DNA from: Synechococcus sp. PCC 7336
GTDB lineage: Bacteria; Cyanobacteriota; Cyanobacteriia; Thermostichales; PCC-7336
Direction: 5' to 3'
Assembly: GCF_000332275.1 (NCBI RefSeq)
Contig: NZ_CM001776.1
Span: forward strand, 1,969,268-2,033,267
DNA length: 64,000 nt
The notes under the pieces were generated by a model that was given only the letters and a program-made list of their open reading frames with translations, made no database searches and was not told where the DNA came from. Shown here one piece after another: positions 1 to 64,000 of this stretch. Positions within the stretch are counted from its first letter, which is position 1. Each line of letters starts with the position of its first letter. Made by a program: the position numbers and the translations under genes.

Positions 1-1
1 C

Positions 2-466
2 GAAACTCTGTTGGGCTTAGCCGGTCCGTCTGCTCCCATTGGCCTCCCTCTGACAGTGGTCGATCCGTATCAGGCCCATGCCCTGAGCCCTGTTGACATC
101 CTCTACCTCCCCCTGGCAGAAATTGAAGCTTCGAATGAATTAGCAGCGGGCCTGTGCCGCCAAATGATGGCCCGCCTGCGCCAAGCAGAGGCATGGCTGG
201 CCCTCTCGGGCAAGCGCCCCGTCTCCCAACGCTTGCGTCATTTGCTGACTCTATTGGCTGACGACTTCGGTCAGGAACAGGAGGGCCGCACTCGCATTGC
301 CGTGCGCCTCACCCACCAGCAACTGGCCAATGCGATCGGGACCACCCGCGTCACCGTGACTCGCCTGCTGAGTGCTTTCCGCAAAGAAAACTGGTTGGTG
401 TTCGACCCACAGCGTCACATCGTTGTCGATCGCGCTCGGCTAGAACATCAAAGTTGGAGGAGCTAG
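2..466 (+). CDS. Crp/Fnr-family transcriptional regulator, C-terminal part (5' end outside window)
   Basis: The reading frame is open to the first bases of the window, so only the C-terminal ~154 residues are seen. The TTG at position 11 is probably not the real start. The fragment holds the end of an effector-binding domain, the dimer helix, and a winged helix-turn-helix with the motif LTHQQLANAIGTTRVTVTRL, very like the DNA-recognition helices of cyanobacterial Crp/NtcA-type regulators. Proteins of this family bind a small ligand in an N-terminal cyclic-nucleotide-type fold, which cannot be judged here, and bind palindromic promoters as dimers. The next gene, acsA, starts 132 bp downstream on the same strand. 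No terminator is obvious between them, but co-transcription is not established. NtcA itself is possible but less likely, because the sequence around the HTH is not identical to that family. Confidence 0.85.
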   Translation, partial: ETLLGLAGPSAPIGLPLTVVDPYQAHALSPVDILYLPLAEIEASNELAAGLCRQMMARLRQAEAWLALSGKRPVSQRLRHLLTLLADDFGQEQEGRTRIAVRLTHQQLANAIGTTRVTVTRLLSAFRKENWLVFDPQRHIVVDRARLEHQSWRS

Positions 467-598
467 GGGGCAGCAAGTACGAGATCGGGCAGGATCGCCC
501 ATTGGCTGCCAACGAGAAGCTCGTCGCAACAAAACGTTTCCTCAGCCCTAAAACACAGCCTTTAAGATCGGGAATCGAACTCTAGCGTTGGCTATCCC

Positions 599-2560
599 AT
601 GAGCGCAACTGCCGATTCCAGTGCAATTGAATCTGTCCTGCAGGAAGATCGCAGCTTCGAGCCGCCAGCAGAATTTGCGGCGCAGGCGCGCGTGCAGGCC
701 CAACAATTTTGGGACATGACTGAGGCGGCTAAGGCCGATCCCGAGCAATTTTGGGGGGAGTTGGCCGAGCGAGAATTGCACTGGTTCCAGCCTTGGGAAA
801 AGGTACTGGACTGGAACCTTCCTTTTGCCAAATGGTTTGTCGGAGGCAAGCTGAATCTGTCTTATAACTGCCTCGATCGCCATCTCGACTCTCCCCGCCG
901 CAACAAAGCCGCCCTGATCTGGGAAGGAGAACCCGGCGACTCCCGCACCCTCACCTATGCCCAGCTCCATCGCGAAGTGTGTCAGTTTGCCAATGCGCTG
1001 AAATCTCTAGGGGTGCAAAAGGGCGATCGCGTTGGCATTTATCTGCCAATGATCCCCGAAGCGGCGATCGCCATGTTGGCCTGCGCCCGGATTGGGGCAG
1101 CCCATTCGGTGATTTTTGGGGGGTTTAGTGCCGAGGCATTGCGCGATCGCCTCAACGATGCCGAGGCCAAAGCGGTGATTACCGCCGATGGCGGCTTCCG
1201 CAAAGACAAAATTGTTTCCCTCAAGCCCCAAGTGGATCTGGCCCTAGCGGACGGCAAAGCTCCCTCGGTCGAGAGCGTGCTGGTGGTACGGCGAACCCAG
1301 CAGGCAATTGAGATGGTGCAGGGGCGAGACCATTGGTGGCACGAGTTGCAACCGCAGATGAGCGCCGATTGTCCCGCCGAGGTGATGGACAGCGAAGACC
1401 TCCTATTCATCCTCTATACCTCTGGCACCACCGGTACCCCCAAGGGTGTGGTTCACACCACAGGCGGCTACAACCTTTACACCCACATGACGACCCAATG
1501 GGTGTTCGACCTGAAAGAGACCGACGTGTACTGGTGTACTGCCGATGTGGGTTGGATTACGGGGCACAGCTACATCGTTTACGGTCCCCTCTCCAACGGT
1601 GCAACCTCAGTCATGTTCGAAGGGGCTCCCCGTCCGTCGAAGCCCGGTGCCCTTTGGGAAGTGGTGGAAAAGTACGGCGTCAATATCTTTTACACGGCTC
1701 CGACGGCCATTCGGACCTTTATCAAGGCAGGAGAAGACATTCCCAAGCAATACAATTTGTCTTCCCTCAGACTGCTCGGAACGGTGGGGGAACCCATCAA
1801 CCCGGATGTTTGGATGTGGTACCGACGCGTCATTGGGGGCGATCGCTGTCCCATTGTCGATACTTGGTGGCAAACGGAAACCGGCGGGATCGCCATTACT
1901 ACCCTGCCCGGTGCCGCTGCCTCGAAACCGGGCGCTGCTGGCTTTCCCCTACCCGGCATTCAAACGGATATTGTCGATCGCGCGGGCAACTCCGTGCCTG
2001 CCAACCGAGGCGGACTGCTGGCAATTCGCGCCCCTTGGCCGGGGATGCTGCGCAATGTCTACGGCGACCCCGAACGGTTTCGGCGCACCTATTTCGGCAC
2101 GATTGAGGGGGTTTACTTCGCTGGAGATGGGGCACGCAAGGATGAAGAGGGCTACCACTGGATTATGGGTCGCGTCGATGACGTGATTAATGTCTCCGGC
2201 CACCGCCTGGGCACGATGGAAGTCGAGTCGGCCTTGGTTTCCCATCCAGCGGTGGCAGAGGCTGCCGTGGTGGGTCGTCCCGATGACTTGAAGGGAGAAG
2301 CGATCGCGGCGTTTGTCACCTTAGAAGGAACGCAGCAAGGATCGAACAGTCTGGCGGACGAGCTCAAACAGCATGTGGTGAAGGAAATTGGGGCGATCGC
2401 CCGTCCCAGCGAGATTCACTTTACCGAGGCGCTGCCCAAGACGCGATCGGGCAAGATTATGCGCCGCTTGCTGCGCAATTTGGCTGCTGGGGAAGCCATT
2501 GCGGGCGATACCTCCACCCTCGAAGATCGTTCGGTACTTGAAAGTTTGCGATTGTCTTAG
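599..2560 (+). CDS. acsA: Acetate-CoA ligase (AMP-forming acetyl-CoA synthetase)
   Basis: The 653 residues match the usual length of bacterial acetyl-CoA synthetase, which activates acetate with ATP and CoA through acetyl-AMP in the cytoplasm. The N-terminal ACS cap is seen at about residues 30-90. The adenylate-forming P-loop motif [19 protein letters not shown] lies near residue 270. The substrate-pocket segment [10 protein letters not shown] lies near 420. The C-terminal hinge and catalytic lysine segment [11 protein letters not shown], the lysine normally controlled by acetylation, is near 615. All key motifs are intact. The ATG at 599 begins the family-like N-terminus; no strong ribosome-binding site is visible. 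The gene stands alone between a Crp-type regulator and petH. Confidence 0.97.
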
Positions 2561-2833
2561 CAATTGGCAATCAAACTGATATTCGCCGCAGAGGGGATCG
2601 GCAGGGATCGCCGAGACAGTTTCGGGTTTGGCAGCATTCCCCAGCGAGGTCCGACTGCGATCGGCAGAGCGTGACTTCAGTAACCCAAAAGTGCTAGAAG
2701 AAACAGTATTGTGTCTATCGACCATCCGTTGCGGCGATCACGTCTGTGAGTATCCGTTGGGTGGATTTGCTCTCGCAACAGTGTCTGTTGCCCCTATAGA
2801 CTTTCCAGTAACCGCCAGGAGAGAACAAGACCA

Positions 2834-3730
2834 ATGGCTGATTCACAAGTTGTAGACAAGAAATCACTGCAGGTTAATAAATATCGCCCCAAAGACCCGT
2901 ATGTGGCTAAAGCCCTAGAGAACTACCCCCTTGTTAAAGATGGGGCTCCTGGCGATACCCGCCATATTGTGATTGACCTAGAAGGCAGCGGTATCGAGTA
3001 CGTCGAAGGTCAAAGCTTGGGAGTGGTTCCCCCCGGCGCCGACGAGAATGGCAAGCCCCACAAGCTGCGCCTGTATTCCATTGCTTCTAGCCGCTACGGC
3101 GACGATGGCGATCGCAAGACCGTTTCTTTCAGCATCAAGCGTCTGGTCTACAGTCACCCCGATACTGGCGAAGAGGTGCGCGGCGTCTGCTCGAACTTCC
3201 TGTGCGATCTCAACCCCGGCGACGATGTCATGTTGACCGGCCCTGTGGGCAAGACTTTCCTGTTGCCCAACAATTTAGACTCCACCATTATTTTGATTGC
3301 GACGGGCACTGGCATTGCCCCTTTCCGGGCCTTTATCCGCCACCTGTTTGACGAGCGGGGCGATTTTAGAGGCAAGATTTGGCTGTTCTTTGGCGTGCCT
3401 ACTTCCTCTACTATCTTGTACTACGAGGATCTGGAGGAGTATGCCCAGCGCTTCCCCGATAACTTCAAGGTGGATTACGCCATCAGTCGCGAGCAGAAGA
3501 CGGCTGACGGCAAGAAGATGTACGTGCAGAACCGCATGGCTGACTACACTGACGAGTTGTGGGAGTTGTTAAAGAAGGACAACACCTACACTTACATTTG
3601 CGGCCTCAAGGGCATGGAAGACGGCATCAACGAGATTATGGGACCTAAAGCTGAGACTGAAGGGAAGGATTGGGTTGAGTTTCAGCGCGCGTTGAAGAAG
3701 TCTGACAATTGGCACGAAGAGACTTACTAA
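2834..3730 (+). CDS. petH: Ferredoxin-NADP(+) reductase, short two-domain form
   Basis: This is a plant-type FNR of 298 residues, which passes electrons from reduced ferredoxin to NADP+ at the thylakoid surface. The FAD-binding barrel carries RLYSIASSRYG (about residue 78) and the GVCSNFLCDL segment. The NADP-binding half carries the GTGIAPFRAF loop (about 157), FFGVPTSSTILYY, CGLKGMEDGI and a terminal tyrosine, EETY, which stacks on FAD in this family. Most phycobilisome-containing cyanobacteria have an FNR near 400 residues with an N-terminal CpcD-like linker domain. Here the protein begins directly with a short leader and the FAD domain. The 272-bp upstream gap was read in all forward frames and shows no CpcD-like coding. 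AGGAG lies 12 nt before the ATG. A repeat element follows the stop codon. Confidence 0.97.
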   Translation: MADSQVVDKKSLQVNKYRPKDPYVAKALENYPLVKDGAPGDTRHIVIDLEGSGIEYVEGQSLGVVPPGADENGKPHKLRLYSIASSRYGDDGDRKTVSFSIKRLVYSHPDTGEEVRGVCSNFLCDLNPGDDVMLTGPVGKTFLLPNNLDSTIILIATGTGIAPFRAFIRHLFDERGDFRGKIWLFFGVPTSSTILYYEDLEEYAQRFPDNFKVDYAISREQKTADGKKMYVQNRMADYTDELWELLKKDNTYTYICGLKGMEDGINEIMGPKAETEGKDWVEFQRALKKSDNWHEETY

Positions 3731-3770
3731 ATCCCTCGGGCTGCCCCCTCTGTTCAGTTGGAAACCCCTG

Positions 3771-4014
3771 CTCGATCTAGATACTGCTGGCCAATTTAAC
3801 ATTTAGAAATATTGGCATGGTGCAAGTCCTCTGCATGGCCCTCACCCCCGGCCCCTCTCCCAAACTTGGGAGAGGGGAGAAACAGCCGAAAATCCTTACG
3901 GGGCCTTGTTCCCCTGCCCCCAAAGTTAGGGGAAGGGGGCCACAGGCATCTAGACAAATGGCCAATGTTTCGGAATATGAATTTCGCCAGCAGCATCGAT
4001 CTAGAAGGCAGGGG
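3771..4014. repeat. Palindromic MITE-like repeat element (copy D)
   Basis: The outer arms are imperfect inverted repeats. The left arm (3771-3815) runs from CTCGATCTAG through GCTGGCC to AAATATTGGC; the right arm (3961-4014) is its approximate reverse complement, with GGCCAATGTTT, GCCAGCAG and CGATCTAGAAG. Inside are two G/C-rich hairpins built on CCTCACCCCCGGCCCCTCTC and CCCCTGCCCCCAAA. The same inner modules recur at 6.65, 44.5 and 61.6 kb. The element fills most of the 330-bp petH-Uma2 gap. ORFs through it are repeat translation, not genes. It may act as a hairpin terminator for the two convergent genes (inference). Confidence 0.75.
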
Positions 4015-4060
4015 TTTTGTCTTGGCGATGCAGCCGAGCGGACAACTATCGCCAATCGCA

Positions 4061-4684
4061 CTACCAAATCTTGCTCAAACTCAATTCGAAGCCGGGTAAT
4101 TCTGGCTCGGCAGAGAGCACTGTAGGGCACTCTACGCACTTAATAGATTGTCTGGGTCGATAGATGTAAACTCGCTGGTTGCGGCGATCGACGAGCCAGC
4201 CCAAGCGACAGCCGGGTTCTGCGATATATTCTTCCAGCTTTTCTTGCAGGGGCTGCAGGTTGTCGGAGGGGGAGCGCAGTTCCACAACAAAGTCCGGGCA
4301 GAGGGGGGCAAATCTCTGCTGCTGGTCGGACTTTAGGGTATTCCAGCGCTGTAAGGACATCCAGGCTGCATCGGGCGATCGCTCGGCTCCCGTCGAGAGT
4401 GTGAAGCCAGCACTGGAGCTGAAGGCTATGCCGCTGCCGTCGCGTTCCGTCCAAGCCCACAACTGGCCTAAAAGGTTGAGTTCGCGGTTACCGGTTTCAG
4501 AACCAGTTGGGGACAAGATTGAAATGACTCCAAGACGATCGCGTTCAATGCGCAGGTCGCGGTTCATCTGACAGAATTCAAAGAACTGCTCGCTAGTCAT
4601 GCGAACGGAGGGGGGAAGCTGAAGGGTGAGGGGGGAGGATGTCACGGTTGGTTGTGGGGGGCGATCGCCAGTCAGCCAGTTCAT
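4061..4684 (-). CDS. Uma2-family (DUF820) PD-(D/E)XK nuclease-fold protein
   Basis: The 207 residues show the typical Uma2 layout: an N-terminal MTSEQFFEFCQMN helix, ERDRLGVISILSPTG, the strand SPDAAWMSLQRW, then CPDFVVELRSPSDN with the conserved acidic residue and VEL core, and WLVDRRNQRVYIYRP near the C-terminus. Uma2 proteins are greatly expanded in cyanobacteria and are predicted restriction-endonuclease-like enzymes, but no clear cellular role is established. The gene is single and convergent with petH. A second Uma2 gene enters at the right edge of the window. The ATG at 4684 gives a short proline-rich N-terminal extension; a start at the downstream Met before TSEQ (about residue 29) is also possible. 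Confidence 0.85.
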   Translation of the reverse strand: MNWLTGDRPPQPTVTSSPLTLQLPPSVRMTSEQFFEFCQMNRDLRIERDRLGVISILSPTGSETGNRELNLLGQLWAWTERDGSGIAFSSSAGFTLSTGAERSPDAAWMSLQRWNTLKSDQQQRFAPLCPDFVVELRSPSDNLQPLQEKLEEYIAEPGCRLGWLVDRRNQRVYIYRPRQSIKCVECPTVLSAEPELPGFELSLSKIW

Positions 4685-4855
4685 CTCTATTCTAGGTTTT
4701 GGATTCCATCTTGCGGCTTACAATCGTACGACATCAAAAGTAAAGAACGTACTTTTCGCGTCGCAGGATAATACCTTTGGGACCGAATCTAGACTTTGCC
4801 CGACCCAAACCATTGAGATTTTTGTCCCTCCAATTGTTGTTTCTAGAGCCGGACT

Positions 4856-6145
4856 ATGGAAAATTCCCTCTTTTCCCAGGCCAGCCAGCAATTAGCCAAG
4901 CCCTTCCAGTACGTTTCGCTGCCGGAAGAAACGCTGGAGATGTTGAAGTATCCGAAAGCCTCCTTAACCGTTTCGATTCCAGTTCGCATGGACGATGGGT
5001 CGTTGCAGGTGTTTCAGGGATATCGGGTGCGCTACAGTACAGTGCGCGGTCCCGGTAAGGGGGGCATTCGCTTCCATCCCAACGTTACGTTGGACGAGGT
5101 CACCAGTCTGGCCTTTTGGATGACGTTTAAATGTGCGGTCGTGGATCTGCCATTTGGCGGCGCCAAGGGGGGAGTGACCCTCAATCCGAAAGAACTGTCG
5201 AAATTCGAGTTAGAGCGCTTGAGTCGGGGCTATATTGACGCGATCGCCGATTTTATCGGTCCAGATGTAGACATTCCCGCGCCAGATGTGTACACGAATC
5301 CGACCATTATGGGCTGGATGATGGACCAATACAGCACCATCTGCCGCCATATCGTGCCGGGGGCCATTACCGGCAAGCCGCTGGCGATGGGAGGTAGTTT
5401 GGGGCGCACCGAGGCGACGGCACGGGGGGCGTTTAATGTCATTAGTACGCTGTTGCCCAAGTTCGATCGCTATCCCGCCTACACCACAGTGGCCGTTCAG
5501 GGGTTTGGCAATGCGGGCGCAATTTTAGCCGAACTCCTGTTTCAGGCAGGATACAAGGTAGTGGCCGTGAGCGATTCCAAGGGAGGGATTTACGCGCCAC
5601 AGGGGCTGGATATTCCCAGTATTCGCTATCAGAAGGAGCAGTCGCGCCGGGTGCAAGCCGTGTATTGCGACGGTAGTGTGTGCAGCATCGTGAAGCACCA
5701 GCAAATCTCCAACGAACAACTGTTGGAATTGGATGTGGATGTGCTGATTCCAGCGGCTTTAGAAAACCAAATTACAGAGGCCAATGCAGCTCGAATCCAG
5801 GCTCCATTTATCTTCGAGGTGGCCAATGGTCCGGTCGCACCGGCTGCCGACGACATTCTGGAGGAGCGAGGGATTTTTGTGATTCCCGATATTTTGGTGA
5901 ATGCGGGTGGGGTGACGGTGAGTTATTTCGAGTGGGTACAAAATCGCGCGGGGCAATATTGGTCGGAGGCAGATGTGAATGGGAAGTTAAAGCAGAAGAT
6001 GGAGGGTGAAACAGAGACGGTGTACCGCTTGAGTAAAGAGAAAGAGATTTCGTTCAGAACGGCGGCTTACGTCCACGCCTTAAACCGCTTGAGTGAGGCG
6101 ATCGCCGCTCGCGGCACGCGCAGCTATTATTTGCGCGCGACGTGA
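4856..6145 (+). CDS. gdhA: Glutamate dehydrogenase (Glu/Leu/Phe/Val dehydrogenase family)
   Basis: The 429 residues match hexameric NAD(P)-dependent glutamate dehydrogenases, which interconvert glutamate with 2-oxoglutarate and ammonia. Visible motifs are GPGKGGIRFHP with the substrate lysine (about residue 62), CAVVDLPFGGAKGGV with the catalytic lysine (about 98), PAPDVYTNPTIMGWMMD (about 142), the Rossmann loop VQGFGNAGAILAELLF (about 214), VLIPAALENQI, and NAGGVTVSYFEWVQN near the C-terminus. All catalytic elements are intact. The gene is monocistronic, with a 171-bp promoter region upstream. The ATG at 4856 fits the family start. Coenzyme preference cannot be settled from motifs alone. 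Confidence 0.96.
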   Translation: MENSLFSQASQQLAKPFQYVSLPEETLEMLKYPKASLTVSIPVRMDDGSLQVFQGYRVRYSTVRGPGKGGIRFHPNVTLDEVTSLAFWMTFKCAVVDLPFGGAKGGVTLNPKELSKFELERLSRGYIDAIADFIGPDVDIPAPDVYTNPTIMGWMMDQYSTICRHIVPGAITGKPLAMGGSLGRTEATARGAFNVISTLLPKFDRYPAYTTVAVQGFGNAGAILAELLFQAGYKVVAVSDSKGGIYAPQGLDIPSIRYQKEQSRRVQAVYCDGSVCSIVKHQQISNEQLLELDVDVLIPAALENQITEANAARIQAPFIFEVANGPVAPAADDILEERGIFVIPDILVNAGGVTVSYFEWVQNRAGQYWSEADVNGKLKQKMEGETETVYRLSKEKEISFRTAAYVHALNRLSEAIAARGTRSYYLRAT

Positions 6146-6219
6146 TGGTAGGTATTGTATGGCTGTGATTGCAAAGCGCTCAAGCTACTATAAACACACC
6201 TATATCGACTCAACCCGTC

Positions 6220-6459
6220 ATGACGATTGTCGTCACAGCCATTTACGAACGCGGAGTCCTCAAACCCACCGAGCCCATCCCCCTTGAAGAGGGCGAGCGG
6301 GTGGAGATTGCTGTTACCTCACAAACATCCTCAATCCAACCAACAGCCCCTGCCGATCTCCTTGCAGCGATCGCCAACCTGCCTTTAGAAAACGAAGCCC
6401 CCTTCTCAGGACAAGACCACGACAGCATTCTCTACCCAGACTCCAACCATTGCCCATGA
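6220..6459 (+). CDS. AF2212/DUF104-type antitoxin of a VapBC-like pair
   Basis: The start ATG at 6220 opens 79 residues beginning MTIVVTAIYERGVLKPTEPI. This is the characteristic AF2212-like/DUF104 opening (a short beta strand, then 'GVLKPLEPLDLPEGE...'). Such small proteins are antitoxins encoded just before PIN-domain toxins. The stop overlaps the next gene's start as ATGA (6456-6459), the usual tight coupling of antitoxin and toxin. The C-terminal half, with LLAAIANLPLENEAPFSGQDH, would be the toxin-binding tail. The antitoxin appears intact although its toxin partner is broken. Upstream Met codons in the same frame (from 6169) are less likely starts because they precede the conserved domain. 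Confidence 0.8.
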   Translation: MTIVVTAIYERGVLKPTEPIPLEEGERVEIAVTSQTSSIQPTAPADLLAAIANLPLENEAPFSGQDHDSILYPDSNHCP

Positions 6460-6933
6460 TTTTTGTGGATACCGGAGCCTGGTATGCCAGCATCGTCCCA
6501 TCTGACAGCAACCATCCAGCCGCAGCAACTGGGTTAGCCCAAAGCACTCAAATCCTGCTGACCACCGATTACGTCATCGACGAAACCCTCACCCTCTTGA
6601 GGGCAAGAAGAGAATCCCAACGAGCAATCGCCCTGGGCGACCTGAGTTCGATGGCGCTGCATGGCCCTCACCCCCGGCCCCTCTCCCTGGGGAGAGGGGA
6701 GCAACAGCCTCAAACCCTCAATCTACCGTTCTGTTCCCCTGCCCCCAAAATTACGGCTGACGCCACGCTTCGCGAGGGGGCTAGGGGATCGAGTCTTCCG
6801 CCAATTCGCCGATAAAGACTGGAGCTTCACCGACTGTTCCAGCAAAGTGGTGGTGGACAATTTAAGCATCGCAACAGCCTTTGCGTTTGACTACCACTTT
6901 CGTCAATTCGGTTCAGTGGTGGTTGTGCTTTAA
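6456..6933 (+). pseudogene. PIN-domain toxin, disrupted by a repeat element
   Basis: The N-terminal half begins at ATG 6456 with MIFVDTGAWYASIVPSD, the first catalytic Asp strand of PIN ribonucleases, then TTDYVIDETLTLLRARRESQ and a conserved acidic residue. At about 6650 the frame runs into a G/C-rich repeat. The PIN fold resumes in a different frame at about 6790 with RVFRQFADKDWSFTDCSSKV and ends at 6933, including the Asp-rich third motif (DWSFTDC) and FAFDYHF. The central ~20 residues expected of the family are missing and the two halves are out of frame, so no functional toxin can be made. In this family the intact protein is an RNase neutralised by the upstream antitoxin. Confidence 0.85.
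6650..6790. repeat. MITE-like palindromic repeat (copy E) inside the PIN toxin gene
   Basis: The core CATGGCCCTCACCCCCGGCC is the same as in the element at 3.8 kb. The sequence continues with CTCTCCC...GGGAGAGGGGAG hairpin arms and a GTTCCCCTGCCCCCAAA module. It also carries CGCCACGCTTCGCGAGG. It separates two halves of a PIN-domain coding sequence, and part of that sequence has been replaced. Exact ends and any target duplication cannot be fixed by eye. Confidence 0.75.
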
Positions 6934-6956
6934 CCCCAAGTACTCTCCATTACCTT

Positions 6957-9900
6957 TTATGCGAGCTCGCCACCATCAACTGCAGAGCTGGCGAGACCAA
7001 GCTCGTAGCCTCCTCCGCCAGGGGTTTCAATCTCGAAGGTATCGCCAGCCTGGACGGTGACTTCGGTACAAGCGGCGATCGCCTCTCTCGATCCATCTCG
7101 TCGTTCAATCCAATTACTCCCCACACAGCCGCTCTCGCCCCCCAACAGTCCTGGCGGCGCGACCTCGCGGTGCCCCGACAAAATCGCCGCCGTCATGGGT
7201 TCTAAAAACCGCACCCGACGAATGACCCCATCCCCTCCCCTGTGCCGACCTTTGCCGCCGCTGCCCCGACGAATAGAAAACTCTTCCAGCCGCACGGGAA
7301 ACCGCCATTCCAACACCTCGGGATCGGTGAGGCGGGAGTTGGTCATGTGGGTTTGAACGGCGTCGGTACCGTCAAATTCAGGACCGGCACCAGAGCCGCC
7401 ACAGATGGTTTCGTAATATTGGTGGCGATCGCTTCCAAACGTGAAGTTATTCATCGTCCCCTGCGCAGCCGCCATGACCCCCAGAGCGCCGTAGATCGCA
7501 TTGGCGATCGCCTGCGAGGTTTCCACATTGCCCGCCACTACTGCTGCTGGATAGTGGGGGTTGAGCATCGAGCCTGCTGGAACCACGATCTCCAAGGGCT
7601 TGAGACAGCCAGCATTGAGGGGGATATCGTCGTCCACTAGGGTGCGAAAGACGTACAGGACGGCAGCTTTTGTGACGGCTAGGGGGGCGTTGAAGTTGCT
7701 GGGCTGTTGGGGAGAAGTGCCGCTGAAATCGATGCGGGCGGTATGGGTGTCGGGATTGAGGCTGGCTTGCACTTGGATTTGGCTGCCCCCATCCATCGGG
7801 TAGCAGTAGGGTTCGCTGGAAAATTCTGAAGCGGCGAGTTTGGCGATCGCCCGTTTTACGGCTGCTTCGGCGTTGTTTTGAACGTGGGTCATGTAGGCTT
7901 GCACGGTGTCTAAGCCAAAGTGATTCACCATTTTGCGCAATTCCTGTACCCCCCGTTTGTTGGCAGCGATTTGGGCTTGCAGATCGGCAATGTTCTGGTT
8001 GGGATTGCGGGCGGGGTGGCGCGTGGCGGTGAGTCGCTGGCGCAGGTCAGCTTCGAGGAATTGTCCGCGATCGACGAGAAGAACGTTGTCGAGTAAGATG
8101 CCTTCTTCTGTCACCGTCTGGCTGTTGGGGGGCATAGAGCCGGGGGTGATGCCGCCGATGTCGGCGTGGTGTCCGCGCGAGGCGACATAAAACAGGATGT
8201 GGCTGCCTGACTGGTCGAATACGGGGGTGATGGCGGTGATATCGGGCAGGTGGGTGCCGCCGTTGTAGGGGTTATTGCTGGCGTAGACTTGGCCCGGTTG
8301 AAGGCGATCGCCTTTATCCCGAATCAGACTTTGCACGCTCTCGCTCATGGAGCCGAGGTGGACGGGGATGTGGGGAGCATTGGCTACGAGTTGGCCGTCG
8401 GCGTCGAATAGGGCACAGGAAAAGTCGAGGCGTTCTTTGATGTTGACGGAGTAGCTGGTGTTTTGCAGCGCCACCCCCATTTCTTCGGCGATCGCCCGAA
8501 ACAAGTTATTGAAAATTTCCAGTAAAACGGGATCGGCGATGTCTTGAGGGCTGGATTGGGAGATCCGCATTTCGCCCGACTCGATCGCGATCGCCTCCAC
8601 GATCGAATCCCCTCGCTCCGTCACAGTGGCCTGCCAACCGGGTTCGATCGCATTGGTTCCAGCCTGTTCAATGACAATCGCGGGACCGTCAATCCGATCG
8701 CCTGCCTGCAACTCTTCGCGGCGATACAGCGGGGTGGGCTGCCATTGAGATGCCATATAGACCGGGACGGTGGCGATAGGTTCGAGTGGAGTGGCGCGAT
8801 GGGCTTTTACCACGGACTCGGCAGGCATCGGCATCCGTCCCACCGACTCGATCGAGAGGGATTCGACGATGAGATCTTTGTCGGGCATGACAAAGCCGTA
8901 GCGCTGGCGGTGGAGGGCTTCAAATTGCGATCGCATCTGCTCCGCATCGCCAAAGTCCACCAATAAAGGCGCGTCGGTGCCGTCATATCTCAAGCGAGCT
9001 TTGGACAACACCTCGATCTGCTCTGCCATCACCCCCTGTTGCAGCAGTTCGTCAGAACCAGCAGCGCCCAATGCCTCTGCACGAATCTCTAAATCCGCGA
9101 TCGCCGCTGGAGCGAGCAGTTCCTCTACCGCCTGCTCTCGCAACACCCGCATATCGGCCAACCCCATCCCGTAGGCGGACAGCACACCCGCATAGGGATG
9201 CACGATAATGCGACGGATACCCAGCGATTGGGCGATCGCGCAAGCATGTTGGCCCCCCGCTCCCCCAAAACAACAGAGGGCATATTCGGTTAAATCGTGG
9301 CCCCGCTGAATGGAGATTTTCTTAATGGCGTTGGCCATTTTTTCCACGGCGATCGCCAAAAAGCCCTGCGCCACTTCCACAGGCGATCGGTCGTTCCCCG
9401 TCTCGGACTGAATGCGATCGGCCAATTCCACAAACTTTTGCTGTACCACCGCCGCATCCAACGGCAGATCTCCATCGGGACCAAAGACGTGAGGGAAAAA
9501 TTGCGGCTGCAGTTTGCCCAGCATGACATTGGCATCGGTGACCGTCAGGGGACCGCCATTGCGATAGCAAGCTGGACCGGGATAAGCCCCAGCCGATTCG
9601 GGACCGACACGATAGCGGGAGCCGTCAAATTGCAGGATGGAGCCGCCCCCTGCAGCAATGGTGTGGATAGACATGACGGGCGATCGCAATCTCACCCCAG
9701 CAATCTCAGTCTCGAAGGCCCGCTCGTACTCACCGCTGTAATGGGACACATCGGTGGAAGTGCCTCCCATATCGAAGCCAATAATTTTGTCTAACCCCGC
9801 CAACTCACAAGTTTTGACCGCCCCCACCACTCCCCCCGCCGGTCCAGATAGAATGCTGTCTTTGCCTTGAAAGAATTGGGCATCTGCTAAGCCGCCATGG

Positions 9901-10634
9901 GATTGCATAAACATCAGGCGAGTGTTGCCTAGCTCGGCAGCAACGCGATCGATATACCGCCGCAGAATGGGCGAGAGATAGGCATCCACAACGGTCGTAT
10001 CCCCGCGACTGACCAGTTTCATCAGGGGACTGACGGTGTGGGAGGTGGAAATTTGGCTAAAACCGATGTCGCGGGCGATCGCCTCCACCTGTTTCTCGTG
10101 TTGGGGATAGCGGTAGCCGTGTAGAAGGGCGATCGCTATGGAGCGAATGCCGCGATCGAAGGCTGCTTGCAAGCGTTGCCGAGTGGTGTGTTCGTTCAAG
10201 GGCAAGATGACTTCTCCGCCAGCCCCCAACCGTCCGGGAATTTCAGCCACCTGCTCGTAGAGCATTTCGGGCAAGACAATGTGGCGGGCGAAGATGTCGG
10301 GGCGGTTTTGGTAGCCAATGCGGAGGATGTCGCCCAAGCCTTGGGTGGTGGCGAACAGGGTGCGATCGCCTTTGCGCTCCAGTAGGGCGTTGGTGGCGAC
10401 GGTGGTGCCCATTTTGACGGCTTCAATCAGCTGGGCGGGAATCTCGTCTTCAGCCTCAATTCCGAGGATGTCGCGGATGCCTTGCAGGGCAGCATCGGCA
10501 TAGCGGCTGGGGTTTTCGGAGAGGAGTTTGTGAATGCAGATCTGGCCGTTGGGGGATTGGGCCACGACATCGGTGAAGGTGCCGCCGCGATCGATCCAAA
10601 ATTGCCAGCGGCGATCGGTCAGGGCTTCGGTCAC
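6957..10634 (-). CDS. 5-oxoprolinase (ATP-hydrolysing), fused hydantoinase A/B type
   Basis: The 1,225 residues join an N-terminal hydantoinase/oxoprolinase A domain ([11 protein letters not shown] near residue 15, [14 protein letters not shown] near 285, [17 protein letters not shown] near 455) to a C-terminal hydantoinase B domain ([20 protein letters not shown], then [20 protein letters not shown], with [12 protein letters not shown] near the end). This fused architecture and length match eukaryote-like 5-oxoprolinase, which opens 5-oxoproline to glutamate with ATP and recycles glutathione breakdown products. Hydantoinase activity on related rings cannot be excluded. The start is GTG at 10634. 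The gene is monocistronic on the minus strand, and its stop faces the broken toxin locus. Confidence 0.93.
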
Positions 10635-10873
10635 GATCGTTGGGTTGCAGGGCGGGCGATCTCAAGGCTACCGCAACGCTTCGCTTTCGGCTGCGTGGGT
10701 TTAATGGCGATCGGCGAGTCCAAAGTTGTTTCTCCTTCGACTGGCTGCTCGCAGAGGGCTGCTGAATCCCGTTTCTTAAAACTCCAGTTATTGGTGCAAC
10801 TTCTCTACTGGTCTGATAGCTTCCTATGCCAGGTTTTCAATTGTCACGGTTAGTCCAAATACACCTGAATCAT
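10635..10873. other. Intergenic region upstream of the 5-oxoprolinase gene
   Basis: This is the 5' flank of the minus-strand 5-oxoprolinase gene and presumably holds its promoter, but I see no convincing -35/-10 pair. No coding sequence, RNA or repeat was recognised. The hairpin that ends the neighbouring gene lies just beyond it. Confidence 0.4.
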
Positions 10874-10919
10874 GGAGTTGCCTAAGCTTGGAGGTCGTCC
10901 CCCAGGCTTAGGCAACTCC
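10874..10919 (-). terminator. Strong hairpin downstream of the conserved unknown gene
   Basis: The arms GGAGTTGCCTAAGCTTGG (10874-10891) and CCAGGCTTAGGCAACTCC (10902-10919) pair over 18 bp with one wobble position around a 10-nt loop. The hairpin sits 35 bp past the stop of the minus-strand gene ending at 10954. No T-run follows on either strand, so it is a terminator or 3'-stabilising hairpin rather than a textbook intrinsic terminator. Confidence 0.6.
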
Positions 10920-10953
10920 GCCGATCGATGCTGGATCGTTGACTGGCCTAGGT

Positions 10954-11688
10954 TTATACCTCTGCCAGTTCTGGGGCTGGCAAGAGAGAAGAGAGGGCAA
11001 CAAACGAGTCTTGCTCCTTGTCGAGCAGTTGGCCAGTCACCTTCTTGTAGTTCTCTAAGTCAGTCATCCATTCTTCAACCGTTTCGCCGACTTTCTGCAA
11101 CCGTTCTTCTCGCTCCAATTTGGCGAGGTCTTTGCTGAAGTTGCCCGTACACAGAATTACAGGCACAGACTTCTCTGGAGAGGGTTGCAAAGAGGCTTCG
11201 CTGACATTCAGGGTCAGACGCTTATCCCCAAACGTAAACACCAGATTGAGGGAGGCTCGCATCGGTTTATCCCCCAGTTCCTGCCAAGGGGCGGCATTCA
11301 GGAGATGGGTGGCGAGATATCGACGCGGGGCATCGGCATCTCCCTTGAAGGCGACAAAGCTGCGAAAATTGACCCCCACGCCCTGGTAATCGACATAGGA
11401 CAGAATGTCGGCGTACTTGCGCGCGATTTGGGGAGTGATAATATCGCCCAGGGGCTTTGCACCGAGGGTTTCAGTAAAGACAATCCGATCGGTTTGGGCC
11501 ACGACGGAACAGCCGTTGGTAAAGGCCACCTGAGACACCCGAGTGGTGCGGACGGGATCGCGAGCTAATTCCCACTCTTTAGGCACAATGCCGCTGTGAC
11601 GCAAAAACTCTGGGTTGAGCAGGGTGGGGTCGTGTTCTTTGGCCGACAGGACGATCGCCAATTCTTGAACTTCTGTAGCTAAACTCAT
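10954..11688 (-). CDS. Conserved hypothetical protein, function unknown
   Basis: The 244 residues have no signal peptide or membrane segment and no catalytic motif that I recognise. The protein begins MSLATEVQELAIVLSAKEHD, has a central mixed alpha/beta part (VAFTNGCSVVAQTDRIVFTE, YADILSYVDYQGVGVNFRSF), and ends in a charged helical part (FSKDLAKLEREERLQKVGET). The composition is that of a soluble cytoplasmic protein. It lies 118 bp beyond the end of the giant minus-strand ORF and could be read through from it, but a separate promoter is equally possible. A strong hairpin follows. I cannot assign a function. Confidence 0.75.
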   Translation of the reverse strand: MSLATEVQELAIVLSAKEHDPTLLNPEFLRHSGIVPKEWELARDPVRTTRVSQVAFTNGCSVVAQTDRIVFTETLGAKPLGDIITPQIARKYADILSYVDYQGVGVNFRSFVAFKGDADAPRRYLATHLLNAAPWQELGDKPMRASLNLVFTFGDKRLTLNVSEASLQPSPEKSVPVILCTGNFSKDLAKLEREERLQKVGETVEEWMTDLENYKKVTGQLLDKEQDSFVALSSLLPAPELAEV

Positions 11689-11806
11689 GGGCCTACAAAC
11701 TTTCCTTTAGTGAGATGAATGTGCCAGTGGATTGCTCAGAGGTTTCTGGCCAGAAGGGGGCGGGCATCCAGAACCGCAAGCATTGGAGCTAAGGCAGTGC
11801 TGAGAG

Positions 11807-14800
11807 TTAATCAGAGAACTCAAAGCGCAAAACCATCGGAATAGGTAACGCATTGTGTTCTACACGAGAGAACGAAAGATCGGCTCCGCTGTTGAACGTA
11901 ACGTTCCCTTTTGAGCGAATGCTTCCGACAAGTTGCGAGTTGCCATTGAAGGTGAAGTTACCGCGACTCAAGAATGCTCCACGTGTATCTGCAGCCCCAT
12001 TAAAGGTCATTTGCGATTGTGAGATAACCACAAGATTGTCTTCTGGGCCTGTTGAGGTGGTTGCGCCGTTAAACGTAATTGAGCCGCTATCGCTGCCATT
12101 GGCAAGCAATGTCGAGCCAGCAAACCTAGCCCCTCCGTTCATCCGAATCGATTTAGACGCAAGTACCGATAAGTTTAGGGATTGGACGTTCGCAAGGTTG
12201 ACACTGCCGTTGTTAGCAACTAACATCACTCCCTCAAGATGATGCCCATTGCTGTTGAAGTTAATATCGCCATTTTCCACAATGATGATGGTGTTGCGAA
12301 TTTCTACACCGTTGGGGATTCTTAGGCCACCCCGCTCAATGCGAACGACGGTTGGAGCTTCTGGGGTGCCAGCGGCGGGGAAGTGTGCATTCCAGTCATT
12401 GGCGTTATTGATAGGTGGTTTGTTGGGATCGATTGTAATCTCCCCTGCAGCACTCGGCAGGTGTTGCTCCAATTCTCCATTCAGGATCTCTGCGTAACTG
12501 GGAATCTCGACAATTTCCTCTTCCACCACCCGCGGCGGTACGAGGTTACCGTAAGGAGAATGGTTCGGGGCGTTAATGTTAGAGAAATTCGGTCCAACAC
12601 TAACCGCGCGATCGACCAGAATGTACTGCCCCCGATCGTCCAAAATTGGGTTGCCAGTTTCATCCCGCAGGATCGGTAATGTGGGCAAGCCATTGATGGT
12701 AAATCCCTGGCCACCGTATAGGCGGGCATCGTCTTCGGTTTGTAACAGATCGCCGTCATAGTCGCCCCCGCCATTAATCGTCAGGCGCTTTTCGGCAATT
12801 ACAGCAAAGTCGGACCTCAGTTCGGGGGCTGGAGTCAGTGCCAAGGTGGTGTGAATGGTTTGGCTGGTAATGCCGCCGTCTTCGTCTGTAACGGTGAGGG
12901 TTACTTCATAGCTGCCGGGTTCGGTGTAGGTATGGCTGGCGGCGATGCCCTCAACAGCTGCAGTCCCGTCGCCAAAGTCCCAGGTGTAAGTCAGGGTGTC
13001 ATCTCCCGGATCGATGGCAGCGGCACTAAAGGTTGCTGTTGCTGTGTTGTCGCCATTGTCGACAGCCTCAAAGCTCGTGATGGTGGGACTGACGTTCTCG
13101 ACCACAATCTCCAGGGTTTGAGCTGTGGAGAGTCCTGCATCGTTGGTTGCGGTTAGTGTAACGGTGTAGGTGCCGTCATCCTTAAAAATGTGTTCGACTG
13201 CATTGTTTGCCACAGGCTCCGTGCCGTCACCGAAGTCTAAGAAGTAAGTAATGCTGTCTGGTTTGGCATCGGTGGCGCGACCTGAGAAGCTGAAGCTGCC
13301 GCCTTCGAGCCCGAAGGTATCGCCAGCGAACTCTTCGACGGTAGGGGCAACTCGATTGACGGTGACTTCGAATGAAGTTTGACCAGTGCCGCCATCATCG
13401 TCTGTCACAGAGAGGGTGACGGTATAGGTACCTGCATTGCGGTAGATGTGGCTTGGGGCGAGGGTGCCGGTCGCCACCTCAGTCCCGTCGCCGAAGTCCC
13501 ACTCAATCGTATGGGTGTCGAGCAGGCCGGGGTCGGTGAAGCTGCCGTTGAAGGCCAAGGCAGAGCCTTCATCTACGGTCAGGTTTTGGCCTGCTTCTGC
13601 CATTGGAGCGGCGTTGTTGATGGCGATCGCCAAGGTTTCGGTGCTGGTGACGCCGCGATCGCTGGTGACGCTGAGGGTGACGGTGTAGTTGCCGTTGTCG
13701 CTATAGGTATGGGCGATCGCCGCTCCTTCCACGGGGGCGGTGCCGTCGCCGAAGTCCCAGAGGTAGGTGAGGTTGCTGTTGCCTGCGACTGTGGCGATCG
13801 CCTCAAAGCTCAGGGCTGTGCCTTCCTGCAGTTGTCCGCCGATGAGTACGTCTTCGATCTGGGGGGTGGCGTTAATGACTTCGATGGTGGCCACGGCAGC
13901 ATTGGAGAGGGTGCCGTCGTCATCGCGGACGATGTAGATGAATTCGTCGAAGCCGGTGTAGTTGCTGTTGGGGGTGTAGGTGACGGTGTTGTCGGCGTTG
14001 ATTTCGACGCTGCCGAATTGGGGACCGACGGCGATTTCGAGGCTGGTGGGGTCGATGCTGCCATCGCGATCCACATCGTTGGCCAAGAGGTCGATCGCCA
14101 CGGGGGTGTCTAGGGAGGTGGAGATGGTGTCGTTAGCGGCGGTGGGGGCTGTCGATGCTTCTGCCAGGATGGCGACGTTGTCGATCGCCACGGAGCCGTT
14201 GCGGCTGCCGAAGCCCAGTAGGTCGAAGTAGAGGGTGGCTTCGGTGCCTGCTGCTAGGTGACTGATGTCGATTTGGAGGGTGCGGGGGATGTTGAGGGCG
14301 ATCGCTTCGCCGGATTGGACTTCATCGACGAAGGTGACTTGCGAGCCGAAGTAGGCGGTGCCGTTGTGTTGCAGGTTGAAGAGGGAGTCGGTGTTGTTGA
14401 GACCGCTGGCGGTGTCGACTAGGGATGCGAAGTTGCGATCGAGTAGGGCGACTTCGAAGGCGTCGCCGGGGGCGAGAGTGTTGGGGTCGAGGTCGGCGGA
14501 GAGGAGATCGAATTGGAGGGTGGTGGCTCCTTCGGGGACGATCAGGGTTTGGGTGCTGCTGGCGAGGAAGGGGGACTGTTCTGAGAGGACGAGTTCGCCA
14601 TTGATGACGGCGATGTCGCCTCGGGTGTTCCAGCCAAAGGCGGGGGGGGTGGTGTCGGCAATGTTGAAGGTGCCGTTGGCGATGGCTTGGAGGGGGGTGG
14701 AGGTGAGGGGGGCTGTGAGGGCGAAGGTGTCGGTGGTATAGGTGGGTTGCGATCGTACGGCTTGGAGCAGTTGGATATCTAGAGCTGAGGGCAGCTCGCG

Positions 14801-17800
14801 GATGCCGGGGGTGAGGTAGGGGTCGAGGAGGTCGTAGGGGTAGAGGGTGGGATCGAGGTGGTCGCCGTTGAGGGCGACGCTCAGGTTGTCTGCGATGAAG
14901 AAGGATTCGCCATTGGTGGTTTGGATTTGGCTGTCGAAGCCTGCGTAGCCTTCGATGAAGCCTGCTAGGTGGGCGGTTTCGTGCAGGAGGACGGTGAGGA
15001 GGTCGTATTTGCCGTAGGCGAGGGAGTCAGGGGTGGCGGCAGCGGCAGTTTCGGTGAGGGAGGTTTTGAATTCGCTGTTGTCCCAGGGGGTGTCGTCGAT
15101 GAACCAACCGCGATCGTCGGCAGTGTGGTCCAACAAGATGAGTCCAGAAATCGGGTCGCCTGAGCTACCAAATTTAGTCAACTGGGCCTCGGCAATTTGT
15201 CCTTCTGGCAAATCGGTAACGATGAAGTCAACATCGAGAGGCGTATCGAGGGCTGGCGACCAGAGAGAAAGAGCACTATCGTAGCTAGTACCTATTGCAT
15301 TGGAATAAACCGTATGGACTTCAGGGAGAGACTCGAAAGAAACCAATTGAGGAGCTTTGCCCTGCTCGAGAGTTACAAGAATGGCATCCGAGACTTCTCC
15401 AGAGTTGATTTGAGAGAAATCAACCTGACTGGGTGCAACTTGCGTGGGATCGACTTGCGTGGAGCCGATCTGATATGCGCCAATCTCAGGTCCTGCAAGC
15501 TCCAAGGGGCTAGCCTGGAAGACGCTTACCTCAGAGGAGCCAACCTCCGCTACGCTCAACTCCAAGGAGCTGTTTTGTCCCGCGCCGTTTTCCGAGATGC
15601 CGATCTCACTCATTCCAACTTGGATAAAGCTGTGGCTATTGAGGTCCGATTCTGGGACACCTGCCTGGATCGCGCCTCCCTGAAAGGTATCGATCTCACT
15701 CGCGCCGTTTTCGAGCGCAGTAGCTTGGTTGGCGTCGAACTGCTCCAAGCCAACATCAGCGATCTGATTTTGAGCCAAACCGATTTGACTAGAGCTAACT
15801 TCAAGGGAGCTCGCGGTTTCGATGGTCGCTTCGTTCCCCACGAGATGCAGGGGTGCTTGCAGAAGGACACTGTCAAGCCCGATGGAAGCATTGAGGTTGG
15901 TCCTGTTTGGTTTGATTGAATCGATATCAGGCTGAGCTCTTAGGGGCGAGGAGAGGGGATCGCTCGGTGTCAGCGGCGTTCTGAGCTCTTCGGGAAAGTA
16001 ACTTAGCGATCTCTCGAGATCTTTCTCAAAGTTCTCTTCCAAATGCGTGAAGAAGTCCAAGCCAGTCAGAACTTCAATTTCATCGACGGTTCTCAGCCGG
16101 GGTGTCCAATCCTCAGCTTCAGGATCGAAGCCTGGGAGGGCAGGTTCATTTGGAATATCGACAGCAACGACACCAAAGAGATCATCGATAGATGCGTTGG
16201 AGAATTCTATTGGCGAAGTTCCTGGGTTATTGAAAATAAGTGCAACCTTCCAAAAATGTGAAGGTACATTGATTCCATTCTTGACAAAATCATCGTTAAA
16301 CTGAAGCAGCTCTTCATTCAGGCGACCCCTTGCTCCTGTGAAGACATAGATTTCTTTCCCTTCTTCAGCTAATTCTGTCAAACTATTTTCAAGCTTTTCC
16401 CAGATACCCTCATTTGCATCTCTAAGTTGCGGTAACTGATTCGAAAATGTAAATGTTGAGAAGAAGTCTTTATTCGATCGTTTTCTATCCTTAGCACGAG
16501 TCAAATGTCCTCGATTGAAGAGCGCACTGGTTACATCTTCTTCTCGGGTGAATCTCTGTTCTAACGAGATTAATTCGTCTTCGCCCCAAGCTACTCGGCC
16601 AGAAAGTTCTCGGCTCTTGTCATTAGGTAGCCATGATTGATTCAACTGATATGCTGTCCACTCAGGCTGTTTATTTGTTGGGTTGTAAGAAATAGTGAAT
16701 TGAGGCTTTTCAAGTAGGATATTGTTTGCTGACTTGGATGCTGACTGTTCGATGCCAGGCAGAGTATTCTTGCTGCCGAAGTTTACATTGTCAAGGTAAA
16801 TAGTACTATTGCCATCGATTATCTCGAAGCTAAGTGTTGCCGTCTGACCCTGCAGTCCCTCAGGAATTTGTAAATGGAATGTCTCAAAGCCAAAGGTTCC
16901 ATAGTCAATTTTTCCACGCTGCTGAGTCGCAGCAATAACTGCATCACCTGGCTCGAATATCGCTTTAGATAACTCAACTTCTGGCCAAAGTGGCTTTTCT
17001 AGATCGGGGTCGTTTAATATGCCCAATCGATACGATTTGCCGTCAATAGTTAGATCTACTCGAAGCTTTCCACCTTGAGGATCGGGGACATGCAGGTCAA
17101 ATCGTAAAATGTCTTCCTCAGGAACAATAAAGCGATTGTGGCTTATCTTGCTTCCCTTTCCAGGAAGTCTTAAAGCATAACTAGCTGAATCGACTGCCTT
17201 GTCGTTGGCATTGATATCGAGCTCGGACCATCTTACGAGATTTTGAGTGGCATTTAGAAGGGAACTGTCACTGCCATGAAACGCCCATCCTGGCAGCTCT
17301 GGCGAGATGAGTTGACGAATAGTGTTGTCGGGTTGGATTGCAACGTCAAAATCACCGTTGAACAGAACAGGAATAAAACTTTCCCCACGCAGGTCTTCTG
17401 TCAAGGTGTTGTCGAAGGTTACTGGCACGCGACCCACATCAGTTTCAGGCCGGTCATCGACTCCACCCCCTAACACGGAGTAGTACCAACCTTGGCCCAC
17501 CCCTTCTCGCAAATACCAGGGCTGCAGAATCTCCTGGATTGCGGCATCACTCACTTCTTCGAGAAAGGCTTCTAGTGCAAATTCATCGAAGCGATCGAGA
17601 ACCTGAACCGGTATGTTGCCTGCAAGCGAATTGAGTACTTCATTCAGCCCCAGATCGACAGTTCCCGCATACCAAGCCAAAGCTTGTAGGTGAGGACGTC
17701 CTCGGCGATCGTCAGAGAGATCCAAGCCATCGCGCTTAGTGTTGTTAGTATCTGCCAGCAACAATTCCAAGTCTGGCTGACCCAGGACTCTCCCTAGATC

Positions 17801-20800
17801 GTCTGTGGGGAATTGCAATCCTGGAGCATCACTGGGATAGCGCCCATTCGGATCGATTTGGCTCTCAGTCAAGCGGGTGCCAAGAGGGCGACCCAAGGGA
17901 GTAAAGGTAAAATCGTCGGGTTTGGGAACAGTTTGATAGTAGTTGTCAGCAAAGGTGACCCCCTCAAAGACCTGCACCTTGGGTTCGAAAAAGTCCCTAA
18001 AATCGACAATGCCTAAAGGCCCGAGATCGAACTTCAAGCTCTCCTGATAGAAATCATGTGGATCGATGGTGGTGAATTGAAAATCACGTAATTCTCCTGC
18101 ACCGATGGGACCGCCAGCCTTAGGGTAGTAAGTCGCAATTCGCTGGGCCAACTCGCTATTGACAATCGTGCCGCGACTGAAGCTAATCAAGTGCAGCGGA
18201 GAATTGAACAATGCCCCTTGAGTTCGCAGGGGATTGCCCTGCTCGTCCTGGATTGCGGTGGGATTGAGCGTGCGGCGGAAACTGCCACCAAGAGAGCGAT
18301 CGAACTGTACTAATGATGTAAAGATTGCATCTGCAGCAGCTTCTGTAAAGCCTGCGTCAGGAATGTTCGATTCATTATTCCGAAGCCAAGAGGGTAACAA
18401 CACTAAGGGTTGACCGTAAAAAGCTTCCCATGGCTGCTGTTCACTTAGGACACGACCTCGCTCGTCAACTTGCAGCCAGTCTCCTGTATTTGGCTGATAG
18501 ATGGCGATCGCCCCACCGTTGCCAGTAATCTGAGCTGCAATATCGAGTTGAGGATCGGTGACTCCAGAAGAGGGATTGGCCGTAGTGAAACCGTGGGTGA
18601 GGACAGTAACACTAGCAAAGGTATCGCCATCAAACCTCGGCGAGAGGGGTAGTGTTTCAAATCGGCCAGTTTCTACTTCCGAGTCCGTATCGCTCACTGC
18701 TCTGACTGCCCAGTAGTAAGTCTGTTCAGCGGTTAGCTCCAACTCTTCCGGCAACGTAAATTCAAGATTGGAGCTGGGAATAGAGAGGTCCGGCAGTGTG
18801 CTTTGCAGGAGAGCACCCAGTTCGGTATCGGGGGTAACGATAGTCCATTCCCCAGTCTCTCGGCTCCAAGTGGCATTGAGGACGCGATAAGGGTTGAAGT
18901 CATCAAAACCGAGATTGCGTTCGGAGAGCAGATCGGTCTTTTGGGCTAGGCTCAATCCCGGTAAGAGATTGGGATCGTTGAGATCGACTACTTGGTCCCA
19001 AGGTAATAGACCTTCTCCTTCATCAAAGGTGCTGAGAAATAGCTGGACTTCCCGCACATCACCTTCAGGAATATCGAAGTCCCAGGTGAAGGTGGGGGTG
19101 AGATCTTCTGCTTCTAGAACAACGTCATTTAGTTCGAGGAAGTCGGAGGAGATAGCTAAATCTCGGATGCTGCCGCCAGTGAGAATGGGAGCGCGATCGG
19201 GGAGCTCTGGATCGAGACCAAAGACAAATTGCCCTCGCAGTGGGTCAGCCTCAATAATCCGGAAAGCTGCTCGCGTATCGATGTCAGGGAAAACAATGTC
19301 ATTAATTGGAATTTCATGGAGATCGTCGATCGAATTACCTGGATCGTCACCATTCAGATCCTCTTCGGCATTAATTCCTGCAGCTTCATCGATCCCGTCA
19401 AATTCCTCGACAGCAGTGCGAATCGCCTCCACATCGTAGACAAATACACTGCCACTCGGAAATCCGAGATCGGTGCTGTCCGTTTGTTCGAGCGCCACAC
19501 CAGGATAAGACACGTATAAGAAGCGATTATCGGGGCTCAGGACTAGATCGGAGGTAAAGCCGAAAGGGATTGGACGGGTGGCACCCACTAACTCGGGGCC
19601 GCCTTCCGTCAGTCCGAGAGGATCGCGAATAATCCCCACATTACTTCCGGCTGGAATATCTCCACTGAAGGGATTGCGATCGTTGAGATCTTCAACAACA
19701 ACTGGCCGGTTGAAGGCAGCGACAAAGCCAAATTCTAAATCGTCAGTAACTTTGACTGAAACAGCGTCATTGACATCGAAGAAGTCGTGTTCGAGGCCGA
19801 GTGTAAGGTCAACATATTCAAGCTGTGTAACTCGGAAGAAATCGAACTCGTCGGTGAAGCTTAAAACTCCGTAGCCTCTAGCATCGTCGAATTGATTAGT
19901 GAAAACGAGAGTATTGGGAGCTGGGGTAGCACTGATGCCTGTCGTACCGAAGGGGGTTTCTATACTGTCTACCTGTCGCCGCCAGGATTTGCTATTGCTT
20001 TTTCCAAATTGAGGACGATCTGCTCGATCGATGTTGACCACTAAGATTTGGCTAGCTTTGCGCTCTTGCCTGCGGTTGGAACCTGGAGCCGTGGCAAACA
20101 GATAGCGACCATCGCCGCTGATGGCAAGCTCTTCGATACCGAAAGAGGCAGGTCCGACATAGATGGTCTCAACAACGGAGTTGTAGGCGTCGGACATGGG
20201 ATTGATATCCAGCACAAAAATGCGAGTTTGTCCGCTGAAGTTCGCTCTGCTATCCGCCACATAGGCATATTGGTCAAATTCGTCAATAACGATTGAGGTG
20301 GGTGCAGCTCCCGGTGGCAGATCGATTGCATTAGTACCCCACCTTTCAGGATCGACATCCACTTGCCGCAGAGCGGCAGGATCGACCAGAGCGACTTGAC
20401 CGGTTCGGTTGAGGGTGACATAAGCTCGATCGCCTTGATGGGTAATGGCGATCGAGTCAGGCCAATCTTCAATGCCTGAGTTTCCTACCGGTAGTTGAGC
20501 AAATAGCTCTTGTGTTTCGGGATTGATGACTGCGATTTGATCGTTGAAGCGCAGGGAACCCAAAATGCGATCGGCATCAACATTAACGTCCACAGTATTA
20601 CTTGTGAAGGATGCAGGGTCGGGCGACGGCAAGCCTGCGACTGTATTCGTTTGTTCGGTGCGAATCACCTCAATTTCGGCAGTGCCAATGGTGACAGTGT
20701 CAGGCACCTCTACCACAATGCGATCGCCACTCAGGCTGAGAATGTTACCGGCAAAGGTGCGATCGCCTGCGGTGAAGTTGACGGCAGTGTCGGATGTAGC

Positions 20801-23800
20801 TGTCTCGAAACCCGAACCGAAGAGCGTAACAGTGGGGACACCGGTCTCGCTATCAATTTGGAATTGTGTGGCATCGATTAACGGCGATCCGAAAGGATCG
20901 CTTTCACTGGAGGCGGGGAAGTTTTGGAAATCGATGTCGTAAACCAGACCTCGATCGGGGTCGAATCTGACGTCGAGGGGAGTCACGACAGGTAAGCCGA
21001 CAGCCGGAATTGCAACAACTTCTAAAGAGGCAACACTGAAGGTGGGAATGCGGATAGGAGCTTCGGGGACAGGGAAAGCAACACCGAAGGCTTCCTCTGC
21101 CACACCGCCCGCGAGGCCGCCGCCCAGGAAGGTGCCGATCGAACTGCCGATCGCTCCGAATCCGATGCCGATGAAATCGTTGAAAATATCGAAGGCAATA
21201 TCCACTTCCCCTTTGCGGATTTCGAGGGTGCCCACATCGGGGAGGTTGTTTTGGATCGCTTCGAGGAGCTCGAGGCTGTCCTGCGTGCCTTCGTTATCAG
21301 GGAAAAACCTGCCGATTAAGTCTGTGATGGCGCTAAAGTCAGGCGCGTTCAGATCTGCATAGAAATACCACTGACCTTCGTAGTTGACGCCAGGGTAGGG
21401 GGGGGACTGGGTGCGGATGAGACCATCTTCGCCCACAAAGCCCTCTTCCGCTTGGAACCAAAACGGTTGTAGGGCCCCGGTGCGATCGGGGAGCTCTCCA
21501 AGGCGCATAAAGAGCACGCGGGTGCCGACCCCCAAATGTACTGGCGCCTCGACGACTAGCTGGGCCGGGTTGGCTAAGGCATTACCTTCGAAGTCGAGCT
21601 CGAAGCCACCCAAAAATTCCAGGTCGAGTTCGGGCAGGGGGACGTCGGGAGCCCCCAAATCGGCAATGGTGACGGTCGTACCTTCGGGCAGCGAGTTGGG
21701 ACCAATTAGGATGGTAGAGCCGTTGGCGGAGGTGACAGCCGTACCGTCGCTGTCGATGATGCTCGAATTGAGCTCGGGTAACTGGACAGCGATCGGAATC
21801 ACCGTTTCGGTATCGCCATAAATAACCGTAATATCGGCAAATCCAGTGCCGATCGCCGTGACCAAGCCGCGATCGTCCACCTGCAAGACATTGCCGTTGC
21901 TACTGAAGAATTGCGCTTCATCGGGTAAAAGAATCAGCTCTTCGTTCTCAAAAGTGGGATCGTCAATGTTGACGTAAATTTGTCGGGTACTGTCCGGCAG
22001 CAACGTCACAGTGTTGGGATAGAGATCGATTACCCCATTGAAACTGGCTAGCGCTAGCGAAAACTCTTCCGGGGTTTCGAGACTGACATACCGCTGTTCG
22101 AACTCACCAATCGGGACCGCCGTTACCGCTGTCAGATTGCCGCGAGAAGCTGTAATAATCGGCGTCCCGGCAGATAGACCCGTCAACTGACCGAGCTCGG
22201 AAACCTGAGCAGAAGTCGGATCCTCCGACAGGAATGTGAGGTAATCGCCGTCGAGCAATACCCCCCGCTGGTCGGCAAAATCTCCCACCACTTGCAGTTG
22301 ACCCGTCTCGCCGATCGCTAGAGCGAGATCGCGATCGACAAAGCTGAGATTGACCAGGGGCGCATCGCTAACCTCAACCGAGATACTGGCGGAGCCTGCA
22401 CTGAACCCGTCATCGGCCACCAGCGTAAAGGTGGCGGCTCCTGTAAAGCCGTCGGTGGGCCGGAAGATAGCAAATTCACCCGTGGGGTCGAGCAGGACAG
22501 TCCCGTTCGCCGGATCGATCGCCCGGAAAGCAACGTCATCCCCTTCCGGATCGAAGGCCAGATCCTCCAGCGCAATCCGCACCTCCAAATCCTCGTGGGT
22601 CAGCACCGACGTTGCAGACACCACTGGCGGACGATTGGTAACAAAGCCAAAATTGCTGCCCAGCAATTGAGCGTCAGTGGCATCGATCGCTCCATCGCGA
22701 TCGACATCCAATTGGACTGGATAGGTTCCATCGCCGATCGCCGAGCCCAAAGCTGCTGTCAACAGTTGGCTATCCGAGCCATCCACCAAGCCATCGAGGT
22801 TGACATCGCCAACAATGGAGAAGTCGAGCGAGTAATCCCCCGTACCACTAACTTCCAGCAGGTGCAACCCCGCTGCTTCCATTGCAAATAATGCAAAGGT
22901 CGTACCGTTTGCGAGGGTATCTAGAGTGAGTGGAGCAACCCCCGACAGTAAAGGCGATACGCCTGCGGCATCAATCTCGACCCCCACTAAGACAAAGTCA
23001 GTCGCAGTGGACAGCAGTTCGGAATCTCGCAGGCTCAAGAGGTAGCGATCGCCCTCACCTGCCACCAGCGAGCCGCTGACAGAACCATCCGTAAATTGAG
23101 CAGCACTGCCTAAATCTCCAATAACGGGTGCAGTCGTCGCAGTGACACCATAATCCACCCCTTCACCACCGCTAACCCCCACAGGAGCCGCCGCCAAAAC
23201 CAGCCGCTCTTGCCCATCCAGCTCGTATCCGTAGCGACTCGCCAGCCCCAATTGCAAATTCCGAGCCGAAACTAAGCGCCCTCGATCGTCATAGGTGTAG
23301 TTCACCACAGAACCATTGGGGGCGATCGCCTGCTCCAGCCGTCCGGCAGCATCCCGAATGAAGGTAATCGTGTCTCCCGTCGAACTGGTGATGCCGCTAT
23401 CGCTGAAGTAGAGACGGGTGCCATCTGAGGAAACTTGTTCCGTCACGCTGCCGTCGGCATCGAGCTGGTAGACCGTGCTATCAGGAGCCGTCAGGCTGTA
23501 GGCAAAACCTTCAAAGCCCTCGTTGGCCGGATTGTAGGGGCGGGCCGTTTGCAGATCGAAGAACCGATTGCCCACCCGAGAGAGCGGAGCGGATACCGAT
23601 TCCAGCACATATTCCACCCCATCATCTGCCGTCCAGGCGGGCTGATAATAGGTCACACCCAACTGGCTTTGCGCTTGGGGCGTGAAGGTAAAGCCAACCC
23701 GATCGCCATCGGGCAGCGTGAGATACAGACGACTGCCCGCTTCCAGAGGCGAATCAACCCCCAACTCTTCGCGCCCCGTCAGCGGCACATCGGTCTGCAG

Positions 23801-26800
23801 GTTGAAATCGGCATTCGCCAGTCGCCAGCCAAAGCCAAAGGTGCTGGAGTCGTCAGCCGTCAGAGAATCGTAAGCCCGCACCAGCTCGAAAGTCGTATCC
23901 CCAAGCTGCACCGACAGATCGGTTTCAGTGCGGCGGTACTGGCCGTCTTTAACTTGGCTGCTAATCTCAACCTCAATCTCGGCAATGCTGATGCGATCGC
24001 CAATATCGGTGGCCCGCAAGCGCAGTTGATAGAAGCCATTCTCCAGAGCGGCGGGGTCCAGTTGCGCTAGTGGGTCGCCACTAACGGTATCGTTGCCACT
24101 GGCAAGGGTGCGGAACTGGCTACTGCCCACTTCGGCAATTTCCAGCACCCATTCAGCCAAATTGCGATCGGCCACCGAGCCGAGGATATCGGCGGCACTA
24201 TCCAGAACTGCACCATCGAGTCCTGGGGCAAATGCCACAACCGGAGCTTCGTTATCTTCGGGATCGCGAACCAGCAAGACCGTTTCGGTGCGACCGACGC
24301 GACCGTCGAGATCGGTGGCGATCGCCTCCACCACAATCCGGCCGGGGGCAGCGGCGGTAAAGCTGGCCCGATTGCGATCGTCCACCACCAGCGGTTCGCC
24401 ATTCACCAGCACTTCAATGCTGGCAATATCAGCCAAGCCTGCCGCATTGGTGGCGATGGTGACCGTCTGACCGGGGAGAGCGGGGAAGCTGGGGGTGAGC
24501 TCGATCTCCACATCCGGCAGTTCAGGAGAAATCGCCACTCGCAGTTCAATCGAGGCTTCAGTCGTAAGGTCCCCATCCGAGACCGCGAAGCGCAGGACGT
24601 AATCCCCTGCTTGACCGGGGCTGGGGGTCCAGCTAAATTCGCCCGTGTTGGCATCGAGGCTGGCCCCTTCCGGTAGGTTGAGGGCGGAGTAGGTCAGACG
24701 ATTGTCCGCATCGGGGTCGCTGCCTTGCAGTGTCAAGCTGAGCGTTTCACCCAGCGCGATCGAGCGGGAACTGACCTCCAATTCGGGGGCGCGGTTGGTG
24801 TCTTCAATGGCGATGAAGACTTGCCGCGTATCCGTCAGCCCTTGGGAGTCGGTGACGGTAAATTCTAAGAGGTGAGCCCCCGCTTGGCCGAAGTTGGGAG
24901 TCCAGCTAAAGTCTCCCGTGCGGGGGTCGAAACTGGCTCCTTCGGGCAATGGCGTTACCGCTGAGAACAAGACGGGGTCGCCATCAATGTCTCCAGCCGC
25001 CAAGCTGAATTCCAGCAGCGATCCTTCCCGACCGGATTGGGCGGGGAGCGGAATCAGAACGGGAGCTTGGTTGAGATTCTCAACCGCGATCGAGATCGTT
25101 TCGAAGCTGCTGCTGTGGCCGTCAGTCACCCCAAAGATAATGTCGTTGTAGGTGCCCTGTTGCAGCAGGTTGGGATTCCAAGTAAGGGTGCCGCTGACGG
25201 GGTCGAAGCTGGCAGCGGCAGGTAAATTCTCCGCGCTGTAAGTGAGGGTATCTCCATCCGCATCGAAGGCGGAGAGTGCCAGCGTGAGGGTGTCTCCCTC
25301 TAGAACGCTGAGATTGCCAATCGGAGCCAGCAGCGGAGCTTGGTTGTCGGCGCGCACCGCCAGATTGAAATTCTGTTCGTCGCTCAGCACTTCAGCCGCA
25401 TCGCCATTGCCGCTGTCGCTCACCCGGATGGAGATCGCGTAATTCCCCAGATCTGCCTCGGTGGGGGTCCATGCAAAAATGGCTTTGCCGTAGATCGGCG
25501 AGGGGGTGAGGGTCGCTCCTGCAGGCAGACCAATCGCCTCGAAGGCGAGGGGATCTTCATTGCGATCGCGCACGTCCACTTCAAACTGCAGCGTCTCGCC
25601 CGCCACAGCCACTTTGTCGCCGATGTAGTCCAGCCGAGGCGGATCGTTGGGGGCATCCACCGACAGGATAAAGGTGAATTCATCACGATCGCGACCGTCG
25701 CCCGCCGTCAAAATAATGGGAAAGTCGCCGCTATCGGCATTGGCCGGGTCGAAGCGCAACAGGGCCGTACCGTCGCCGTTGTCGGTGAAGCTGGCAAAAT
25801 CGGGGATGGGGAAACCGGTCAGTCCGGCAGCACTGAGGGCGATCGCATCTCCATCGCGATCGGTGGCATTCACTGTCAGCTCTAAAACTTCGCCGCGAGC
25901 GATGGTCTGATTAGCAATGGCTTCGATTTCAGGGGCGCGGTTGGTATTGAAGACTGAGAGCGGGACTGTGATTGTGGAGGTTTGAATGTTGCCCGTACCG
26001 TTGCCATCGTCAGTGGCGGTAAAGGTCACCACATACTCGCCCGCATCCGTGAAGGTGGGGATCCAGACAAATTCAGCGGTCTCTGAATCGAACACAGCCC
26101 CATCTGGCAACCCTGTCGCGCTGTAAGTGACTGAAGGATTGCTGCCCTCTAGCAAGGAGAGATTGCCTCCCTGCAAGCGGTTTTGGGGAATGAAATCGGG
26201 ATTGTCCGGGTCTAGGGCGAAGGCACGTAATTCGATCCTTTGCCCCTCCTGCACCTGGAAGCCATCGAGATTGTCGAAGATGGGGGCGGCATTCACATTG
26301 AGAACTTCAATCGCCACCGTTTCCGTCGTGACAAAATCCCCATCGCTAACCGAGAACGGAATCTCGTGCAGACCGGCGTCGAAGAAGGTCGGAGTCCATT
26401 CAAACACCCCCGTGGCCGGATCGAGGGTGCCGCCGGGGAGCAAATTACTGAAGAAGAATAGCTCGCCCCCTTCCGGATCGTTTGCTTGCAATTGCAGGCG
26501 CAGGGGTTCCCCTTCTCGAACGGTGCGATCGGCGGGTCGAACGAGGCTGGGAGCTTGGTTGGTGGGGGTTACCGCTAGGACGATCTCTTGCTCGACTTGG
26601 GCGACACCATCGCTGGCGACTAATTGGAGGGTGTAAATGCCAGCAGCATCGTAACCGGGGGTCCAGGTTAATTGTTGCTGGACGGGGTCGAAGACTGCGC
26701 CAGGAGGTAGACCGTTAACCCAGAATTGCAGCGCATCCCCATCCGCATCTGTGGCCGAAATCGGCAGGTTCAGAGGGGCTCCTTCGCGACCAATCAGTTC

Positions 26801-29800
26801 GGTGGGAAGTGGGTCGAAGACTGGAGCTCGATTGCCTCCCTCCACTTGAATGGTGAAGGCTTGCGTGCTGCTGCCGCCGCGACCGTCAAACACCTGCAGG
26901 ACAACATCCACTCCAGCAGGACTGTCTGCCGTGGGAGTCCAACTCACCAAGCCCGTTTGGGCATCCACCACAAGACCGTCGGGACCACTCAGGAGTAAGT
27001 AGCTAAAGGCATTGCCGTCAGCATCTGCTCCCACCGCCAAATAGGTATAGGGCTGTCCGGCGATCGCCGTCGTCACGGGGTCGGAGGCAAAAGTAGGGGC
27101 TTCATTGACAAAGGGAATGGAGAACAGACCAGCAGCAAAATCCACCCGCAGATCGTCGGGATTGGAGACGGTGATGGTGCGAGCAATGGTAGATTCGCCC
27201 GCTTTGAGACGACCGTCCACTAGCGACTCGCTCAGATCGACGAGGTAGTAGCCCTCCGCCTCGAACGTCGCCCCGATGGGAACGCCGTTGGTTTGCTGAA
27301 TCGGGTCTAGCAACAGCGCCAGCGGTAATTGCAGGTCGAAGTTGGCAGTATTGGTCAACTGGACATCAAAGGACACTGTGCCATCGGCCCGATTGGAGCG
27401 AGCATTGGCAAAATTCAAGTCCACAAAGGGCAGGAAGTCCGACACGGCGGTGAAGTCCACCACCACCTCTTCACCCAGTGCGATACCGGCAGTGCTGGCA
27501 AGAGTCGAGGCGATGCGGAGTTCGTAAATATCGGGAACGACGGTGCCGAATTCGAGGAAGGCAGTGCGGCTGTTGGCCTCGTAGGCGACGCTCTGTGGGG
27601 TGAACATTTCGCCCGAGTCCGCGACTAGCTGGAAGTTGGCGGGGTTGAGGGCCGATTCGGGGCGATCGATACTGTCGGCGATGATATCGCGATCGAACGT
27701 GACCGTCAGCGTGCCGTGGGGTAGGGCCACAACCGCTTCATCGCTGGGGTTGGTGAAGGTGACTTGAGGGGCCAGTCGGGGGCTGATGATGTCGATTTGG
27801 TCCGACTGGCTGAGGAAGATGCGACCGTCGGCAGTGGTGGTCACCCGATCGCCGCGACTGCCGCCAGTGGCGATCGCCGTTTGGTTGAGGGTGGCCAGAT
27901 CCACGAGCCTCAAGACGCCGTCGTTGGCGGAGACGAATAATAATCCCTCTAGCTCGGACCCCTGCTGGCCAAAGGCGATCGAGTCGATCGGGGCATCGTA
28001 GGCCAACCTGCGCTCGGGGCGACCTTGACTGTCAAAGCGAACAATATCGCCGCGATCGGGCCAGGTGGCGGCCCAGAGGGAACCATCGGGGGCAAAGGCC
28101 AGATTGCCCACCCGCAAACGACTGAACTGCGTGAAGCCACCCGTGGCAGGGTTGAAGATTTCAATGCCGTCTGCGGTGGAAACGTAAATTAATCCGGTGG
28201 CCTCTTGGATGGCCAGGGATTGGGTAATCCCTTCGCCAAATTTCGCCAAAATTTCGCCCGTGTCGGCATTGAGCTGTAACAGCGCGCCGCCGCCCGTGGT
28301 GGCCCACAGACTGCCATTCGCTCCCAGCGCCAACTGGAAGATGGGGTGGGGCAGCGTCACAAATGGGTTGCCGGCCTCTCCACCCTCTCGGTCGAAGCGG
28401 TAGAGGGAACCGCGATTGGCTCCGCCGCTGGCGATAACCGAGCCGTTATCCAGCGCCAGAATGGCGAGCGGGCCGATCGCGGCGTTGCTCTCGATAAAGC
28501 CAGTGGCAAACGATCGCGCATCGAATGGAGCCACCACCCGGTCGAAGCCGGAGGGACGAGACAGGGGATCGGCTGCTGGAATATTTTGCTGGGCTTCTAG
28601 GAAGAGTTCGTTGCTGGAGGCTTGGGTGGGAATGGGAGCGGGATCGAGATCGATTGTGGTGCTGCCAATGGTGTCGATCGCGCCCAAGTTGACTGCCGAG
28701 CCGTCACTGGGCAGAGCGGCACTGATATCGGCCACCTCTTGGTTGCCCGCCACATCGGTGGCGATCGCCAGAAATTCGTAGTCAGTCCCCGCTTCCCCTT
28801 GGAAGATGGCAGAGGTGTCAGTGGTGCGACGCTGCCAAATGCTGAAGTCCCCGCCATTTTCAGCCACGTAAACCGTGACGTGCTGAACCCCAGAGCCGCC
28901 TGCGTCGTCAACCGCCTCCCATTCCACTAAAAAGTCGGAGCCACCGGCCACGAGGGGAGTCACGTTCAGGGAGGTGGTTGGAGCAACGGCATCCACCACA
29001 TTGGTGACCGGGGCGGTATCGAAGGGAGCTGCCGTGTTGAACAGCACCCGAGCGGTGCTGCTAATCTCGGTCCCGGTCGGGCTGTCGGCATCGGCTAGAA
29101 CGGTGTAAGTCACAAAGCCCGCACCATCGCCAGCGACGGTGTTGGGGGGCAACAGACCCACATCTCCCGCTTGCAGCACTTCCCCCGTATCGGGGTCGAT
29201 CGCCTGTAACACCCAGCTCGCCGTATTGGAGAGGGGGTCGAGACCGGCACTCACCCGCAGCAGGAAGCCTTTGGATGCCGTGAAGTCGAAATCCCCCTGG
29301 AAAAAGCCGCGATCGGTGGGGATATTCACCTGAATATCTCCCAGTTGTAAGTCCCCTAGCCGGAAACTGCGGGGGTCGAGATCTTCATCCAATTCAATCA
29401 CAATCCGCACTTCACCCACAGCGGAACTGGCGGTGGGGGCGTTCTCGAACCGGACGGTGTAGGGGAGGGCGGTATCGGCGGGGACAAATCCTTGCGTGCC
29501 CGTGCCCAGCGGTCCGACAATCGTGGCCCGATCGGTCGTCAGCCCGACACCGTTAAGGACACTGGCGAAACTGGGGGGTGGAACCTCGACCAGACCGGGA
29601 AGGTCCAATCGAGCTCTGCCGAAGGGGACAAAGGTATTGAAGGAGAGCAGCGCCGTGTCGTCGATCGCGCCCAGATCGAATGCTTCTAGGGTGGGGTTCG
29701 TGCTATTGCCGATGAGTTCGGCATCGTGGCCGTACCAACGACGGACATCTTCAAAGAACGAGACCAGATCTCCATCTGAAAGGATTTGTTCGCCACTGGG

Positions 29801-32800
29801 ACCGAGCAATAGGCCGGTCGCGAGGGCATTCGCCAAGCTGATAACCAGCGGATTGGAGCGAATCGGGGCAGCTTCCCCTTCGGGGCGCAGATATCCCGCT
29901 TGTTCTAAGGCCCCCAGATAGGCTGCCACCCAAGCCTCTGCATCTGCCGCCAAACCGGTGAGGGCCGGTGAGGCGGTCTCGTCGGCGAGAATGCTATCCC
30001 GCAAGCTCAGAGCGTCTTCCGTTTGCAGGGCGATAAATTCCTCCCGAGTCAGGGCGGTGGCGGTGGCGGTGACGGGGAACTGGAAGGCAATTTTAAATTC
30101 ATCGTCAGGTAGCAAATCCGAAAGCGCATCGGGTTCGATCGCCAGTAAATCGGTCAAGCCCGCATAGGTCTGCACCGTAAAGGTCTGTCCGGCAAAGTTG
30201 CCGGTGGGCAGATCGAAGATAAATCCGGGGGCCAGAATGTTGCCGTCAGCGTTGAGATCCGACACCAGGCTGGCGAAGGGAATATCGTCGCCGAATCCGT
30301 CTGGAGCCCCCCGCAAATTGGAGGCGAAGGTCAGGAAAGGAAGCTCGTCAATGCCGGTTATTGACAGGGCATCGGCAGAAAACAGACCGAGCAAGAACTC
30401 GTTGTCCCCCAACTCGGGAACGCCGAATTGGAAATGTACGAAGGGGGTATCGATATTGGTCAGACTGGAGACCGAGATGCTGTAGGTGCCGGTGTCGCCA
30501 GGGGCCAACACGCGGTCTCCACCCAAGCCGATCGCCACATCGGGCTCAATCGCCCGTTCCACCAGATAGCGGTAGGGCACCACCGCCTCTGCATCGGGGT
30601 TGGTGACCTGAACGTCGTAGAGACCGTGGGGGGCGGCGGTCAGATCGAAGATCGCCCGGATGTGGGTGCTGTCAAGGACTTCGTAGCGGACGGGCTCGTA
30701 TTCGGCGATGCCGGGACGCACCAGTTTGGCGATCGCATCGGGATGGAACTGCACTCCGAGAATGTCGAAGGTGACAAATTGACTGTCGCCACCGCGATCG
30801 GTCACGACATCAGTGATGCCGAAGGGTAAGGTTTCCGCCAGCAGGGTGACGGGGGTATCGTCGCTGGGCTGCGACTGACTGCGCACTAGGACATAGTAAG
30901 TGCCTGCTTCGGTGGTGGGCACCACCAAGGAGCGATCGGGGGCGAGGATGCCTTCGGAGGCGGCATCGAACAGGATGCCAGTGGGGGCTGCTCCAAAGCG
31001 AATGAACAGTTCGTTGGTGGCGGCTTCGCTGGCCGAATCCAAGCTGACTTGCAGGGTTTGGCCTGCCGCGACGGTAATTTCGTAGAGCTGCTCTTCACCG
31101 CTGTCGAGGCTGGCCTCTAACGGCAGGCCCAGTTGGAGGGCGGGCACGGTGGCGCTGAGGCTGTCAGCCGAGGGGGTGCGATTGTTGGCTTCCCCTGCCG
31201 CTTCGTACACCTGATTGAAAATATCGGGGCGGACGATGATGCGGTATTGACCGGGGGTGAGGGGAGGCAGGTCGGCGGTTAACTCGGCGCTGTAGCTGCC
31301 GTCGGGGTCGAGGATACCACTGCGGCTGACGCGACCCAAGAGGCGATCGCCCACATCCCAGATGGCGTCATCGGAGACGTAAATCGCATCGGTCCACCGT
31401 CCCGAAGCGGCGTTTTCGCCCAGGTTTTCAACGGTGTAGCTGACCGTGATGGGCTCGCCCGTTTGAGCTTGGGGAGGAATCTCGATAGTCCGCACCTGCA
31501 GGTCGGCAGGGGGAGGCAGTTCGAAAATCACCGGTTGGTCGCTGGGGCTGGCGTTATTGAGTTCGTTCGGCCCTTCAAACACATCCCCCACAAACAGATC
31601 GCGATCGAGGTCGAACTCGGGGGGATCGGTGAGGACGAAGACAAAGAAGGGGCCGTCCAAGGCGGAGGGGGCATTGAAGCTGCGGGTGACTTCGTAGGAT
31701 TCGTTCACCGCTAAGCCGCCGACGCGATCCTGAAAGCCTAAATAGCGATCGCTTTGCAGGTCTAAAAATTCATCCCGCGAGAGATAAATCAGATCCCGCC
31801 AGCCACTTTCGGCCGCCGGAACATCGCCGGTCCCGAGGTTGCTGACTTCGTAGGTAATGGTGAAACTCTGACCGGTGACGACTCGCTCGGGGGCGTCGAT
31901 GCGGGTGACCTGCAGGTCGGGGGAGGGCTGCAGGTTAATGGTGAGGGGGGCTGCCGTTAAGTTGTTGCCTTCATCCTGGAATTCAGGCACTGCACCCATC
32001 TGGCGATCGCCGAACTGGAAAAAGATGCTGGCATCGGTAGGCACGGGTCTGGCGACCAAGATATCGTCGCGATCGACCAACAGGGCATCGGTGACTGCGA
32101 GCAGATAAAACTCCCCGTCAATCCCGTCCGGTAGCTGAATGATTTCGGTGCGATCGTAAGAATCGCCAGCAGCCAGACTGCCTTCGCGCCGGAAATCCCC
32201 CACAATTCGATCTTGGAAGTCGAGGGACGGATCGCGGGAGAGATAAATGCGATCGAACCAGGCCAATTCGCGGCTGTCGCGATTGCCGTCATTGGTCACC
32301 GTCCAGCTAATTTCAATCGACTGACCGGACTGAGGGGCTTCTAGGGGGAGCTGGAACTGCGACACCACCAGATCGGGTTCGTAATAGGTGACGGGAATGG
32401 CTTCGGAATAGAGGTTGTTGAACTGGGGTTCGAACGCCTGGATGGTGTATTCCTGGAGAACACTGTCATTGGTGCCTTGTGTCGGCAGCGTTGAGGAAAG
32501 TGTGGCACCAGGGGTTCTACCTTCGGGAGTGGGATCGATATTGGTGATGGCGTGGAGATAAAACTCCCCATCAATGCCCCGAGGCAAGACAATCTGGCGT
32601 TCCTGCTGGTAGGACTCGCCCGCTTGTAGGGCGGTGGGGGCGGCATAGGTGAAGAAGCCCAAGCGAGTGGCGCGATCGGCAATAAATTCGGGGTCGGGGG
32701 AGAGGTAAATGGCATCTTGCCAGAAGCTGGTTCCCGACCCGATCGCCCCATCCCCTCGATTTTCAACAGTCCAACGAATGGTGACCGGCTCGCCGGAGAA

Positions 32801-35800
32801 GTTGGCGCTGGGGGCTTCTATGTCGGTGACGACGAGATCGGGTAGGAGAGGCTGAACGACATCGGCGATCGCAGCGGTGACGTTGTTATCGTCAAATGGC
32901 CCTTCAAAGACCCGCTCTCGGCTATGCGAGTTGGTTTCGATGATGACGTAGCGGCCATCGGTGCCGGGGGAGAGATCCACCGTCAGGCTGGCGATATAAC
33001 TTTCTCCCTCAGCCAGACTGCCGCGCCGCTCCACATCCCCCAAGAACCAGCGGGTGGAGCTGTTCGTCAGCGTGGGGGAATCGGAGAGATAGACCGAATC
33101 GAACCAGCGATCGACATCGGTGCTGCCCTGACCGAGGTTGGCGACCTCCCAACTGACTGTGAAGGCTTCGCCCGATTGCACGCCCAATTGAGGGGTCACT
33201 TCAGTCACCACCAAGTCCGGCGGGGGGGTCAGTAGGACCGTAATCGGGGTGGAGCTGTAATTGTTGCTGTCAAATTCGTTGGGGTCGTCGGGGTTGATGT
33301 TGACCGAGAGGGTATCTTCAGTCACCACATCGAAGGCATCGCTCCAAGCGGTAATAAACCACTCGCCCGTAATTTGCTCTGGCAGCGTGACCGTCACCAC
33401 CCGCTCGACACTGTCGCCCACCGCCAGCGAGCCAGAATTCGTGATGGTGCGCAACAGAATGTCGTTGGTTTCGCTGGTAAAGATAGCAGCGGCACTGGGG
33501 CGATCGCGATCGCGCGTCAGCCAAATTTGGTCGGTCCAGGAGTCGCGATCGGTTTCTCCCAAGCCGAGGTTGGCAACGGTATAGCGCACCTCAATTTGAG
33601 TGCCCTCAAACGCTTGGTCGGGGGCCGCCACGTTGCCTGTCACCAGATCGGCAGGGGGTAGCGGGTCCACAAAGGTTTCAAATACCCGAATGTTATTCCC
33701 TTCCCGCGAGCCCTCATCCACTTGTTGGGAGGCGTCAGTTTCCACGATTAAGAAAGCCTGTCCCCGGAAGCGGCGGGGAATGACGGACCCTTCAATCGCC
33801 GCACGGTAGCGCTCTCCAGACTCCAGTGCCGAGACATTGCCGAGACTGCCCAGCAAGACATCGTCGGAGCTAATGGTGTTGTCGAGGGACAGGTAGACGC
33901 GATCGGTCCAGCGGGGAGTGCTGGTGGCAACGGCACCCTGATTGATCGCCTCGAATTCTAGCGAAACCGTGCCGCCTGCCGAGATCGTCGTGGGGGCCTC
34001 GATCGCGCTCACCTGCAGGTCGGGACGTAGAGGCAGTGCAATCTGCAGGGTGGTGCCATCCGTCAGTTGATTGTTGTCCGCGTTATCCGCTTCATAGAGC
34101 GAGCGCGTGGCGTTGGTCTCCACCACAACGCGGTACAGCCCTTGCAGCGTCGAGGGCAGAGCAAATTGCTCGGAACGTTGGTAGGACTGTCCGGCGGCAA
34201 GGCCGTTGGCAAAGCTAAACGAGCCCAACCGAATCAGCGAGCCCGTGGGATTGCCTGCCTCTTGCAGGTAAATCGTGTCTGTCCAAGCGGAAATGGCATC
34301 TCCAAAGCCCTGATTGCGCACGGTCCAGCTCAGATCGATGCGCTGGCCGGAGGTGAAGCTGAGGGGGGGAGCGACAATGTCTTCCACCACCAAGTCGGGG
34401 GGCGGGGTGAAATCGACCAGGAACGGGTCCGAAACGGCGGAGTTGTTATCCTCAAACAGATATTCGAACACGCTGCTGGTGAGGCCATTCGCTCCGCGAC
34501 CCGTCGTCACCACGACGTAGAAGGGACCATTGAGACCGTTGGGCAGAGTCACATCCAGTGCCCGCTGGTAGCTGCCCCCCACATCCAGAGCACCGACCCG
34601 TTCGAAGATGCCTAAGGTTTGGACGATATTCTGTCCGGCAGCATCGCTCGCCAACTGGACGATATCGAACCACTCGCTGCGATCGGTCAGCCCGATGCCT
34701 TGGTTTTCAACGGTCCATTCCAACTGCAGCGATCGCCCATCGGCCTCCTGCTGCGCGCTGACCGTCGAGACAATCAGGTCTGCATAAGGAATCGGCGTAA
34801 TGTCGATCGCCCCATCCGCTTGCAGGACATTGTTGTCGGTCAAGCCATTCTCGAAGACGAGCTCGCCCGCATCGGTTTGAACAAACAGGTGAAAGCGTCC
34901 TTCCAACGCAGGTGGCAGGCGCAGGGTTTCAATGCGCTCGTAGGAATCCCCTCCATTCAGGCTGCCGGTGCGCTCGAACGTCGCCAAGACAATATCGTCG
35001 CCATCTCCAAAAATATCGTCGTTGGAGGCCACGATCCGATCGACCCAGCGATCGACGTTACTGGTCCCGCTCCCTTGATTGATAACGGTATAACTGACCT
35101 CAATTTGGGCCGGATCGCCCACTGCGAGAGTGGGGGCAAAAAACTCGGTGACGGCCAAATCGGCAAAGGGAGCCAGTTCGATCGCGATGGGTGTCGCGGT
35201 AACGTTATTGGTCTCGCCACCCACTTCCAGGACAGTACCGCCCGCATCCGCCACCACCAGGAGGAATTGCTCGCCCCTCAGCTCAATCGGTAAGTCAAAA
35301 GTGAGGGAATTGGCATAGCTGTCGCCCACCGCGACGGGAGCATTGCGGAACACTTCGCCCAAGAGGCGATCGCCGCCATCGAACACCGCATTGCTGGAGA
35401 TGTAAACGCGATCGACCCAATTCCCCAGAGCGGTGCCCGTGCCTGCGTTTTGCACCAGCCAATCGAGGCTAATCGCAGTTCCCGATATCGCTGTAGCCGG
35501 ACTGGATTGCAGGCTCGCCACTAGATCGGGAGAGGAAATTTGCAGCGACTGGTCCGCCACCGCCAAGTTATTGCCTTCTCCATCCCCCTCAAATAGCTGG
35601 TCGCCAGCATCGGTCACCACCACAATGCGGAAGTCTCCCGTCACCGCCGGAATCGAGATCTGGGCGGAGGCAGTGTAATTGCCGTTATGGCCTGCACCGT
35701 CGGCGTCTTGCGCCACCGACGCGAGTAAAATTGCCCCGTTCAAACTACCATCTGGCGAGAGATAGACGCGATCGATCCAGTTGCCTCCGGCAGGTCCGGT

Positions 35801-38800
35801 ACCGCCATTCTCCACAGTCCAACTGACGGTGGCGCTTTGACCGGCCAAGCTGGTTAACGGCGCAGAGATATTCGTAACCTGCAGGTCGGGATCGGGGCTG
35901 CGGGCGATCGCGATCGCATCGAGCGCGCGACCGACATTATTGCCCTCCAAGAGATATTCGAAGACGCCATTGTTGACATCGGTTTCCACAAACAGGTAGA
36001 AGTCCCCAGAGATGCCGTTGGGGAGCGTGACGGTGGCGGAATTGGTGTAGCTACTGTCGGGGGCGAGCGAGCCGGAGCGATTGACGCGAGCCAGTTCCAC
36101 ATCGCCACTGTCGAGCATGGCATCGTCCGACAGGATCAGGCGATCGACCCAGTTTCCGACCGCCGTGGCGTTGGGGCCGATGTTGCGTACCCGCCAGTTG
36201 ACCTCTAGAGGCGAACCGCTCAGAGCTGTGGGTGAGCTGCTGACGGCCTCCACCACCAGATCGGCATGGGGCGGTGTCAGGACTTCGAAGCCAACGGCGG
36301 TAACGTTATTGCTTTCGTCTAATTCCGCCTGTTGGTTACTGCGATCGCTTTGGACCAAGAGGAAATAATCACCGGGGGTGACGGAGGGGATGGTGACGGT
36401 ATGCTCGCCCACATAGCTTTCGCTGGGGGCTAGGGGAGTGCGATCGCCGACAAATACATCGCCGAGAAAGATGTCGCTGCTATCGAAGACAGCATCGGTG
36501 GAGAGGAAAATGCGATCGCGGATGTTGGTACTCAGGGCAGCTCCAGTGCCCTGGTTGACGACCGTGTAACTGATGTCGATGCGATCGGTCCAAGTGGCGG
36601 CAGAGGGGGCAGCGATCGCGCTGACTTGTAAATCGGGGGCCAGCACATCCAGAGCCAGAGCCTCGACATTATTTGCCGTCGAGACTTCTCCTTGCGCGCC
36701 ATCGCGATCGGTCACCACCAGCAGATATTTGCTGCCAGCCCCCAAACTGCTGGGCACGGCCACCGTCAAGCTATTGCTGTAGCTGCCGCCAGCCCCCAAG
36801 CTCTGCGGGCTAACTTGACTGCCCAGCAGGAGATCGGTCTCGGGATTCCAAACCGCGTCGTCGGATAGATAAATCGCATCGGTCCAGGTGGCGAGGGCGT
36901 CGATGTCCGTTAAGTTGACCACCGTCCAATCGACAGTAACGGTTTCTCCGAATGTGGCTGCAGTGGGGGCACTGACTGCTGCGATCGCCAAATCGGGGGC
37001 GGCAATATCGAGGGCGATCGCCAGCGTATTATTGCCCTCGTCGCCCTCGGGCTGTGCGGCGAGGTCATCTGTTCTGACCAGCAGATACTGGGCACCCGCA
37101 GCGGTCTGGGGTAGCGTTACGGTTTGGCTGCGGGAATAGTCGGCTCCTGCATCGAGGGAAAGAGCCCTGAACTCGCTGCTGGACAGGCGCAGGTCTGCGG
37201 CATCCCAGATGTTATCGCTAGACAGGTAGAGGGCATCGGTCCAATCGAACAGGGCAGCCCCATCGCCGAGGTTCTGCACGGTCCAATCCACAGTCACCTC
37301 GGCACCAGAGGCCGCGCTCCCCGTCACGCTGCCAGCCGTCACTGACAGATCGGGGGCCAGAATGTCGATGGCAAAAGTATTGGTGTTGTTTGTTTCGTCA
37401 GCTTCAACTTGGTCGCGATTGGCGTCCGTTTCCACCAAGACGTACCACTCTAGTGTGGGGTCAACGGTCGAGATATCTACGGAGTGACGAACGGTATGGC
37501 TATCCCCTCCGGCAGCGAGGAGGGTAGCAATATCCACGCTATCGAGGACAATGTCGTCGCCATCGAGGAGGCGATCGCTGGACAGATAGAGGCGATCGGT
37601 CCGATTGGCGGTGGCAGCAGTTTCTCCCTGGTTGGCAACTGTCCATTCCACTTCAATGGTTTCGCCCCAAGTAGCGCGAGCGGGGGCCAAAACATTGGCG
37701 ACCACTAAGTCGGGGGCCAGAACGTTGAGGGCGATCGAGCGGATGTTGTTGTTGGTGTTGACCTCCAAGCGATCGTTATTGGCATCCGTCACCACAAACA
37801 GATAGGGGCGATCGTTCAGACCAGTGGGAATGGCAATCTCCCGCGTGAGGCGATAGGTTTCCCCTGGCTCTAAAGGCGTCAACTGGCCAGTTTCCACCTC
37901 GACCACCAAGGTATCTCCGGCATCGAAGCTGTCATCGGCGGAAATGAACAGGCGATCGACTCCATTGCCCGTGGCGGCGACTGTGCCTCGGTTCGCTACT
38001 GTCCAGCTCACCTCAAAGGTTTCTCCTGCGTTGGTGAGGGAGGGGACTTCAATGTCGGTCACCAACAGATCGACCCCCTGCAGGGCAATCGCGCTGACGT
38101 TATTGGTTTCGTCCGTTTCTGGTTGATAGTTGAAGCGATCGGCGAAGACCAAGAGATGGGAGAAGCCCTCTTGTCCCTCCGGCAGCCGGATTGTGGCGGA
38201 TAGGGTGCGACTTTCACCTGCAGCTAGGGGGGCCTCCACAACTGATTTCAACGACACCAGGATGTCGGAGTCGTCAAAGATGTCGTCGTTGGATAAATAC
38301 AGTGCATCGTCGCGATCGAGCAGGGCAGTCACTTCCCCAATGTTGGTGACGGTCCAGGAAATTTCCACCAACTCGCCGAAGGCATTGAGGTCGGGGATAG
38401 AGATATCGGAGACGACGAAATCGGGGTTCGTGAAGGTGTGTTCTAGGGCAAAAACGTTATTGGTGTTGTCGGTTTCTACCTGCAGGTCGAGGGCATCTGC
38501 TGCGAAGAGTAGATAGGGGCGATCGAGACCGTCGTCGCTGGGGACGATAATCTCGGTGCTGAGGATATAGCTATCGCCCGGTATGAGCGGAGTTTTTGAC
38601 GCACTATCGGCTAAGCGCAGTTGAATGTCTGAGCTATCTAAAACAGCATCGGCAGACAGGTAAACGCCATCTAGAAAGCTGCCAAATGCGGTATCGGCTC
38701 CTTGGTTGAGGACAGTCCAGCTCACCGAGACCACTTGACCGAACGCCGCAATTTCTGGAATGGTTGCTCCCATTATGACTAGATCTACTTCTGACCCAGG

Positions 38801-41209
38801 CTTTTCGGCACCAGCAACGCCGGTATTGTTGGTTTCGTTGCTTTCCGTCTGATCTCTGAAGATATCGGCCTGCACCAGCAGGTTTGGGCGGCTAGCAGCT
38901 CCATCCGGCACAGTAATGGTGGTATTGACCGTGTAGCTCTCACCGGGAGCAAGCGAGCTGACTGGAGAGGCGATAGTCTTGACAAATGTATCTATATTGT
39001 TGTTGTTGTTAAATATGGTGTCGCTGGAGAAACGAATGCGATCGTCGGAGCTAGACAAGTCATAAGCGGTGACGCTGCCTTGGTTGGTGACGGTGTAGGT
39101 GAGCTCAAGCAAATCCCCTGGCGTAATGGGTCCGCCAGGAAGGATGACATCGGTGACGACAAGATCGGCAAAGGTGACGTTGGTCTGAAGAACGCCGGTA
39201 TTGTTGGTTTCGTTGCTTTCCGTCTGATCTCTGAAGATATCGGCCTGCACCAGCAGGTTTGGGCGGCTAGCAGCTCCATCCGGCACAGTAATGGTGGTAT
39301 TGACCGTGTAGCTCTCACCGGGAGCAAGCGAGCTGACTGGAGAGGCGATAGTCTTGACAAATGTATCTATATTGTTGTTGTTGTTAAATATGGTGTCGCT
39401 GGAGAAACGAATGCGATCGTCGGAGCTAGACAAGTCATAAGCGGTGACGCTGCCTTGGTTGGTGACGGTGTAGGTGAGCTCAAGCAAATCCCCTGGCGTA
39501 ATGGGTCCGCCAGGAAGGATGACATCGGTGACGACAAGATCGGCAAAGGTGACGTTGGTCTGAAGAACGCCGGTATTGTTGGTTTCGTTACTTTCCGTCT
39601 GATCTCTGAAGATATCGGCCTGCACCAGCAGGTTTGGGCGGCTAGCAGCTCCATCCGGCACAGTAATGGTGGTATTGACCGTGTAGCTCTCACCGGGAGC
39701 AAGCGAGCTGACTGGAGAGGCGATAGTCTTGACAAATGTATCTATATTGTTGTTGTTGTTAAATATGGTGTCGCTGGAGAAACGAATGCGATCGTCGGAG
39801 CTAGACAAGTCATAAGCGGTGACGCTGCCTTGGTTGGTAACGGTGTAGGTGAGCTCAATCACATCCCCTGGCGTAATTGGCCCGTCGGGCAACGCGACGC
39901 TACTCACCACCAGGTCAGCCTGATTCGATAGCGAATTATTCCCCTCGTTAATTTCGAGACGCTCTGCCAACGCATCCGTTACAACAAACGCAAACCCAAA
40001 GTCCCGCGCCACCTCGGGAACCTCGATATCGAGAGAGACATCATAGCTTTCTCCCGCAGCGAGAGGGCTATCTAAATTGACTTCGCGAGTCAGCCCGACA
40101 ACATCGCTACTATCCAGCACCGCATCACTCGAAAAGAAAATGCGATCGCTCCAATTACCATAAGCAGCCACCTCCCCCTGATTGGTCACCGTCCAAGACA
40201 CAGGCACCACCCCGTCCCACTGCCCCGGCTCGGGAACACTGAAAGAAGACACCACCAGATCGGGATCGGTGATATTCAGTTGAACGGCAACACTGGTGTT
40301 ATTGCCTTCGTCACTTTCCGCGATCGCATCGTCCGCATCCGCAGCAATCAGAACAAAATTGGCATTGCGAGCCGCTTCAGGCAGTTCGAGATCGAATTCT
40401 GCCGCCAAACGATCGCCCACACCGACAGTGACGCCAAGGGGAGTATCTCGGGTCGCCACCAAGACATCGTCGCTATCCAGCACCGCATCGCTAGAGAGGA
40501 AGAGGCGATCGCTCCACCCCGAAATCACCGCCGCACTCCCCTGATTTTCGACCTCCCAAGTAATTCGAACCGTTTCTCCCACCGTCACCGGTCGAGAGGG
40601 AATGCCAACCGTGGCGATCGCCAAATCCGCCTGACCGGCAACGGTCGCCACCTCAGTTGTGCTCGCAGTCTCGGTGCCGGTCACTTCGCCTGAATCGGTG
40701 CTGCCGCTATCCGTGACAACAAGATTCCCGTCATCTAGCGACGTATCAATGGGTTCGCTCAACGAAATCGCCGTGAAGTCGCTAGTCGTCCCAACAATGC
40801 TCCCGCCGCCATCGCCGCCCACCAGCAAGTCAGAAGTGGTGAAGTTGGTCGAAAACGAAGAAAAATCTGCCAGGAACTGATTTAGATCGAACAGTTGACT
40901 GCCATCGACCAGTTCCTCCCCCTCCGGCAAAGGCTCGGAGCCCGTGGGGAAATTGCTCCCCGGAGAAGTGGATGGCGCAGGCGAACGGGGAAAGATGTCC
41001 CCGTCGAGAGGCTCCAGCGGAGTCAGCACGAGTTCGAACTGGTCTATCTCCTCCTCGGCGATCGCGAGAGCCCCTTGCCCCACAAACGCATCAAACCCGT
41101 CAGGGCTCGACAGGGGCTCATCCAAAGACGCTTGGTCCAACAAAGAAACCGCTAAAGGGTCTCCCCCCAAACTTGAGGCGATTGTAGAGTCGTCAGGCGA
41201 CAATGGCAT
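11807..41209 (-). CDS. Giant 9,800-residue mosaic surface or exported protein (CARDB, Ig/cadherin-like, nuclease, peptidase, PKD)
   Basis: One unbroken frame. Order seen, with approximate residues: an acidic Pro/Ser/Gly-rich N-terminus (1-190) with no obvious signal peptide; 25 CARDB-type repeats of ~125 residues (195-3350), typically opening PDLVV and ending GEENNN-like; a PPC-like domain (3360-3560); a DUF7619/Fn3-like region (~3800-4150); a propeller-like region (4220-4500); an Ig/cadherin-like (He_PIG) array (4700-5580); an RHS-like segment (5750-6010); dockerin calcium loops (6133-6187); Big_2-like and TIG domains; a YVTN-type propeller (~6770-7240); an alpha/beta-hydrolase-like region with SFSRG (~7677); a carbohydrate-binding-like region (7970-8140); a NUC1-type nuclease domain (8170-8406); a pentad-rich linker; a HETAHLAGFIEG zinc motif (~8743); a tandem-95-like domain; four PKD domains (WDFGDGT, ~9110-9450); and a Gly/Asn-rich beta-solenoid-like C-terminus. 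CARDB and PKD are usual in large extracellular adhesins. The AT-rich 380 bp upstream probably holds the promoter. Confidence 0.9.
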   Translation of the reverse strand: MPLSPDDSTIASSLGGDPLAVSLLDQASLDEPLSSPDGFDAFVGQGALAIAEEEIDQFELVLTPLEPLDGDIFPRSPAPSTSPGSNFPTGSEPLPEGEELVDGSQLFDLNQFLADFSSFSTNFTTSDLLVGGDGGGSIVGTTSDFTAISLSEPIDTSLDDGNLVVTDSGSTDSGEVTGTETASTTEVATVAGQADLAIATVGIPSRPVTVGETVRITWEVENQGSAAVISGWSDRLFLSSDAVLDSDDVLVATRDTPLGVTVGVGDRLAAEFDLELPEAARNANFVLIAADADDAIAESDEGNNTSVAVQLNITDPDLVVSSFSVPEPGQWDGVVPVSWTVTNQGEVAAYGNWSDRIFFSSDAVLDSSDVVGLTREVNLDSPLAAGESYDVSLDIEVPEVARDFGFAFVVTDALAERLEINEGNNSLSNQADLVVSSVALPDGPITPGDVIELTYTVTNQGSVTAYDLSSSDDRIRFSSDTIFNNNNNIDTFVKTIASPVSSLAPGESYTVNTTITVPDGAASRPNLLVQADIFRDQTESNETNNTGVLQTNVTFADLVVTDVILPGGPITPGDLLELTYTVTNQGSVTAYDLSSSDDRIRFSSDTIFNNNNNIDTFVKTIASPVSSLAPGESYTVNTTITVPDGAASRPNLLVQADIFRDQTESNETNNTGVLQTNVTFADLVVTDVILPGGPITPGDLLELTYTVTNQGSVTAYDLSSSDDRIRFSSDTIFNNNNNIDTFVKTIASPVSSLAPGESYTVNTTITVPDGAASRPNLLVQADIFRDQTESNETNNTGVAGAEKPGSEVDLVIMGATIPEIAAFGQVVSVSWTVLNQGADTAFGSFLDGVYLSADAVLDSSDIQLRLADSASKTPLIPGDSYILSTEIIVPSDDGLDRPYLLFAADALDLQVETDNTNNVFALEHTFTNPDFVVSDISIPDLNAFGELVEISWTVTNIGEVTALLDRDDALYLSNDDIFDDSDILVSLKSVVEAPLAAGESRTLSATIRLPEGQEGFSHLLVFADRFNYQPETDETNNVSAIALQGVDLLVTDIEVPSLTNAGETFEVSWTVANRGTVAATGNGVDRLFISADDSFDAGDTLVVEVETGQLTPLEPGETYRLTREIAIPTGLNDRPYLFVVTDANNDRLEVNTNNNIRSIALNVLAPDLVVANVLAPARATWGETIEVEWTVANQGETAATANRTDRLYLSSDRLLDGDDIVLDSVDIATLLAAGGDSHTVRHSVDISTVDPTLEWYVLVETDANRDQVEADETNNTNTFAIDILAPDLSVTAGSVTGSAASGAEVTVDWTVQNLGDGAALFDWTDALYLSSDNIWDAADLRLSSSEFRALSLDAGADYSRSQTVTLPQTAAGAQYLLVRTDDLAAQPEGDEGNNTLAIALDIAAPDLAIAAVSAPTAATFGETVTVDWTVVNLTDIDALATWTDAIYLSDDAVWNPETDLLLGSQVSPQSLGAGGSYSNSLTVAVPSSLGAGSKYLLVVTDRDGAQGEVSTANNVEALALDVLAPDLQVSAIAAPSAATWTDRIDISYTVVNQGTGAALSTNIRDRIFLSTDAVFDSSDIFLGDVFVGDRTPLAPSESYVGEHTVTIPSVTPGDYFLLVQSDRSNQQAELDESNNVTAVGFEVLTPPHADLVVEAVSSSPTALSGSPLEVNWRVRNIGPNATAVGNWVDRLILSDDAMLDSGDVELARVNRSGSLAPDSSYTNSATVTLPNGISGDFYLFVETDVNNGVFEYLLEGNNVGRALDAIAIARSPDPDLQVTNISAPLTSLAGQSATVSWTVENGGTGPAGGNWIDRVYLSPDGSLNGAILLASVAQDADGAGHNGNYTASAQISIPAVTGDFRIVVVTDAGDQLFEGDGEGNNLAVADQSLQISSPDLVASLQSSPATAISGTAISLDWLVQNAGTGTALGNWVDRVYISSNAVFDGGDRLLGEVFRNAPVAVGDSYANSLTFDLPIELRGEQFLLVVADAGGTVLEVGGETNNVTATPIAIELAPFADLAVTEFFAPTLAVGDPAQIEVSYTVINQGSGTSNVDRWVDRIVASNDDIFGDGDDIVLATFERTGSLNGGDSYERIETLRLPPALEGRFHLFVQTDAGELVFENGLTDNNVLQADGAIDITPIPYADLIVSTVSAQQEADGRSLQLEWTVENQGIGLTDRSEWFDIVQLASDAAGQNIVQTLGIFERVGALDVGGSYQRALDVTLPNGLNGPFYVVVTTGRGANGLTSSVFEYLFEDNNSAVSDPFLVDFTPPPDLVVEDIVAPPLSFTSGQRIDLSWTVRNQGFGDAISAWTDTIYLQEAGNPTGSLIRLGSFSFANGLAAGQSYQRSEQFALPSTLQGLYRVVVETNATRSLYEADNADNNQLTDGTTLQIALPLRPDLQVSAIEAPTTISAGGTVSLEFEAINQGAVATSTPRWTDRVYLSLDNTISSDDVLLGSLGNVSALESGERYRAAIEGSVIPRRFRGQAFLIVETDASQQVDEGSREGNNIRVFETFVDPLPPADLVTGNVAAPDQAFEGTQIEVRYTVANLGLGETDRDSWTDQIWLTRDRDRPSAAAIFTSETNDILLRTITNSGSLAVGDSVERVVTVTLPEQITGEWFITAWSDAFDVVTEDTLSVNINPDDPNEFDSNNYSSTPITVLLTPPPDLVVTEVTPQLGVQSGEAFTVSWEVANLGQGSTDVDRWFDSVYLSDSPTLTNSSTRWFLGDVERRGSLAEGESYIASLTVDLSPGTDGRYVIIETNSHSRERVFEGPFDDNNVTAAIADVVQPLLPDLVVTDIEAPSANFSGEPVTIRWTVENRGDGAIGSGTSFWQDAIYLSPDPEFIADRATRLGFFTYAAPTALQAGESYQQERQIVLPRGIDGEFYLHAITNIDPTPEGRTPGATLSSTLPTQGTNDSVLQEYTIQAFEPQFNNLYSEAIPVTYYEPDLVVSQFQLPLEAPQSGQSIEISWTVTNDGNRDSRELAWFDRIYLSRDPSLDFQDRIVGDFRREGSLAAGDSYDRTEIIQLPDGIDGEFYLLAVTDALLVDRDDILVARPVPTDASIFFQFGDRQMGAVPEFQDEGNNLTAAPLTINLQPSPDLQVTRIDAPERVVTGQSFTITYEVSNLGTGDVPAAESGWRDLIYLSRDEFLDLQSDRYLGFQDRVGGLAVNESYEVTRSFNAPSALDGPFFVFVLTDPPEFDLDRDLFVGDVFEGPNELNNASPSDQPVIFELPPPADLQVRTIEIPPQAQTGEPITVSYTVENLGENAASGRWTDAIYVSDDAIWDVGDRLLGRVSRSGILDPDGSYSAELTADLPPLTPGQYRIIVRPDIFNQVYEAAGEANNRTPSADSLSATVPALQLGLPLEASLDSGEEQLYEITVAAGQTLQVSLDSASEAATNELFIRFGAAPTGILFDAASEGILAPDRSLVVPTTEAGTYYVLVRSQSQPSDDTPVTLLAETLPFGITDVVTDRGGDSQFVTFDILGVQFHPDAIAKLVRPGIAEYEPVRYEVLDSTHIRAIFDLTAAPHGLYDVQVTNPDAEAVVPYRYLVERAIEPDVAIGLGGDRVLAPGDTGTYSISVSSLTNIDTPFVHFQFGVPELGDNEFLLGLFSADALSITGIDELPFLTFASNLRGAPDGFGDDIPFASLVSDLNADGNILAPGFIFDLPTGNFAGQTFTVQTYAGLTDLLAIEPDALSDLLPDDEFKIAFQFPVTATATALTREEFIALQTEDALSLRDSILADETASPALTGLAADAEAWVAAYLGALEQAGYLRPEGEAAPIRSNPLVISLANALATGLLLGPSGEQILSDGDLVSFFEDVRRWYGHDAELIGNSTNPTLEAFDLGAIDDTALLSFNTFVPFGRARLDLPGLVEVPPPSFASVLNGVGLTTDRATIVGPLGTGTQGFVPADTALPYTVRFENAPTASSAVGEVRIVIELDEDLDPRSFRLGDLQLGDIQVNIPTDRGFFQGDFDFTASKGFLLRVSAGLDPLSNTASWVLQAIDPDTGEVLQAGDVGLLPPNTVAGDGAGFVTYTVLADADSPTGTEISSTARVLFNTAAPFDTAPVTNVVDAVAPTTSLNVTPLVAGGSDFLVEWEAVDDAGGSGVQHVTVYVAENGGDFSIWQRRTTDTSAIFQGEAGTDYEFLAIATDVAGNQEVADISAALPSDGSAVNLGAIDTIGSTTIDLDPAPIPTQASSNELFLEAQQNIPAADPLSRPSGFDRVVAPFDARSFATGFIESNAAIGPLAILALDNGSVIASGGANRGSLYRFDREGGEAGNPFVTLPHPIFQLALGANGSLWATTGGGALLQLNADTGEILAKFGEGITQSLAIQEATGLIYVSTADGIEIFNPATGGFTQFSRLRVGNLAFAPDGSLWAATWPDRGDIVRFDSQGRPERRLAYDAPIDSIAFGQQGSELEGLLFVSANDGVLRLVDLATLNQTAIATGGSRGDRVTTTADGRIFLSQSDQIDIISPRLAPQVTFTNPSDEAVVALPHGTLTVTFDRDIIADSIDRPESALNPANFQLVADSGEMFTPQSVAYEANSRTAFLEFGTVVPDIYELRIASTLASTAGIALGEEVVVDFTAVSDFLPFVDLNFANARSNRADGTVSFDVQLTNTANFDLQLPLALLLDPIQQTNGVPIGATFEAEGYYLVDLSESLVDGRLKAGESTIARTITVSNPDDLRVDFAAGLFSIPFVNEAPTFASDPVTTAIAGQPYTYLAVGADADGNAFSYLLLSGPDGLVVDAQTGLVSWTPTADSPAGVDVVLQVFDGRGGSSTQAFTIQVEGGNRAPVFDPLPTELIGREGAPLNLPISATDADGDALQFWVNGLPPGAVFDPVQQQLTWTPGYDAAGIYTLQLVASDGVAQVEQEIVLAVTPTNQAPSLVRPADRTVREGEPLRLQLQANDPEGGELFFFSNLLPGGTLDPATGVFEWTPTFFDAGLHEIPFSVSDGDFVTTETVAIEVLNVNAAPIFDNLDGFQVQEGQRIELRAFALDPDNPDFIPQNRLQGGNLSLLEGSNPSVTYSATGLPDGAVFDSETAEFVWIPTFTDAGEYVVTFTATDDGNGTGNIQTSTITVPLSVFNTNRAPEIEAIANQTIARGEVLELTVNATDRDGDAIALSAAGLTGFPIPDFASFTDNGDGTALLRFDPANADSGDFPIILTAGDGRDRDEFTFILSVDAPNDPPRLDYIGDKVAVAGETLQFEVDVRDRNEDPLAFEAIGLPAGATLTPSPIYGKAIFAWTPTEADLGNYAISIRVSDSGNGDAAEVLSDEQNFNLAVRADNQAPLLAPIGNLSVLEGDTLTLALSAFDADGDTLTYSAENLPAAASFDPVSGTLTWNPNLLQQGTYNDIIFGVTDGHSSSFETISIAVENLNQAPVLIPLPAQSGREGSLLEFSLAAGDIDGDPVLFSAVTPLPEGASFDPRTGDFSWTPNFGQAGAHLLEFTVTDSQGLTDTRQVFIAIEDTNRAPELEVSSRSIALGETLSLTLQGSDPDADNRLTYSALNLPEGASLDANTGEFSWTPSPGQAGDYVLRFAVSDGDLTTEASIELRVAISPELPDVEIELTPSFPALPGQTVTIATNAAGLADIASIEVLVNGEPLVVDDRNRASFTAAAPGRIVVEAIATDLDGRVGRTETVLLVRDPEDNEAPVVAFAPGLDGAVLDSAADILGSVADRNLAEWVLEIAEVGSSQFRTLASGNDTVSGDPLAQLDPAALENGFYQLRLRATDIGDRISIAEIEVEISSQVKDGQYRRTETDLSVQLGDTTFELVRAYDSLTADDSSTFGFGWRLANADFNLQTDVPLTGREELGVDSPLEAGSRLYLTLPDGDRVGFTFTPQAQSQLGVTYYQPAWTADDGVEYVLESVSAPLSRVGNRFFDLQTARPYNPANEGFEGFAYSLTAPDSTVYQLDADGSVTEQVSSDGTRLYFSDSGITSSTGDTITFIRDAAGRLEQAIAPNGSVVNYTYDDRGRLVSARNLQLGLASRYGYELDGQERLVLAAAPVGVSGGEGVDYGVTATTAPVIGDLGSAAQFTDGSVSGSLVAGEGDRYLLSLRDSELLSTATDFVLVGVEIDAAGVSPLLSGVAPLTLDTLANGTTFALFAMEAAGLHLLEVSGTGDYSLDFSIVGDVNLDGLVDGSDSQLLTAALGSAIGDGTYPVQLDVDRDGAIDATDAQLLGSNFGFVTNRPPVVSATSVLTHEDLEVRIALEDLAFDPEGDDVAFRAIDPANGTVLLDPTGEFAIFRPTDGFTGAATFTLVADDGFSAGSASISVEVSDAPLVNLSFVDRDLALAIGETGQLQVVGDFADQRGVLLDGDYLTFLSEDPTSAQVSELGQLTGLSAGTPIITASRGNLTAVTAVPIGEFEQRYVSLETPEEFSLALASFNGVIDLYPNTVTLLPDSTRQIYVNIDDPTFENEELILLPDEAQFFSSNGNVLQVDDRGLVTAIGTGFADITVIYGDTETVIPIAVQLPELNSSIIDSDGTAVTSANGSTILIGPNSLPEGTTVTIADLGAPDVPLPELDLEFLGGFELDFEGNALANPAQLVVEAPVHLGVGTRVLFMRLGELPDRTGALQPFWFQAEEGFVGEDGLIRTQSPPYPGVNYEGQWYFYADLNAPDFSAITDLIGRFFPDNEGTQDSLELLEAIQNNLPDVGTLEIRKGEVDIAFDIFNDFIGIGFGAIGSSIGTFLGGGLAGGVAEEAFGVAFPVPEAPIRIPTFSVASLEVVAIPAVGLPVVTPLDVRFDPDRGLVYDIDFQNFPASSESDPFGSPLIDATQFQIDSETGVPTVTLFGSGFETATSDTAVNFTAGDRTFAGNILSLSGDRIVVEVPDTVTIGTAEIEVIRTEQTNTVAGLPSPDPASFTSNTVDVNVDADRILGSLRFNDQIAVINPETQELFAQLPVGNSGIEDWPDSIAITHQGDRAYVTLNRTGQVALVDPAALRQVDVDPERWGTNAIDLPPGAAPTSIVIDEFDQYAYVADSRANFSGQTRIFVLDINPMSDAYNSVVETIYVGPASFGIEELAISGDGRYLFATAPGSNRRQERKASQILVVNIDRADRPQFGKSNSKSWRRQVDSIETPFGTTGISATPAPNTLVFTNQFDDARGYGVLSFTDEFDFFRVTQLEYVDLTLGLEHDFFDVNDAVSVKVTDDLEFGFVAAFNRPVVVEDLNDRNPFSGDIPAGSNVGIIRDPLGLTEGGPELVGATRPIPFGFTSDLVLSPDNRFLYVSYPGVALEQTDSTDLGFPSGSVFVYDVEAIRTAVEEFDGIDEAAGINAEEDLNGDDPGNSIDDLHEIPINDIVFPDIDTRAAFRIIEADPLRGQFVFGLDPELPDRAPILTGGSIRDLAISSDFLELNDVVLEAEDLTPTFTWDFDIPEGDVREVQLFLSTFDEGEGLLPWDQVVDLNDPNLLPGLSLAQKTDLLSERNLGFDDFNPYRVLNATWSRETGEWTIVTPDTELGALLQSTLPDLSIPSSNLEFTLPEELELTAEQTYYWAVRAVSDTDSEVETGRFETLPLSPRFDGDTFASVTVLTHGFTTANPSSGVTDPQLDIAAQITGNGGAIAIYQPNTGDWLQVDERGRVLSEQQPWEAFYGQPLVLLPSWLRNNESNIPDAGFTEAAADAIFTSLVQFDRSLGGSFRRTLNPTAIQDEQGNPLRTQGALFNSPLHLISFSRGTIVNSELAQRIATYYPKAGGPIGAGELRDFQFTTIDPHDFYQESLKFDLGPLGIVDFRDFFEPKVQVFEGVTFADNYYQTVPKPDDFTFTPLGRPLGTRLTESQIDPNGRYPSDAPGLQFPTDDLGRVLGQPDLELLLADTNNTKRDGLDLSDDRRGRPHLQALAWYAGTVDLGLNEVLNSLAGNIPVQVLDRFDEFALEAFLEEVSDAAIQEILQPWYLREGVGQGWYYSVLGGGVDDRPETDVGRVPVTFDNTLTEDLRGESFIPVLFNGDFDVAIQPDNTIRQLISPELPGWAFHGSDSSLLNATQNLVRWSELDINANDKAVDSASYALRLPGKGSKISHNRFIVPEEDILRFDLHVPDPQGGKLRVDLTIDGKSYRLGILNDPDLEKPLWPEVELSKAIFEPGDAVIAATQQRGKIDYGTFGFETFHLQIPEGLQGQTATLSFEIIDGNSTIYLDNVNFGSKNTLPGIEQSASKSANNILLEKPQFTISYNPTNKQPEWTAYQLNQSWLPNDKSRELSGRVAWGEDELISLEQRFTREEDVTSALFNRGHLTRAKDRKRSNKDFFSTFTFSNQLPQLRDANEGIWEKLENSLTELAEEGKEIYVFTGARGRLNEELLQFNDDFVKNGINVPSHFWKVALIFNNPGTSPIEFSNASIDDLFGVVAVDIPNEPALPGFDPEAEDWTPRLRTVDEIEVLTGLDFFTHLEENFEKDLERSLSYFPEELRTPLTPSDPLSSPLRAQPDIDSIKPNRTNLNASIGLDSVLLQAPLHLVGNEATIETASSLEVSSSQIGLAQNQIADVGLEQFDANQATALENGASEIDTFQGGAIQAGVPESDLNSHSFIQVGMSEIGISENGAGQNSSLELSVAEVGSSEVSVFQASPLELAGPEIGAYQIGSTQVDPTQVAPSQVDFSQINSGEVSDAILVTLEQGKAPQLVSFESLPEVHTVYSNAIGTSYDSALSLWSPALDTPLDVDFIVTDLPEGQIAEAQLTKFGSSGDPISGLILLDHTADDRGWFIDDTPWDNSEFKTSLTETAAAATPDSLAYGKYDLLTVLLHETAHLAGFIEGYAGFDSQIQTTNGESFFIADNLSVALNGDHLDPTLYPYDLLDPYLTPGIRELPSALDIQLLQAVRSQPTYTTDTFALTAPLTSTPLQAIANGTFNIADTTPPAFGWNTRGDIAVINGELVLSEQSPFLASSTQTLIVPEGATTLQFDLLSADLDPNTLAPGDAFEVALLDRNFASLVDTASGLNNTDSLFNLQHNGTAYFGSQVTFVDEVQSGEAIALNIPRTLQIDISHLAAGTEATLYFDLLGFGSRNGSVAIDNVAILAEASTAPTAANDTISTSLDTPVAIDLLANDVDRDGSIDPTSLEIAVGPQFGSVEINADNTVTYTPNSNYTGFDEFIYIVRDDDGTLSNAAVATIEVINATPQIEDVLIGGQLQEGTALSFEAIATVAGNSNLTYLWDFGDGTAPVEGAAIAHTYSDNGNYTVTLSVTSDRGVTSTETLAIAINNAAPMAEAGQNLTVDEGSALAFNGSFTDPGLLDTHTIEWDFGDGTEVATGTLAPSHIYRNAGTYTVTLSVTDDDGGTGQTSFEVTVNRVAPTVEEFAGDTFGLEGGSFSFSGRATDAKPDSITYFLDFGDGTEPVANNAVEHIFKDDGTYTVTLTATNDAGLSTAQTLEIVVENVSPTITSFEAVDNGDNTATATFSAAAIDPGDDTLTYTWDFGDGTAAVEGIAASHTYTEPGSYEVTLTVTDEDGGITSQTIHTTLALTPAPELRSDFAVIAEKRLTINGGGDYDGDLLQTEDDARLYGGQGFTINGLPTLPILRDETGNPILDDRGQYILVDRAVSVGPNFSNINAPNHSPYGNLVPPRVVEEEIVEIPSYAEILNGELEQHLPSAAGEITIDPNKPPINNANDWNAHFPAAGTPEAPTVVRIERGGLRIPNGVEIRNTIIIVENGDINFNSNGHHLEGVMLVANNGSVNLANVQSLNLSVLASKSIRMNGGARFAGSTLLANGSDSGSITFNGATTSTGPEDNLVVISQSQMTFNGAADTRGAFLSRGNFTFNGNSQLVGSIRSKGNVTFNSGADLSFSRVEHNALPIPMVLRFEFSD
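14700..15290 (-). other. Zinc-metallopeptidase-like domain of the giant protein
   Basis: The giant frame carries LLHETAHLAGFIEG (His near residue 8743), an HExxHxxGxxxG-type zinc site like that of metzincin peptidases. It is preceded by IVTDLPEGQIAEAQLT and DRGWFIDDTPWDNSEF, a layout seen in peptidase domains of large cyanobacterial and planctomycete surface proteins. The third zinc ligand is not a clear His or Asp at the metzincin position, so activity is uncertain. Confidence 0.6.
15314..15919 (+). CDS. Pentapeptide-repeat protein, antisense and in codon register within the giant gene
   Basis: The 201 residues from ATG 15314 read as a canonical cyanobacterial pentapeptide-repeat protein. 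An entry segment LLESYKNGIRDFSRVDL (about residues 18-34) is followed by ~25 A(D/N)LxX-type pentads such as LRGADLICANLRSCKLQGAS and YLRGANLRYAQLQGAVLSRA. A C-terminal segment KDTVKPDGSIEVG resembles the 'NTxMPDGSI' tail of the family. Such proteins fold as right-handed quadrilateral beta-helices of varied function. The gene lies wholly inside the giant minus-strand ORF, between its nuclease and peptidase domains, and its codons pair exactly with the antisense codons. All 28 leucine codons are CTC, CTG or TTG and no serine codon is TCA, so no stop appears in the giant frame. No clear ribosome-binding site or promoter is visible. Expression is uncertain; the gene origin is not seriously in doubt. 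Confidence 0.6.
   Translation: MDFRERLERNQLRSFALLESYKNGIRDFSRVDLREINLTGCNLRGIDLRGADLICANLRSCKLQGASLEDAYLRGANLRYAQLQGAVLSRAVFRDADLTHSNLDKAVAIEVRFWDTCLDRASLKGIDLTRAVFERSSLVGVELLQANISDLILSQTDLTRANFKGARGFDGRFVPHEMQGCLQKDTVKPDGSIEVGPVWFD
15990..16700 (-). other. DNA/RNA non-specific endonuclease-like domain of the giant protein
   Basis: Within the giant frame (about residues 8170-8406) the order of motifs matches NUC1-family beta-beta-alpha-metal nucleases. These are YQLNQSWLP, then NRGHLTRAKDR (the family's D-R-G-H box with Asn in place of Asp and the catalytic His kept), FSNQLPQ followed by NEGIW (the metal-binding Asn), IYVFTGARG, and FWKVALIF with VVAVDIPNEP and TVDEIEVLTGLDFF. The full family layout is therefore present. 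Whether the NRGH variant is active is not known from sequence. Confidence 0.75.
31150..40635 (-). repeat. Array of 25 CARDB-type repeats within the giant gene
   Basis: Counting the recurring opener (A/P)DLxV followed by GxxxxVSWTVxNQG, DRxxLSxDxxxDxxD, LxxGxSYxxxxxxxLP and a terminal ENN motif gives 25 units of about 125 residues. Most units are clearly diverged from each other. Three near-identical adjacent units (38817-39870) are the exception. CARDB is a beta-sandwich domain common in long bacterial surface proteins. Confidence 0.85.
38817..39870 (-). repeat. Near-perfect 375-bp tandem triplication within the CARDB array
   Basis: Copies begin at about 38817, 39192 and 39567, exactly 375 bp (125 codons) apart. 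Copies 1 and 2 look identical across the unit. Copy 3 differs by a single base in a synonymous position near its start (GTTACTTTC for GTTGCTTTC) and then diverges after about 39836. The unit is one CARDB repeat, so each copy preserves the frame. The repeat period also produces matching shadow ORFs on the other strand. Confidence 0.93.
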
Positions 41210-41724
41210 ATTCGGAAGATTGAATGGCGGCAGTTAAACGGTGCGAAATGACACCAATAACTTGAGGATTTTCTCAATATTGCAATATTGCCATTACTGA
41301 CAGCACCCACAATCTTCGGCATTCACGGAAGCAGATTGAGCCCCTATGAATCCGAATACTCCTAGAAAGACAGAAAGAAGCACAAAAATTACCTGAAATC
41401 CTTACCAGCAAAGATTTTAGGCAAGAGCTCCCACACCTGAATCAAGATTCAGTGTAAGCACGTATTGACAAAGAGTAAGCAAGCATAAAATACTAATTTT
41501 TTTAATAAATCCTATCTCTTGCCTGTAAATTAATTGTCACAAATCGAGCCTCTTCTATAGCCTTCAAGTGCCAGCAGACAGTTCTTGGCATAAGTCGGCA
41601 TCAGGTGAGAAGTCAGGGCCAGTGGAGTTGTTACTTTTCTCAATTCAGACTGCCCTGGAATCCCTATAGAGCGGTTTGCAAGTCGATGACCTACACTTTT
41701 CTAGACGCACGCCACCGACTATAT
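41210..41724. other. AT-rich intergenic region upstream of the giant gene
   Basis: This is the 5' flank of the giant minus-strand gene. It holds the small palindrome ATATTGCAATAT (about 41278-41289) and a long A/T-rich block (41480-41540). A plus-strand TTGACA (41465-41470) followed 15 nt later by TAAAAT (41486-41491) could be a promoter toward the minisatellite ORF, but the spacing is short. No gene was recognised. Confidence 0.4.
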
Positions 41725-41814
41725 GAAACCTTACTCGATGAAACCTTACTCGATGAAACCTTACTCGATGAAACCTTACTCGATGAAACCTTACTCGATG
41801 AAACCTCACTCGTC
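41725..41814 (+). repeat. 15-bp minisatellite (GAAACCTTACTCGAT), five perfect copies plus one imperfect
   Basis: Units start at 41725, 41740, 41755, 41770 and 41785 without a mismatch. A sixth at 41800 is altered. The period is a multiple of three, so the plus frame of a small ORF (41605-41838) reads a repeated DETLL pentapeptide and the minus strand reads other five-residue repeats. I see no conserved protein around it and treat the ORF as doubtful. Five identical copies indicate recent slippage expansion. Confidence 0.9.
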
Positions 41815-42033
41815 CGATCTGAGGTAGCAGATCGTTGATGCCTATCAAAACATCGAGGGCGATCGGTATTCTCAGATACTGAAAAAAGGCTGAAAGCATC
41901 GTGAGGGCAACCTCGGGGAGATTCTCCCCCCATTCTTCGCAGCCCCCTAGGAAAGGCTTAGTTGGAAACGGTTCACTAAAGGTGGGCGAGCAAACGAGCG
42001 TCTGCCCGAGTCCAATTGCACTTTTGTGGAGTG

Positions 42034-42285
42034 ATGGAGATGAACAGCGCGATCCGCCCCATTGTCAATCGCATTCTCGCAACGCATCGCTTAGTTCCCA
42101 GCCAAGAGCGCCAGCTCAGCGACTTAATGCGCAATACTTCCCTGAACGAGGCTGATTGGGAGGCTGTCAACGATTTGATTGACGCTCTCATGAAAAAATC
42201 AGTGCGACCGACCACCGACTGCCTGATGCTCTGCGAAGCCATCCGCACCGTCAGCACCAACCGCAAATTGCTTGTCGCCGCCTAA
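42034..42285 (+). CDS. Small conserved-looking protein of unknown function
   Basis: The 83 residues from ATG 42034 (or 81 from the ATG at 42040) begin MEMNSAIRPIVNRILATHRL. The protein is all-helical in appearance, with SQERQLSDLMRNTSLNEADW and a basic helix before LCEAIRTVSTNRKLL. GGAG lies 4-10 nt upstream depending on the start. There is no signal peptide or membrane helix. It may be one of the short cyanobacterial helical proteins of unknown role. The stop codon lies inside a 24-bp perfect palindrome. No function is assigned. Confidence 0.6.
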   Translation: MEMNSAIRPIVNRILATHRLVPSQERQLSDLMRNTSLNEADWEAVNDLIDALMKKSVRPTTDCLMLCEAIRTVSTNRKLLVAA

Positions 42286-42304
42286 TGGGCGATCGCCCAT
42301 TAGG
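42281..42304 (+). terminator. 24-bp perfect palindrome with HIP1 core overlapping a stop codon
   Basis: CCTAATGGGC followed by its exact reverse complement around GATC gives a perfect 24-bp palindrome. Its centre is GGGCGATCGCCC, containing the HIP1 octamer. The TAA stop of the small gene is at 42283-42285. It lacks a T-run, so it is only a candidate 3' hairpin. Confidence 0.45.
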
Positions 42305-42381
42305 CCTCCCCACCGCAACAGCGAGCTTCCCCCTTGCCAGCGCTCTTAATGTTTTATTTACCTTTTAAAGCCTTTTCGGGG

Positions 42382-42411
42382 TTGACATCGCCGCCTCGAA
42401 AAGAGTACAAA
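42382..42411 (+). promoter_or_regulatory. Sigma-70-type promoter of the Yfr2-like RNA
   Basis: TTGACA (42382-42387) is followed by TACAAA (42406-42411) at an 18-nt spacing (17 if GTACAA is taken). Transcription would begin near 42418, just before the RNA's first hairpin. Confidence 0.65.
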
Positions 42412-42417
42412 TGACTA

Positions 42418-42483
42418 CAGGTGAGGAGTGAAACAGAAAAGTCCTCGGGGTCGAAACACGGCAAGACTCCCGGGGGCTTTTTC
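42418..42483 (+). ncRNA. yfr2: Yfr2-family cyanobacterial small RNA
   Basis: A ~66-nt unit sits between a good promoter and an intrinsic terminator. The first hairpin pairs GAGGA with TCCTC around the loop GTGAAACAGAAAAG, followed by CGGGGTCGAAACACGGCAAG. A second G/C-rich pairing involves CTCCCGGGGGC and runs into TTTTTCT at 42477-42484. This order, a GAGGA/UCCUC stem with an AAACA-containing loop, then GGGGUCGAA, then a terminator, is as I recall the Yfr2 (Cyano-1) family of abundant cyanobacterial RNAs, some of which regulate translation of target mRNAs. The family call is from memory of the consensus. No overlapping ORF was recognised. Confidence 0.72.
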
Positions 42484-42656
42484 TATGGTTTTTGACCGAG
42501 AGGAGGCGATCGCCATGAATGCCCTAATCGGCGATCGCAGCAGTCCCGATACTTCTACAACTGAGACAGACGATTGAGGCGGGCTGAGTTGAGTTGCGAC
42601 AGCGATGGCAGTACTCTACGAATGCTGAACGCTTTGCCGCCCGAGTGCTCTTGCAT

Positions 42657-44210
42657 ATGACTGATGCAACCCTGCCCCCGCTGATTCAACAGATGCTGCT
42701 GCCGGACTTCTATCCCCATCCAGTGGCAGACCCCATTCAGCTGATTCAAACTCACATATCCTACGTATTCCTCACCGGAGAGTTCGCCTACAAGGTTAAG
42801 AAGCCCCTCGACTTCGGCTTTCTCAACTACACCACCCTGGAAAAGCGGGAGTTTTACTGTCAAGCGGAATTGCGCCTCAACCAACGGGGGGCAGCTGAAC
42901 TGTACTTGGACGTGCTGGCGATCTCCGAAACTGACGGCACCTTCGAACTCGGCGGTCGGGGGCAACCGGTTGAATACGTGCTCCAGATGCGGCAGTTTCC
43001 TCAAGAGACCCTGCTGCCGGAACTGCTCGATCGCGGCGAACTCACCCCCGCACTTATCCGCCAGCTCGCCCAACGCATCGCCCGCTTCCACGCCCAACTG
43101 GACACCAGCGACTACATCCGCGAATTTGGCTCGGTCGCCAACATTAGAGCCGCCTTCGACGAAAACTACGAACAAACCGAACGCTACATCGGCGGTCCTC
43201 AAACTCGCGAGCAGTGGGAGGCCACCCGTACCGCCACCGATCGCTTTTTTGCCGACCGAGCCGACCTTTTGCATCGGCGGGTGCGAGACAACAAAATTCG
43301 CGAATGCCACGGAGATTTGCACTTAAACAACATCTGCTACTGGAACAATCGGTTTTCTCTGTTTGACTGCATTGAATTCAACGAGCCCTTCCGCTTTGTG
43401 GATGTGATGTACGACATCGCCTACATCGTGATGGATTTGCAAGTGCGAGGGCGATCGGGGTTAAGCGCTCTGTTTGTTAACGAGTACATCGAACAGACGG
43501 GCGATTACGAAGGCTTGCAGGTGTTGCCCCTCTATGTCAGTCGCCAATCCTACGTGCGAGCCAAAGTGACCTCCTTTTTGCTCGACGATCCCAATGTGTC
43601 TGCCGACAAGCGGGCGGAGGCCGAGCAGACCGCAGCCCAGTACTATCGCTTAGCCTGCGAATGCCTGCAGCCTCGCACGGGTCGCCTGTTCTTAATGTCC
43701 GGTCTGTCGGGGTCGGGAAAAAGTACGGTGGCGCGGGCGATCGCCCAAAAGTTTGACGCCGTCCACATCCGCTCCGATGCTGTACGCAAGCATCTAGCTG
43801 GCATTCCCCTGCAGGAGCGGGGCAGTGAGGGTGACTACGGCAGCGGTATCTATACGCCCGAAATGACGGCGAAAACCTACGATCGCCTGCTCGAACTCGG
43901 CATTTTGCTAGCTGAAGAGGGCTATCCTGCAATTTTGGATGCCAAATACGATCGGCAAGCCCTGCGCCAAACGGCGATCGCTGCTGCCCGAGAGCACAAT
44001 ATTCCCCTCAAAATTGTCTCTTGCGAAGCCCCTATCGAGACGATTCGCACCTGGTTGAAGGCGCGGCAGGGAGATATTGCCGACGCGACAGTCGATATTT
44101 TGGAGCGTCAGATCGAGGCTTTCGAACCGCTCTCAGAGGCAGAAAAAGCTAGTGCAGTTGTCATTCGTACCGATGGCGATATGACCGCACAGCTAGAGAA
44201 ATTGAGTTAG
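42657..44210 (+). CDS. Bifunctional APH-like phosphotransferase / P-loop kinase protein
   Basis: The 517 residues join two kinase folds. The N-terminal aminoglycoside-phosphotransferase-like half carries the strand VFLTGEFAYKVKKPLDFGFL with its lysine, the catalytic loop CHGDLHLNNICYW (about residue 218) and FDCIEFNEPFRFVDVMYDIA with the metal Asp. The C-terminal half is an AAA/zeta-like P-loop kinase with Walker A MSGLSGSGKSTVARAIA (about residue 348), RSDAVRKHLAG and DAKYDRQALR. This fusion is widespread in bacteria with unknown substrate. The ATG at 42657 is preferred because the ~21 residues from the upstream start at 42594 do not look conserved. The gene is monocistronic. Confidence 0.9.
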   Translation: MTDATLPPLIQQMLLPDFYPHPVADPIQLIQTHISYVFLTGEFAYKVKKPLDFGFLNYTTLEKREFYCQAELRLNQRGAAELYLDVLAISETDGTFELGGRGQPVEYVLQMRQFPQETLLPELLDRGELTPALIRQLAQRIARFHAQLDTSDYIREFGSVANIRAAFDENYEQTERYIGGPQTREQWEATRTATDRFFADRADLLHRRVRDNKIRECHGDLHLNNICYWNNRFSLFDCIEFNEPFRFVDVMYDIAYIVMDLQVRGRSGLSALFVNEYIEQTGDYEGLQVLPLYVSRQSYVRAKVTSFLLDDPNVSADKRAEAEQTAAQYYRLACECLQPRTGRLFLMSGLSGSGKSTVARAIAQKFDAVHIRSDAVRKHLAGIPLQERGSEGDYGSGIYTPEMTAKTYDRLLELGILLAEEGYPAILDAKYDRQALRQTAIAAAREHNIPLKIVSCEAPIETIRTWLKARQGDIADATVDILERQIEAFEPLSEAEKASAVVIRTDGDMTAQLEKLS

Positions 44211-44297
44211 GGATTTGTCCTCTGGTTCGAAATCGCTGGGGCATGTAAGATTGAAAGCTAGCTTTCGAGCAAATTTCCCCCTACGCCGAATTGTGCC

Positions 44298-45159
44298 ATG
44301 ACGTCTTCTTTTGAGCGAAAAGCCCATATTTTTCGCTCGCCTGCCTTTAAGAAAATCATTGGCAATGCTATCAACTTCTTAAATCGAACGCCCGTTTATC
44401 CTCTACCATCTACAACTCAACCATGTCTAGTTAGAGACTCGTAGTCTTTTTCAGGTGCCGGTTCAGCAGATGGAGATCGGTTCTCGTGTGAGGCTTCGGC
44501 CCCCTTCCCCCAACCCCTACCCCCAATTTTGGGGGCAGGGGAGCCAAGCCCAGTAAGCATTTCAGGTTATTTCTCCCCTCTCCCAGAATTGGGAGAGGGG
44601 CCGGGGGTGAGGGCCACTCCGGAGTCTTGCACGCCTCTCCAAAAAACTCCAGGTCTCGACATGGACGAGGTTTCGTTTCAATGATACTGGAGTTTATGCT
44701 TTGTATTATCTTGGTGATTTTCAGTATTACGCAGGACAGAAAGCAGCCAATGCAGAAAGTTATCAGCAACCGATTTACGTAGGCAAAGCAGTACCTCCAG
44801 GTTGGAGAAAAGCTCGAAAGATACAAGCAAGCTCCGCCGCACTTTACAATCGCCTAAAAGAGCATAGTCGTAGCATTCAGCAAGCTCAAAATTTAGATAT
44901 TGGTGACTTTATGTGTCAATTTATAATTCTTGAGAATGATGAAAGCAATCTGATTAGCACCATTGAGGCAGAATTAATTCGGCGTTCTATGCCGCTTTGG
45001 AATACAGTAATTGATGGTTTTGGCAATCACGATCCCGGTTCTGGTCGTTACAATCAGGCAAAGTCTGAATGGGATGTGCTACATCCCGGTCGTTCTTGGG
45101 TAAGACGTTTGACTGGTCTTGCTCCTTCTTTGGAGGAAATAATTTCTAAAATTGTCTGA
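44298..45159 (+). pseudogene. Eco29kI-family GIY-YIG restriction endonuclease, split by a repeat element
   Basis: The first exon-like piece, ATG 44298 to about 44413, reads FRSPAFKKIIGNAINFLNRT then VYPLP, typical of the N-terminus of Eco29kI-like enzymes. A ~259-bp repeat element follows. The coding sequence resumes at about 44674 in another frame with RFNDTGVYALYYLGDFQYYA, the GIY-YIG core. It continues with PIYVGKAVPPGWRKARK, RLKEHSRSI, a helix with Glu and ending RSMPLWN, and GFGNHDPGSGRYNQAKSEWD. Removing the element would restore a protein of about 200 residues, near the family length (Eco29kI is 214). The nuclease is therefore inactivated by insertion. The 3' piece alone (44701-45159) lacks the N-terminal region and a proper start. 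It is convergent, 1 bp apart, with an intact DNA methyltransferase. Confidence 0.85.
44414..44672. repeat. MITE-like palindromic element (copy A) inside the restriction endonuclease gene
   Basis: The outer ends are imperfect inverted repeats: AACTCAACCATGTC...GAGACTC at the left, and at the right AAACTCCAGGTCTC followed by CATGGACGAGGTT, the approximate reverse complement. The interior carries the G/C-rich hairpins CCCCCAATTTTGGGGGCAGG and CTCCCAGAATTGGGAGAGGG plus the GGCCGGGGGTGAGGGCC core shared with copies at 3.8 and 6.7 kb. The right end is nearly the same as that of the element at 47.27 kb. It interrupts a GIY-YIG coding sequence. Confidence 0.8.
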
Positions 45160-45160
45160 T

Positions 45161-46510
45161 TTAAGCATGTTTTTTCAATTCAACTACTGATTCATATAAA
45201 CAATGTGATTTTTGGGCTTTTACAACTCGTACATCTGACTTAATAATACTATTTCCAACACGAGCCGATCGTGGGATATGGATATTCACCAATTCCAATC
45301 CTACAGCTTTGGCAATTTGTCCAAAGTACCGATCTGTCGGAATCATGACTCCTTGCAAAATGCTGTTACCTAGAACCACAAAAGCAGAACTATTTTTCTT
45401 TAAGGCATATTCCAAGTACTTTGCAAATTTATAACAATCGTTGAAATATGCAGCCGCATAATTAGCCCAGCCATTACCACCGTAGATGCCTCGTTCTATA
45501 TTGAGTGTACGCAGACAGGAAATTTGTTCCACCAACTCTACAGGCGGATTTGGAAAGTCTAAATTTACATTGTCTAACGCTCGCACAGTTTGCCAGTACT
45601 TCCCAAAATTTTGATGCTCTAGATATTTAGTGTCCTTCGGTTCTTTTGCAAAACCAAGCCAGTAGAGGTGTGGACGAGTATTTCGAATATAATGATAATT
45701 GTTCAAATAAGGAGGAGACGTGATAGCCAGATCGACTGAGGCTGCTTCAATATGATTCTGGCAGTCAAAAAACGAGGCGTTAATAATTTGACATTTACTA
45801 GAGACTGCCATTGCGCGCTCCCCCAACCAACCTATATCCAAAGCAATGGTTTCTAGTTTTTCGGCAATAATGTTTATGACTGGGAAATCCTCAATATCAC
45901 TCTTGCCTGCTGCGCTTCGAGTACCTAGGCTTGGTTCGTAAGAATAGTTTGAGTAATGAATCATGGTTGAAGCAAAGGCAAGTTTAAAGACCTCTTGAAC
46001 CTGTCGATTGTTAAGCTTTTCAATGAAATCCTGGATTGTCAGGACTTTTCGCAAAACCGTTGGACTGTAAAAGATTTTGCGGGTTTTAAATCCAATGGGG
46101 AACTCACTCTTGGGCGAATAGCCATTTGGTATCGTGCGGCTATAGAACTTCCTCAGTCTAACCGTCTCTTCTGTAATTGTTTTAGAACTCAACTTATGGG
46201 CATTGAGTTTAATACGAGATGCTAAGGCCGCGTATGGGTTAATCTCGAAGCCAACGACGTCATGCCCCGCGAGAGCAGCTTCAACCAGGGTTGTACCTAC
46301 TCCTGCAAAAGGATCGAGGACGGTTCCAGGCTCAGAAAGCTTTTGTTCTAAAATCTCTCTAACAAAATTGCTAGAAAAACCTGCAATCCAGGGTACCCAC
46401 CGATGGACTGGCAATAATTTGTTACTCGCAAAGCTAGGATCGCTGAAAGTTGCTTTGTCTTCTACTTTCAACATTTCTGGCAATTCTAGCAGTGGTAATG
46501 GTAATTGCAT
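45161..46510 (-). CDS. DNA methyltransferase (N4-cytosine/N6-adenine type)
   Basis: The 449 residues carry the AdoMet-binding motif DPFAGVGTTLVEAALAG with GFEINPYAA (about residues 82-110) and, later, the catalytic motif ITSPPYLNNYHYIRN (about 262). TSPPY is more typical of N4-cytosine enzymes. The long central insert and C-terminal part (SAFVVLGNSIL, RYFGQIAKAVGLELVNI) are likely target-recognition and motif regions. All motifs appear intact. The gene faces the broken Eco29kI-like nuclease, and the two stop codons are 1 bp apart, so it is probably the protective partner of a type II restriction-modification system. Eco29kI itself is paired with a 5-methylcytosine enzyme, so this pairing would be a variant (inference). 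Confidence 0.88.
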   Translation of the reverse strand: MQLPLPLLELPEMLKVEDKATFSDPSFASNKLLPVHRWVPWIAGFSSNFVREILEQKLSEPGTVLDPFAGVGTTLVEAALAGHDVVGFEINPYAALASRIKLNAHKLSSKTITEETVRLRKFYSRTIPNGYSPKSEFPIGFKTRKIFYSPTVLRKVLTIQDFIEKLNNRQVQEVFKLAFASTMIHYSNYSYEPSLGTRSAAGKSDIEDFPVINIIAEKLETIALDIGWLGERAMAVSSKCQIINASFFDCQNHIEAASVDLAITSPPYLNNYHYIRNTRPHLYWLGFAKEPKDTKYLEHQNFGKYWQTVRALDNVNLDFPNPPVELVEQISCLRTLNIERGIYGGNGWANYAAAYFNDCYKFAKYLEYALKKNSSAFVVLGNSILQGVMIPTDRYFGQIAKAVGLELVNIHIPRSARVGNSIIKSDVRVVKAQKSHCLYESVVELKKHA

Positions 46511-46588
46511 TTAGACTGTCAGGGGATGGTTAGTTTGATTCGGTTACACTCAATGTAAAGCAAATTGCTTGACTTTGCCGAGCGAGGG

Positions 46589-46848
46589 AATGAGAAAATT
46601 GCCGTCGAGATTAAAAGCTCGATCGGCTCGTCGCCCATTAGCGACTTTCACACCGCCCTCAATTCCTCAACTACCGACTTTTGCTAGGAGTCAAAGAAGT
46701 CGACCGCCAGCTTTATCTAGCCGTCCCCTCGACGCCTACAAGCTCTTTATTTCAAAGCCGCTTCGCCAAAGTTGCCATCGAACGCCACCAGCTCAAACTC
46801 ATTGTCTACGACCCGATCGCCGAGGAAATCATGACATGGACCCACTAG
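46589..46848 (+). pseudogene. xisH: xisH remnant (fdxN-element excision controlling factor)
   Basis: Two pieces in different frames match the C-terminal half of XisH. The first, from 46589, reads EKIAVEIKSSIGSSPISDFH and ALNS before a stop at about 46685. The second, from 46681, reads LLGVKEVDRQLYLAVPSTP, then SRFAKVAIERHQLKLIVYDP and IAEEIMTWTH, ending at 46848. The N-terminal half is absent and there is at least one frameshift. XisH and XisI were named for control of developmental excision in heterocyst formers but are widespread, often broken, and of unclear function elsewhere. Confidence 0.8.
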
Positions 46849-46880
46849 ATCGTTACCGCACCTGCATCCAAATCATTCTA
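46836..46880 (+). pseudogene. xisI: xisI remnant (start only)
   Basis: An ATG overlapping the end of the xisH remnant opens MDPLDRYRTCIQIIL, the typical XisI N-terminus (MDxLxxYRxxIQxLL). The similarity stops after about 15 residues. The rest up to the repeat element at 46993 is unrecognised. The xisH-xisI overlap is the normal gene order. Confidence 0.7.
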
Positions 46881-46992
46881 TTCATTTCTACTTCTTGCAT
46901 TTTCGTGCTAGAAGCTAGGCCCAAGAAAAGGCTTGCTGCATTAACTTCTGAAAGCGTAAGCTCAATTCCATTAACCAACAAAAATGTATAGG

Positions 46993-47274
46993 TAAACCAA
47001 GTCTAGTCAGAAACCTGTAGTTTTAATGAGGCACCTTTTAGTCCCCCTCACTAACGCTGTTAACCACTGCATTCGCCCCCTAAATCCCCCATTCTGGGGG
47101 ACTTGACGACAGTGCTAGCTGGGGTTTGGAGACTGGGAAGACGAACCGGCCAATCGCGGTTATTCAAGTTGTAGAACGAAGCCAACAGACTCTCACAAGT
47201 CCCCCACTGGTGGGGGATTTAGGGGGCTGAGTGCAATGCCTGAAAACTCCAGGTCTCAACATGGATGAGGTTTA
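46993..47274. repeat. MITE-like palindromic element (copy B) between xisI and doc remnants
   Basis: The terminal inverted repeats are about 32 bp: the left begins TAAACC and ends AACCTGTAGTTTT, while the right, reverse-complemented, begins TAAACCTCATCC and ends GACCTGGAGTTTT. Next inward is a second inverted pair, GCCCCCTAAATCCCCCA and TGGGGGATTTAGGGGGC, each with its own hairpin. The outer ends match copy A at 44.4 kb although the interior differs. The same TAAATCCCCC module forms a half element at 59.75 kb. The right end cuts into a Doc toxin reading frame. Confidence 0.85.
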
Positions 47275-47519
47275 GCAATCAGGGAAATTCTCTTGTTACC
47301 GTCAACAAAGCAATGGTTTTTGATAAGCCTGTAGTCTTAGGAGGCTGCCAAGTCATAGAGCGTCACACCATCCACATAGTGATATAGATTTCTAGGCTTA
47401 TTCAAAGTTGACTCGATAGCACCCTCATTTAAGCTTCCAGGCTCTCCTCCCGATTCAGCCAGGACTTCACCGTGTATGGCACAAATATCGCGAATATCCA
47501 GCCAGCAAGGCTCCATCAT
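47275..47519 (-). pseudogene. Doc (death-on-curing, Fic-fold) toxin remnant
   Basis: The minus strand from ATG 47519 reads WLDIRDICAIHGEVLAESGG, then GSLNEGAIESTLNKPRNLYHY and YDLAAS before an in-frame TAA (47337-47339). The same frame continues past the stop with LIKNHCFVDGNKRISLI, the Fic/Doc active-site motif (H-x-F-x-D-G-N-K-R). It is then cut off at the end of the repeat element. The gene is thus broken both by a nonsense codon and by the element. Doc toxins phosphorylate EF-Tu and are normally paired with a Phd-type antitoxin; none is seen upstream. Confidence 0.85.
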
Positions 47520-47606
47520 TTCGCTAGCTCAATCAGTACATTCGACTTTTAGCTACTGTCACTTCGATCGCCGGATCTTTAGGCTGTGGGCAAATGAGGG
47601 CGAGCA

Positions 47607-47873
47607 ATGGTCGATGCCGATCTGAGTCGGGCTCTGCGCGAGGCGGCTGGGGATAATGGCTATCCCTTAGGGGGGATGGGTCAATCGGCGGTTGATGCGA
47701 TCGCCGATCGCGTCAAAGACTCTGCCGACTTGGAGACTTTGAGCGAGCTCGCTGAAGCGATCGGCAGCGATCCGATGTTGACACAGCAGTTGAGCGATCG
47801 CGTCTACGACCTCATGCGCGAAGATTTTCGCTTGCAACAGGAACGCAGTCGGGGCTACGGGAGGGGTTTCTAG
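47607..47873 (+). CDS. Small protein at the head of the CIS gene group, unknown function
   Basis: The 88 residues are rich in acidic helices (DAIADRVKDSADLETLSELA) and end in a basic helix, LSDRVYDLMREDFRLQQERS, plus a Gly/Arg tail. The terminal helix resembles the C-terminus of the long protein two genes downstream (IYPLLKQRLAIERERQGG), suggesting both use a common docking helix (inference). The stop overlaps the next start by 1 bp (TAGTG at 47871-47875), so translation is coupled to the tube gene. The start codon is at 47607. I do not recognise a named family. Confidence 0.75.
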   Translation: MVDADLSRALREAAGDNGYPLGGMGQSAVDAIADRVKDSADLETLSELAEAIGSDPMLTQQLSDRVYDLMREDFRLQQERSRGYGRGF

Positions 47874-48394
47874 TGGCGGACGAGCATGTCAATTACGTCA
47901 TGTCCAATCGGTTTTATGTCGAAATCGAGCAGAACTTGGCGGCTTCGTTCACAGAATGCTCCGGCTTGGGGATGACGGTGAAGAAGGAAACCCATCAAGA
48001 GGGGGGCGTGAACGACCAGCAGCGGGTAATTATTGGACCCACGGAATTTAGTGACGTCACCCTCAAGCGCGGTTTAACCAATGATTTGACCTTTTACGAC
48101 TGGATTGCGGCCCTGTTAAAGACTCGCAAAGCGAATACAGCGGTGTCGCAGTTGCGGCGTAACGTCAATATTCTGACGTTCAATCAGGCGGGGGAAACGA
48201 TGCAGTGTTGGACGCTGATCGGGGCGGTGCCAGTGGGGTGGTCGGCCCCCAGTTTGACGGCGGATTCGTCGGGGGTGGCAATTGAGGAATTAACGCTGGC
48301 CTACGAGGGTTTGACGGTGGTGAAAGACTCTGGCGGAGGTGGGGCGGAGGTACTCAATGCGCAACGACCTTCGTCTGGCTATTTCAGTACCTAG
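47873..48394 (+). CDS. Phage-tail-like tube protein of a contractile injection system
   Basis: The 173 residues start at GTG 47873, overlapping the previous stop. The layout is that of the T4 gp19-like/conserved phage tail tube family: an opening SNRFYVEIEQNLAASFTECS, the central VIIGPTEFSDVTLKRGLTN with FYDWI, and the close GWSAPSLTADSSGVAIEELT with LAYEGLTV. Such proteins stack as hexameric rings to form the inner tube that the sheath drives into a target or membrane. In cyanobacteria related systems can be thylakoid-anchored. Neighbours in view are the tube-associated gene at 53744 and a large disordered protein. Sheath genes are not in the window. Confidence 0.93.
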   Translation: MADEHVNYVMSNRFYVEIEQNLAASFTECSGLGMTVKKETHQEGGVNDQQRVIIGPTEFSDVTLKRGLTNDLTFYDWIAALLKTRKANTAVSQLRRNVNILTFNQAGETMQCWTLIGAVPVGWSAPSLTADSSGVAIEELTLAYEGLTVVKDSGGGGAEVLNAQRPSSGYFST

Positions 48395-48415
48395 TGTGTT
48401 TGCAGCGATTCGCTT

Positions 48416-51400
48416 ATGGCTTCTCCACCTCCAAATGCAGGCGATCGCCTACCGCCAGATTGGGCGTTACAGGAACCCTTGGGCCTCAATAACCCACTGC
48501 TACCGCCCAGACCGTTGGGAGATCGCACGGCGGCACTCCTGCTAAAACCGCTCGGCACGATTCAGTTAGCCATCCTCGATCCCGATTTGGCGAGCAGTTC
48601 TGCGCTACCCTCCGAGCGATCGCCTGTTCCCCCACCTCCGCCTCCCATCGCAGCCACCCCCACAGATTCCGTTCGAGCCGAAGTCACTGTTAGCGATCGC
48701 GCAAGGGTTCCACAACAGAATCGCCCCAGTTCCAGCGCAGAAAGCCCTCCAGCCCTCCAACGATCCTCTGCTACACCTGCTCCTGGCTCCGAGCTCACGC
48801 CATCTAGCCCCCCACAGAGTTCCTCCCCTCCGCCAGCCCGCGAATCGTCTGCTCCTCTTCAGGGGCGATCGCCTCAACCCTCTGCCTCAGTCGAGCCCAC
48901 TTCCCCGCTTTCACCCAGTCAATCCCCCTCTACCGCCTCAGAGCGATCTCGGGAGGTTTTGCAACGGTCCGAGATGGTTGGAGAATCCTCTCCTGCCAGC
49001 CAACAGACTCCCATCGAGCCAAGTTCTAGCCAACCCTTTTCTCCCCAGCGGATGGGCGAATCCCAATTGCCGCTGCAAGCCAAGCTGGGTTCTTCAGAGA
49101 CTTCAGTCGCGATCTCTGACACTACCGAACAAGTAACGCCCAGTGCTGCCGCCAGCTCGCCTCCTGTAAGCTCGACAGGCGATCGCTTTCCCAGCTCTCC
49201 CCAGCCTGAAGCCCTCTCGACTGAAACCCTACAGCGATCGCCCGATGCGAGCGGCAGCCAAAGTCCCCCCGGCAACTCTCCCACAACTGCACCCCCCATG
49301 GATGCAGATATAGCAACAGCGAACCGAACCGAAGATCTATCTACCTCCGATCCCTCTGCAGAAGCAACTCCAAGCAGCCCTTCCAGCACCTGGTCTGCCC
49401 AGTTAGAAACCTCCTCCTCCTTCCCCCGCGACTCCGCGCCACCCCCCGAACGCTCCGCTCCCTCCACCCAGCTCCCCCCGAGTTCTCGTCCCTCCCAAGC
49501 CGATCCCTCGACAGTGGTGCAACGGCAGCCTGCCTCTAGTCCCCTGTCCCCTCATCCGCCAGCACTCGTGCCGACACAGGACGGCGACTCATCCGATACG
49601 GCGACTCCCCCGCTCGCTCCCTCTGCCAGTAACGCACCTGCAACTTCGACCGAGAGCTTCCCAACAGAGGGTTCCTCTGCGATCGCCGAACCTCTCCAAC
49701 GCTCCGCACCTGCCCCAGACTCCCTTCGCGAAACTGAGCTTGGAGAGGTTGCCCTTGGTCCGTCCGAGGTTATCCCTCCGACAGTGCTTCAGCCCAGTCG
49801 CGACTCAACCGCACAACCCGATCCGCTCGCCAAGGCTGTGGAAGCAGGGTTGGGCGTCTCCTCAGATCCCTCTATTCAGGCGGCTCCGATACCTGATGAC
49901 ACGAGCCGGACTGAGGCAGGGGGCAGGAGCAGTTTTTCAATAGACCAGTCGCCCGTTCCCAGTGGAGAAACAGGGGATCGGACAACTCCCCAGATTCAGA
50001 GTTCCGCTTCAGAAACATCTGTGTCGGTAGATCCCCCTGCCGCTCCCGAGTTCGGCACCATTCAACGTCAAAACTCTACTGAACTATCCGCCGCGTCTTC
50101 CCCATTGCCGGACTCCGACCGAGCCGACAGCCTGACAACTGAGCCGTCCAGCCCAACGGTTTCCTCGCGAGAGAGCGGCGATCGCCCCTTATCCCAGTCC
50201 GAAAATCTCGCCCCTCAGGTCGCTAAATTCCAAGATTCAGTCACTGCTACTCCCGAACTCGTTCAACGACAATCTGCCGAGCCACCCACAACACTTCCCC
50301 CATCGGCAGACAACACCGATCTACCCAGCAGTTCTCTGACCCAGAGCGATCGCGCGATCGCTGCAGAGGCTGGAGAGTACCCTCTCCCCCCAATCGAATC
50401 TCCCTCTGCCCGGGGTGCTGAATCTTTAGAGACAGCCGCAGTTTCCACTCCCGAGATCGTTCAACGCCAATCGGCTCCCGAGCTATCTAGAACACCCCCT
50501 CAATCGCCGGTTATTTCCGAGGCGATCGACAGTTCTTCATCTGCACAGACCAGAGCGATTAGCGATGTAGAAGCAGGAGGCGATCGCCCTCTTGCCCCAA
50601 CCGACTTCCCCACTCCAGAGGTGACTGCTGCGGCAGATTCACCCTCCAGCTCAGAAACCATTCAACGCCAAGACTTTACAGGCCCACCCGAGTCCCCTCA
50701 ATCGCCCGATCGTGCCGATGTTCCCGACAGCACTGCACCCGAAGCGTACCTCCCGACAGTTGATTTGCCAGGAGGAAGCGATCGCCCTCTTGCCCCAACC
50801 GACTACCCCATTCCAGAGGTGACTACTTCGGCAGATTCACCTTCCCTCTCAGAAACCATTCAACGCCAAGACTTTACAAGCCCATCTGAGTCCCCCCAAT
50901 CACCCGATCGTGCCGATGTTCCCGGTAGCAGTTCACCCGAAGCGTATCGCCCGAAAGTTGATTTGCCGGGAGGAAGCGATCGCCCTCTTGCCCCAACCGA
51001 CTACCCCATTCCAGAGGTGACTGCTTCGTCAGATTCACCTTCCAGCTCAGAAACCATTCAACGCCAAGACTTTACAGGCCCACCCGAGTCCCCTCAACTG
51101 CCTGACAATGCCGATGTTCCCGGCAGTACTTCAGAAGCATACCGCCCGACAGTTGATTTACCGGGGGGAGGCGATCGCCCTCTTGCCCCAACCGACTACA
51201 ATCCCAATCCAGAGGTGACTGCTTCGTCAGATTCACCTTCTAGCTCAGAAACCATTCAACGCCAAGACTTTACAGGCCCACCCGAGTCCCCTCAACTGCC
51301 TGACAATGCCGATGTTCCCGGCAGTACTTCAGAAGCGTACCGCCCGACAGTTGATTTACCGGAGGGAGGCGATCGCCCTCTTGCCCCAACCGACTTCCCC

Positions 51401-53701
51401 ACTCCAGAGGTGGCAGCAGCAGACTCACCCATAGCTACCACCTCAGAAACCATTCAACGACAAGACTCGACGGACCCATCCGAACCTCTCCAATCGCCAG
51501 ACAATACCGATGTTCCCGGCAGCGCTGCATCCGAACCGTACAACCCGACAGTGGATTTGTCGGAGAGAGGCGATCGCCCTCTTGCCCCAAACAACTCCCC
51601 CAATCCAGAAGTAAATGTTTCGGCAGATTCACCTTCCAGCTCAGAAACCATTCAACGCCAAGACTTTACAAGCCCATCCGAGTCTTCCCAATCGCCCGAT
51701 CGTGCCGATGTTCCCGACAGCACTTCACCCGAAGCGTACCGCCCGACAGTTGATTTGCCGACAGGAGGCGATCGTCCTCTCGCCCCAACCGACTTCCCCA
51801 CTCCAGAAGTAAATGTTTCGGCAGATTCACCTTCCAGCTCAGAAACTATTCAGCGTCAAGACTTTACAGGCTCACCCGAGTCCCCTCAACTGCCTGACAA
51901 TGCCGATGTTCCCAGCAGCACTTCAGAAGCATACCGCCCGACAGTTGATTTACCGGAGGGGGGCGATCGCCCTCTTACCCCAACCGACTTCCCCACTCCA
52001 GAGGTGACTGCTTCGGCAGGTTCACCTTCCCTCTCAGAAACCATTCAACGCCAAGACTTTACAAGCCCATCTGAGTCCCCCCAATCACCCGATCGTGCCG
52101 ATGTTCCCAGCAGCACTGCACCCGAAACGTATCGCCCGACAGTTGATTTGCCGGAGGGAGGCGATCGCCCGCTCTCTCCAACCGAACTCCCTGCTCCAGA
52201 GACTACTGAATCTACAAACTCACCGACAGTCTCTACTTCTGAAACCATTCAGCGCCAAGGCTCTACTGACCCATCCGAGTCTTCCCAATCATCTGATAAT
52301 GCCAATGTTCCCAGCAGCGCTTTAGCCCCATTGCCAAGCCCGACAGTTGATTTGCCGGAGAAAAGCGATCGCGTTTCCCCCCCACCCGAAACACCCCAAC
52401 TGCAAACCCATGCAGATACCTCGACCGCATCAGCCACCCCCATTCAACGGCAACTGGCCCCAACTGAGAGTGAAGGGGTAACCCTTAGCCGCAACCGTTC
52501 CTCTGAAACGATCGAGAGATCGCCGATTTCCCCCCCCGATCGCCCCTCAGCCCTCACCGCATCCCCCCCTTCAGAGCGGTCTCAAAGGGACGATCGCGAT
52601 CGTTCCACAACCCCCGCTCCAGATTCAGTCTCCAACGATCGCGACAGCGCAATTCCCCCACCGCCAAGCCCCGTCAGTCCAGCCACCAGCATTCTCCCAG
52701 ACAGCATCCAGCATTCGTCTTCAGGGCAGCCCACCGATCTAGCCAATCCCCAGCCAGACCCCTCAGTCAGCGACTCAGCGACCGCCTTGCCATCCGATCC
52801 CCTTCGCAAGTCATCCACCCCATTGCCACATCCCATCGATCGGGCTGCTGCCCCCCATTCACAACCGATCCAGCGATCGCCCCACCCCGATCCCCAAACT
52901 GAGAGCCCTCACCCTTCAACCCGCCAATCCCAGCCGGTTGCGTCAACTCTGTCCGCTCCACAACTCTCACCAGCATCTACCCCTCTCTCCCAATCCACCG
53001 CTGATGCGAGCGCTACTCAGTCACAGATTCCACCCCTGCCCCGCGTACTCCAACGGCTGAGTATCCTGAAGCCCCTAGTAACCTCACAGCCTCTCATCGC
53101 CCGTGCGATCGCCGAACCAGACGATCTCCCTCAGTCCTCCTCCTCCTCTACCCCCACCCCAACGCCCCCAGCCAATCGCGATCGCCCATCTATCCCCGCA
53201 TATACTCCAGTGGTGCCGACGCGATCGCCCGCTCCAGCCCCGATTGCCCAGCGCCGCGATCGCCCCTCTCGGCAATTAGAGTCCCTCTCTTTGTCAGGCG
53301 ATCGACCTCGTCTGCCAGCCCCATCCGCGCCAACATTGCAATTGAGCAAAGCTGCCAATTTGCCCCCCCAATCAGCCTCAGCAGTTCCCCAACAATGGTC
53401 CAGCCTAGAAGACTTATTTTCTGCAGGAACCACTCCTCCACAGCCTCCTCCAAACTCCCGAGCGCTCTCTCGATCCCCCGATCCACCGATCGTTCAAGCT
53501 CGATCGGAGTCGCCGAACGGCCTGAGTCCACCCCCCTCGGCTCCTATAACACTTCAGTCAGATGCGACGGGTGAAGCCAAAGCTCGGCAACTGAACCAAC
53601 ACATTGACATCCTCGCCCGCACCATTTATCCACTGCTAAAACAGCGATTGGCGATCGAGCGAGAGCGTCAGGGAGGCTCGGCAGGTCGCCTACCTTGGTA
53701 G
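48416..53701 (+). CDS. 1,761-residue Pro/Ser-rich disordered protein of the CIS gene group
   Basis: The protein is almost wholly low complexity (Pro, Ser, Thr, Ala, Asp, Gln) and predicted disordered. Short QR motifs (LQRS, VQRQ, IQRQ) recur throughout. The middle (about residues 745-1345) holds nine repeats of ~66 residues, each opening SETIQRQ. Only the last ~40 residues look folded: a helix, LNQHIDILARTIYPLLKQRL, then AIERERQGG and a terminal GRLPW. This resembles the end of the 88-residue protein at 47607. The gene starts 21 bp after the tube gene and ends 42 bp before the next CIS gene, so it is surely part of the same unit. A tether, tape-measure or cargo-organising role is possible but unproven. 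There is no signal peptide. Confidence 0.8.
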   Translation: MASPPPNAGDRLPPDWALQEPLGLNNPLLPPRPLGDRTAALLLKPLGTIQLAILDPDLASSSALPSERSPVPPPPPPIAATPTDSVRAEVTVSDRARVPQQNRPSSSAESPPALQRSSATPAPGSELTPSSPPQSSSPPPARESSAPLQGRSPQPSASVEPTSPLSPSQSPSTASERSREVLQRSEMVGESSPASQQTPIEPSSSQPFSPQRMGESQLPLQAKLGSSETSVAISDTTEQVTPSAAASSPPVSSTGDRFPSSPQPEALSTETLQRSPDASGSQSPPGNSPTTAPPMDADIATANRTEDLSTSDPSAEATPSSPSSTWSAQLETSSSFPRDSAPPPERSAPSTQLPPSSRPSQADPSTVVQRQPASSPLSPHPPALVPTQDGDSSDTATPPLAPSASNAPATSTESFPTEGSSAIAEPLQRSAPAPDSLRETELGEVALGPSEVIPPTVLQPSRDSTAQPDPLAKAVEAGLGVSSDPSIQAAPIPDDTSRTEAGGRSSFSIDQSPVPSGETGDRTTPQIQSSASETSVSVDPPAAPEFGTIQRQNSTELSAASSPLPDSDRADSLTTEPSSPTVSSRESGDRPLSQSENLAPQVAKFQDSVTATPELVQRQSAEPPTTLPPSADNTDLPSSSLTQSDRAIAAEAGEYPLPPIESPSARGAESLETAAVSTPEIVQRQSAPELSRTPPQSPVISEAIDSSSSAQTRAISDVEAGGDRPLAPTDFPTPEVTAAADSPSSSETIQRQDFTGPPESPQSPDRADVPDSTAPEAYLPTVDLPGGSDRPLAPTDYPIPEVTTSADSPSLSETIQRQDFTSPSESPQSPDRADVPGSSSPEAYRPKVDLPGGSDRPLAPTDYPIPEVTASSDSPSSSETIQRQDFTGPPESPQLPDNADVPGSTSEAYRPTVDLPGGGDRPLAPTDYNPNPEVTASSDSPSSSETIQRQDFTGPPESPQLPDNADVPGSTSEAYRPTVDLPEGGDRPLAPTDFPTPEVAAADSPIATTSETIQRQDSTDPSEPLQSPDNTDVPGSAASEPYNPTVDLSERGDRPLAPNNSPNPEVNVSADSPSSSETIQRQDFTSPSESSQSPDRADVPDSTSPEAYRPTVDLPTGGDRPLAPTDFPTPEVNVSADSPSSSETIQRQDFTGSPESPQLPDNADVPSSTSEAYRPTVDLPEGGDRPLTPTDFPTPEVTASAGSPSLSETIQRQDFTSPSESPQSPDRADVPSSTAPETYRPTVDLPEGGDRPLSPTELPAPETTESTNSPTVSTSETIQRQGSTDPSESSQSSDNANVPSSALAPLPSPTVDLPEKSDRVSPPPETPQLQTHADTSTASATPIQRQLAPTESEGVTLSRNRSSETIERSPISPPDRPSALTASPPSERSQRDDRDRSTTPAPDSVSNDRDSAIPPPPSPVSPATSILPDSIQHSSSGQPTDLANPQPDPSVSDSATALPSDPLRKSSTPLPHPIDRAAAPHSQPIQRSPHPDPQTESPHPSTRQSQPVASTLSAPQLSPASTPLSQSTADASATQSQIPPLPRVLQRLSILKPLVTSQPLIARAIAEPDDLPQSSSSSTPTPTPPANRDRPSIPAYTPVVPTRSPAPAPIAQRRDRPSRQLESLSLSGDRPRLPAPSAPTLQLSKAANLPPQSASAVPQQWSSLEDLFSAGTTPPQPPPNSRALSRSPDPPIVQARSESPNGLSPPPSAPITLQSDATGEAKARQLNQHIDILARTIYPLLKQRLAIERERQGGSAGRLPW
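50640..52450 (+). repeat. Nine tandem ~198-bp coding repeats in the CIS disordered protein
   Basis: Units share SETIQRQDFT, SPDRADVP, YRPTVDLP and GDRPLAPTD blocks and run about 66 residues each. Their DNA is strongly conserved in blocks, and almost every unit carries a HIP1 site in the GCGATCGCCCTCTTGCCCC stretch that encodes DRPLAP. Some neighbours are near identical (the units around 51040 and 51230), others diverged, which indicates repeated unequal exchange. Confidence 0.9.
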
Positions 53702-53743
53702 CCCCGAGAGCCATCCCATCCCTACTGCGTTGAGGACACCAAT

Positions 53744-54250
53744 ATGCCTGCCTATCCTGCCAAAGCCGAACTCACTGCCGAAAGTGGCGGTACCACCATT
53801 ACATTCATGTTCAACCCCTCCGAACTGAGTTTCAGCCGCTCGATGCAGATCAACTCTTCCAGCGGCGCGCGCACCGACGACGGCACCCCCAAAGTCAGCT
53901 TTGGCTACTTCAATCCCTACAGTCTCAGCATCAGCAACATCCTGTTCGACACCTACGAAACCGGCAAGGATGTCATGAGCGAGTACATTAGCAAACTCCA
54001 AGATGCATTGGAATTCAAAAGCGCTAGCGAGCGCCGTCCGCCCATTTATCTATTTGCTTGGGGCGATCGCGAATACTTGCGCTGTTTTGTCCAAAGCCTC
54101 AGCTATAAATTGACGCTATTTCTCCCGGACGGTACGCCCGTGAGAGCCGTGGTCGATCTCAGTCTCCAACAAATCGACGAATGGGATCCTCCCCCCAGCA
54201 CGAGCAGCGGTAATCCCAGCCCAGCAGAGCGCTCGGCCAGTTCTCGCTAG
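53744..54250 (+). CDS. CIS tube/baseplate-junction protein (Afp7/gp53 N-domain type)
   Basis: The 168 residues have the hallmark opening AELTAESGGTTITFMFNPSE, then LSFSRSMQI, of the conserved 'CIS tube' family. This is followed by LSISNILFDTYETGKDV, PPIYLFAWGDREYLRCFVQS, and VRAVVDLSLQQIDEW. In characterised extracellular contractile systems the homologous domain caps the inner tube at the baseplate, often followed by a LysM. Here the LysM is absent and the protein ends in a short Ser/Pro tail. The gene follows the disordered protein by 42 bp. Its last four bases overlap the stop of the convergent transferase gene. Confidence 0.88.
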   Translation: MPAYPAKAELTAESGGTTITFMFNPSELSFSRSMQINSSSGARTDDGTPKVSFGYFNPYSLSISNILFDTYETGKDVMSEYISKLQDALEFKSASERRPPIYLFAWGDREYLRCFVQSLSYKLTLFLPDGTPVRAVVDLSLQQIDEWDPPPSTSSGNPSPAERSASSR

Positions 54251-55443
54251 CGATCGCGCCCTCGCTCCACCTCACTTGTAGGTGCCTCGCTCGCAACCTG
54301 ATGGGGAAGGCCATTTTCAGCCCCATTCTCAGCCTCACTCGGCTGGCCCAGTGCCGCGCCATTCTCTGTCTGGGGCTGTCTCGGCAAGCGCTGGCGACGT
54401 GCCGCAGACAGACGACGAGAGCGTTTCCACACTTCCCACGTCGCGACAACAACAATGACTGACGCACCGGCCAAATAAGTCCCGCCTGAGGGCAACCCCG
54501 TCATCACCAGTGCCAAACTTCCCATCCACAGCGTCAGAGAGTAGATAAACAAGACCGTGAGGCGGTGGGGTACGCCTGCGTGCATGAGGCGGTGATGCAG
54601 GTGGCGATTGTCAGCTAAAAACGGCGACTTACCCTGGCAGAGACGACTGAAAATCACTGTGGACATATCGATGATGGGCACCGCAAGAATGCAAAATGGC
54701 AGCAAAATGGCCAGTGTCGTCAAGCCTTTTGCCACGCCGATTACGCCAATCCCCGCCAGCGAAAATCCGAGGAAGTAAGCCCCGCCATCCCCCATAAAAA
54801 TCTGAGCGGGCCGAAAATTATAGCGCAAGAACCCCAACGATCCCCCCGCCAGCGCTGATGCAATCATCGCGGCCCCCGTCTGACCCGACAGCAGCGTCAC
54901 AATCAGCAAAATTACCGCAGCAATTCCCGATACACCTGCGGCTAAGCCGTCTAAACCATCCATCCAGTTGATGGCATTGGCCAACCCCACCAACCACAAC
55001 ACCGTCACCGTCCAACTGACGGGATCGGGCAAATCGACCGTGCCGACGAACGGTAGCGTAATAAATTCAATGCTGACTCCCACCTTCCAAGCGGCGGTGG
55101 CGACCGCTGCCTGCAACACCAAGCGCAGGCTGGCTGGCAGTTGAAACAGGTCATCCGCCAAGCCAATAAAGAAAAAGAGCAGCCCCCCAACGGTGACCCC
55201 CCACAACTCGTATTCCTTTTCGGTGGGCATGTAGCCAAATTCCCCTGTCCGCCATACGAGCAGGAGGGAGACAATCGTGCCCAAAAAGATAGAAACTCCC
55301 CCCAGGCGAACCATAGGGCGATTGTGGACCTTGCGATCGGCAGGAAGGTCGAACCGGCCACTGCGCAGCCCGACAGCTTTCACAGTGGGTGTAGTCCACA
55401 ATACTACACAGGCGGCAGCCAGAAAGGCGACCAGATAGGCCAT
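54247..55443 (-). CDS. WecA/MraY-type undecaprenyl-phosphate sugar-phosphate transferase
   Basis: The 398 residues form about ten membrane helices and carry the family's cytoplasmic motifs. These are KVHNRPMVRLGG with GV near the start, GLADDLFQLP (acidic pair), NAINWMDGLDGLAAG (catalytic Asp), IFMGDGGAYFLGF, and the HLHHRLMHAG loop typical of the WecA/TagO branch rather than MraY. Such enzymes load a sugar-1-phosphate onto undecaprenyl phosphate, the first membrane step of O-antigen, S-layer glycan or wall-polymer synthesis. A ~50-residue polar C-terminal tail follows the last helix. It lies 6 bp after glyA, likely in one transcript, and overlaps the convergent CIS gene by 4 bp. Confidence 0.92.
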   Translation of the reverse strand: MAYLVAFLAAACVVLWTTPTVKAVGLRSGRFDLPADRKVHNRPMVRLGGVSIFLGTIVSLLLVWRTGEFGYMPTEKEYELWGVTVGGLLFFFIGLADDLFQLPASLRLVLQAAVATAAWKVGVSIEFITLPFVGTVDLPDPVSWTVTVLWLVGLANAINWMDGLDGLAAGVSGIAAVILLIVTLLSGQTGAAMIASALAGGSLGFLRYNFRPAQIFMGDGGAYFLGFSLAGIGVIGVAKGLTTLAILLPFCILAVPIIDMSTVIFSRLCQGKSPFLADNRHLHHRLMHAGVPHRLTVLFIYSLTLWMGSLALVMTGLPSGGTYLAGASVIVVVATWEVWKRSRRLSAARRQRLPRQPQTENGAALGQPSEAENGAENGLPHQVASEAPTSEVERGRDR

Positions 55444-55449
55444 ATCAGC

Positions 55450-56778
55450 TCAGACGAGGGCAGCAGCAGCAGTGGCAGTCAGGTGGGGGTAGAGGGGAAA
55501 TGTTTCGCACAAGTCGGCCACCTGCTGACGGCAGTAGGCTAGCACATTTTCATCCTCAGGACTCTGCAAAGAATCCGCAATCAGGTCGGCAATGCGCTCG
55601 AACTCGGCTTCTTTCAAGCCTCGGGTGGTGAGGGCGGGCGAGCCGAGGCGCAAGCCACTGGCCACAAAGGGGGATTCGGGATCGAACGGCACTGTGTTTT
55701 TGTTGGCGGTAATGTGGATTTTTTCCATCAGCGCATCAGCCCGTTTGCCAGTCATGCGAGGATCGGAGACAGTCCCTCGTTCGGTCAGATAGGCGGTCAC
55801 AGAGCGCAGGTCGAGTAAGACTAAGTGATTGTCTGTACCGCCAGAGACTGGCTTGATGCCGCGCGCCTGCAACCGCCCTGCCAAGGCCCGAGCATTGGCA
55901 ATCACCTGCCCGGAATAGTCTTTGAACTCGGGTTGCAGGGCTTCGCCAAACGCGACGGCTTTAGCGGCAATGACATGCTCTAGCGGCCCCCCTTGACTGC
56001 CGGGGAAGACGGCTTTGTTGAATTGCTTGCCCAGATCGGCGTCGCGGGTCAGGATGAGACCGCCGCGAGGGCCGCGCAGGGTTTTGTGGGTGGTGGTGGT
56101 GACCACATCGCACAGCGGCACGGGGTTGGGATGGTGGCCGCTGGCGACTAACCCGGCGATGTGGGCGATATCGGCCATCAGGTAGCAGCCCACCTCGTCA
56201 GCCACGTCGCGGAAGGCTTGGAAGTCGATGGTGCGGGGGTAGGCGGAGTAGCCGCAGATGATGATTTTAGGCTTGTGCTCTAGAGCGAGGTTGCGAATTT
56301 GTTCGAAGTCGAGGCGTTCGGTTTCGGGGTTGACGCCGTAATGGACGACATTGAACCATTTGCCCGAGACATTGACGGGGGAACCGTGGGTGAGGTGGCC
56401 GCCGTGGGACAGTTCCATGCCCATGATGGTGTCTCCCGGTTGCAGCAGGGCGAGGAAGACGGCGAAGTTGGCCTGGGCTCCCGAGTGGGGCTGGACGTTG
56501 GCCATCTCGGCCCCGAACAGTTGCTTGGCCCGATCGATCGCCAGTTGTTCGGTGCGATCGACCTGCTCGCAGCCGCCGTAGTAGCGCTTACCGGGTAACC
56601 CTTCGGCATATTTATTAGTCAGGACAGAACCTTGCGCTGCCATCACCGCTGCAGAGGTGAAGTTTTCGCTGGCGATCATTTCGAGGCAATCGCGCTGCCG
56701 CTCCAATTCAGAAAACAGAATGCCATAAACTTCTGGATCGGTATCGGCGAGAAAGTCTAGGTTCGTATGTGCGGCCAC
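55450..56778 (-). CDS. glyA: Serine hydroxymethyltransferase
   Basis: The 442 residues cover the whole PLP-dependent fold. Visible are [20 protein letters not shown] near residue 37, [53 protein letters not shown], and the PLP-lysine segment [13 protein letters not shown] near residue 235. [16 protein letters not shown] replaces the usual GxxAEx segment of many homologues. The enzyme makes glycine and methylene-tetrahydrofolate from serine in the cytoplasm and serves photorespiration as well. The gene is upstream of the WecA-type gene with a 6-bp gap. The ATG at 56778 fits the family start. Confidence 0.97.
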
Positions 56779-57044
56779 AGCAATTCCCCGAGATGCGATG
56801 AAAGCGCCGCAATCTTAACACGAATCTGCGGTATTCTGCGATACCTTTTTTGGCGTTAGATTGGCTGAGTGAGAGAGGGTAGCGGTCTTCGCGTTCGCAA
56901 GCGATATGCCTGGTTTTAGCCTGTTCGTGCGAGAGATGTCTTGCGAGATGTAAAGTTCTCTAGCAATGTGGGTCACAGCCCGATTCCTAGTTCGATTGCT
57001 GCGGTATCGTAGTGAATGATTTTAACAAAACCTTGAGGTTCGTT

Positions 57045-57143
57045 ATGGCCCTAAGCGAAAGCCAAATCTTTTTCATTCTATTTCACGCTCTAGTCCCCGC
57101 TGTCTTCGCTGTGCTGTTGGGGAGCTCTTTGGCTGAAGGCTAG
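57045..57143 (+). CDS. psaM: Photosystem I reaction-centre subunit XII (PsaM-like)
   Basis: A 32-residue hydrophobic peptide begins MALSESQIFFILFHALVPAV and ends in SSLAEG. It aligns well with PsaM (MALTDTQVYxALxxALLPxVLA...LSTELYK): the MAL-x3-Q opening, the AL-x-PA-V core and a single membrane helix are shared, but the C-terminal FRLSTELYK is changed. PsaM sits in the thylakoid membrane at the PSI trimer interface. The peptide is too short for ordinary ORF finders. An intrinsic terminator follows 48 bp after the stop codon. Another one-helix photosynthetic peptide is the main alternative. Confidence 0.72.
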   Translation: MALSESQIFFILFHALVPAVFAVLLGSSLAEG

Positions 57144-57190
57144 TCTGCCGAGCGATCGCCCCAGTCATCTCTCAAATACATACATCTTTT

Positions 57191-57223
57191 ACCTGCACCT
57201 GCTGTTCGCGAGTGCAGGTTTTT
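57191..57223 (+). terminator. Intrinsic terminator after psaM
   Basis: ACCTGCAC (57191-57198) pairs perfectly with GTGCAGGT (57212-57219) around a 13-nt loop, followed by TTTTT on the plus strand. It separates psaM from the convergent tatA gene. On the minus strand no T-run follows, so it mainly serves psaM. Confidence 0.85.
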
Positions 57224-57291
57224 GTTCGTTCTAGTCGCCAATGCCCTCGGGGCGATTGCCGAGCTACTGCGGTTTCTGTGGAGCAACCACC

Positions 57292-57486
57292 TTATTCTGC
57301 TTCGCCGCCCTCGGGCTTTGGCTCGCTCTTGCCCGCGTCTGTGGACGTATTCATCTCGTCCTTAAACCCTTTCAATGCCTTGCCGATCGAACTGCCCAGT
57401 TCGGGGAGTTTCTTAGGGCCGAAGACCACGACTGCAATGATGCCGATGATAGCGAGTTCGGGCACTCCCATACCGAAGATACTCAT
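57292..57486 (-). CDS. tatA: Sec-independent (twin-arginine) translocase subunit TatA/E
   Basis: Starting at ATG 57486 gives 64 residues beginning MSIFGMGVPELAIIGIIAVV, the classic TatA membrane helix. The FGPKKLPELG hinge follows, then an amphipathic helix, SSIGKALKGFKDEMN, and a charged tail. An upstream start at 57516 would add 10 residues not seen in the family and would spoil the usual N-terminus. TatA forms the variable pore through which folded proteins cross the thylakoid or plasma membrane. The gene is single, downstream of dprA on the same strand. TatC is not in the window. Confidence 0.95.
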   Translation of the reverse strand: MSIFGMGVPELAIIGIIAVVVFGPKKLPELGSSIGKALKGFKDEMNTSTDAGKSEPKPEGGEAE

Positions 57487-57575
57487 GCATTCCTCCCTTA
57501 GCGCCTCAATTGGCACGATTGTCCCATTCGATGACCCTCAGCGTAACATGCCCCCCTCGCGAAATTGGGGTGGTG

Positions 57576-58736
57576 CTATTGTGTGGCTCGACCATAGCGC
57601 ATCCCCGGCAGTTGTTCGACGACGCCCGAGAGTTCCATCATCAACAATGTACTGGATAGGGTGCTGGCGTCCAGTTGAGTGCGAATCGCCAGTTGGTCGA
57701 AGGATAAGATCTCGTCTAAGGCAGTCCAAATTGCGAGTTCTGTGCCGCTGAGGGGTGGGGGAGAGGGCTGTGGGACTGCGGGGCGATCGGGGGCGATCGG
57801 GGCGCCCAAGGCGTCCAGCAACTCCGACACGCCGAGAATGATGCCTGCACCGCGATCGATTAACTCCAGACAGCCTCGCGCTTGGGGGCAGTCCAAATTT
57901 CCCGGCAGGGCAAACACGTCCCGGTTGTAGTCGTTGGCCAGTCGCGCCGTAATCAATGCCCCCGATCGCGCTGGGGCTTCGATCGTCAGCGTGGCTTGAC
58001 AGAGGGCTGCCACAATTCGATTGCGCCGGGGAAAGTGAGCCCTCGCTGGTTCCGTACCGCAGGGATATTCGCTGACCAAAAGCCCGTGCTGTCGGATCTC
58101 CCGAGCCAGAGATTGATGTTTGGCAGGATAGTGAATATCGACGCCCGTCCCCAAGATAGCTAGAGTTGTCCCCCCCACATTCAAGGCACCGCGATGGGCG
58201 GCCCCATCGATGCCAGCCGCCATCCCCGACACGATAGCGAACCCAGCCTCTGCCAGAGCTGCCCCCAGCTTTGTGGCCCAGCGCTGACCGTAAGAGGAAG
58301 GCGATCGCGTTCCCACGATCGCAATGGCAGGGGACCACTGCCAGCGATCGCCCCAAGCGTACAGAATCGGCGGTGGGTCTGGAATTTCCCACAGCATGGA
58401 CGGGTAGGCGGCATCGGCAGGGGTGAGGACTCGGATGTCTGGGTGGGAGAGTGGGTGTTGGAGGGTCTCGGCCATCTGTGCTGGGTCGATGCGATCGCGA
58501 CCAGTGGCGATCGCGTCTGCAACGGTCAGGCCAATGCCTTCCACGGCCAACAGATCGCTGGCCCGACTGGCCCAAGCGGCTTCGAGTGAGCCGAACTGCA
58601 AAAATAACTGTTTGATGCGGCTGGGGCCGATGCCTTTGACTTGGGGCCAGGTCAGCCAATAGGGGCGATCGGTCAGAGGGGGGCGAGGGCCGAGGCTGAC
58701 GGCGGGCGATCGAGCGGTGGTGGGTCGAACAAGCAA
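57576..58736 (-). CDS. dprA: DNA-processing protein DprA (Smf)
   Basis: The 386 residues have an N-terminal helix-hairpin-helix region (WPQVKGIGPSRIKQLFLQFG, LLAVEGIGLTVADAI). The Rossmann core carries IVGTRSPSSYGQRWATKLG, IVSGMAAGIDGAAHRGAL and TLAILGTGVDIHYPAKHQ, then FPRRNRIVAALCQATLTIEA and RSGALITA. The protein ends in a DprA winged helix (DEILSFDQLAIRTQLDASTL). DprA loads RecA onto incoming single strands during natural transformation, so the organism may be competent. The gene starts at ATG 58736. A long overlapping minus frame (57538-58758) is a shadow. Confidence 0.96.
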   Translation of the reverse strand: MLVRPTTARSPAVSLGPRPPLTDRPYWLTWPQVKGIGPSRIKQLFLQFGSLEAAWASRASDLLAVEGIGLTVADAIATGRDRIDPAQMAETLQHPLSHPDIRVLTPADAAYPSMLWEIPDPPPILYAWGDRWQWSPAIAIVGTRSPSSYGQRWATKLGAALAEAGFAIVSGMAAGIDGAAHRGALNVGGTTLAILGTGVDIHYPAKHQSLAREIRQHGLLVSEYPCGTEPARAHFPRRNRIVAALCQATLTIEAPARSGALITARLANDYNRDVFALPGNLDCPQARGCLELIDRGAGIILGVSELLDALGAPIAPDRPAVPQPSPPPLSGTELAIWTALDEILSFDQLAIRTQLDASTLSSTLLMMELSGVVEQLPGMRYGRATQ

Positions 58737-59144
58737 AAATGTTTCTCAGCAACGGCAAGCTGAGAGAGTCCCCAGCGAGAGCATTGCTTTAGATTGCCAA
58801 CTTGCACCGCTGTAATTTCTGCCAACTGTGGTTCGAATGGCGATCGTCCCCCACGACTACCCTTTTTCCCTGCCCTCAGACCGTAGGGCTAGGCTTTAGA
58901 AAAACATTGGTTTAAGCCTTTGGAATATAGCCGTCTTTAATGGGTACAAACTATCGTCGAAATCAGCGGTGGCAATTGAAAATTTTCTATACTTTTTGTA
59001 ACGAGCAAGCGCCGTTTGAGCCGCCCAATCCCACCCGCAACAACAGCTTGACACCCCCCCTACCCTCCGATTGACGGATCGGCATCAGTGGTGTTTTAGT
59101 AGAGTCATCTCAGTGACAGGCCACTATCTGTATTAGGTCTCCGC
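58737..59144. other. Intergenic region between dprA and the BtuR-like gene
   Basis: This region holds divergent promoters for dprA (minus) and the BtuR-like gene (plus). A TTGACA at 59048-59053 has no good -10 at the right distance. No coding sequence, RNA or repeat recognised. Confidence 0.4.
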
Positions 59145-59732
59145 ATGGTTCCTCAACTTGAAGTCTCTCCGACACTTGAAATCTCTCCAACACTTGAAGT
59201 CTCTCCAACACTTGAAGTCTCTCCTTCCTCCCGCAGCCATGGCTCGGTGAGTTATCTCATCCGTGGGGCCTTGCACCTGTTTATCAATCCCCATCGCAGC
59301 TTCTTTACCACCGTGATTGCCCAAGCTATGCGGGTTGCCGGACAGGGCACTCCGGTACTCGTCGTACAGTTGCTCAAGGGCGGCATCGATCGCGGTCCCG
59401 ATCGCCCCATGCAGTTGGGCAGTAACTTGAAATGGTTGCGTTGCGGCATCGATCGCTGTATCGATACCCCCCATCTAGAACCCGATGAGAAGGTTGCCCT
59501 CGATCGCCTCTGGCAATTTACGCAGGATGCAATTCAGAGTGGCGAGTACGGATTGGTGGTGCTAGACGAGCTGGGGTTGGCCATCAAGTTAGGACTGATT
59601 GCTGAATCAGAGGTGCTCGATTTGTTGGAGCATCGCCCCCCCTCAATGGATGTGGCCATTACCGGCCCAGAAATGCCCGAATCTTTGCTCGATATTGCTC
59701 AACAAATTACCCAGTTGCGCGATGTTTCCTAG
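59145..59732 (+). CDS. BtuR/CobO-like P-loop-fold protein with degenerate Walker A
   Basis: The 195 residues follow the fold of ATP:cob(I)alamin adenosyltransferase (BtuR/CobO). The body reads TTVIAQAMRVAGQGTPVLVV, LLKGGIDRGP, then ALDRLWQFTQDAIQSGEYGL with VVLDELGLAIKLGLI and VAITGPEMPESLLDIAQQIT, closely matching that family's 'VxLDELxxA...GL', 'TGRxxPxxL' and 'AD.VTE' order. The GxGKGKT nucleotide loop expected before TTVIAQA is replaced by INPHRSFF, so ATP binding of the usual kind is doubtful. The first ~27 residues are a DNA-level tandem repeat (EVSPTL). A cyanobacterial paralogue with a changed function seems more likely than a working adenosyltransferase. The true start could lie after the repeats. 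Confidence 0.7.
   Translation: MVPQLEVSPTLEISPTLEVSPTLEVSPSSRSHGSVSYLIRGALHLFINPHRSFFTTVIAQAMRVAGQGTPVLVVQLLKGGIDRGPDRPMQLGSNLKWLRCGIDRCIDTPHLEPDEKVALDRLWQFTQDAIQSGEYGLVVLDELGLAIKLGLIAESEVLDLLEHRPPSMDVAITGPEMPESLLDIAQQITQLRDVS
59157..59224 (+). repeat. 18-bp tandem repeat at the 5' end of the BtuR-like gene
   Basis: CTTGAAGTCTCTCCAACA recurs at 59157, 59175, 59193 and (partly) 59211 with one or two base changes per copy. In frame it encodes a six-residue LEVSPT repeat directly after the start codon. Confidence 0.9.
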
Positions 59733-59744
59733 AATTTTATAGAT

Positions 59745-59820
59745 AAACCAAATTCAAGTTGAGATCTGGAGTTTTCATGCATTGCACTCGGCCCCCTAAA
59801 TCCCCCACCAGTGGGGGACT
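59745..59820. repeat. Half MITE-like element (copy C)
   Basis: It starts TAAACCAAATTCAAG, then GAGATCTGGAGTTTT, matching the terminal repeat of the element at 47 kb. It runs on through TGCATTGCACTC and GCCCCCTAAATCCCCCA with TGGGGGACTT. No matching right terminal repeat is found, so it is one half of the full element. Confidence 0.75.
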
Positions 59821-59874
59821 TCCGAACGCCTTAAACCCATACCAAACCTATCGCTGAGGTGTTTGAACCCTGCC

Positions 59875-59904
59875 AAAAAACGAGAGACTCGCGAGTCTCT
59901 CGTT
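59875..59904 (-). terminator. Intrinsic terminator of the porin gene
   Basis: CGAGAGACTCGCGAGTCTCTCG (a 22-bp perfect palindrome) begins at 59881. On the minus strand it runs into TTTTTT (59880-59875). It lies 27 bp beyond the porin stop codon and is a textbook intrinsic terminator. Confidence 0.93.
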
Positions 59905-59930
59905 GGGTAGTGAATGAAAATTCAGTTCAA

Positions 59931-61442
59931 TTAGAATCTGAAGGTGGTTTCAACACCGCCGACAATAATGTCATCCCCATCGTTGTTGATGTTGGTGATG
60001 TAGTAAACACCGGGAGTGATGGTGATGTTATTGGTAACGGGGAATCCATACCAGGCTTCAATCTGAATGGGGAACTCGTCTAAGTCTTCGCCGTCGAGAT
60101 CGAAGCTTTGACTCACCGCGAGAGAATCGGGGCTGCCCACTAAGATACCGCCGTTGGACCCTTCAATGAAGTAGTCAGAGAAGGCAAATCCAGCAATAAA
60201 GTCATTGGTATCGTCGACTGCGTCTTCAGAAAAGAAGCCACGGGTGTAGTAGCCCTGGAAGACAATGCGTGGGGTGATTTCCCAATTAACCCCAAACGTA
60301 GCGGCCTGCGCATCGCCGGGAATGTCGTTGATAGGAGTTCCAGGACCGGGATCGTCTCCCTGGCCTGCGGCATAGTTGGCATAAGCCGCCACGAGGGTCA
60401 AGGAGTCAACGGGGGTGAAACCCACTTCAACGACGTGAACGGATTCGCCAGCAAAAAGGCCGTTGCCCAAAGTGGATTCCGACGCATCGTCAGCACCGTA
60501 ACCGTAGGAGATGAAGAGTAGATCTTCAATGGCTTCCCAGCTAAAGCCTAAAGCAGTGCTGTCAACTAAGGTGTTGTGGGTCAAGTGCTCGTCCATTTCG
60601 GCAAGGTCGGAAATACCGCCGGACAGAACATTATCTAAGATAAATAACCGAGAAGGTTCGACACTAACTAGACCGAACAGACCCGTAACGCGACCGTTAA
60701 AGAGGGGAAACTCGTAGAAGGTATCGTCAATATCGACGTCATCGTTGACATCGGAGCCAGCACCCGAGCTTTCCCCTTGCCCGAGGCCGACGGGGTCGCC
60801 AATGAAGGCAGAGTTCTCGCGAGCCTGCAGGCGGATGCGAAAGCGATCTTCGCCCGTGAAGGAGGTATCGAAGTTCAGACGAATGCGGTAAGGCAGGATC
60901 GCGTTGTTTTCACTATCGATGGGGTCGCTCGCGGCAAAAATACCGGTTTTGACTTCAACCGAAAGTCGGCTGGTGACAGCATTCAGCCCCAGAGGATTTG
61001 CTTCTAGCTCGGCAGTTTTCGCTTCTAGAGCATCCACTCGACCGGATAGAGCAGCCAATTCAGCCGCAAACTCCTCTTGTAGGCGCTGAACGGTGGCCAG
61101 GTCTTCGCGGGAAACTTTATCGGCCAAGCCCGCCGCAATCAATTCGTTGATGCGGTCCAGACAAGCATTCAATCCAGCGGCAAACTCTCCGCGAGTGAGA
61201 GCGCGGTTGCCGCGATAGGTTCCGTCGGGGTAACCCGCAATACAGCCATAGCGCTCCACCAAAGATTGCAAAGCAGAGAACCACCAATCGGTAGGCTGTA
61301 CGTCAGATAGTTGCGAGACAGAGGTGACTTGAGCGAACTGCTGGGGCTGTTGTGTGGTTTGGGCTACAGCTTCGCCAGGGGCGATCGCCAAGGCAGCACC
61401 CATTGCTGCTCCAGCTAACCATAGAGACTGACTCAATTTCAT
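59931..61442 (-). CDS. SLH-domain outer-membrane porin (OprB / iron-uptake porin type)
   Basis: The 503 residues begin with a signal peptide (MKLSQSLWLAGAAMGAALAI, likely cleaved after AVAQ). An SLH domain follows (VQPTDWWFSALQSLVERYGC then IAGYPDGTYRGNRALTRGEF, residues ~47-95), then a coiled coil (~110-150, with EELAALSGRVDALEAKTAEL-like heptads). A ~340-residue beta-barrel with alternating aromatic strands ends in Phe (VETTFRF). This is the standard cyanobacterial major porin: the SLH part binds peptidoglycan and the barrel lets solutes pass. Some homologues are named iron-uptake porins, but the solute is not shown here. The gene has a GGAG ribosome site before ATG 61442 and an intrinsic terminator. 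Confidence 0.93.
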   Translation of the reverse strand: MKLSQSLWLAGAAMGAALAIAPGEAVAQTTQQPQQFAQVTSVSQLSDVQPTDWWFSALQSLVERYGCIAGYPDGTYRGNRALTRGEFAAGLNACLDRINELIAAGLADKVSREDLATVQRLQEEFAAELAALSGRVDALEAKTAELEANPLGLNAVTSRLSVEVKTGIFAASDPIDSENNAILPYRIRLNFDTSFTGEDRFRIRLQARENSAFIGDPVGLGQGESSGAGSDVNDDVDIDDTFYEFPLFNGRVTGLFGLVSVEPSRLFILDNVLSGGISDLAEMDEHLTHNTLVDSTALGFSWEAIEDLLFISYGYGADDASESTLGNGLFAGESVHVVEVGFTPVDSLTLVAAYANYAAGQGDDPGPGTPINDIPGDAQAATFGVNWEITPRIVFQGYYTRGFFSEDAVDDTNDFIAGFAFSDYFIEGSNGGILVGSPDSLAVSQSFDLDGEDLDEFPIQIEAWYGFPVTNNITITPGVYYITNINNDGDDIIVGGVETTFRF

Positions 61443-61795
61443 GGAAAACTCCTCACGTTATCAAATTGCAATGTCGCAATTTCCTACAAGATAGCGATCG
61501 TAGATTCCTAATGCATGTCTTGCAAAACACATATGCAAAAGTTCCTTACAATACGGCATTCCTTCGCGAGGGGAGAGGGGAGAGGGGTCGGGGGTGAGGG
61601 CAATGCAGAGCTATCGAACTCAGGTGCCTCGAGGTCGTTCGGCCCAATTCCATGCCATTTCCCCGCAAACTATTGTTTGGAGAGGGTTCGCGCCAGCCGC
61701 GATCGCCGATTGTGGCCATCCCTCGCAATCCACAGTACAACCGACTCCAAGCCCGCGACCGATGGCAAATCACTGAGGTATTTCCTAGATAAAAC
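61443..61795. other. Intergenic region with half repeat element between porin and phytyltransferase genes
   Basis: The divergent promoters of the porin (minus) and the phytyltransferase gene (plus) must lie here. I see no convincing consensus pair. The repeat at 61569-61610 lies in the middle. No gene recognised. Confidence 0.4.
61569..61610. repeat. Half MITE-like repeat (copy F)
   Basis: GAGGGGAGAGGGGTCGGGGG followed by TGAGGGCAATGCAGA is the reverse complement of the CCCTCACCCCCGGCCCCTCTC core in the elements at 3.8, 6.7 and 44.6 kb, without the second half. It is preceded by CCTTCGCGAGG. Confidence 0.7.
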
Positions 61796-62722
61796 ATGAA
61801 CGCAGCAAGTTGGATATCTGCCGTTGGCGATAAAGTCTCGGCCACGTGGCGCTTTTCGCGCCCGCACACGATCTACGGCACGACGGCCAGTTTGGTGGGG
61901 TTGTACCTGCTGGCATTAGAGCGCTGGCAAGCGTGGTGGGAACTGCTGCCGGGGTTGGCGATCGCGCTGCTCGCCTGTCTCTGTGCCAATATCTACATCG
62001 TCGGCCTCAATCAACTGATTGACGTCGAGATCGACCGCATCAACAAGCCCTATTTGCCACTTGCCTCGGGCCAACTCAGTTGGGGGCAGGGATGCTGGAT
62101 TGTAGCGGTGCTGGGGGCATTCAGTTTGGCGGTCTCCGCCCACCAGCAAAGGTTTCTGTTCGCAACGGTGCTGCTGAGCAATGCGATCGGGACGGCCTAT
62201 TCCTTGCCTCCGATTCGGCTCAAGCGGTTCCCGTTTTTGGCGGCTCTGTGTATCTACACCGTGCGGGGGATTGTGGTGAATGTGGGTCTATACCTATACT
62301 TTCGGGCCATGGGCGGCTCGCAAGCGCAGCTCTCGCCACAGGTATGGGCCTTAGTGGCTTTCGTGCTGGTGTTTACGCTGGCGATCGCCTTGTTCAAAGA
62401 CATTCCCGATATGGAGGGAGATTATTGCTTTCACATTGCCACGTTCTCGCTGCGATTTGGCGCGAAATGGACCTTTCACCTCTGTTTGGGATTGCTGACG
62501 GCAGCTTATGGCCTGATGGCGATCGCCGGATGGTGGCTGCCAGAGGTGAATCGCAGCCTGTTAGTTCTGGGGCACGGGGGAGCTTTAGCAGTGCTGTGGT
62601 GGTATCGCTGGCGCTTGCCCTCTTGGGAACGACAAGAAATGTATCGCTACTACCAGCTCATTTGGAAGCTGTTCTATCTCGAATACCTCCTGTTTCCGGC
62701 GGCCCATTTGTTGAAGAGTTAG
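61796..62722 (+). CDS. hpt: Homogentisate phytyltransferase (UbiA family)
   Basis: The 308 residues, with about nine membrane helices, carry the two aspartate-rich prenyltransferase motifs: NQLIDVEIDRINKPYLPLAS (about residue 76) and LFKDIPDMEGD (about 198). RFSRPHTIYGTTAS near the N-terminus and YSLPPIRLKRFPFLAALCIY are typical of the homogentisate branch of UbiA rather than chlorophyll synthase. The enzyme joins phytyl diphosphate to homogentisate, the committed step to tocopherol, in the plastid-like membranes of cyanobacteria. The ATG at 61796 fits the family. The gene is followed by an unrelated gas-vesicle-type gene. Confidence 0.93.
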   Translation: MNAASWISAVGDKVSATWRFSRPHTIYGTTASLVGLYLLALERWQAWWELLPGLAIALLACLCANIYIVGLNQLIDVEIDRINKPYLPLASGQLSWGQGCWIVAVLGAFSLAVSAHQQRFLFATVLLSNAIGTAYSLPPIRLKRFPFLAALCIYTVRGIVVNVGLYLYFRAMGGSQAQLSPQVWALVAFVLVFTLAIALFKDIPDMEGDYCFHIATFSLRFGAKWTFHLCLGLLTAAYGLMAIAGWWLPEVNRSLLVLGHGGALAVLWWYRWRLPSWERQEMYRYYQLIWKLFYLEYLLFPAAHLLKS

Positions 62723-62885
62723 GTGACTGTGGCGCGAGAGGGAGCGGATTTGTTGCAAAAGCTCACGCTGGCCGAGGTTTGTTTAACGTTTGGTTGCTAA
62801 ATCCGCGATCGAACCCCATGGGTGGGAGCAGATTCTTTAGGGTAGTCGTAATTTCGCAATTATGGATGTCGAGTCTGGGCAGTCA

Positions 62886-63545
62886 ATGTATACCTATGCG
62901 TTTTTGCAGGCTCCAGAGTTGACGCTGCAGTTGCCCAATGGCATCGAGGGGCGACTGGAATTAGTGCGGCAAGCTGGGATGGCGGCACTGACAGAGCCAG
63001 ATTTAGAGTTCGGGCAGGTGCGGCAGAACGATGCTCGACTGTTGCAGGCCGCCGTGGTACACGATCGCGTCATGTGCGCGGTGTTTGCCCAAGTGCCCCT
63101 ATTGCCCCTGCAGTTCGGAACTGTGTTTCAGTCGCGGCAAAAGTTATTGGGCCACTTGCAGCAACACCAGCAACGCTATCTCGATAAGTTGGAGCGGCTG
63201 GCCAATTGCGTGGAATATTGCTGTAAGTTGACCCCCCGTCAGTTGCAACCAGCCGAACGCATCGAAGAGAACAATGGCGATCGTTCCGATGCCGAGTCTG
63301 CGGCGGTTGGGTCGGAAGCTCAGTTCTGCCAGCGGGAAGTGGAGAAGCAAAGTATTTTGGCACAGATTGCTCGGAACTATCCTCGCTTGGTGGCCCAACG
63401 ACAGGGCAAGATCGAGCGGGCTTATGTGTTGGTGCAGCGAGGACAGGTTTGGGAGCTAGAAGAGCAGGTGATCCGCTGGCGATCGCAGTTGCGCAATTGG
63501 CAGTTGGAGTTGGGAGAACCGCTGCCGCCCTATCACTTTGTTTGA
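62886..63545 (+). CDS. Gas-vesicle protein of the GvpF/GvpL family
   Basis: From ATG 62886 the 219 residues begin MYTYAFLQAPELTLQLPNGI, the family's first strand. They continue with AAVVHDRVMCAVFAQVPLLP, LPLQFGTVF (the conserved 'PLRFGTVF' element), a long helical hairpin (HLQQHQQRYLDKLERLANCV), and near the C-terminus KIERAYVLVQRGQVWELEEQ with ELGEPLPPYHFV, the typical GPxPPYxF ending. GvpF and GvpL are accessory shell proteins that bind GvpA and are required for gas-vesicle assembly. No gvpA, gvpC or gvpN is in view. The start at 62862 would add eight unlikely residues. F versus L cannot be separated. Confidence 0.9.
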   Translation: MYTYAFLQAPELTLQLPNGIEGRLELVRQAGMAALTEPDLEFGQVRQNDARLLQAAVVHDRVMCAVFAQVPLLPLQFGTVFQSRQKLLGHLQQHQQRYLDKLERLANCVEYCCKLTPRQLQPAERIEENNGDRSDAESAAVGSEAQFCQREVEKQSILAQIARNYPRLVAQRQGKIERAYVLVQRGQVWELEEQVIRWRSQLRNWQLELGEPLPPYHFV

Positions 63546-63623
63546 GCTCGCTCGCCCCTGCGATCTGGAGAGCATTGAGATCGCTCGATGGGGCTGTGCA
63601 GATATGATAGTATTTTGTGGCTC

Positions 63624-63695
63624 GGGCGGTTAGCTCAGCGGTAGAGCGCCTGCCTTACAAGCAGGATGCCACTGGTTCAAATCCAGTACCGCCCA
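63624..63695 (+). tRNA. tRNA-Val (anticodon UAC)
   Basis: The 72-nt cloverleaf is complete. The acceptor is GGGCGGT/ACCGCCC, with D arm GCTC...GAGC, anticodon stem CCTGC/GCAGG with loop CTTACAA (anticodon TAC), and T arm ACTGG-TTCAAAT-CCAGT. The discriminator base is A. CCA is not encoded. All stems pair. Confidence 0.97.
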
Positions 63696-63708
63696 TCATC
63701 GTGTCAAG

Positions 63709-63748
63709 TCAATAGCTGTATCAAATCAATAGCTGTATCAAATCAATA
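63709..63748. repeat. 17-bp tandem repeat downstream of the tRNA
   Basis: TCAATAGCTGTATCAAA occurs at 63709-63725 and 63726-63742, followed by a partial third copy. It lies 13 bp past the tRNA end in a non-coding gap. Confidence 0.85.
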
Positions 63749-63819
63749 TCGGAGCGAGCACCGGTCTCCTGCCTCGGCGAGATCGGTTCGAGAAGCGTAG
63801 CGAATTGCAGAGCATAAAG

Positions 63820-63999
63820 CTAGCTGGCGTCGGCATCGGCGAGTAAAGTGACGTTTTCGTAGAGATCTGCGACGGGAATGTTGAGGTCGAGGCTATTGAG
63901 TTGCAGCTTATCTTCAGGTCCGTAGGGGATGTATTCCCACTTGCCGCTGTTTGCTCGACGATAGACTTCGACCGCGATCGCCTCTGAGGAGACTAAGAC
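63820..63999 (-). CDS. Uma2-family protein, C-terminal part (5' end outside window)
   Basis: The minus strand from the right edge encodes 59 residues ending at the TAG at 63820-63822: VSSEAIAVEVYRRANSGKWE, then YIPYGPEDKLQLNSLDLNIP and VADLYENVTLL. This is the C-terminal strand-turn-strand plus 'LxDLYExV' tail of Uma2/DUF820 nuclease-fold proteins. The catalytic region lies outside the window. A second Uma2 gene is at 4.1-4.7 kb. Confidence 0.85.
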   Translation of the reverse strand, partial: VLVSSEAIAVEVYRRANSGKWEYIPYGPEDKLQLNSLDLNIPVADLYENVTLLADADAS

Positions 64000-64000
64000 A

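What the first reader, a model, noticed from the sequence alone, without database searches (positions are those of the whole stretch)
15314..15919. A complete pentapeptide-repeat protein gene lies antisense, in exact codon register, inside the 29-kb giant gene
Seen: the plus frame gives ~25 A(D/N)LxX pentads with the family's entry motif (LLESYKNGIRDFSRVDL) and tail (KPDGSI). The codon boundaries coincide with those of the giant minus-strand ORF, which stays open. All 28 Leu codons avoid TTA/CTA and all Ser codons avoid TCA, the codons that would stop the giant frame. In the giant protein the same stretch (~residues 8430-8632) is an odd five-residue-periodic linker between nuclease and peptidase domains. 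Known: pentapeptide-repeat proteins are common in cyanobacteria. Inference: an inverted insertion of a pentapeptide gene was captured as linker, or both strands are coding. Caution: other antisense ORFs in this giant gene are also long and in register, so openness alone proves nothing; the family pattern is the evidence.
Basis: partly seen in the sequence, partly recalled or inferred. Interest (0 to 1): 0.92.

Follow-up and report, generated by a model that had tools for sequence, protein, structure and literature searches.

The report
Immunity-like gene antisense inside giant gene
Across many cyanobacteria, the DNA that encodes a floppy linker in a giant secreted-type protein also encodes, on its other strand and in the same codon frame, a complete pentapeptide-repeat protein that is probably the antidote to the nuclease next to that linker, so one stretch of DNA is under selection to encode two proteins at once.

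Summary
Window 15314-15919 (+) encodes a 201-aa pentapeptide-repeat protein (Pfam E=2e-37) exactly codon-on-codon antisense to residues 8431-8632 of a 9,800-aa ORF. It is not a one-off insertion. Nearly every cyanobacterial relative of this nuclease-linker-peptidase region has the same arrangement: 38 non-redundant loci plus 5 on plasmids, spanning several orders. In all of them both frames are open and in register. The antisense gene has its entry motif, its tail and usually a Shine-Dalgarno-like site. Both frames are under selection. The pentapeptide protein is under strong purifying selection (omega about 0.14-0.20). The giant linker is weakly constrained residue by residue, but stops, Cys and Arg are avoided by codon choices absent from free-standing pentapeptide genes of the same genomes. 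The antisense product is predicted to fold confidently (pLDDT 94) and the linker to be disordered. The pentapeptide protein and the adjacent NucA-like nuclease diversify together and are exchanged as a cassette within a conserved scaffold, and truncated orphan cassettes occur, as in polymorphic toxin systems. Best explanation: a toxin gene carrying its own immunity gene antisense within its linker. The dual coding is well supported; the immunity function is inferred (about 0.6).

The parts
15314..15919 (+). pentapeptide-repeat protein gene (201 aa + stop), predicted immunity/antidote protein
   Evidence: Pfam PF00805 E=2e-37; AF2 pLDDT 94.3, N-terminal helix plus five-residue beta-helix; same antisense gene in 38 non-redundant loci counting this one
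11807..41209 (-). giant gene, 9,800 aa: CARDB, Ig-like, RHS-like, NucA-like nuclease, linker, HExxH peptidase-like, PKD domains
   Evidence: open frame; Pfam domains
15314..15919 (-). giant-protein linker, residues 8431-8632, Ser/Gln/Ile/Val-rich five-residue periodicity, predicted disordered; exact codon-register antisense of the pentapeptide gene
   Evidence: translation; AF2 pLDDT about 20-30 with no secondary structure over most of the linker
16037..16732 (-). DNA/RNA non-specific endonuclease domain (PF01223, NucA-like), predicted toxin; xRGH motif retained
   Evidence: Pfam E=9e-38; RGH motif
14747..15313 (-). HExxH metallopeptidase-like region following the linker (LLHETAHLAGF); conserved scaffold
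   Evidence: alignment A1, 49-51% identity to homologues

Best explanation
The stretch is an old, conserved, dual-coding locus. One strand encodes a disordered linker of a giant, probably secreted, multidomain protein that carries a NucA-like nuclease. The other strand, in exact codon register, encodes a stable pentapeptide-repeat protein. In this register the second codon positions are shared, so pentad A(D/N)LxX on one strand yields S-Q/E-V/I periodicity on the other. A disordered linker tolerates what the folded beta-helix dictates. The nuclease and the antisense gene form one exchangeable cassette in an otherwise conserved scaffold. Most likely the pentapeptide protein is the cognate immunity protein that stops the nuclease from attacking the producer, perhaps as a DNA mimic in the active-site groove. 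Dual coding and selection on both frames are shown by sequence analysis. Cassette exchange is shown, but the evidence that nuclease and pentapeptide gene move together rests on a few clusters. Immunity, DNA mimicry and secretion are inferred.
For: Same-position antisense pentapeptide ORFs in homologues; 38 non-redundant pairs in register, giant frame open across every overlap; 5 more on plasmids. Free-standing pentapeptide genes carry 3-49 antisense in-register stops, and the three apparent exceptions with zero proved to be further copies of the pair. Codon choice against 37 free pentapeptide genes: TTA+CTA 0 vs 31%; Ala GCA (giant Cys) 1.9 vs 21.8%; GCG (Arg) 4.3 vs 17.0%; Thr ACA 2.9 vs 24.2%; ACG 3.2 vs 15.8%; the near-neutral choices Asp, Asn, Glu, Lys show little shift. 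Reverse test: 178.6 antisense stops expected in linkers, none present. The real antisense protein scores above all 100 giant-synonymous recodings in 32 of 38 loci. Four-class substitution rates pSgS 0.071, pSgN 0.062, pNgS 0.014, pNgN 0.009. Folded versus disordered products. Penta-nuclease Mantel r=0.54, 0/5000 permutations; penta-peptidase 0.15, nuclease-peptidase 0.05; the correlation rises over the nuclease and ends at the penta start. Orphan and tandem cassettes. Antisense pentapeptide proteins are more acidic than free ones, -4.0 vs -1.2 per 100 aa, p=0.0024. Precedent: McbG is a pentapeptide immunity protein (PMC6795089), and MfpA mimics DNA (PMC10886550).
Against: No expression, toxicity or protection data. 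The covariation rests on a few clusters and vanishes when only pairs with pentapeptide identity below 0.5 are used. Nuclease and pentapeptide gene are physically adjacent, so co-transfer could reflect where recombination falls rather than function. The nuclease is internal, not C-terminal as in classical polymorphic toxins. The nuclease is also acidic overall, so simple charge complementarity is not supported. The window copy has only a weak SD-like site.
Confidence: 0.62

Rival explanations
1. Dual coding is real, but the pentapeptide protein is not an immunity protein. It may be a chaperone, secretion helper or regulator of the giant protein, or act partly as an antisense transcript, and it rides with the nuclease only because the two are neighbours.
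For: Pentapeptide proteins have varied roles (HetL, Qnr, the T6SS-associated TagAB of PMC3942780); nuclease and gene are adjacent; the covariation rests on few clusters.
Against: The peptidase is equally adjacent on the other side yet does not covary. The gene is present in every locus with an intact nuclease and absent where relatives lack the nuclease in an intact frame. Strong amino-acid constraint excludes a purely RNA role.
Confidence: 0.25
2. Only the pentapeptide gene is functional here; the giant frame is open by chance or base composition.
For: The giant linker is weakly constrained at residue level (giant omega about 0.6-0.87) and predicted disordered.
Against: The giant frame is open across the overlap in every one of 38 loci. 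Stop-, Cys- and Arg-creating synonymous codons are depleted, while near-neutral ones are not. Conserved nuclease and peptidase domains flank the linker in the same frame.
Confidence: 0.05
3. Only the giant protein is functional; the antisense pentad pattern is a mirror image forced by a five-residue repeat in the linker.
For: About half of the pentapeptide profile score survives when giant codons are randomised synonymously, because middle bases are shared.
Against: The real sequence beats all 100 recodings in 32 of 38 loci and has no stops against about 3-13 expected. Start, entry motif and tail are conserved. Changes that alter the pentapeptide protein but not the giant are 4-5 times rarer per opportunity than the converse.
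Confidence: 0.02
4. A recent inverted insertion of a pentapeptide gene in this one genome, captured as a linker.
For: The pentapeptide family is abundant in this genome (65 matches).
Against: Same arrangement at the same place across the phylum.
Confidence: 0.01

Closest known systems
Polymorphic toxin systems (CDI/Rhs/Maf type; Zhang et al. 2012, PMC3482391)
   Same: A conserved large scaffold with an exchangeable nuclease toxin domain, a partner gene that co-varies with it, and truncated or tandem orphan cassettes
   Different: The putative immunity gene is on the opposite strand and wholly inside the toxin ORF, codon on codon, rather than downstream on the same strand; the nuclease is internal, followed by peptidase-like and PKD domains. 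The review's main text, as held, contains no 'pentapeptide' and no 'antisense'
McbG/MfpA/AlbG/Qnr pentapeptide proteins
   Same: Pentapeptide beta-helix fold; McbG protects the producer from its own toxin, AlbG is a resistance factor; MfpA mimics DNA
   Different: Those act on gyrase and, to my knowledge, are ordinary, non-overlapping genes; here the proposed target is an adjacent nuclease domain
NucA-NuiA of Anabaena (from general knowledge)
   Same: A cyanobacterial sugar-non-specific secreted nuclease with a dedicated protein inhibitor
   Different: NuiA is not a pentapeptide protein and is not encoded antisense within the nuclease gene
Bacterial antisense overlapping genes (laoB, ano, aatS; reviewed in PMC7457138)
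   Same: Protein-coding ORF embedded antisense to another gene
   Different: The reviewed examples are described as typically young relative to the gene in which they are embedded; here the pair spans a phylum, encodes a known fold and shows selection in both frames

Membership tests
Pentapeptide-repeat family (PF00805) | tandem A(D/N)LxX pentads scoring above the family cutoff | tested here: met
   126.7 bits against a 20.2 cutoff
Pentapeptide-repeat family (PF00805) | right-handed quadrilateral beta-helix | tested here: met
   AF2 pLDDT 94.3 with five-residue strand periodicity; Foldseek hits HetL, NP275-276, AlbG, EfsQnr, MfpA
Functional antisense overlapping gene pair | both frames open and conserved across species | tested here: met
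   38 non-redundant loci, all in register
Functional antisense overlapping gene pair | selection on both frames | tested here: met
   the giant side is constrained mainly on stops and composition
Functional antisense overlapping gene pair | transcription and translation of both products | not testable with these tools
   no RNA-seq, Ribo-seq or proteomics available
Polymorphic toxin system | exchangeable toxin domain in a conserved scaffold with a covarying partner gene | tested here: met
   Mantel penta-nuclease 0.54 (0/5000), penta-peptidase 0.15; rests on few clusters
Polymorphic toxin system | toxin domain at the extreme C-terminus with the immunity gene downstream on the same strand | tested here: not met
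   the nuclease is internal and the partner gene is antisense inside the ORF
Polymorphic toxin system | orphan toxin/immunity cassettes | tested here: met
   truncated and tandem cassettes in L056/L084, L073, L128, L144, L146 and others
Polymorphic toxin system | nuclease is toxic and the partner protects specifically | not testable with these tools
   requires bench assay
DNA/RNA non-specific endonuclease (PF01223) | family score and RGH catalytic motif | tested here: met
   E=9e-38; NRGH in the window, xRGH in 17 of 20 relatives examined
MfpA-type DNA mimic | DNA-like acidic surface binding a DNA enzyme | tested here: inconclusive
   antisense proteins are more acidic than free ones (p=0.0024), but no complex was modelled

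The most novel reading that the evidence does not exclude
A phylum-wide toxin-immunity system in which the immunity gene is written on the complementary strand of the toxin's own linker, codon on codon. Each exchange of the toxin cassette necessarily carries its antidote, and the linker cannot be deleted without losing immunity.
Probability: 0.58. Interest if true: 0.97.

Novelty: new variant of a known kind. Interest (0 to 1): 0.92.

Why it matters
Long antisense overlapping genes in bacteria are disputed, and the reported examples are few and mostly young. This is a conserved one with many natural replicates, a recognisable fold on one strand and a quantitative signature of selection on both, so it can serve as a test bed for how two proteins share one DNA. 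If the immunity function holds, it is a new way to tie a toxin to its antidote. It also exposes an annotation blind spot: of the plasmid records inspected, most annotate only the giant gene and one only the pentapeptide gene.

Tried and rejected
Chance ORF: rejected by profile score, conservation and recoding tests. Strain-specific insertion: rejected by relatives. Mirror-image artefact: rejected, though it explains about half the profile score. Congruence of pentapeptide gene and peptidase was weak (r=0.15), which led to the cassette idea and the nuclease test. The covariation was probed on distant pairs only and vanished there. Charge complementarity with the nuclease was not supported, since both are acidic. 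AF2 of the 690-residue giant segment was mostly low confidence, so only the disorder of the linker is used from it. Literature searches found no report of this pair, but the library is open-access only.

Full report
OBSERVATION. The plus-strand ORF at 15314-15919 is real and is a full pentapeptide-repeat protein by Pfam (E=2e-37), with matches to NCBIfam pentapeptide models below their cutoffs and to PDB pentapeptide proteins. It lies exactly codon-on-codon antisense to residues 8431-8632 of the 9,800-aa ORF at 11807-41209.

SURROUNDINGS. The giant protein carries CARDB repeats, Ig-like domains, an RHS-like stretch, a DNA/RNA non-specific endonuclease domain, the linker, an HExxH peptidase-like region and PKD domains. 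The linker begins just after the nuclease domain and ends just before the peptidase-like region.

RELATIVES. Searching cyanobacterial genomes with the peptidase-like region alone, which does not include the pentapeptide gene, found giant homologues in other families. The four best matches have an antisense pentapeptide ORF at the same place; a more distant giant homologue without the nuclease has neither linker nor ORF. A scan of 84,980 species genomes gave about 40 cyanobacterial loci, and nearly all have it. After removing redundancy there are 38 pairs. All are in exact register with the giant frame open across the whole overlap. They share the start, the entry motif (M..AEELLxRYAAGERDFSGVDL), usually the PDG tail, and usually a GGAG/GAGG-like site 6-12 bases before the ATG. 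Hosts include Nostoc, Calothrix, Richelia, Plectonema, Xenococcus, Chamaesiphon, Leptolyngbya, Acaryochloridaceae and others. Five more pairs lie on plasmids, several predicted to be conjugative. Loci with the peptidase but an intact frame lacking the nuclease, mostly outside cyanobacteria, lack the pentapeptide gene too.

BOTH FRAMES ARE SELECTED. Free-standing pentapeptide genes contain 3-49 codons that would stop the antisense frame. The only three with none turned out to be further copies of the pair. Against 37 free-standing pentapeptide genes of the same genomes, the antisense ones avoid not only stop-creating codons but also synonymous codons that would put Cys or Arg into the giant protein: Ala GCA 1.9 vs 21.8%, GCG 4.3 vs 17.0%; Thr ACA 2.9 vs 24.2%, ACG 3.2 vs 15.8%. 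Synonymous choices that change the giant only conservatively (Asp, Asn, Glu, Lys) hardly shift, which is an internal control. In the reverse direction, 178.6 antisense stops are expected in the linkers from the codon usage of the rest of the giant genes and none occurs. Synonymous recoding of the giant linker lowers the pentapeptide profile score below the real one in every replicate at 32 of 38 loci. In five close pairs, single-base changes were divided into four classes and normalised by opportunity: silent in both 0.071; silent in pentapeptide only 0.062; silent in giant only 0.014; silent in neither 0.009. So the pentapeptide protein is under strong purifying selection (omega about 0.14-0.20). 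The linker residues are free to vary (about 0.6-0.87) within compositional limits. AlphaFold2 agrees: the antisense product folds (pLDDT 94.3; Foldseek to HetL, NP275-276, AlbG, EfsQnr and MfpA), while the linker is predicted disordered.

A CASSETTE. Peptidase-like regions about 77-87% identical can flank pentapeptide proteins only 29-50% identical, whereas similar pentapeptide proteins (71-88%) occur beside peptidases only 57-68% identical. The pentapeptide protein instead follows the nuclease: Mantel r=0.54 (0 of 5000 permutations) in 25 loci, against 0.15 with the peptidase and 0.05 between nuclease and peptidase. A sliding analysis shows the correlation rising at the nuclease domain and ending at the pentapeptide start. 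The signal comes from a few recognisable clusters and disappears among distant pairs, so it is suggestive, not conclusive. Truncated cassettes, sometimes in tandem, keep a complete pentapeptide gene while nuclease and peptidase are cut. One decayed copy (L124) has an open pentapeptide frame but five giant-frame stops.

MECHANISM. The exchange of nuclease plus partner within a conserved scaffold, the retention of the partner in orphan cassettes, and its constant presence with the nuclease are the marks of toxin and immunity. Pentapeptide proteins have precedents as immunity proteins (McbG, PMC6795089) and DNA mimics (MfpA, PMC10886550), and the antisense ones are more acidic than free ones. I therefore infer that the pentapeptide protein neutralises the nuclease in the producer. 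This step is not shown.

KNOWN OR NEW. Polymorphic toxin systems are described with a C-terminal toxin domain and immunity genes sought in same-strand operons (PMC3482391), and described antisense genes in bacteria are few and typically young (PMC7457138). I found no report of this pair, within an open-access library. I file it as a new variant of a known kind because each ingredient (antisense overlap, pentapeptide protein, exchangeable nuclease cassette) is known; the combination is, as far as I could find, not.

Noticed in passing
window 38816-39865: Three near-identical 300-nt direct repeats spaced 375 nt in the giant gene (tandem CARDB units, 99-100% identical), suggesting recent duplication or gene conversion.
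   Followed up: partly
L068, L070, L071, L083, L099, L128, L144 near the 5' edge of truncated cassettes: A dispersed MITE-like element (GTTGGGTTTCGTTCCTCAACCCAACCTAC and variants) lies at the 5' boundary of several orphan cassettes and not in most intact loci; it may mark insertion or recombination points.
   Followed up: partly
L056/L084, L073, L128, L144: Several cassettes in tandem within one genome, resembling orphan toxin-immunity arrays of CDI/Rhs loci.
   Followed up: partly
L152 (NZ_CP040298.1), L153 (AP018293.1): Public annotation lists either the pentapeptide gene (WP_256872023.1) or the giant gene (34.8 kb CDS), never both in the records inspected.
   Followed up: yes
L153 14672-16570: A toxin-secretion ABC transporter gene lies just downstream of the giant gene on a Calothrix plasmid, hinting at type I secretion.
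   Followed up: no
window 25340-25885 (+): Another antisense ORF in the giant gene has a sub-threshold UbiD match (E=0.0012, below cutoff); probably chance.
   Followed up: no
window 48416-53701 (+): A 1,761-aa ORF with no Pfam family at E<1e-4.
   Followed up: no
L124: A decayed cassette: open pentapeptide frame with five in-register giant-frame stops and a frameshifted peptidase, a natural example of relaxed selection on the giant frame. It was left among the free-standing controls of the codon test, where it is one of 37.
   Followed up: partly
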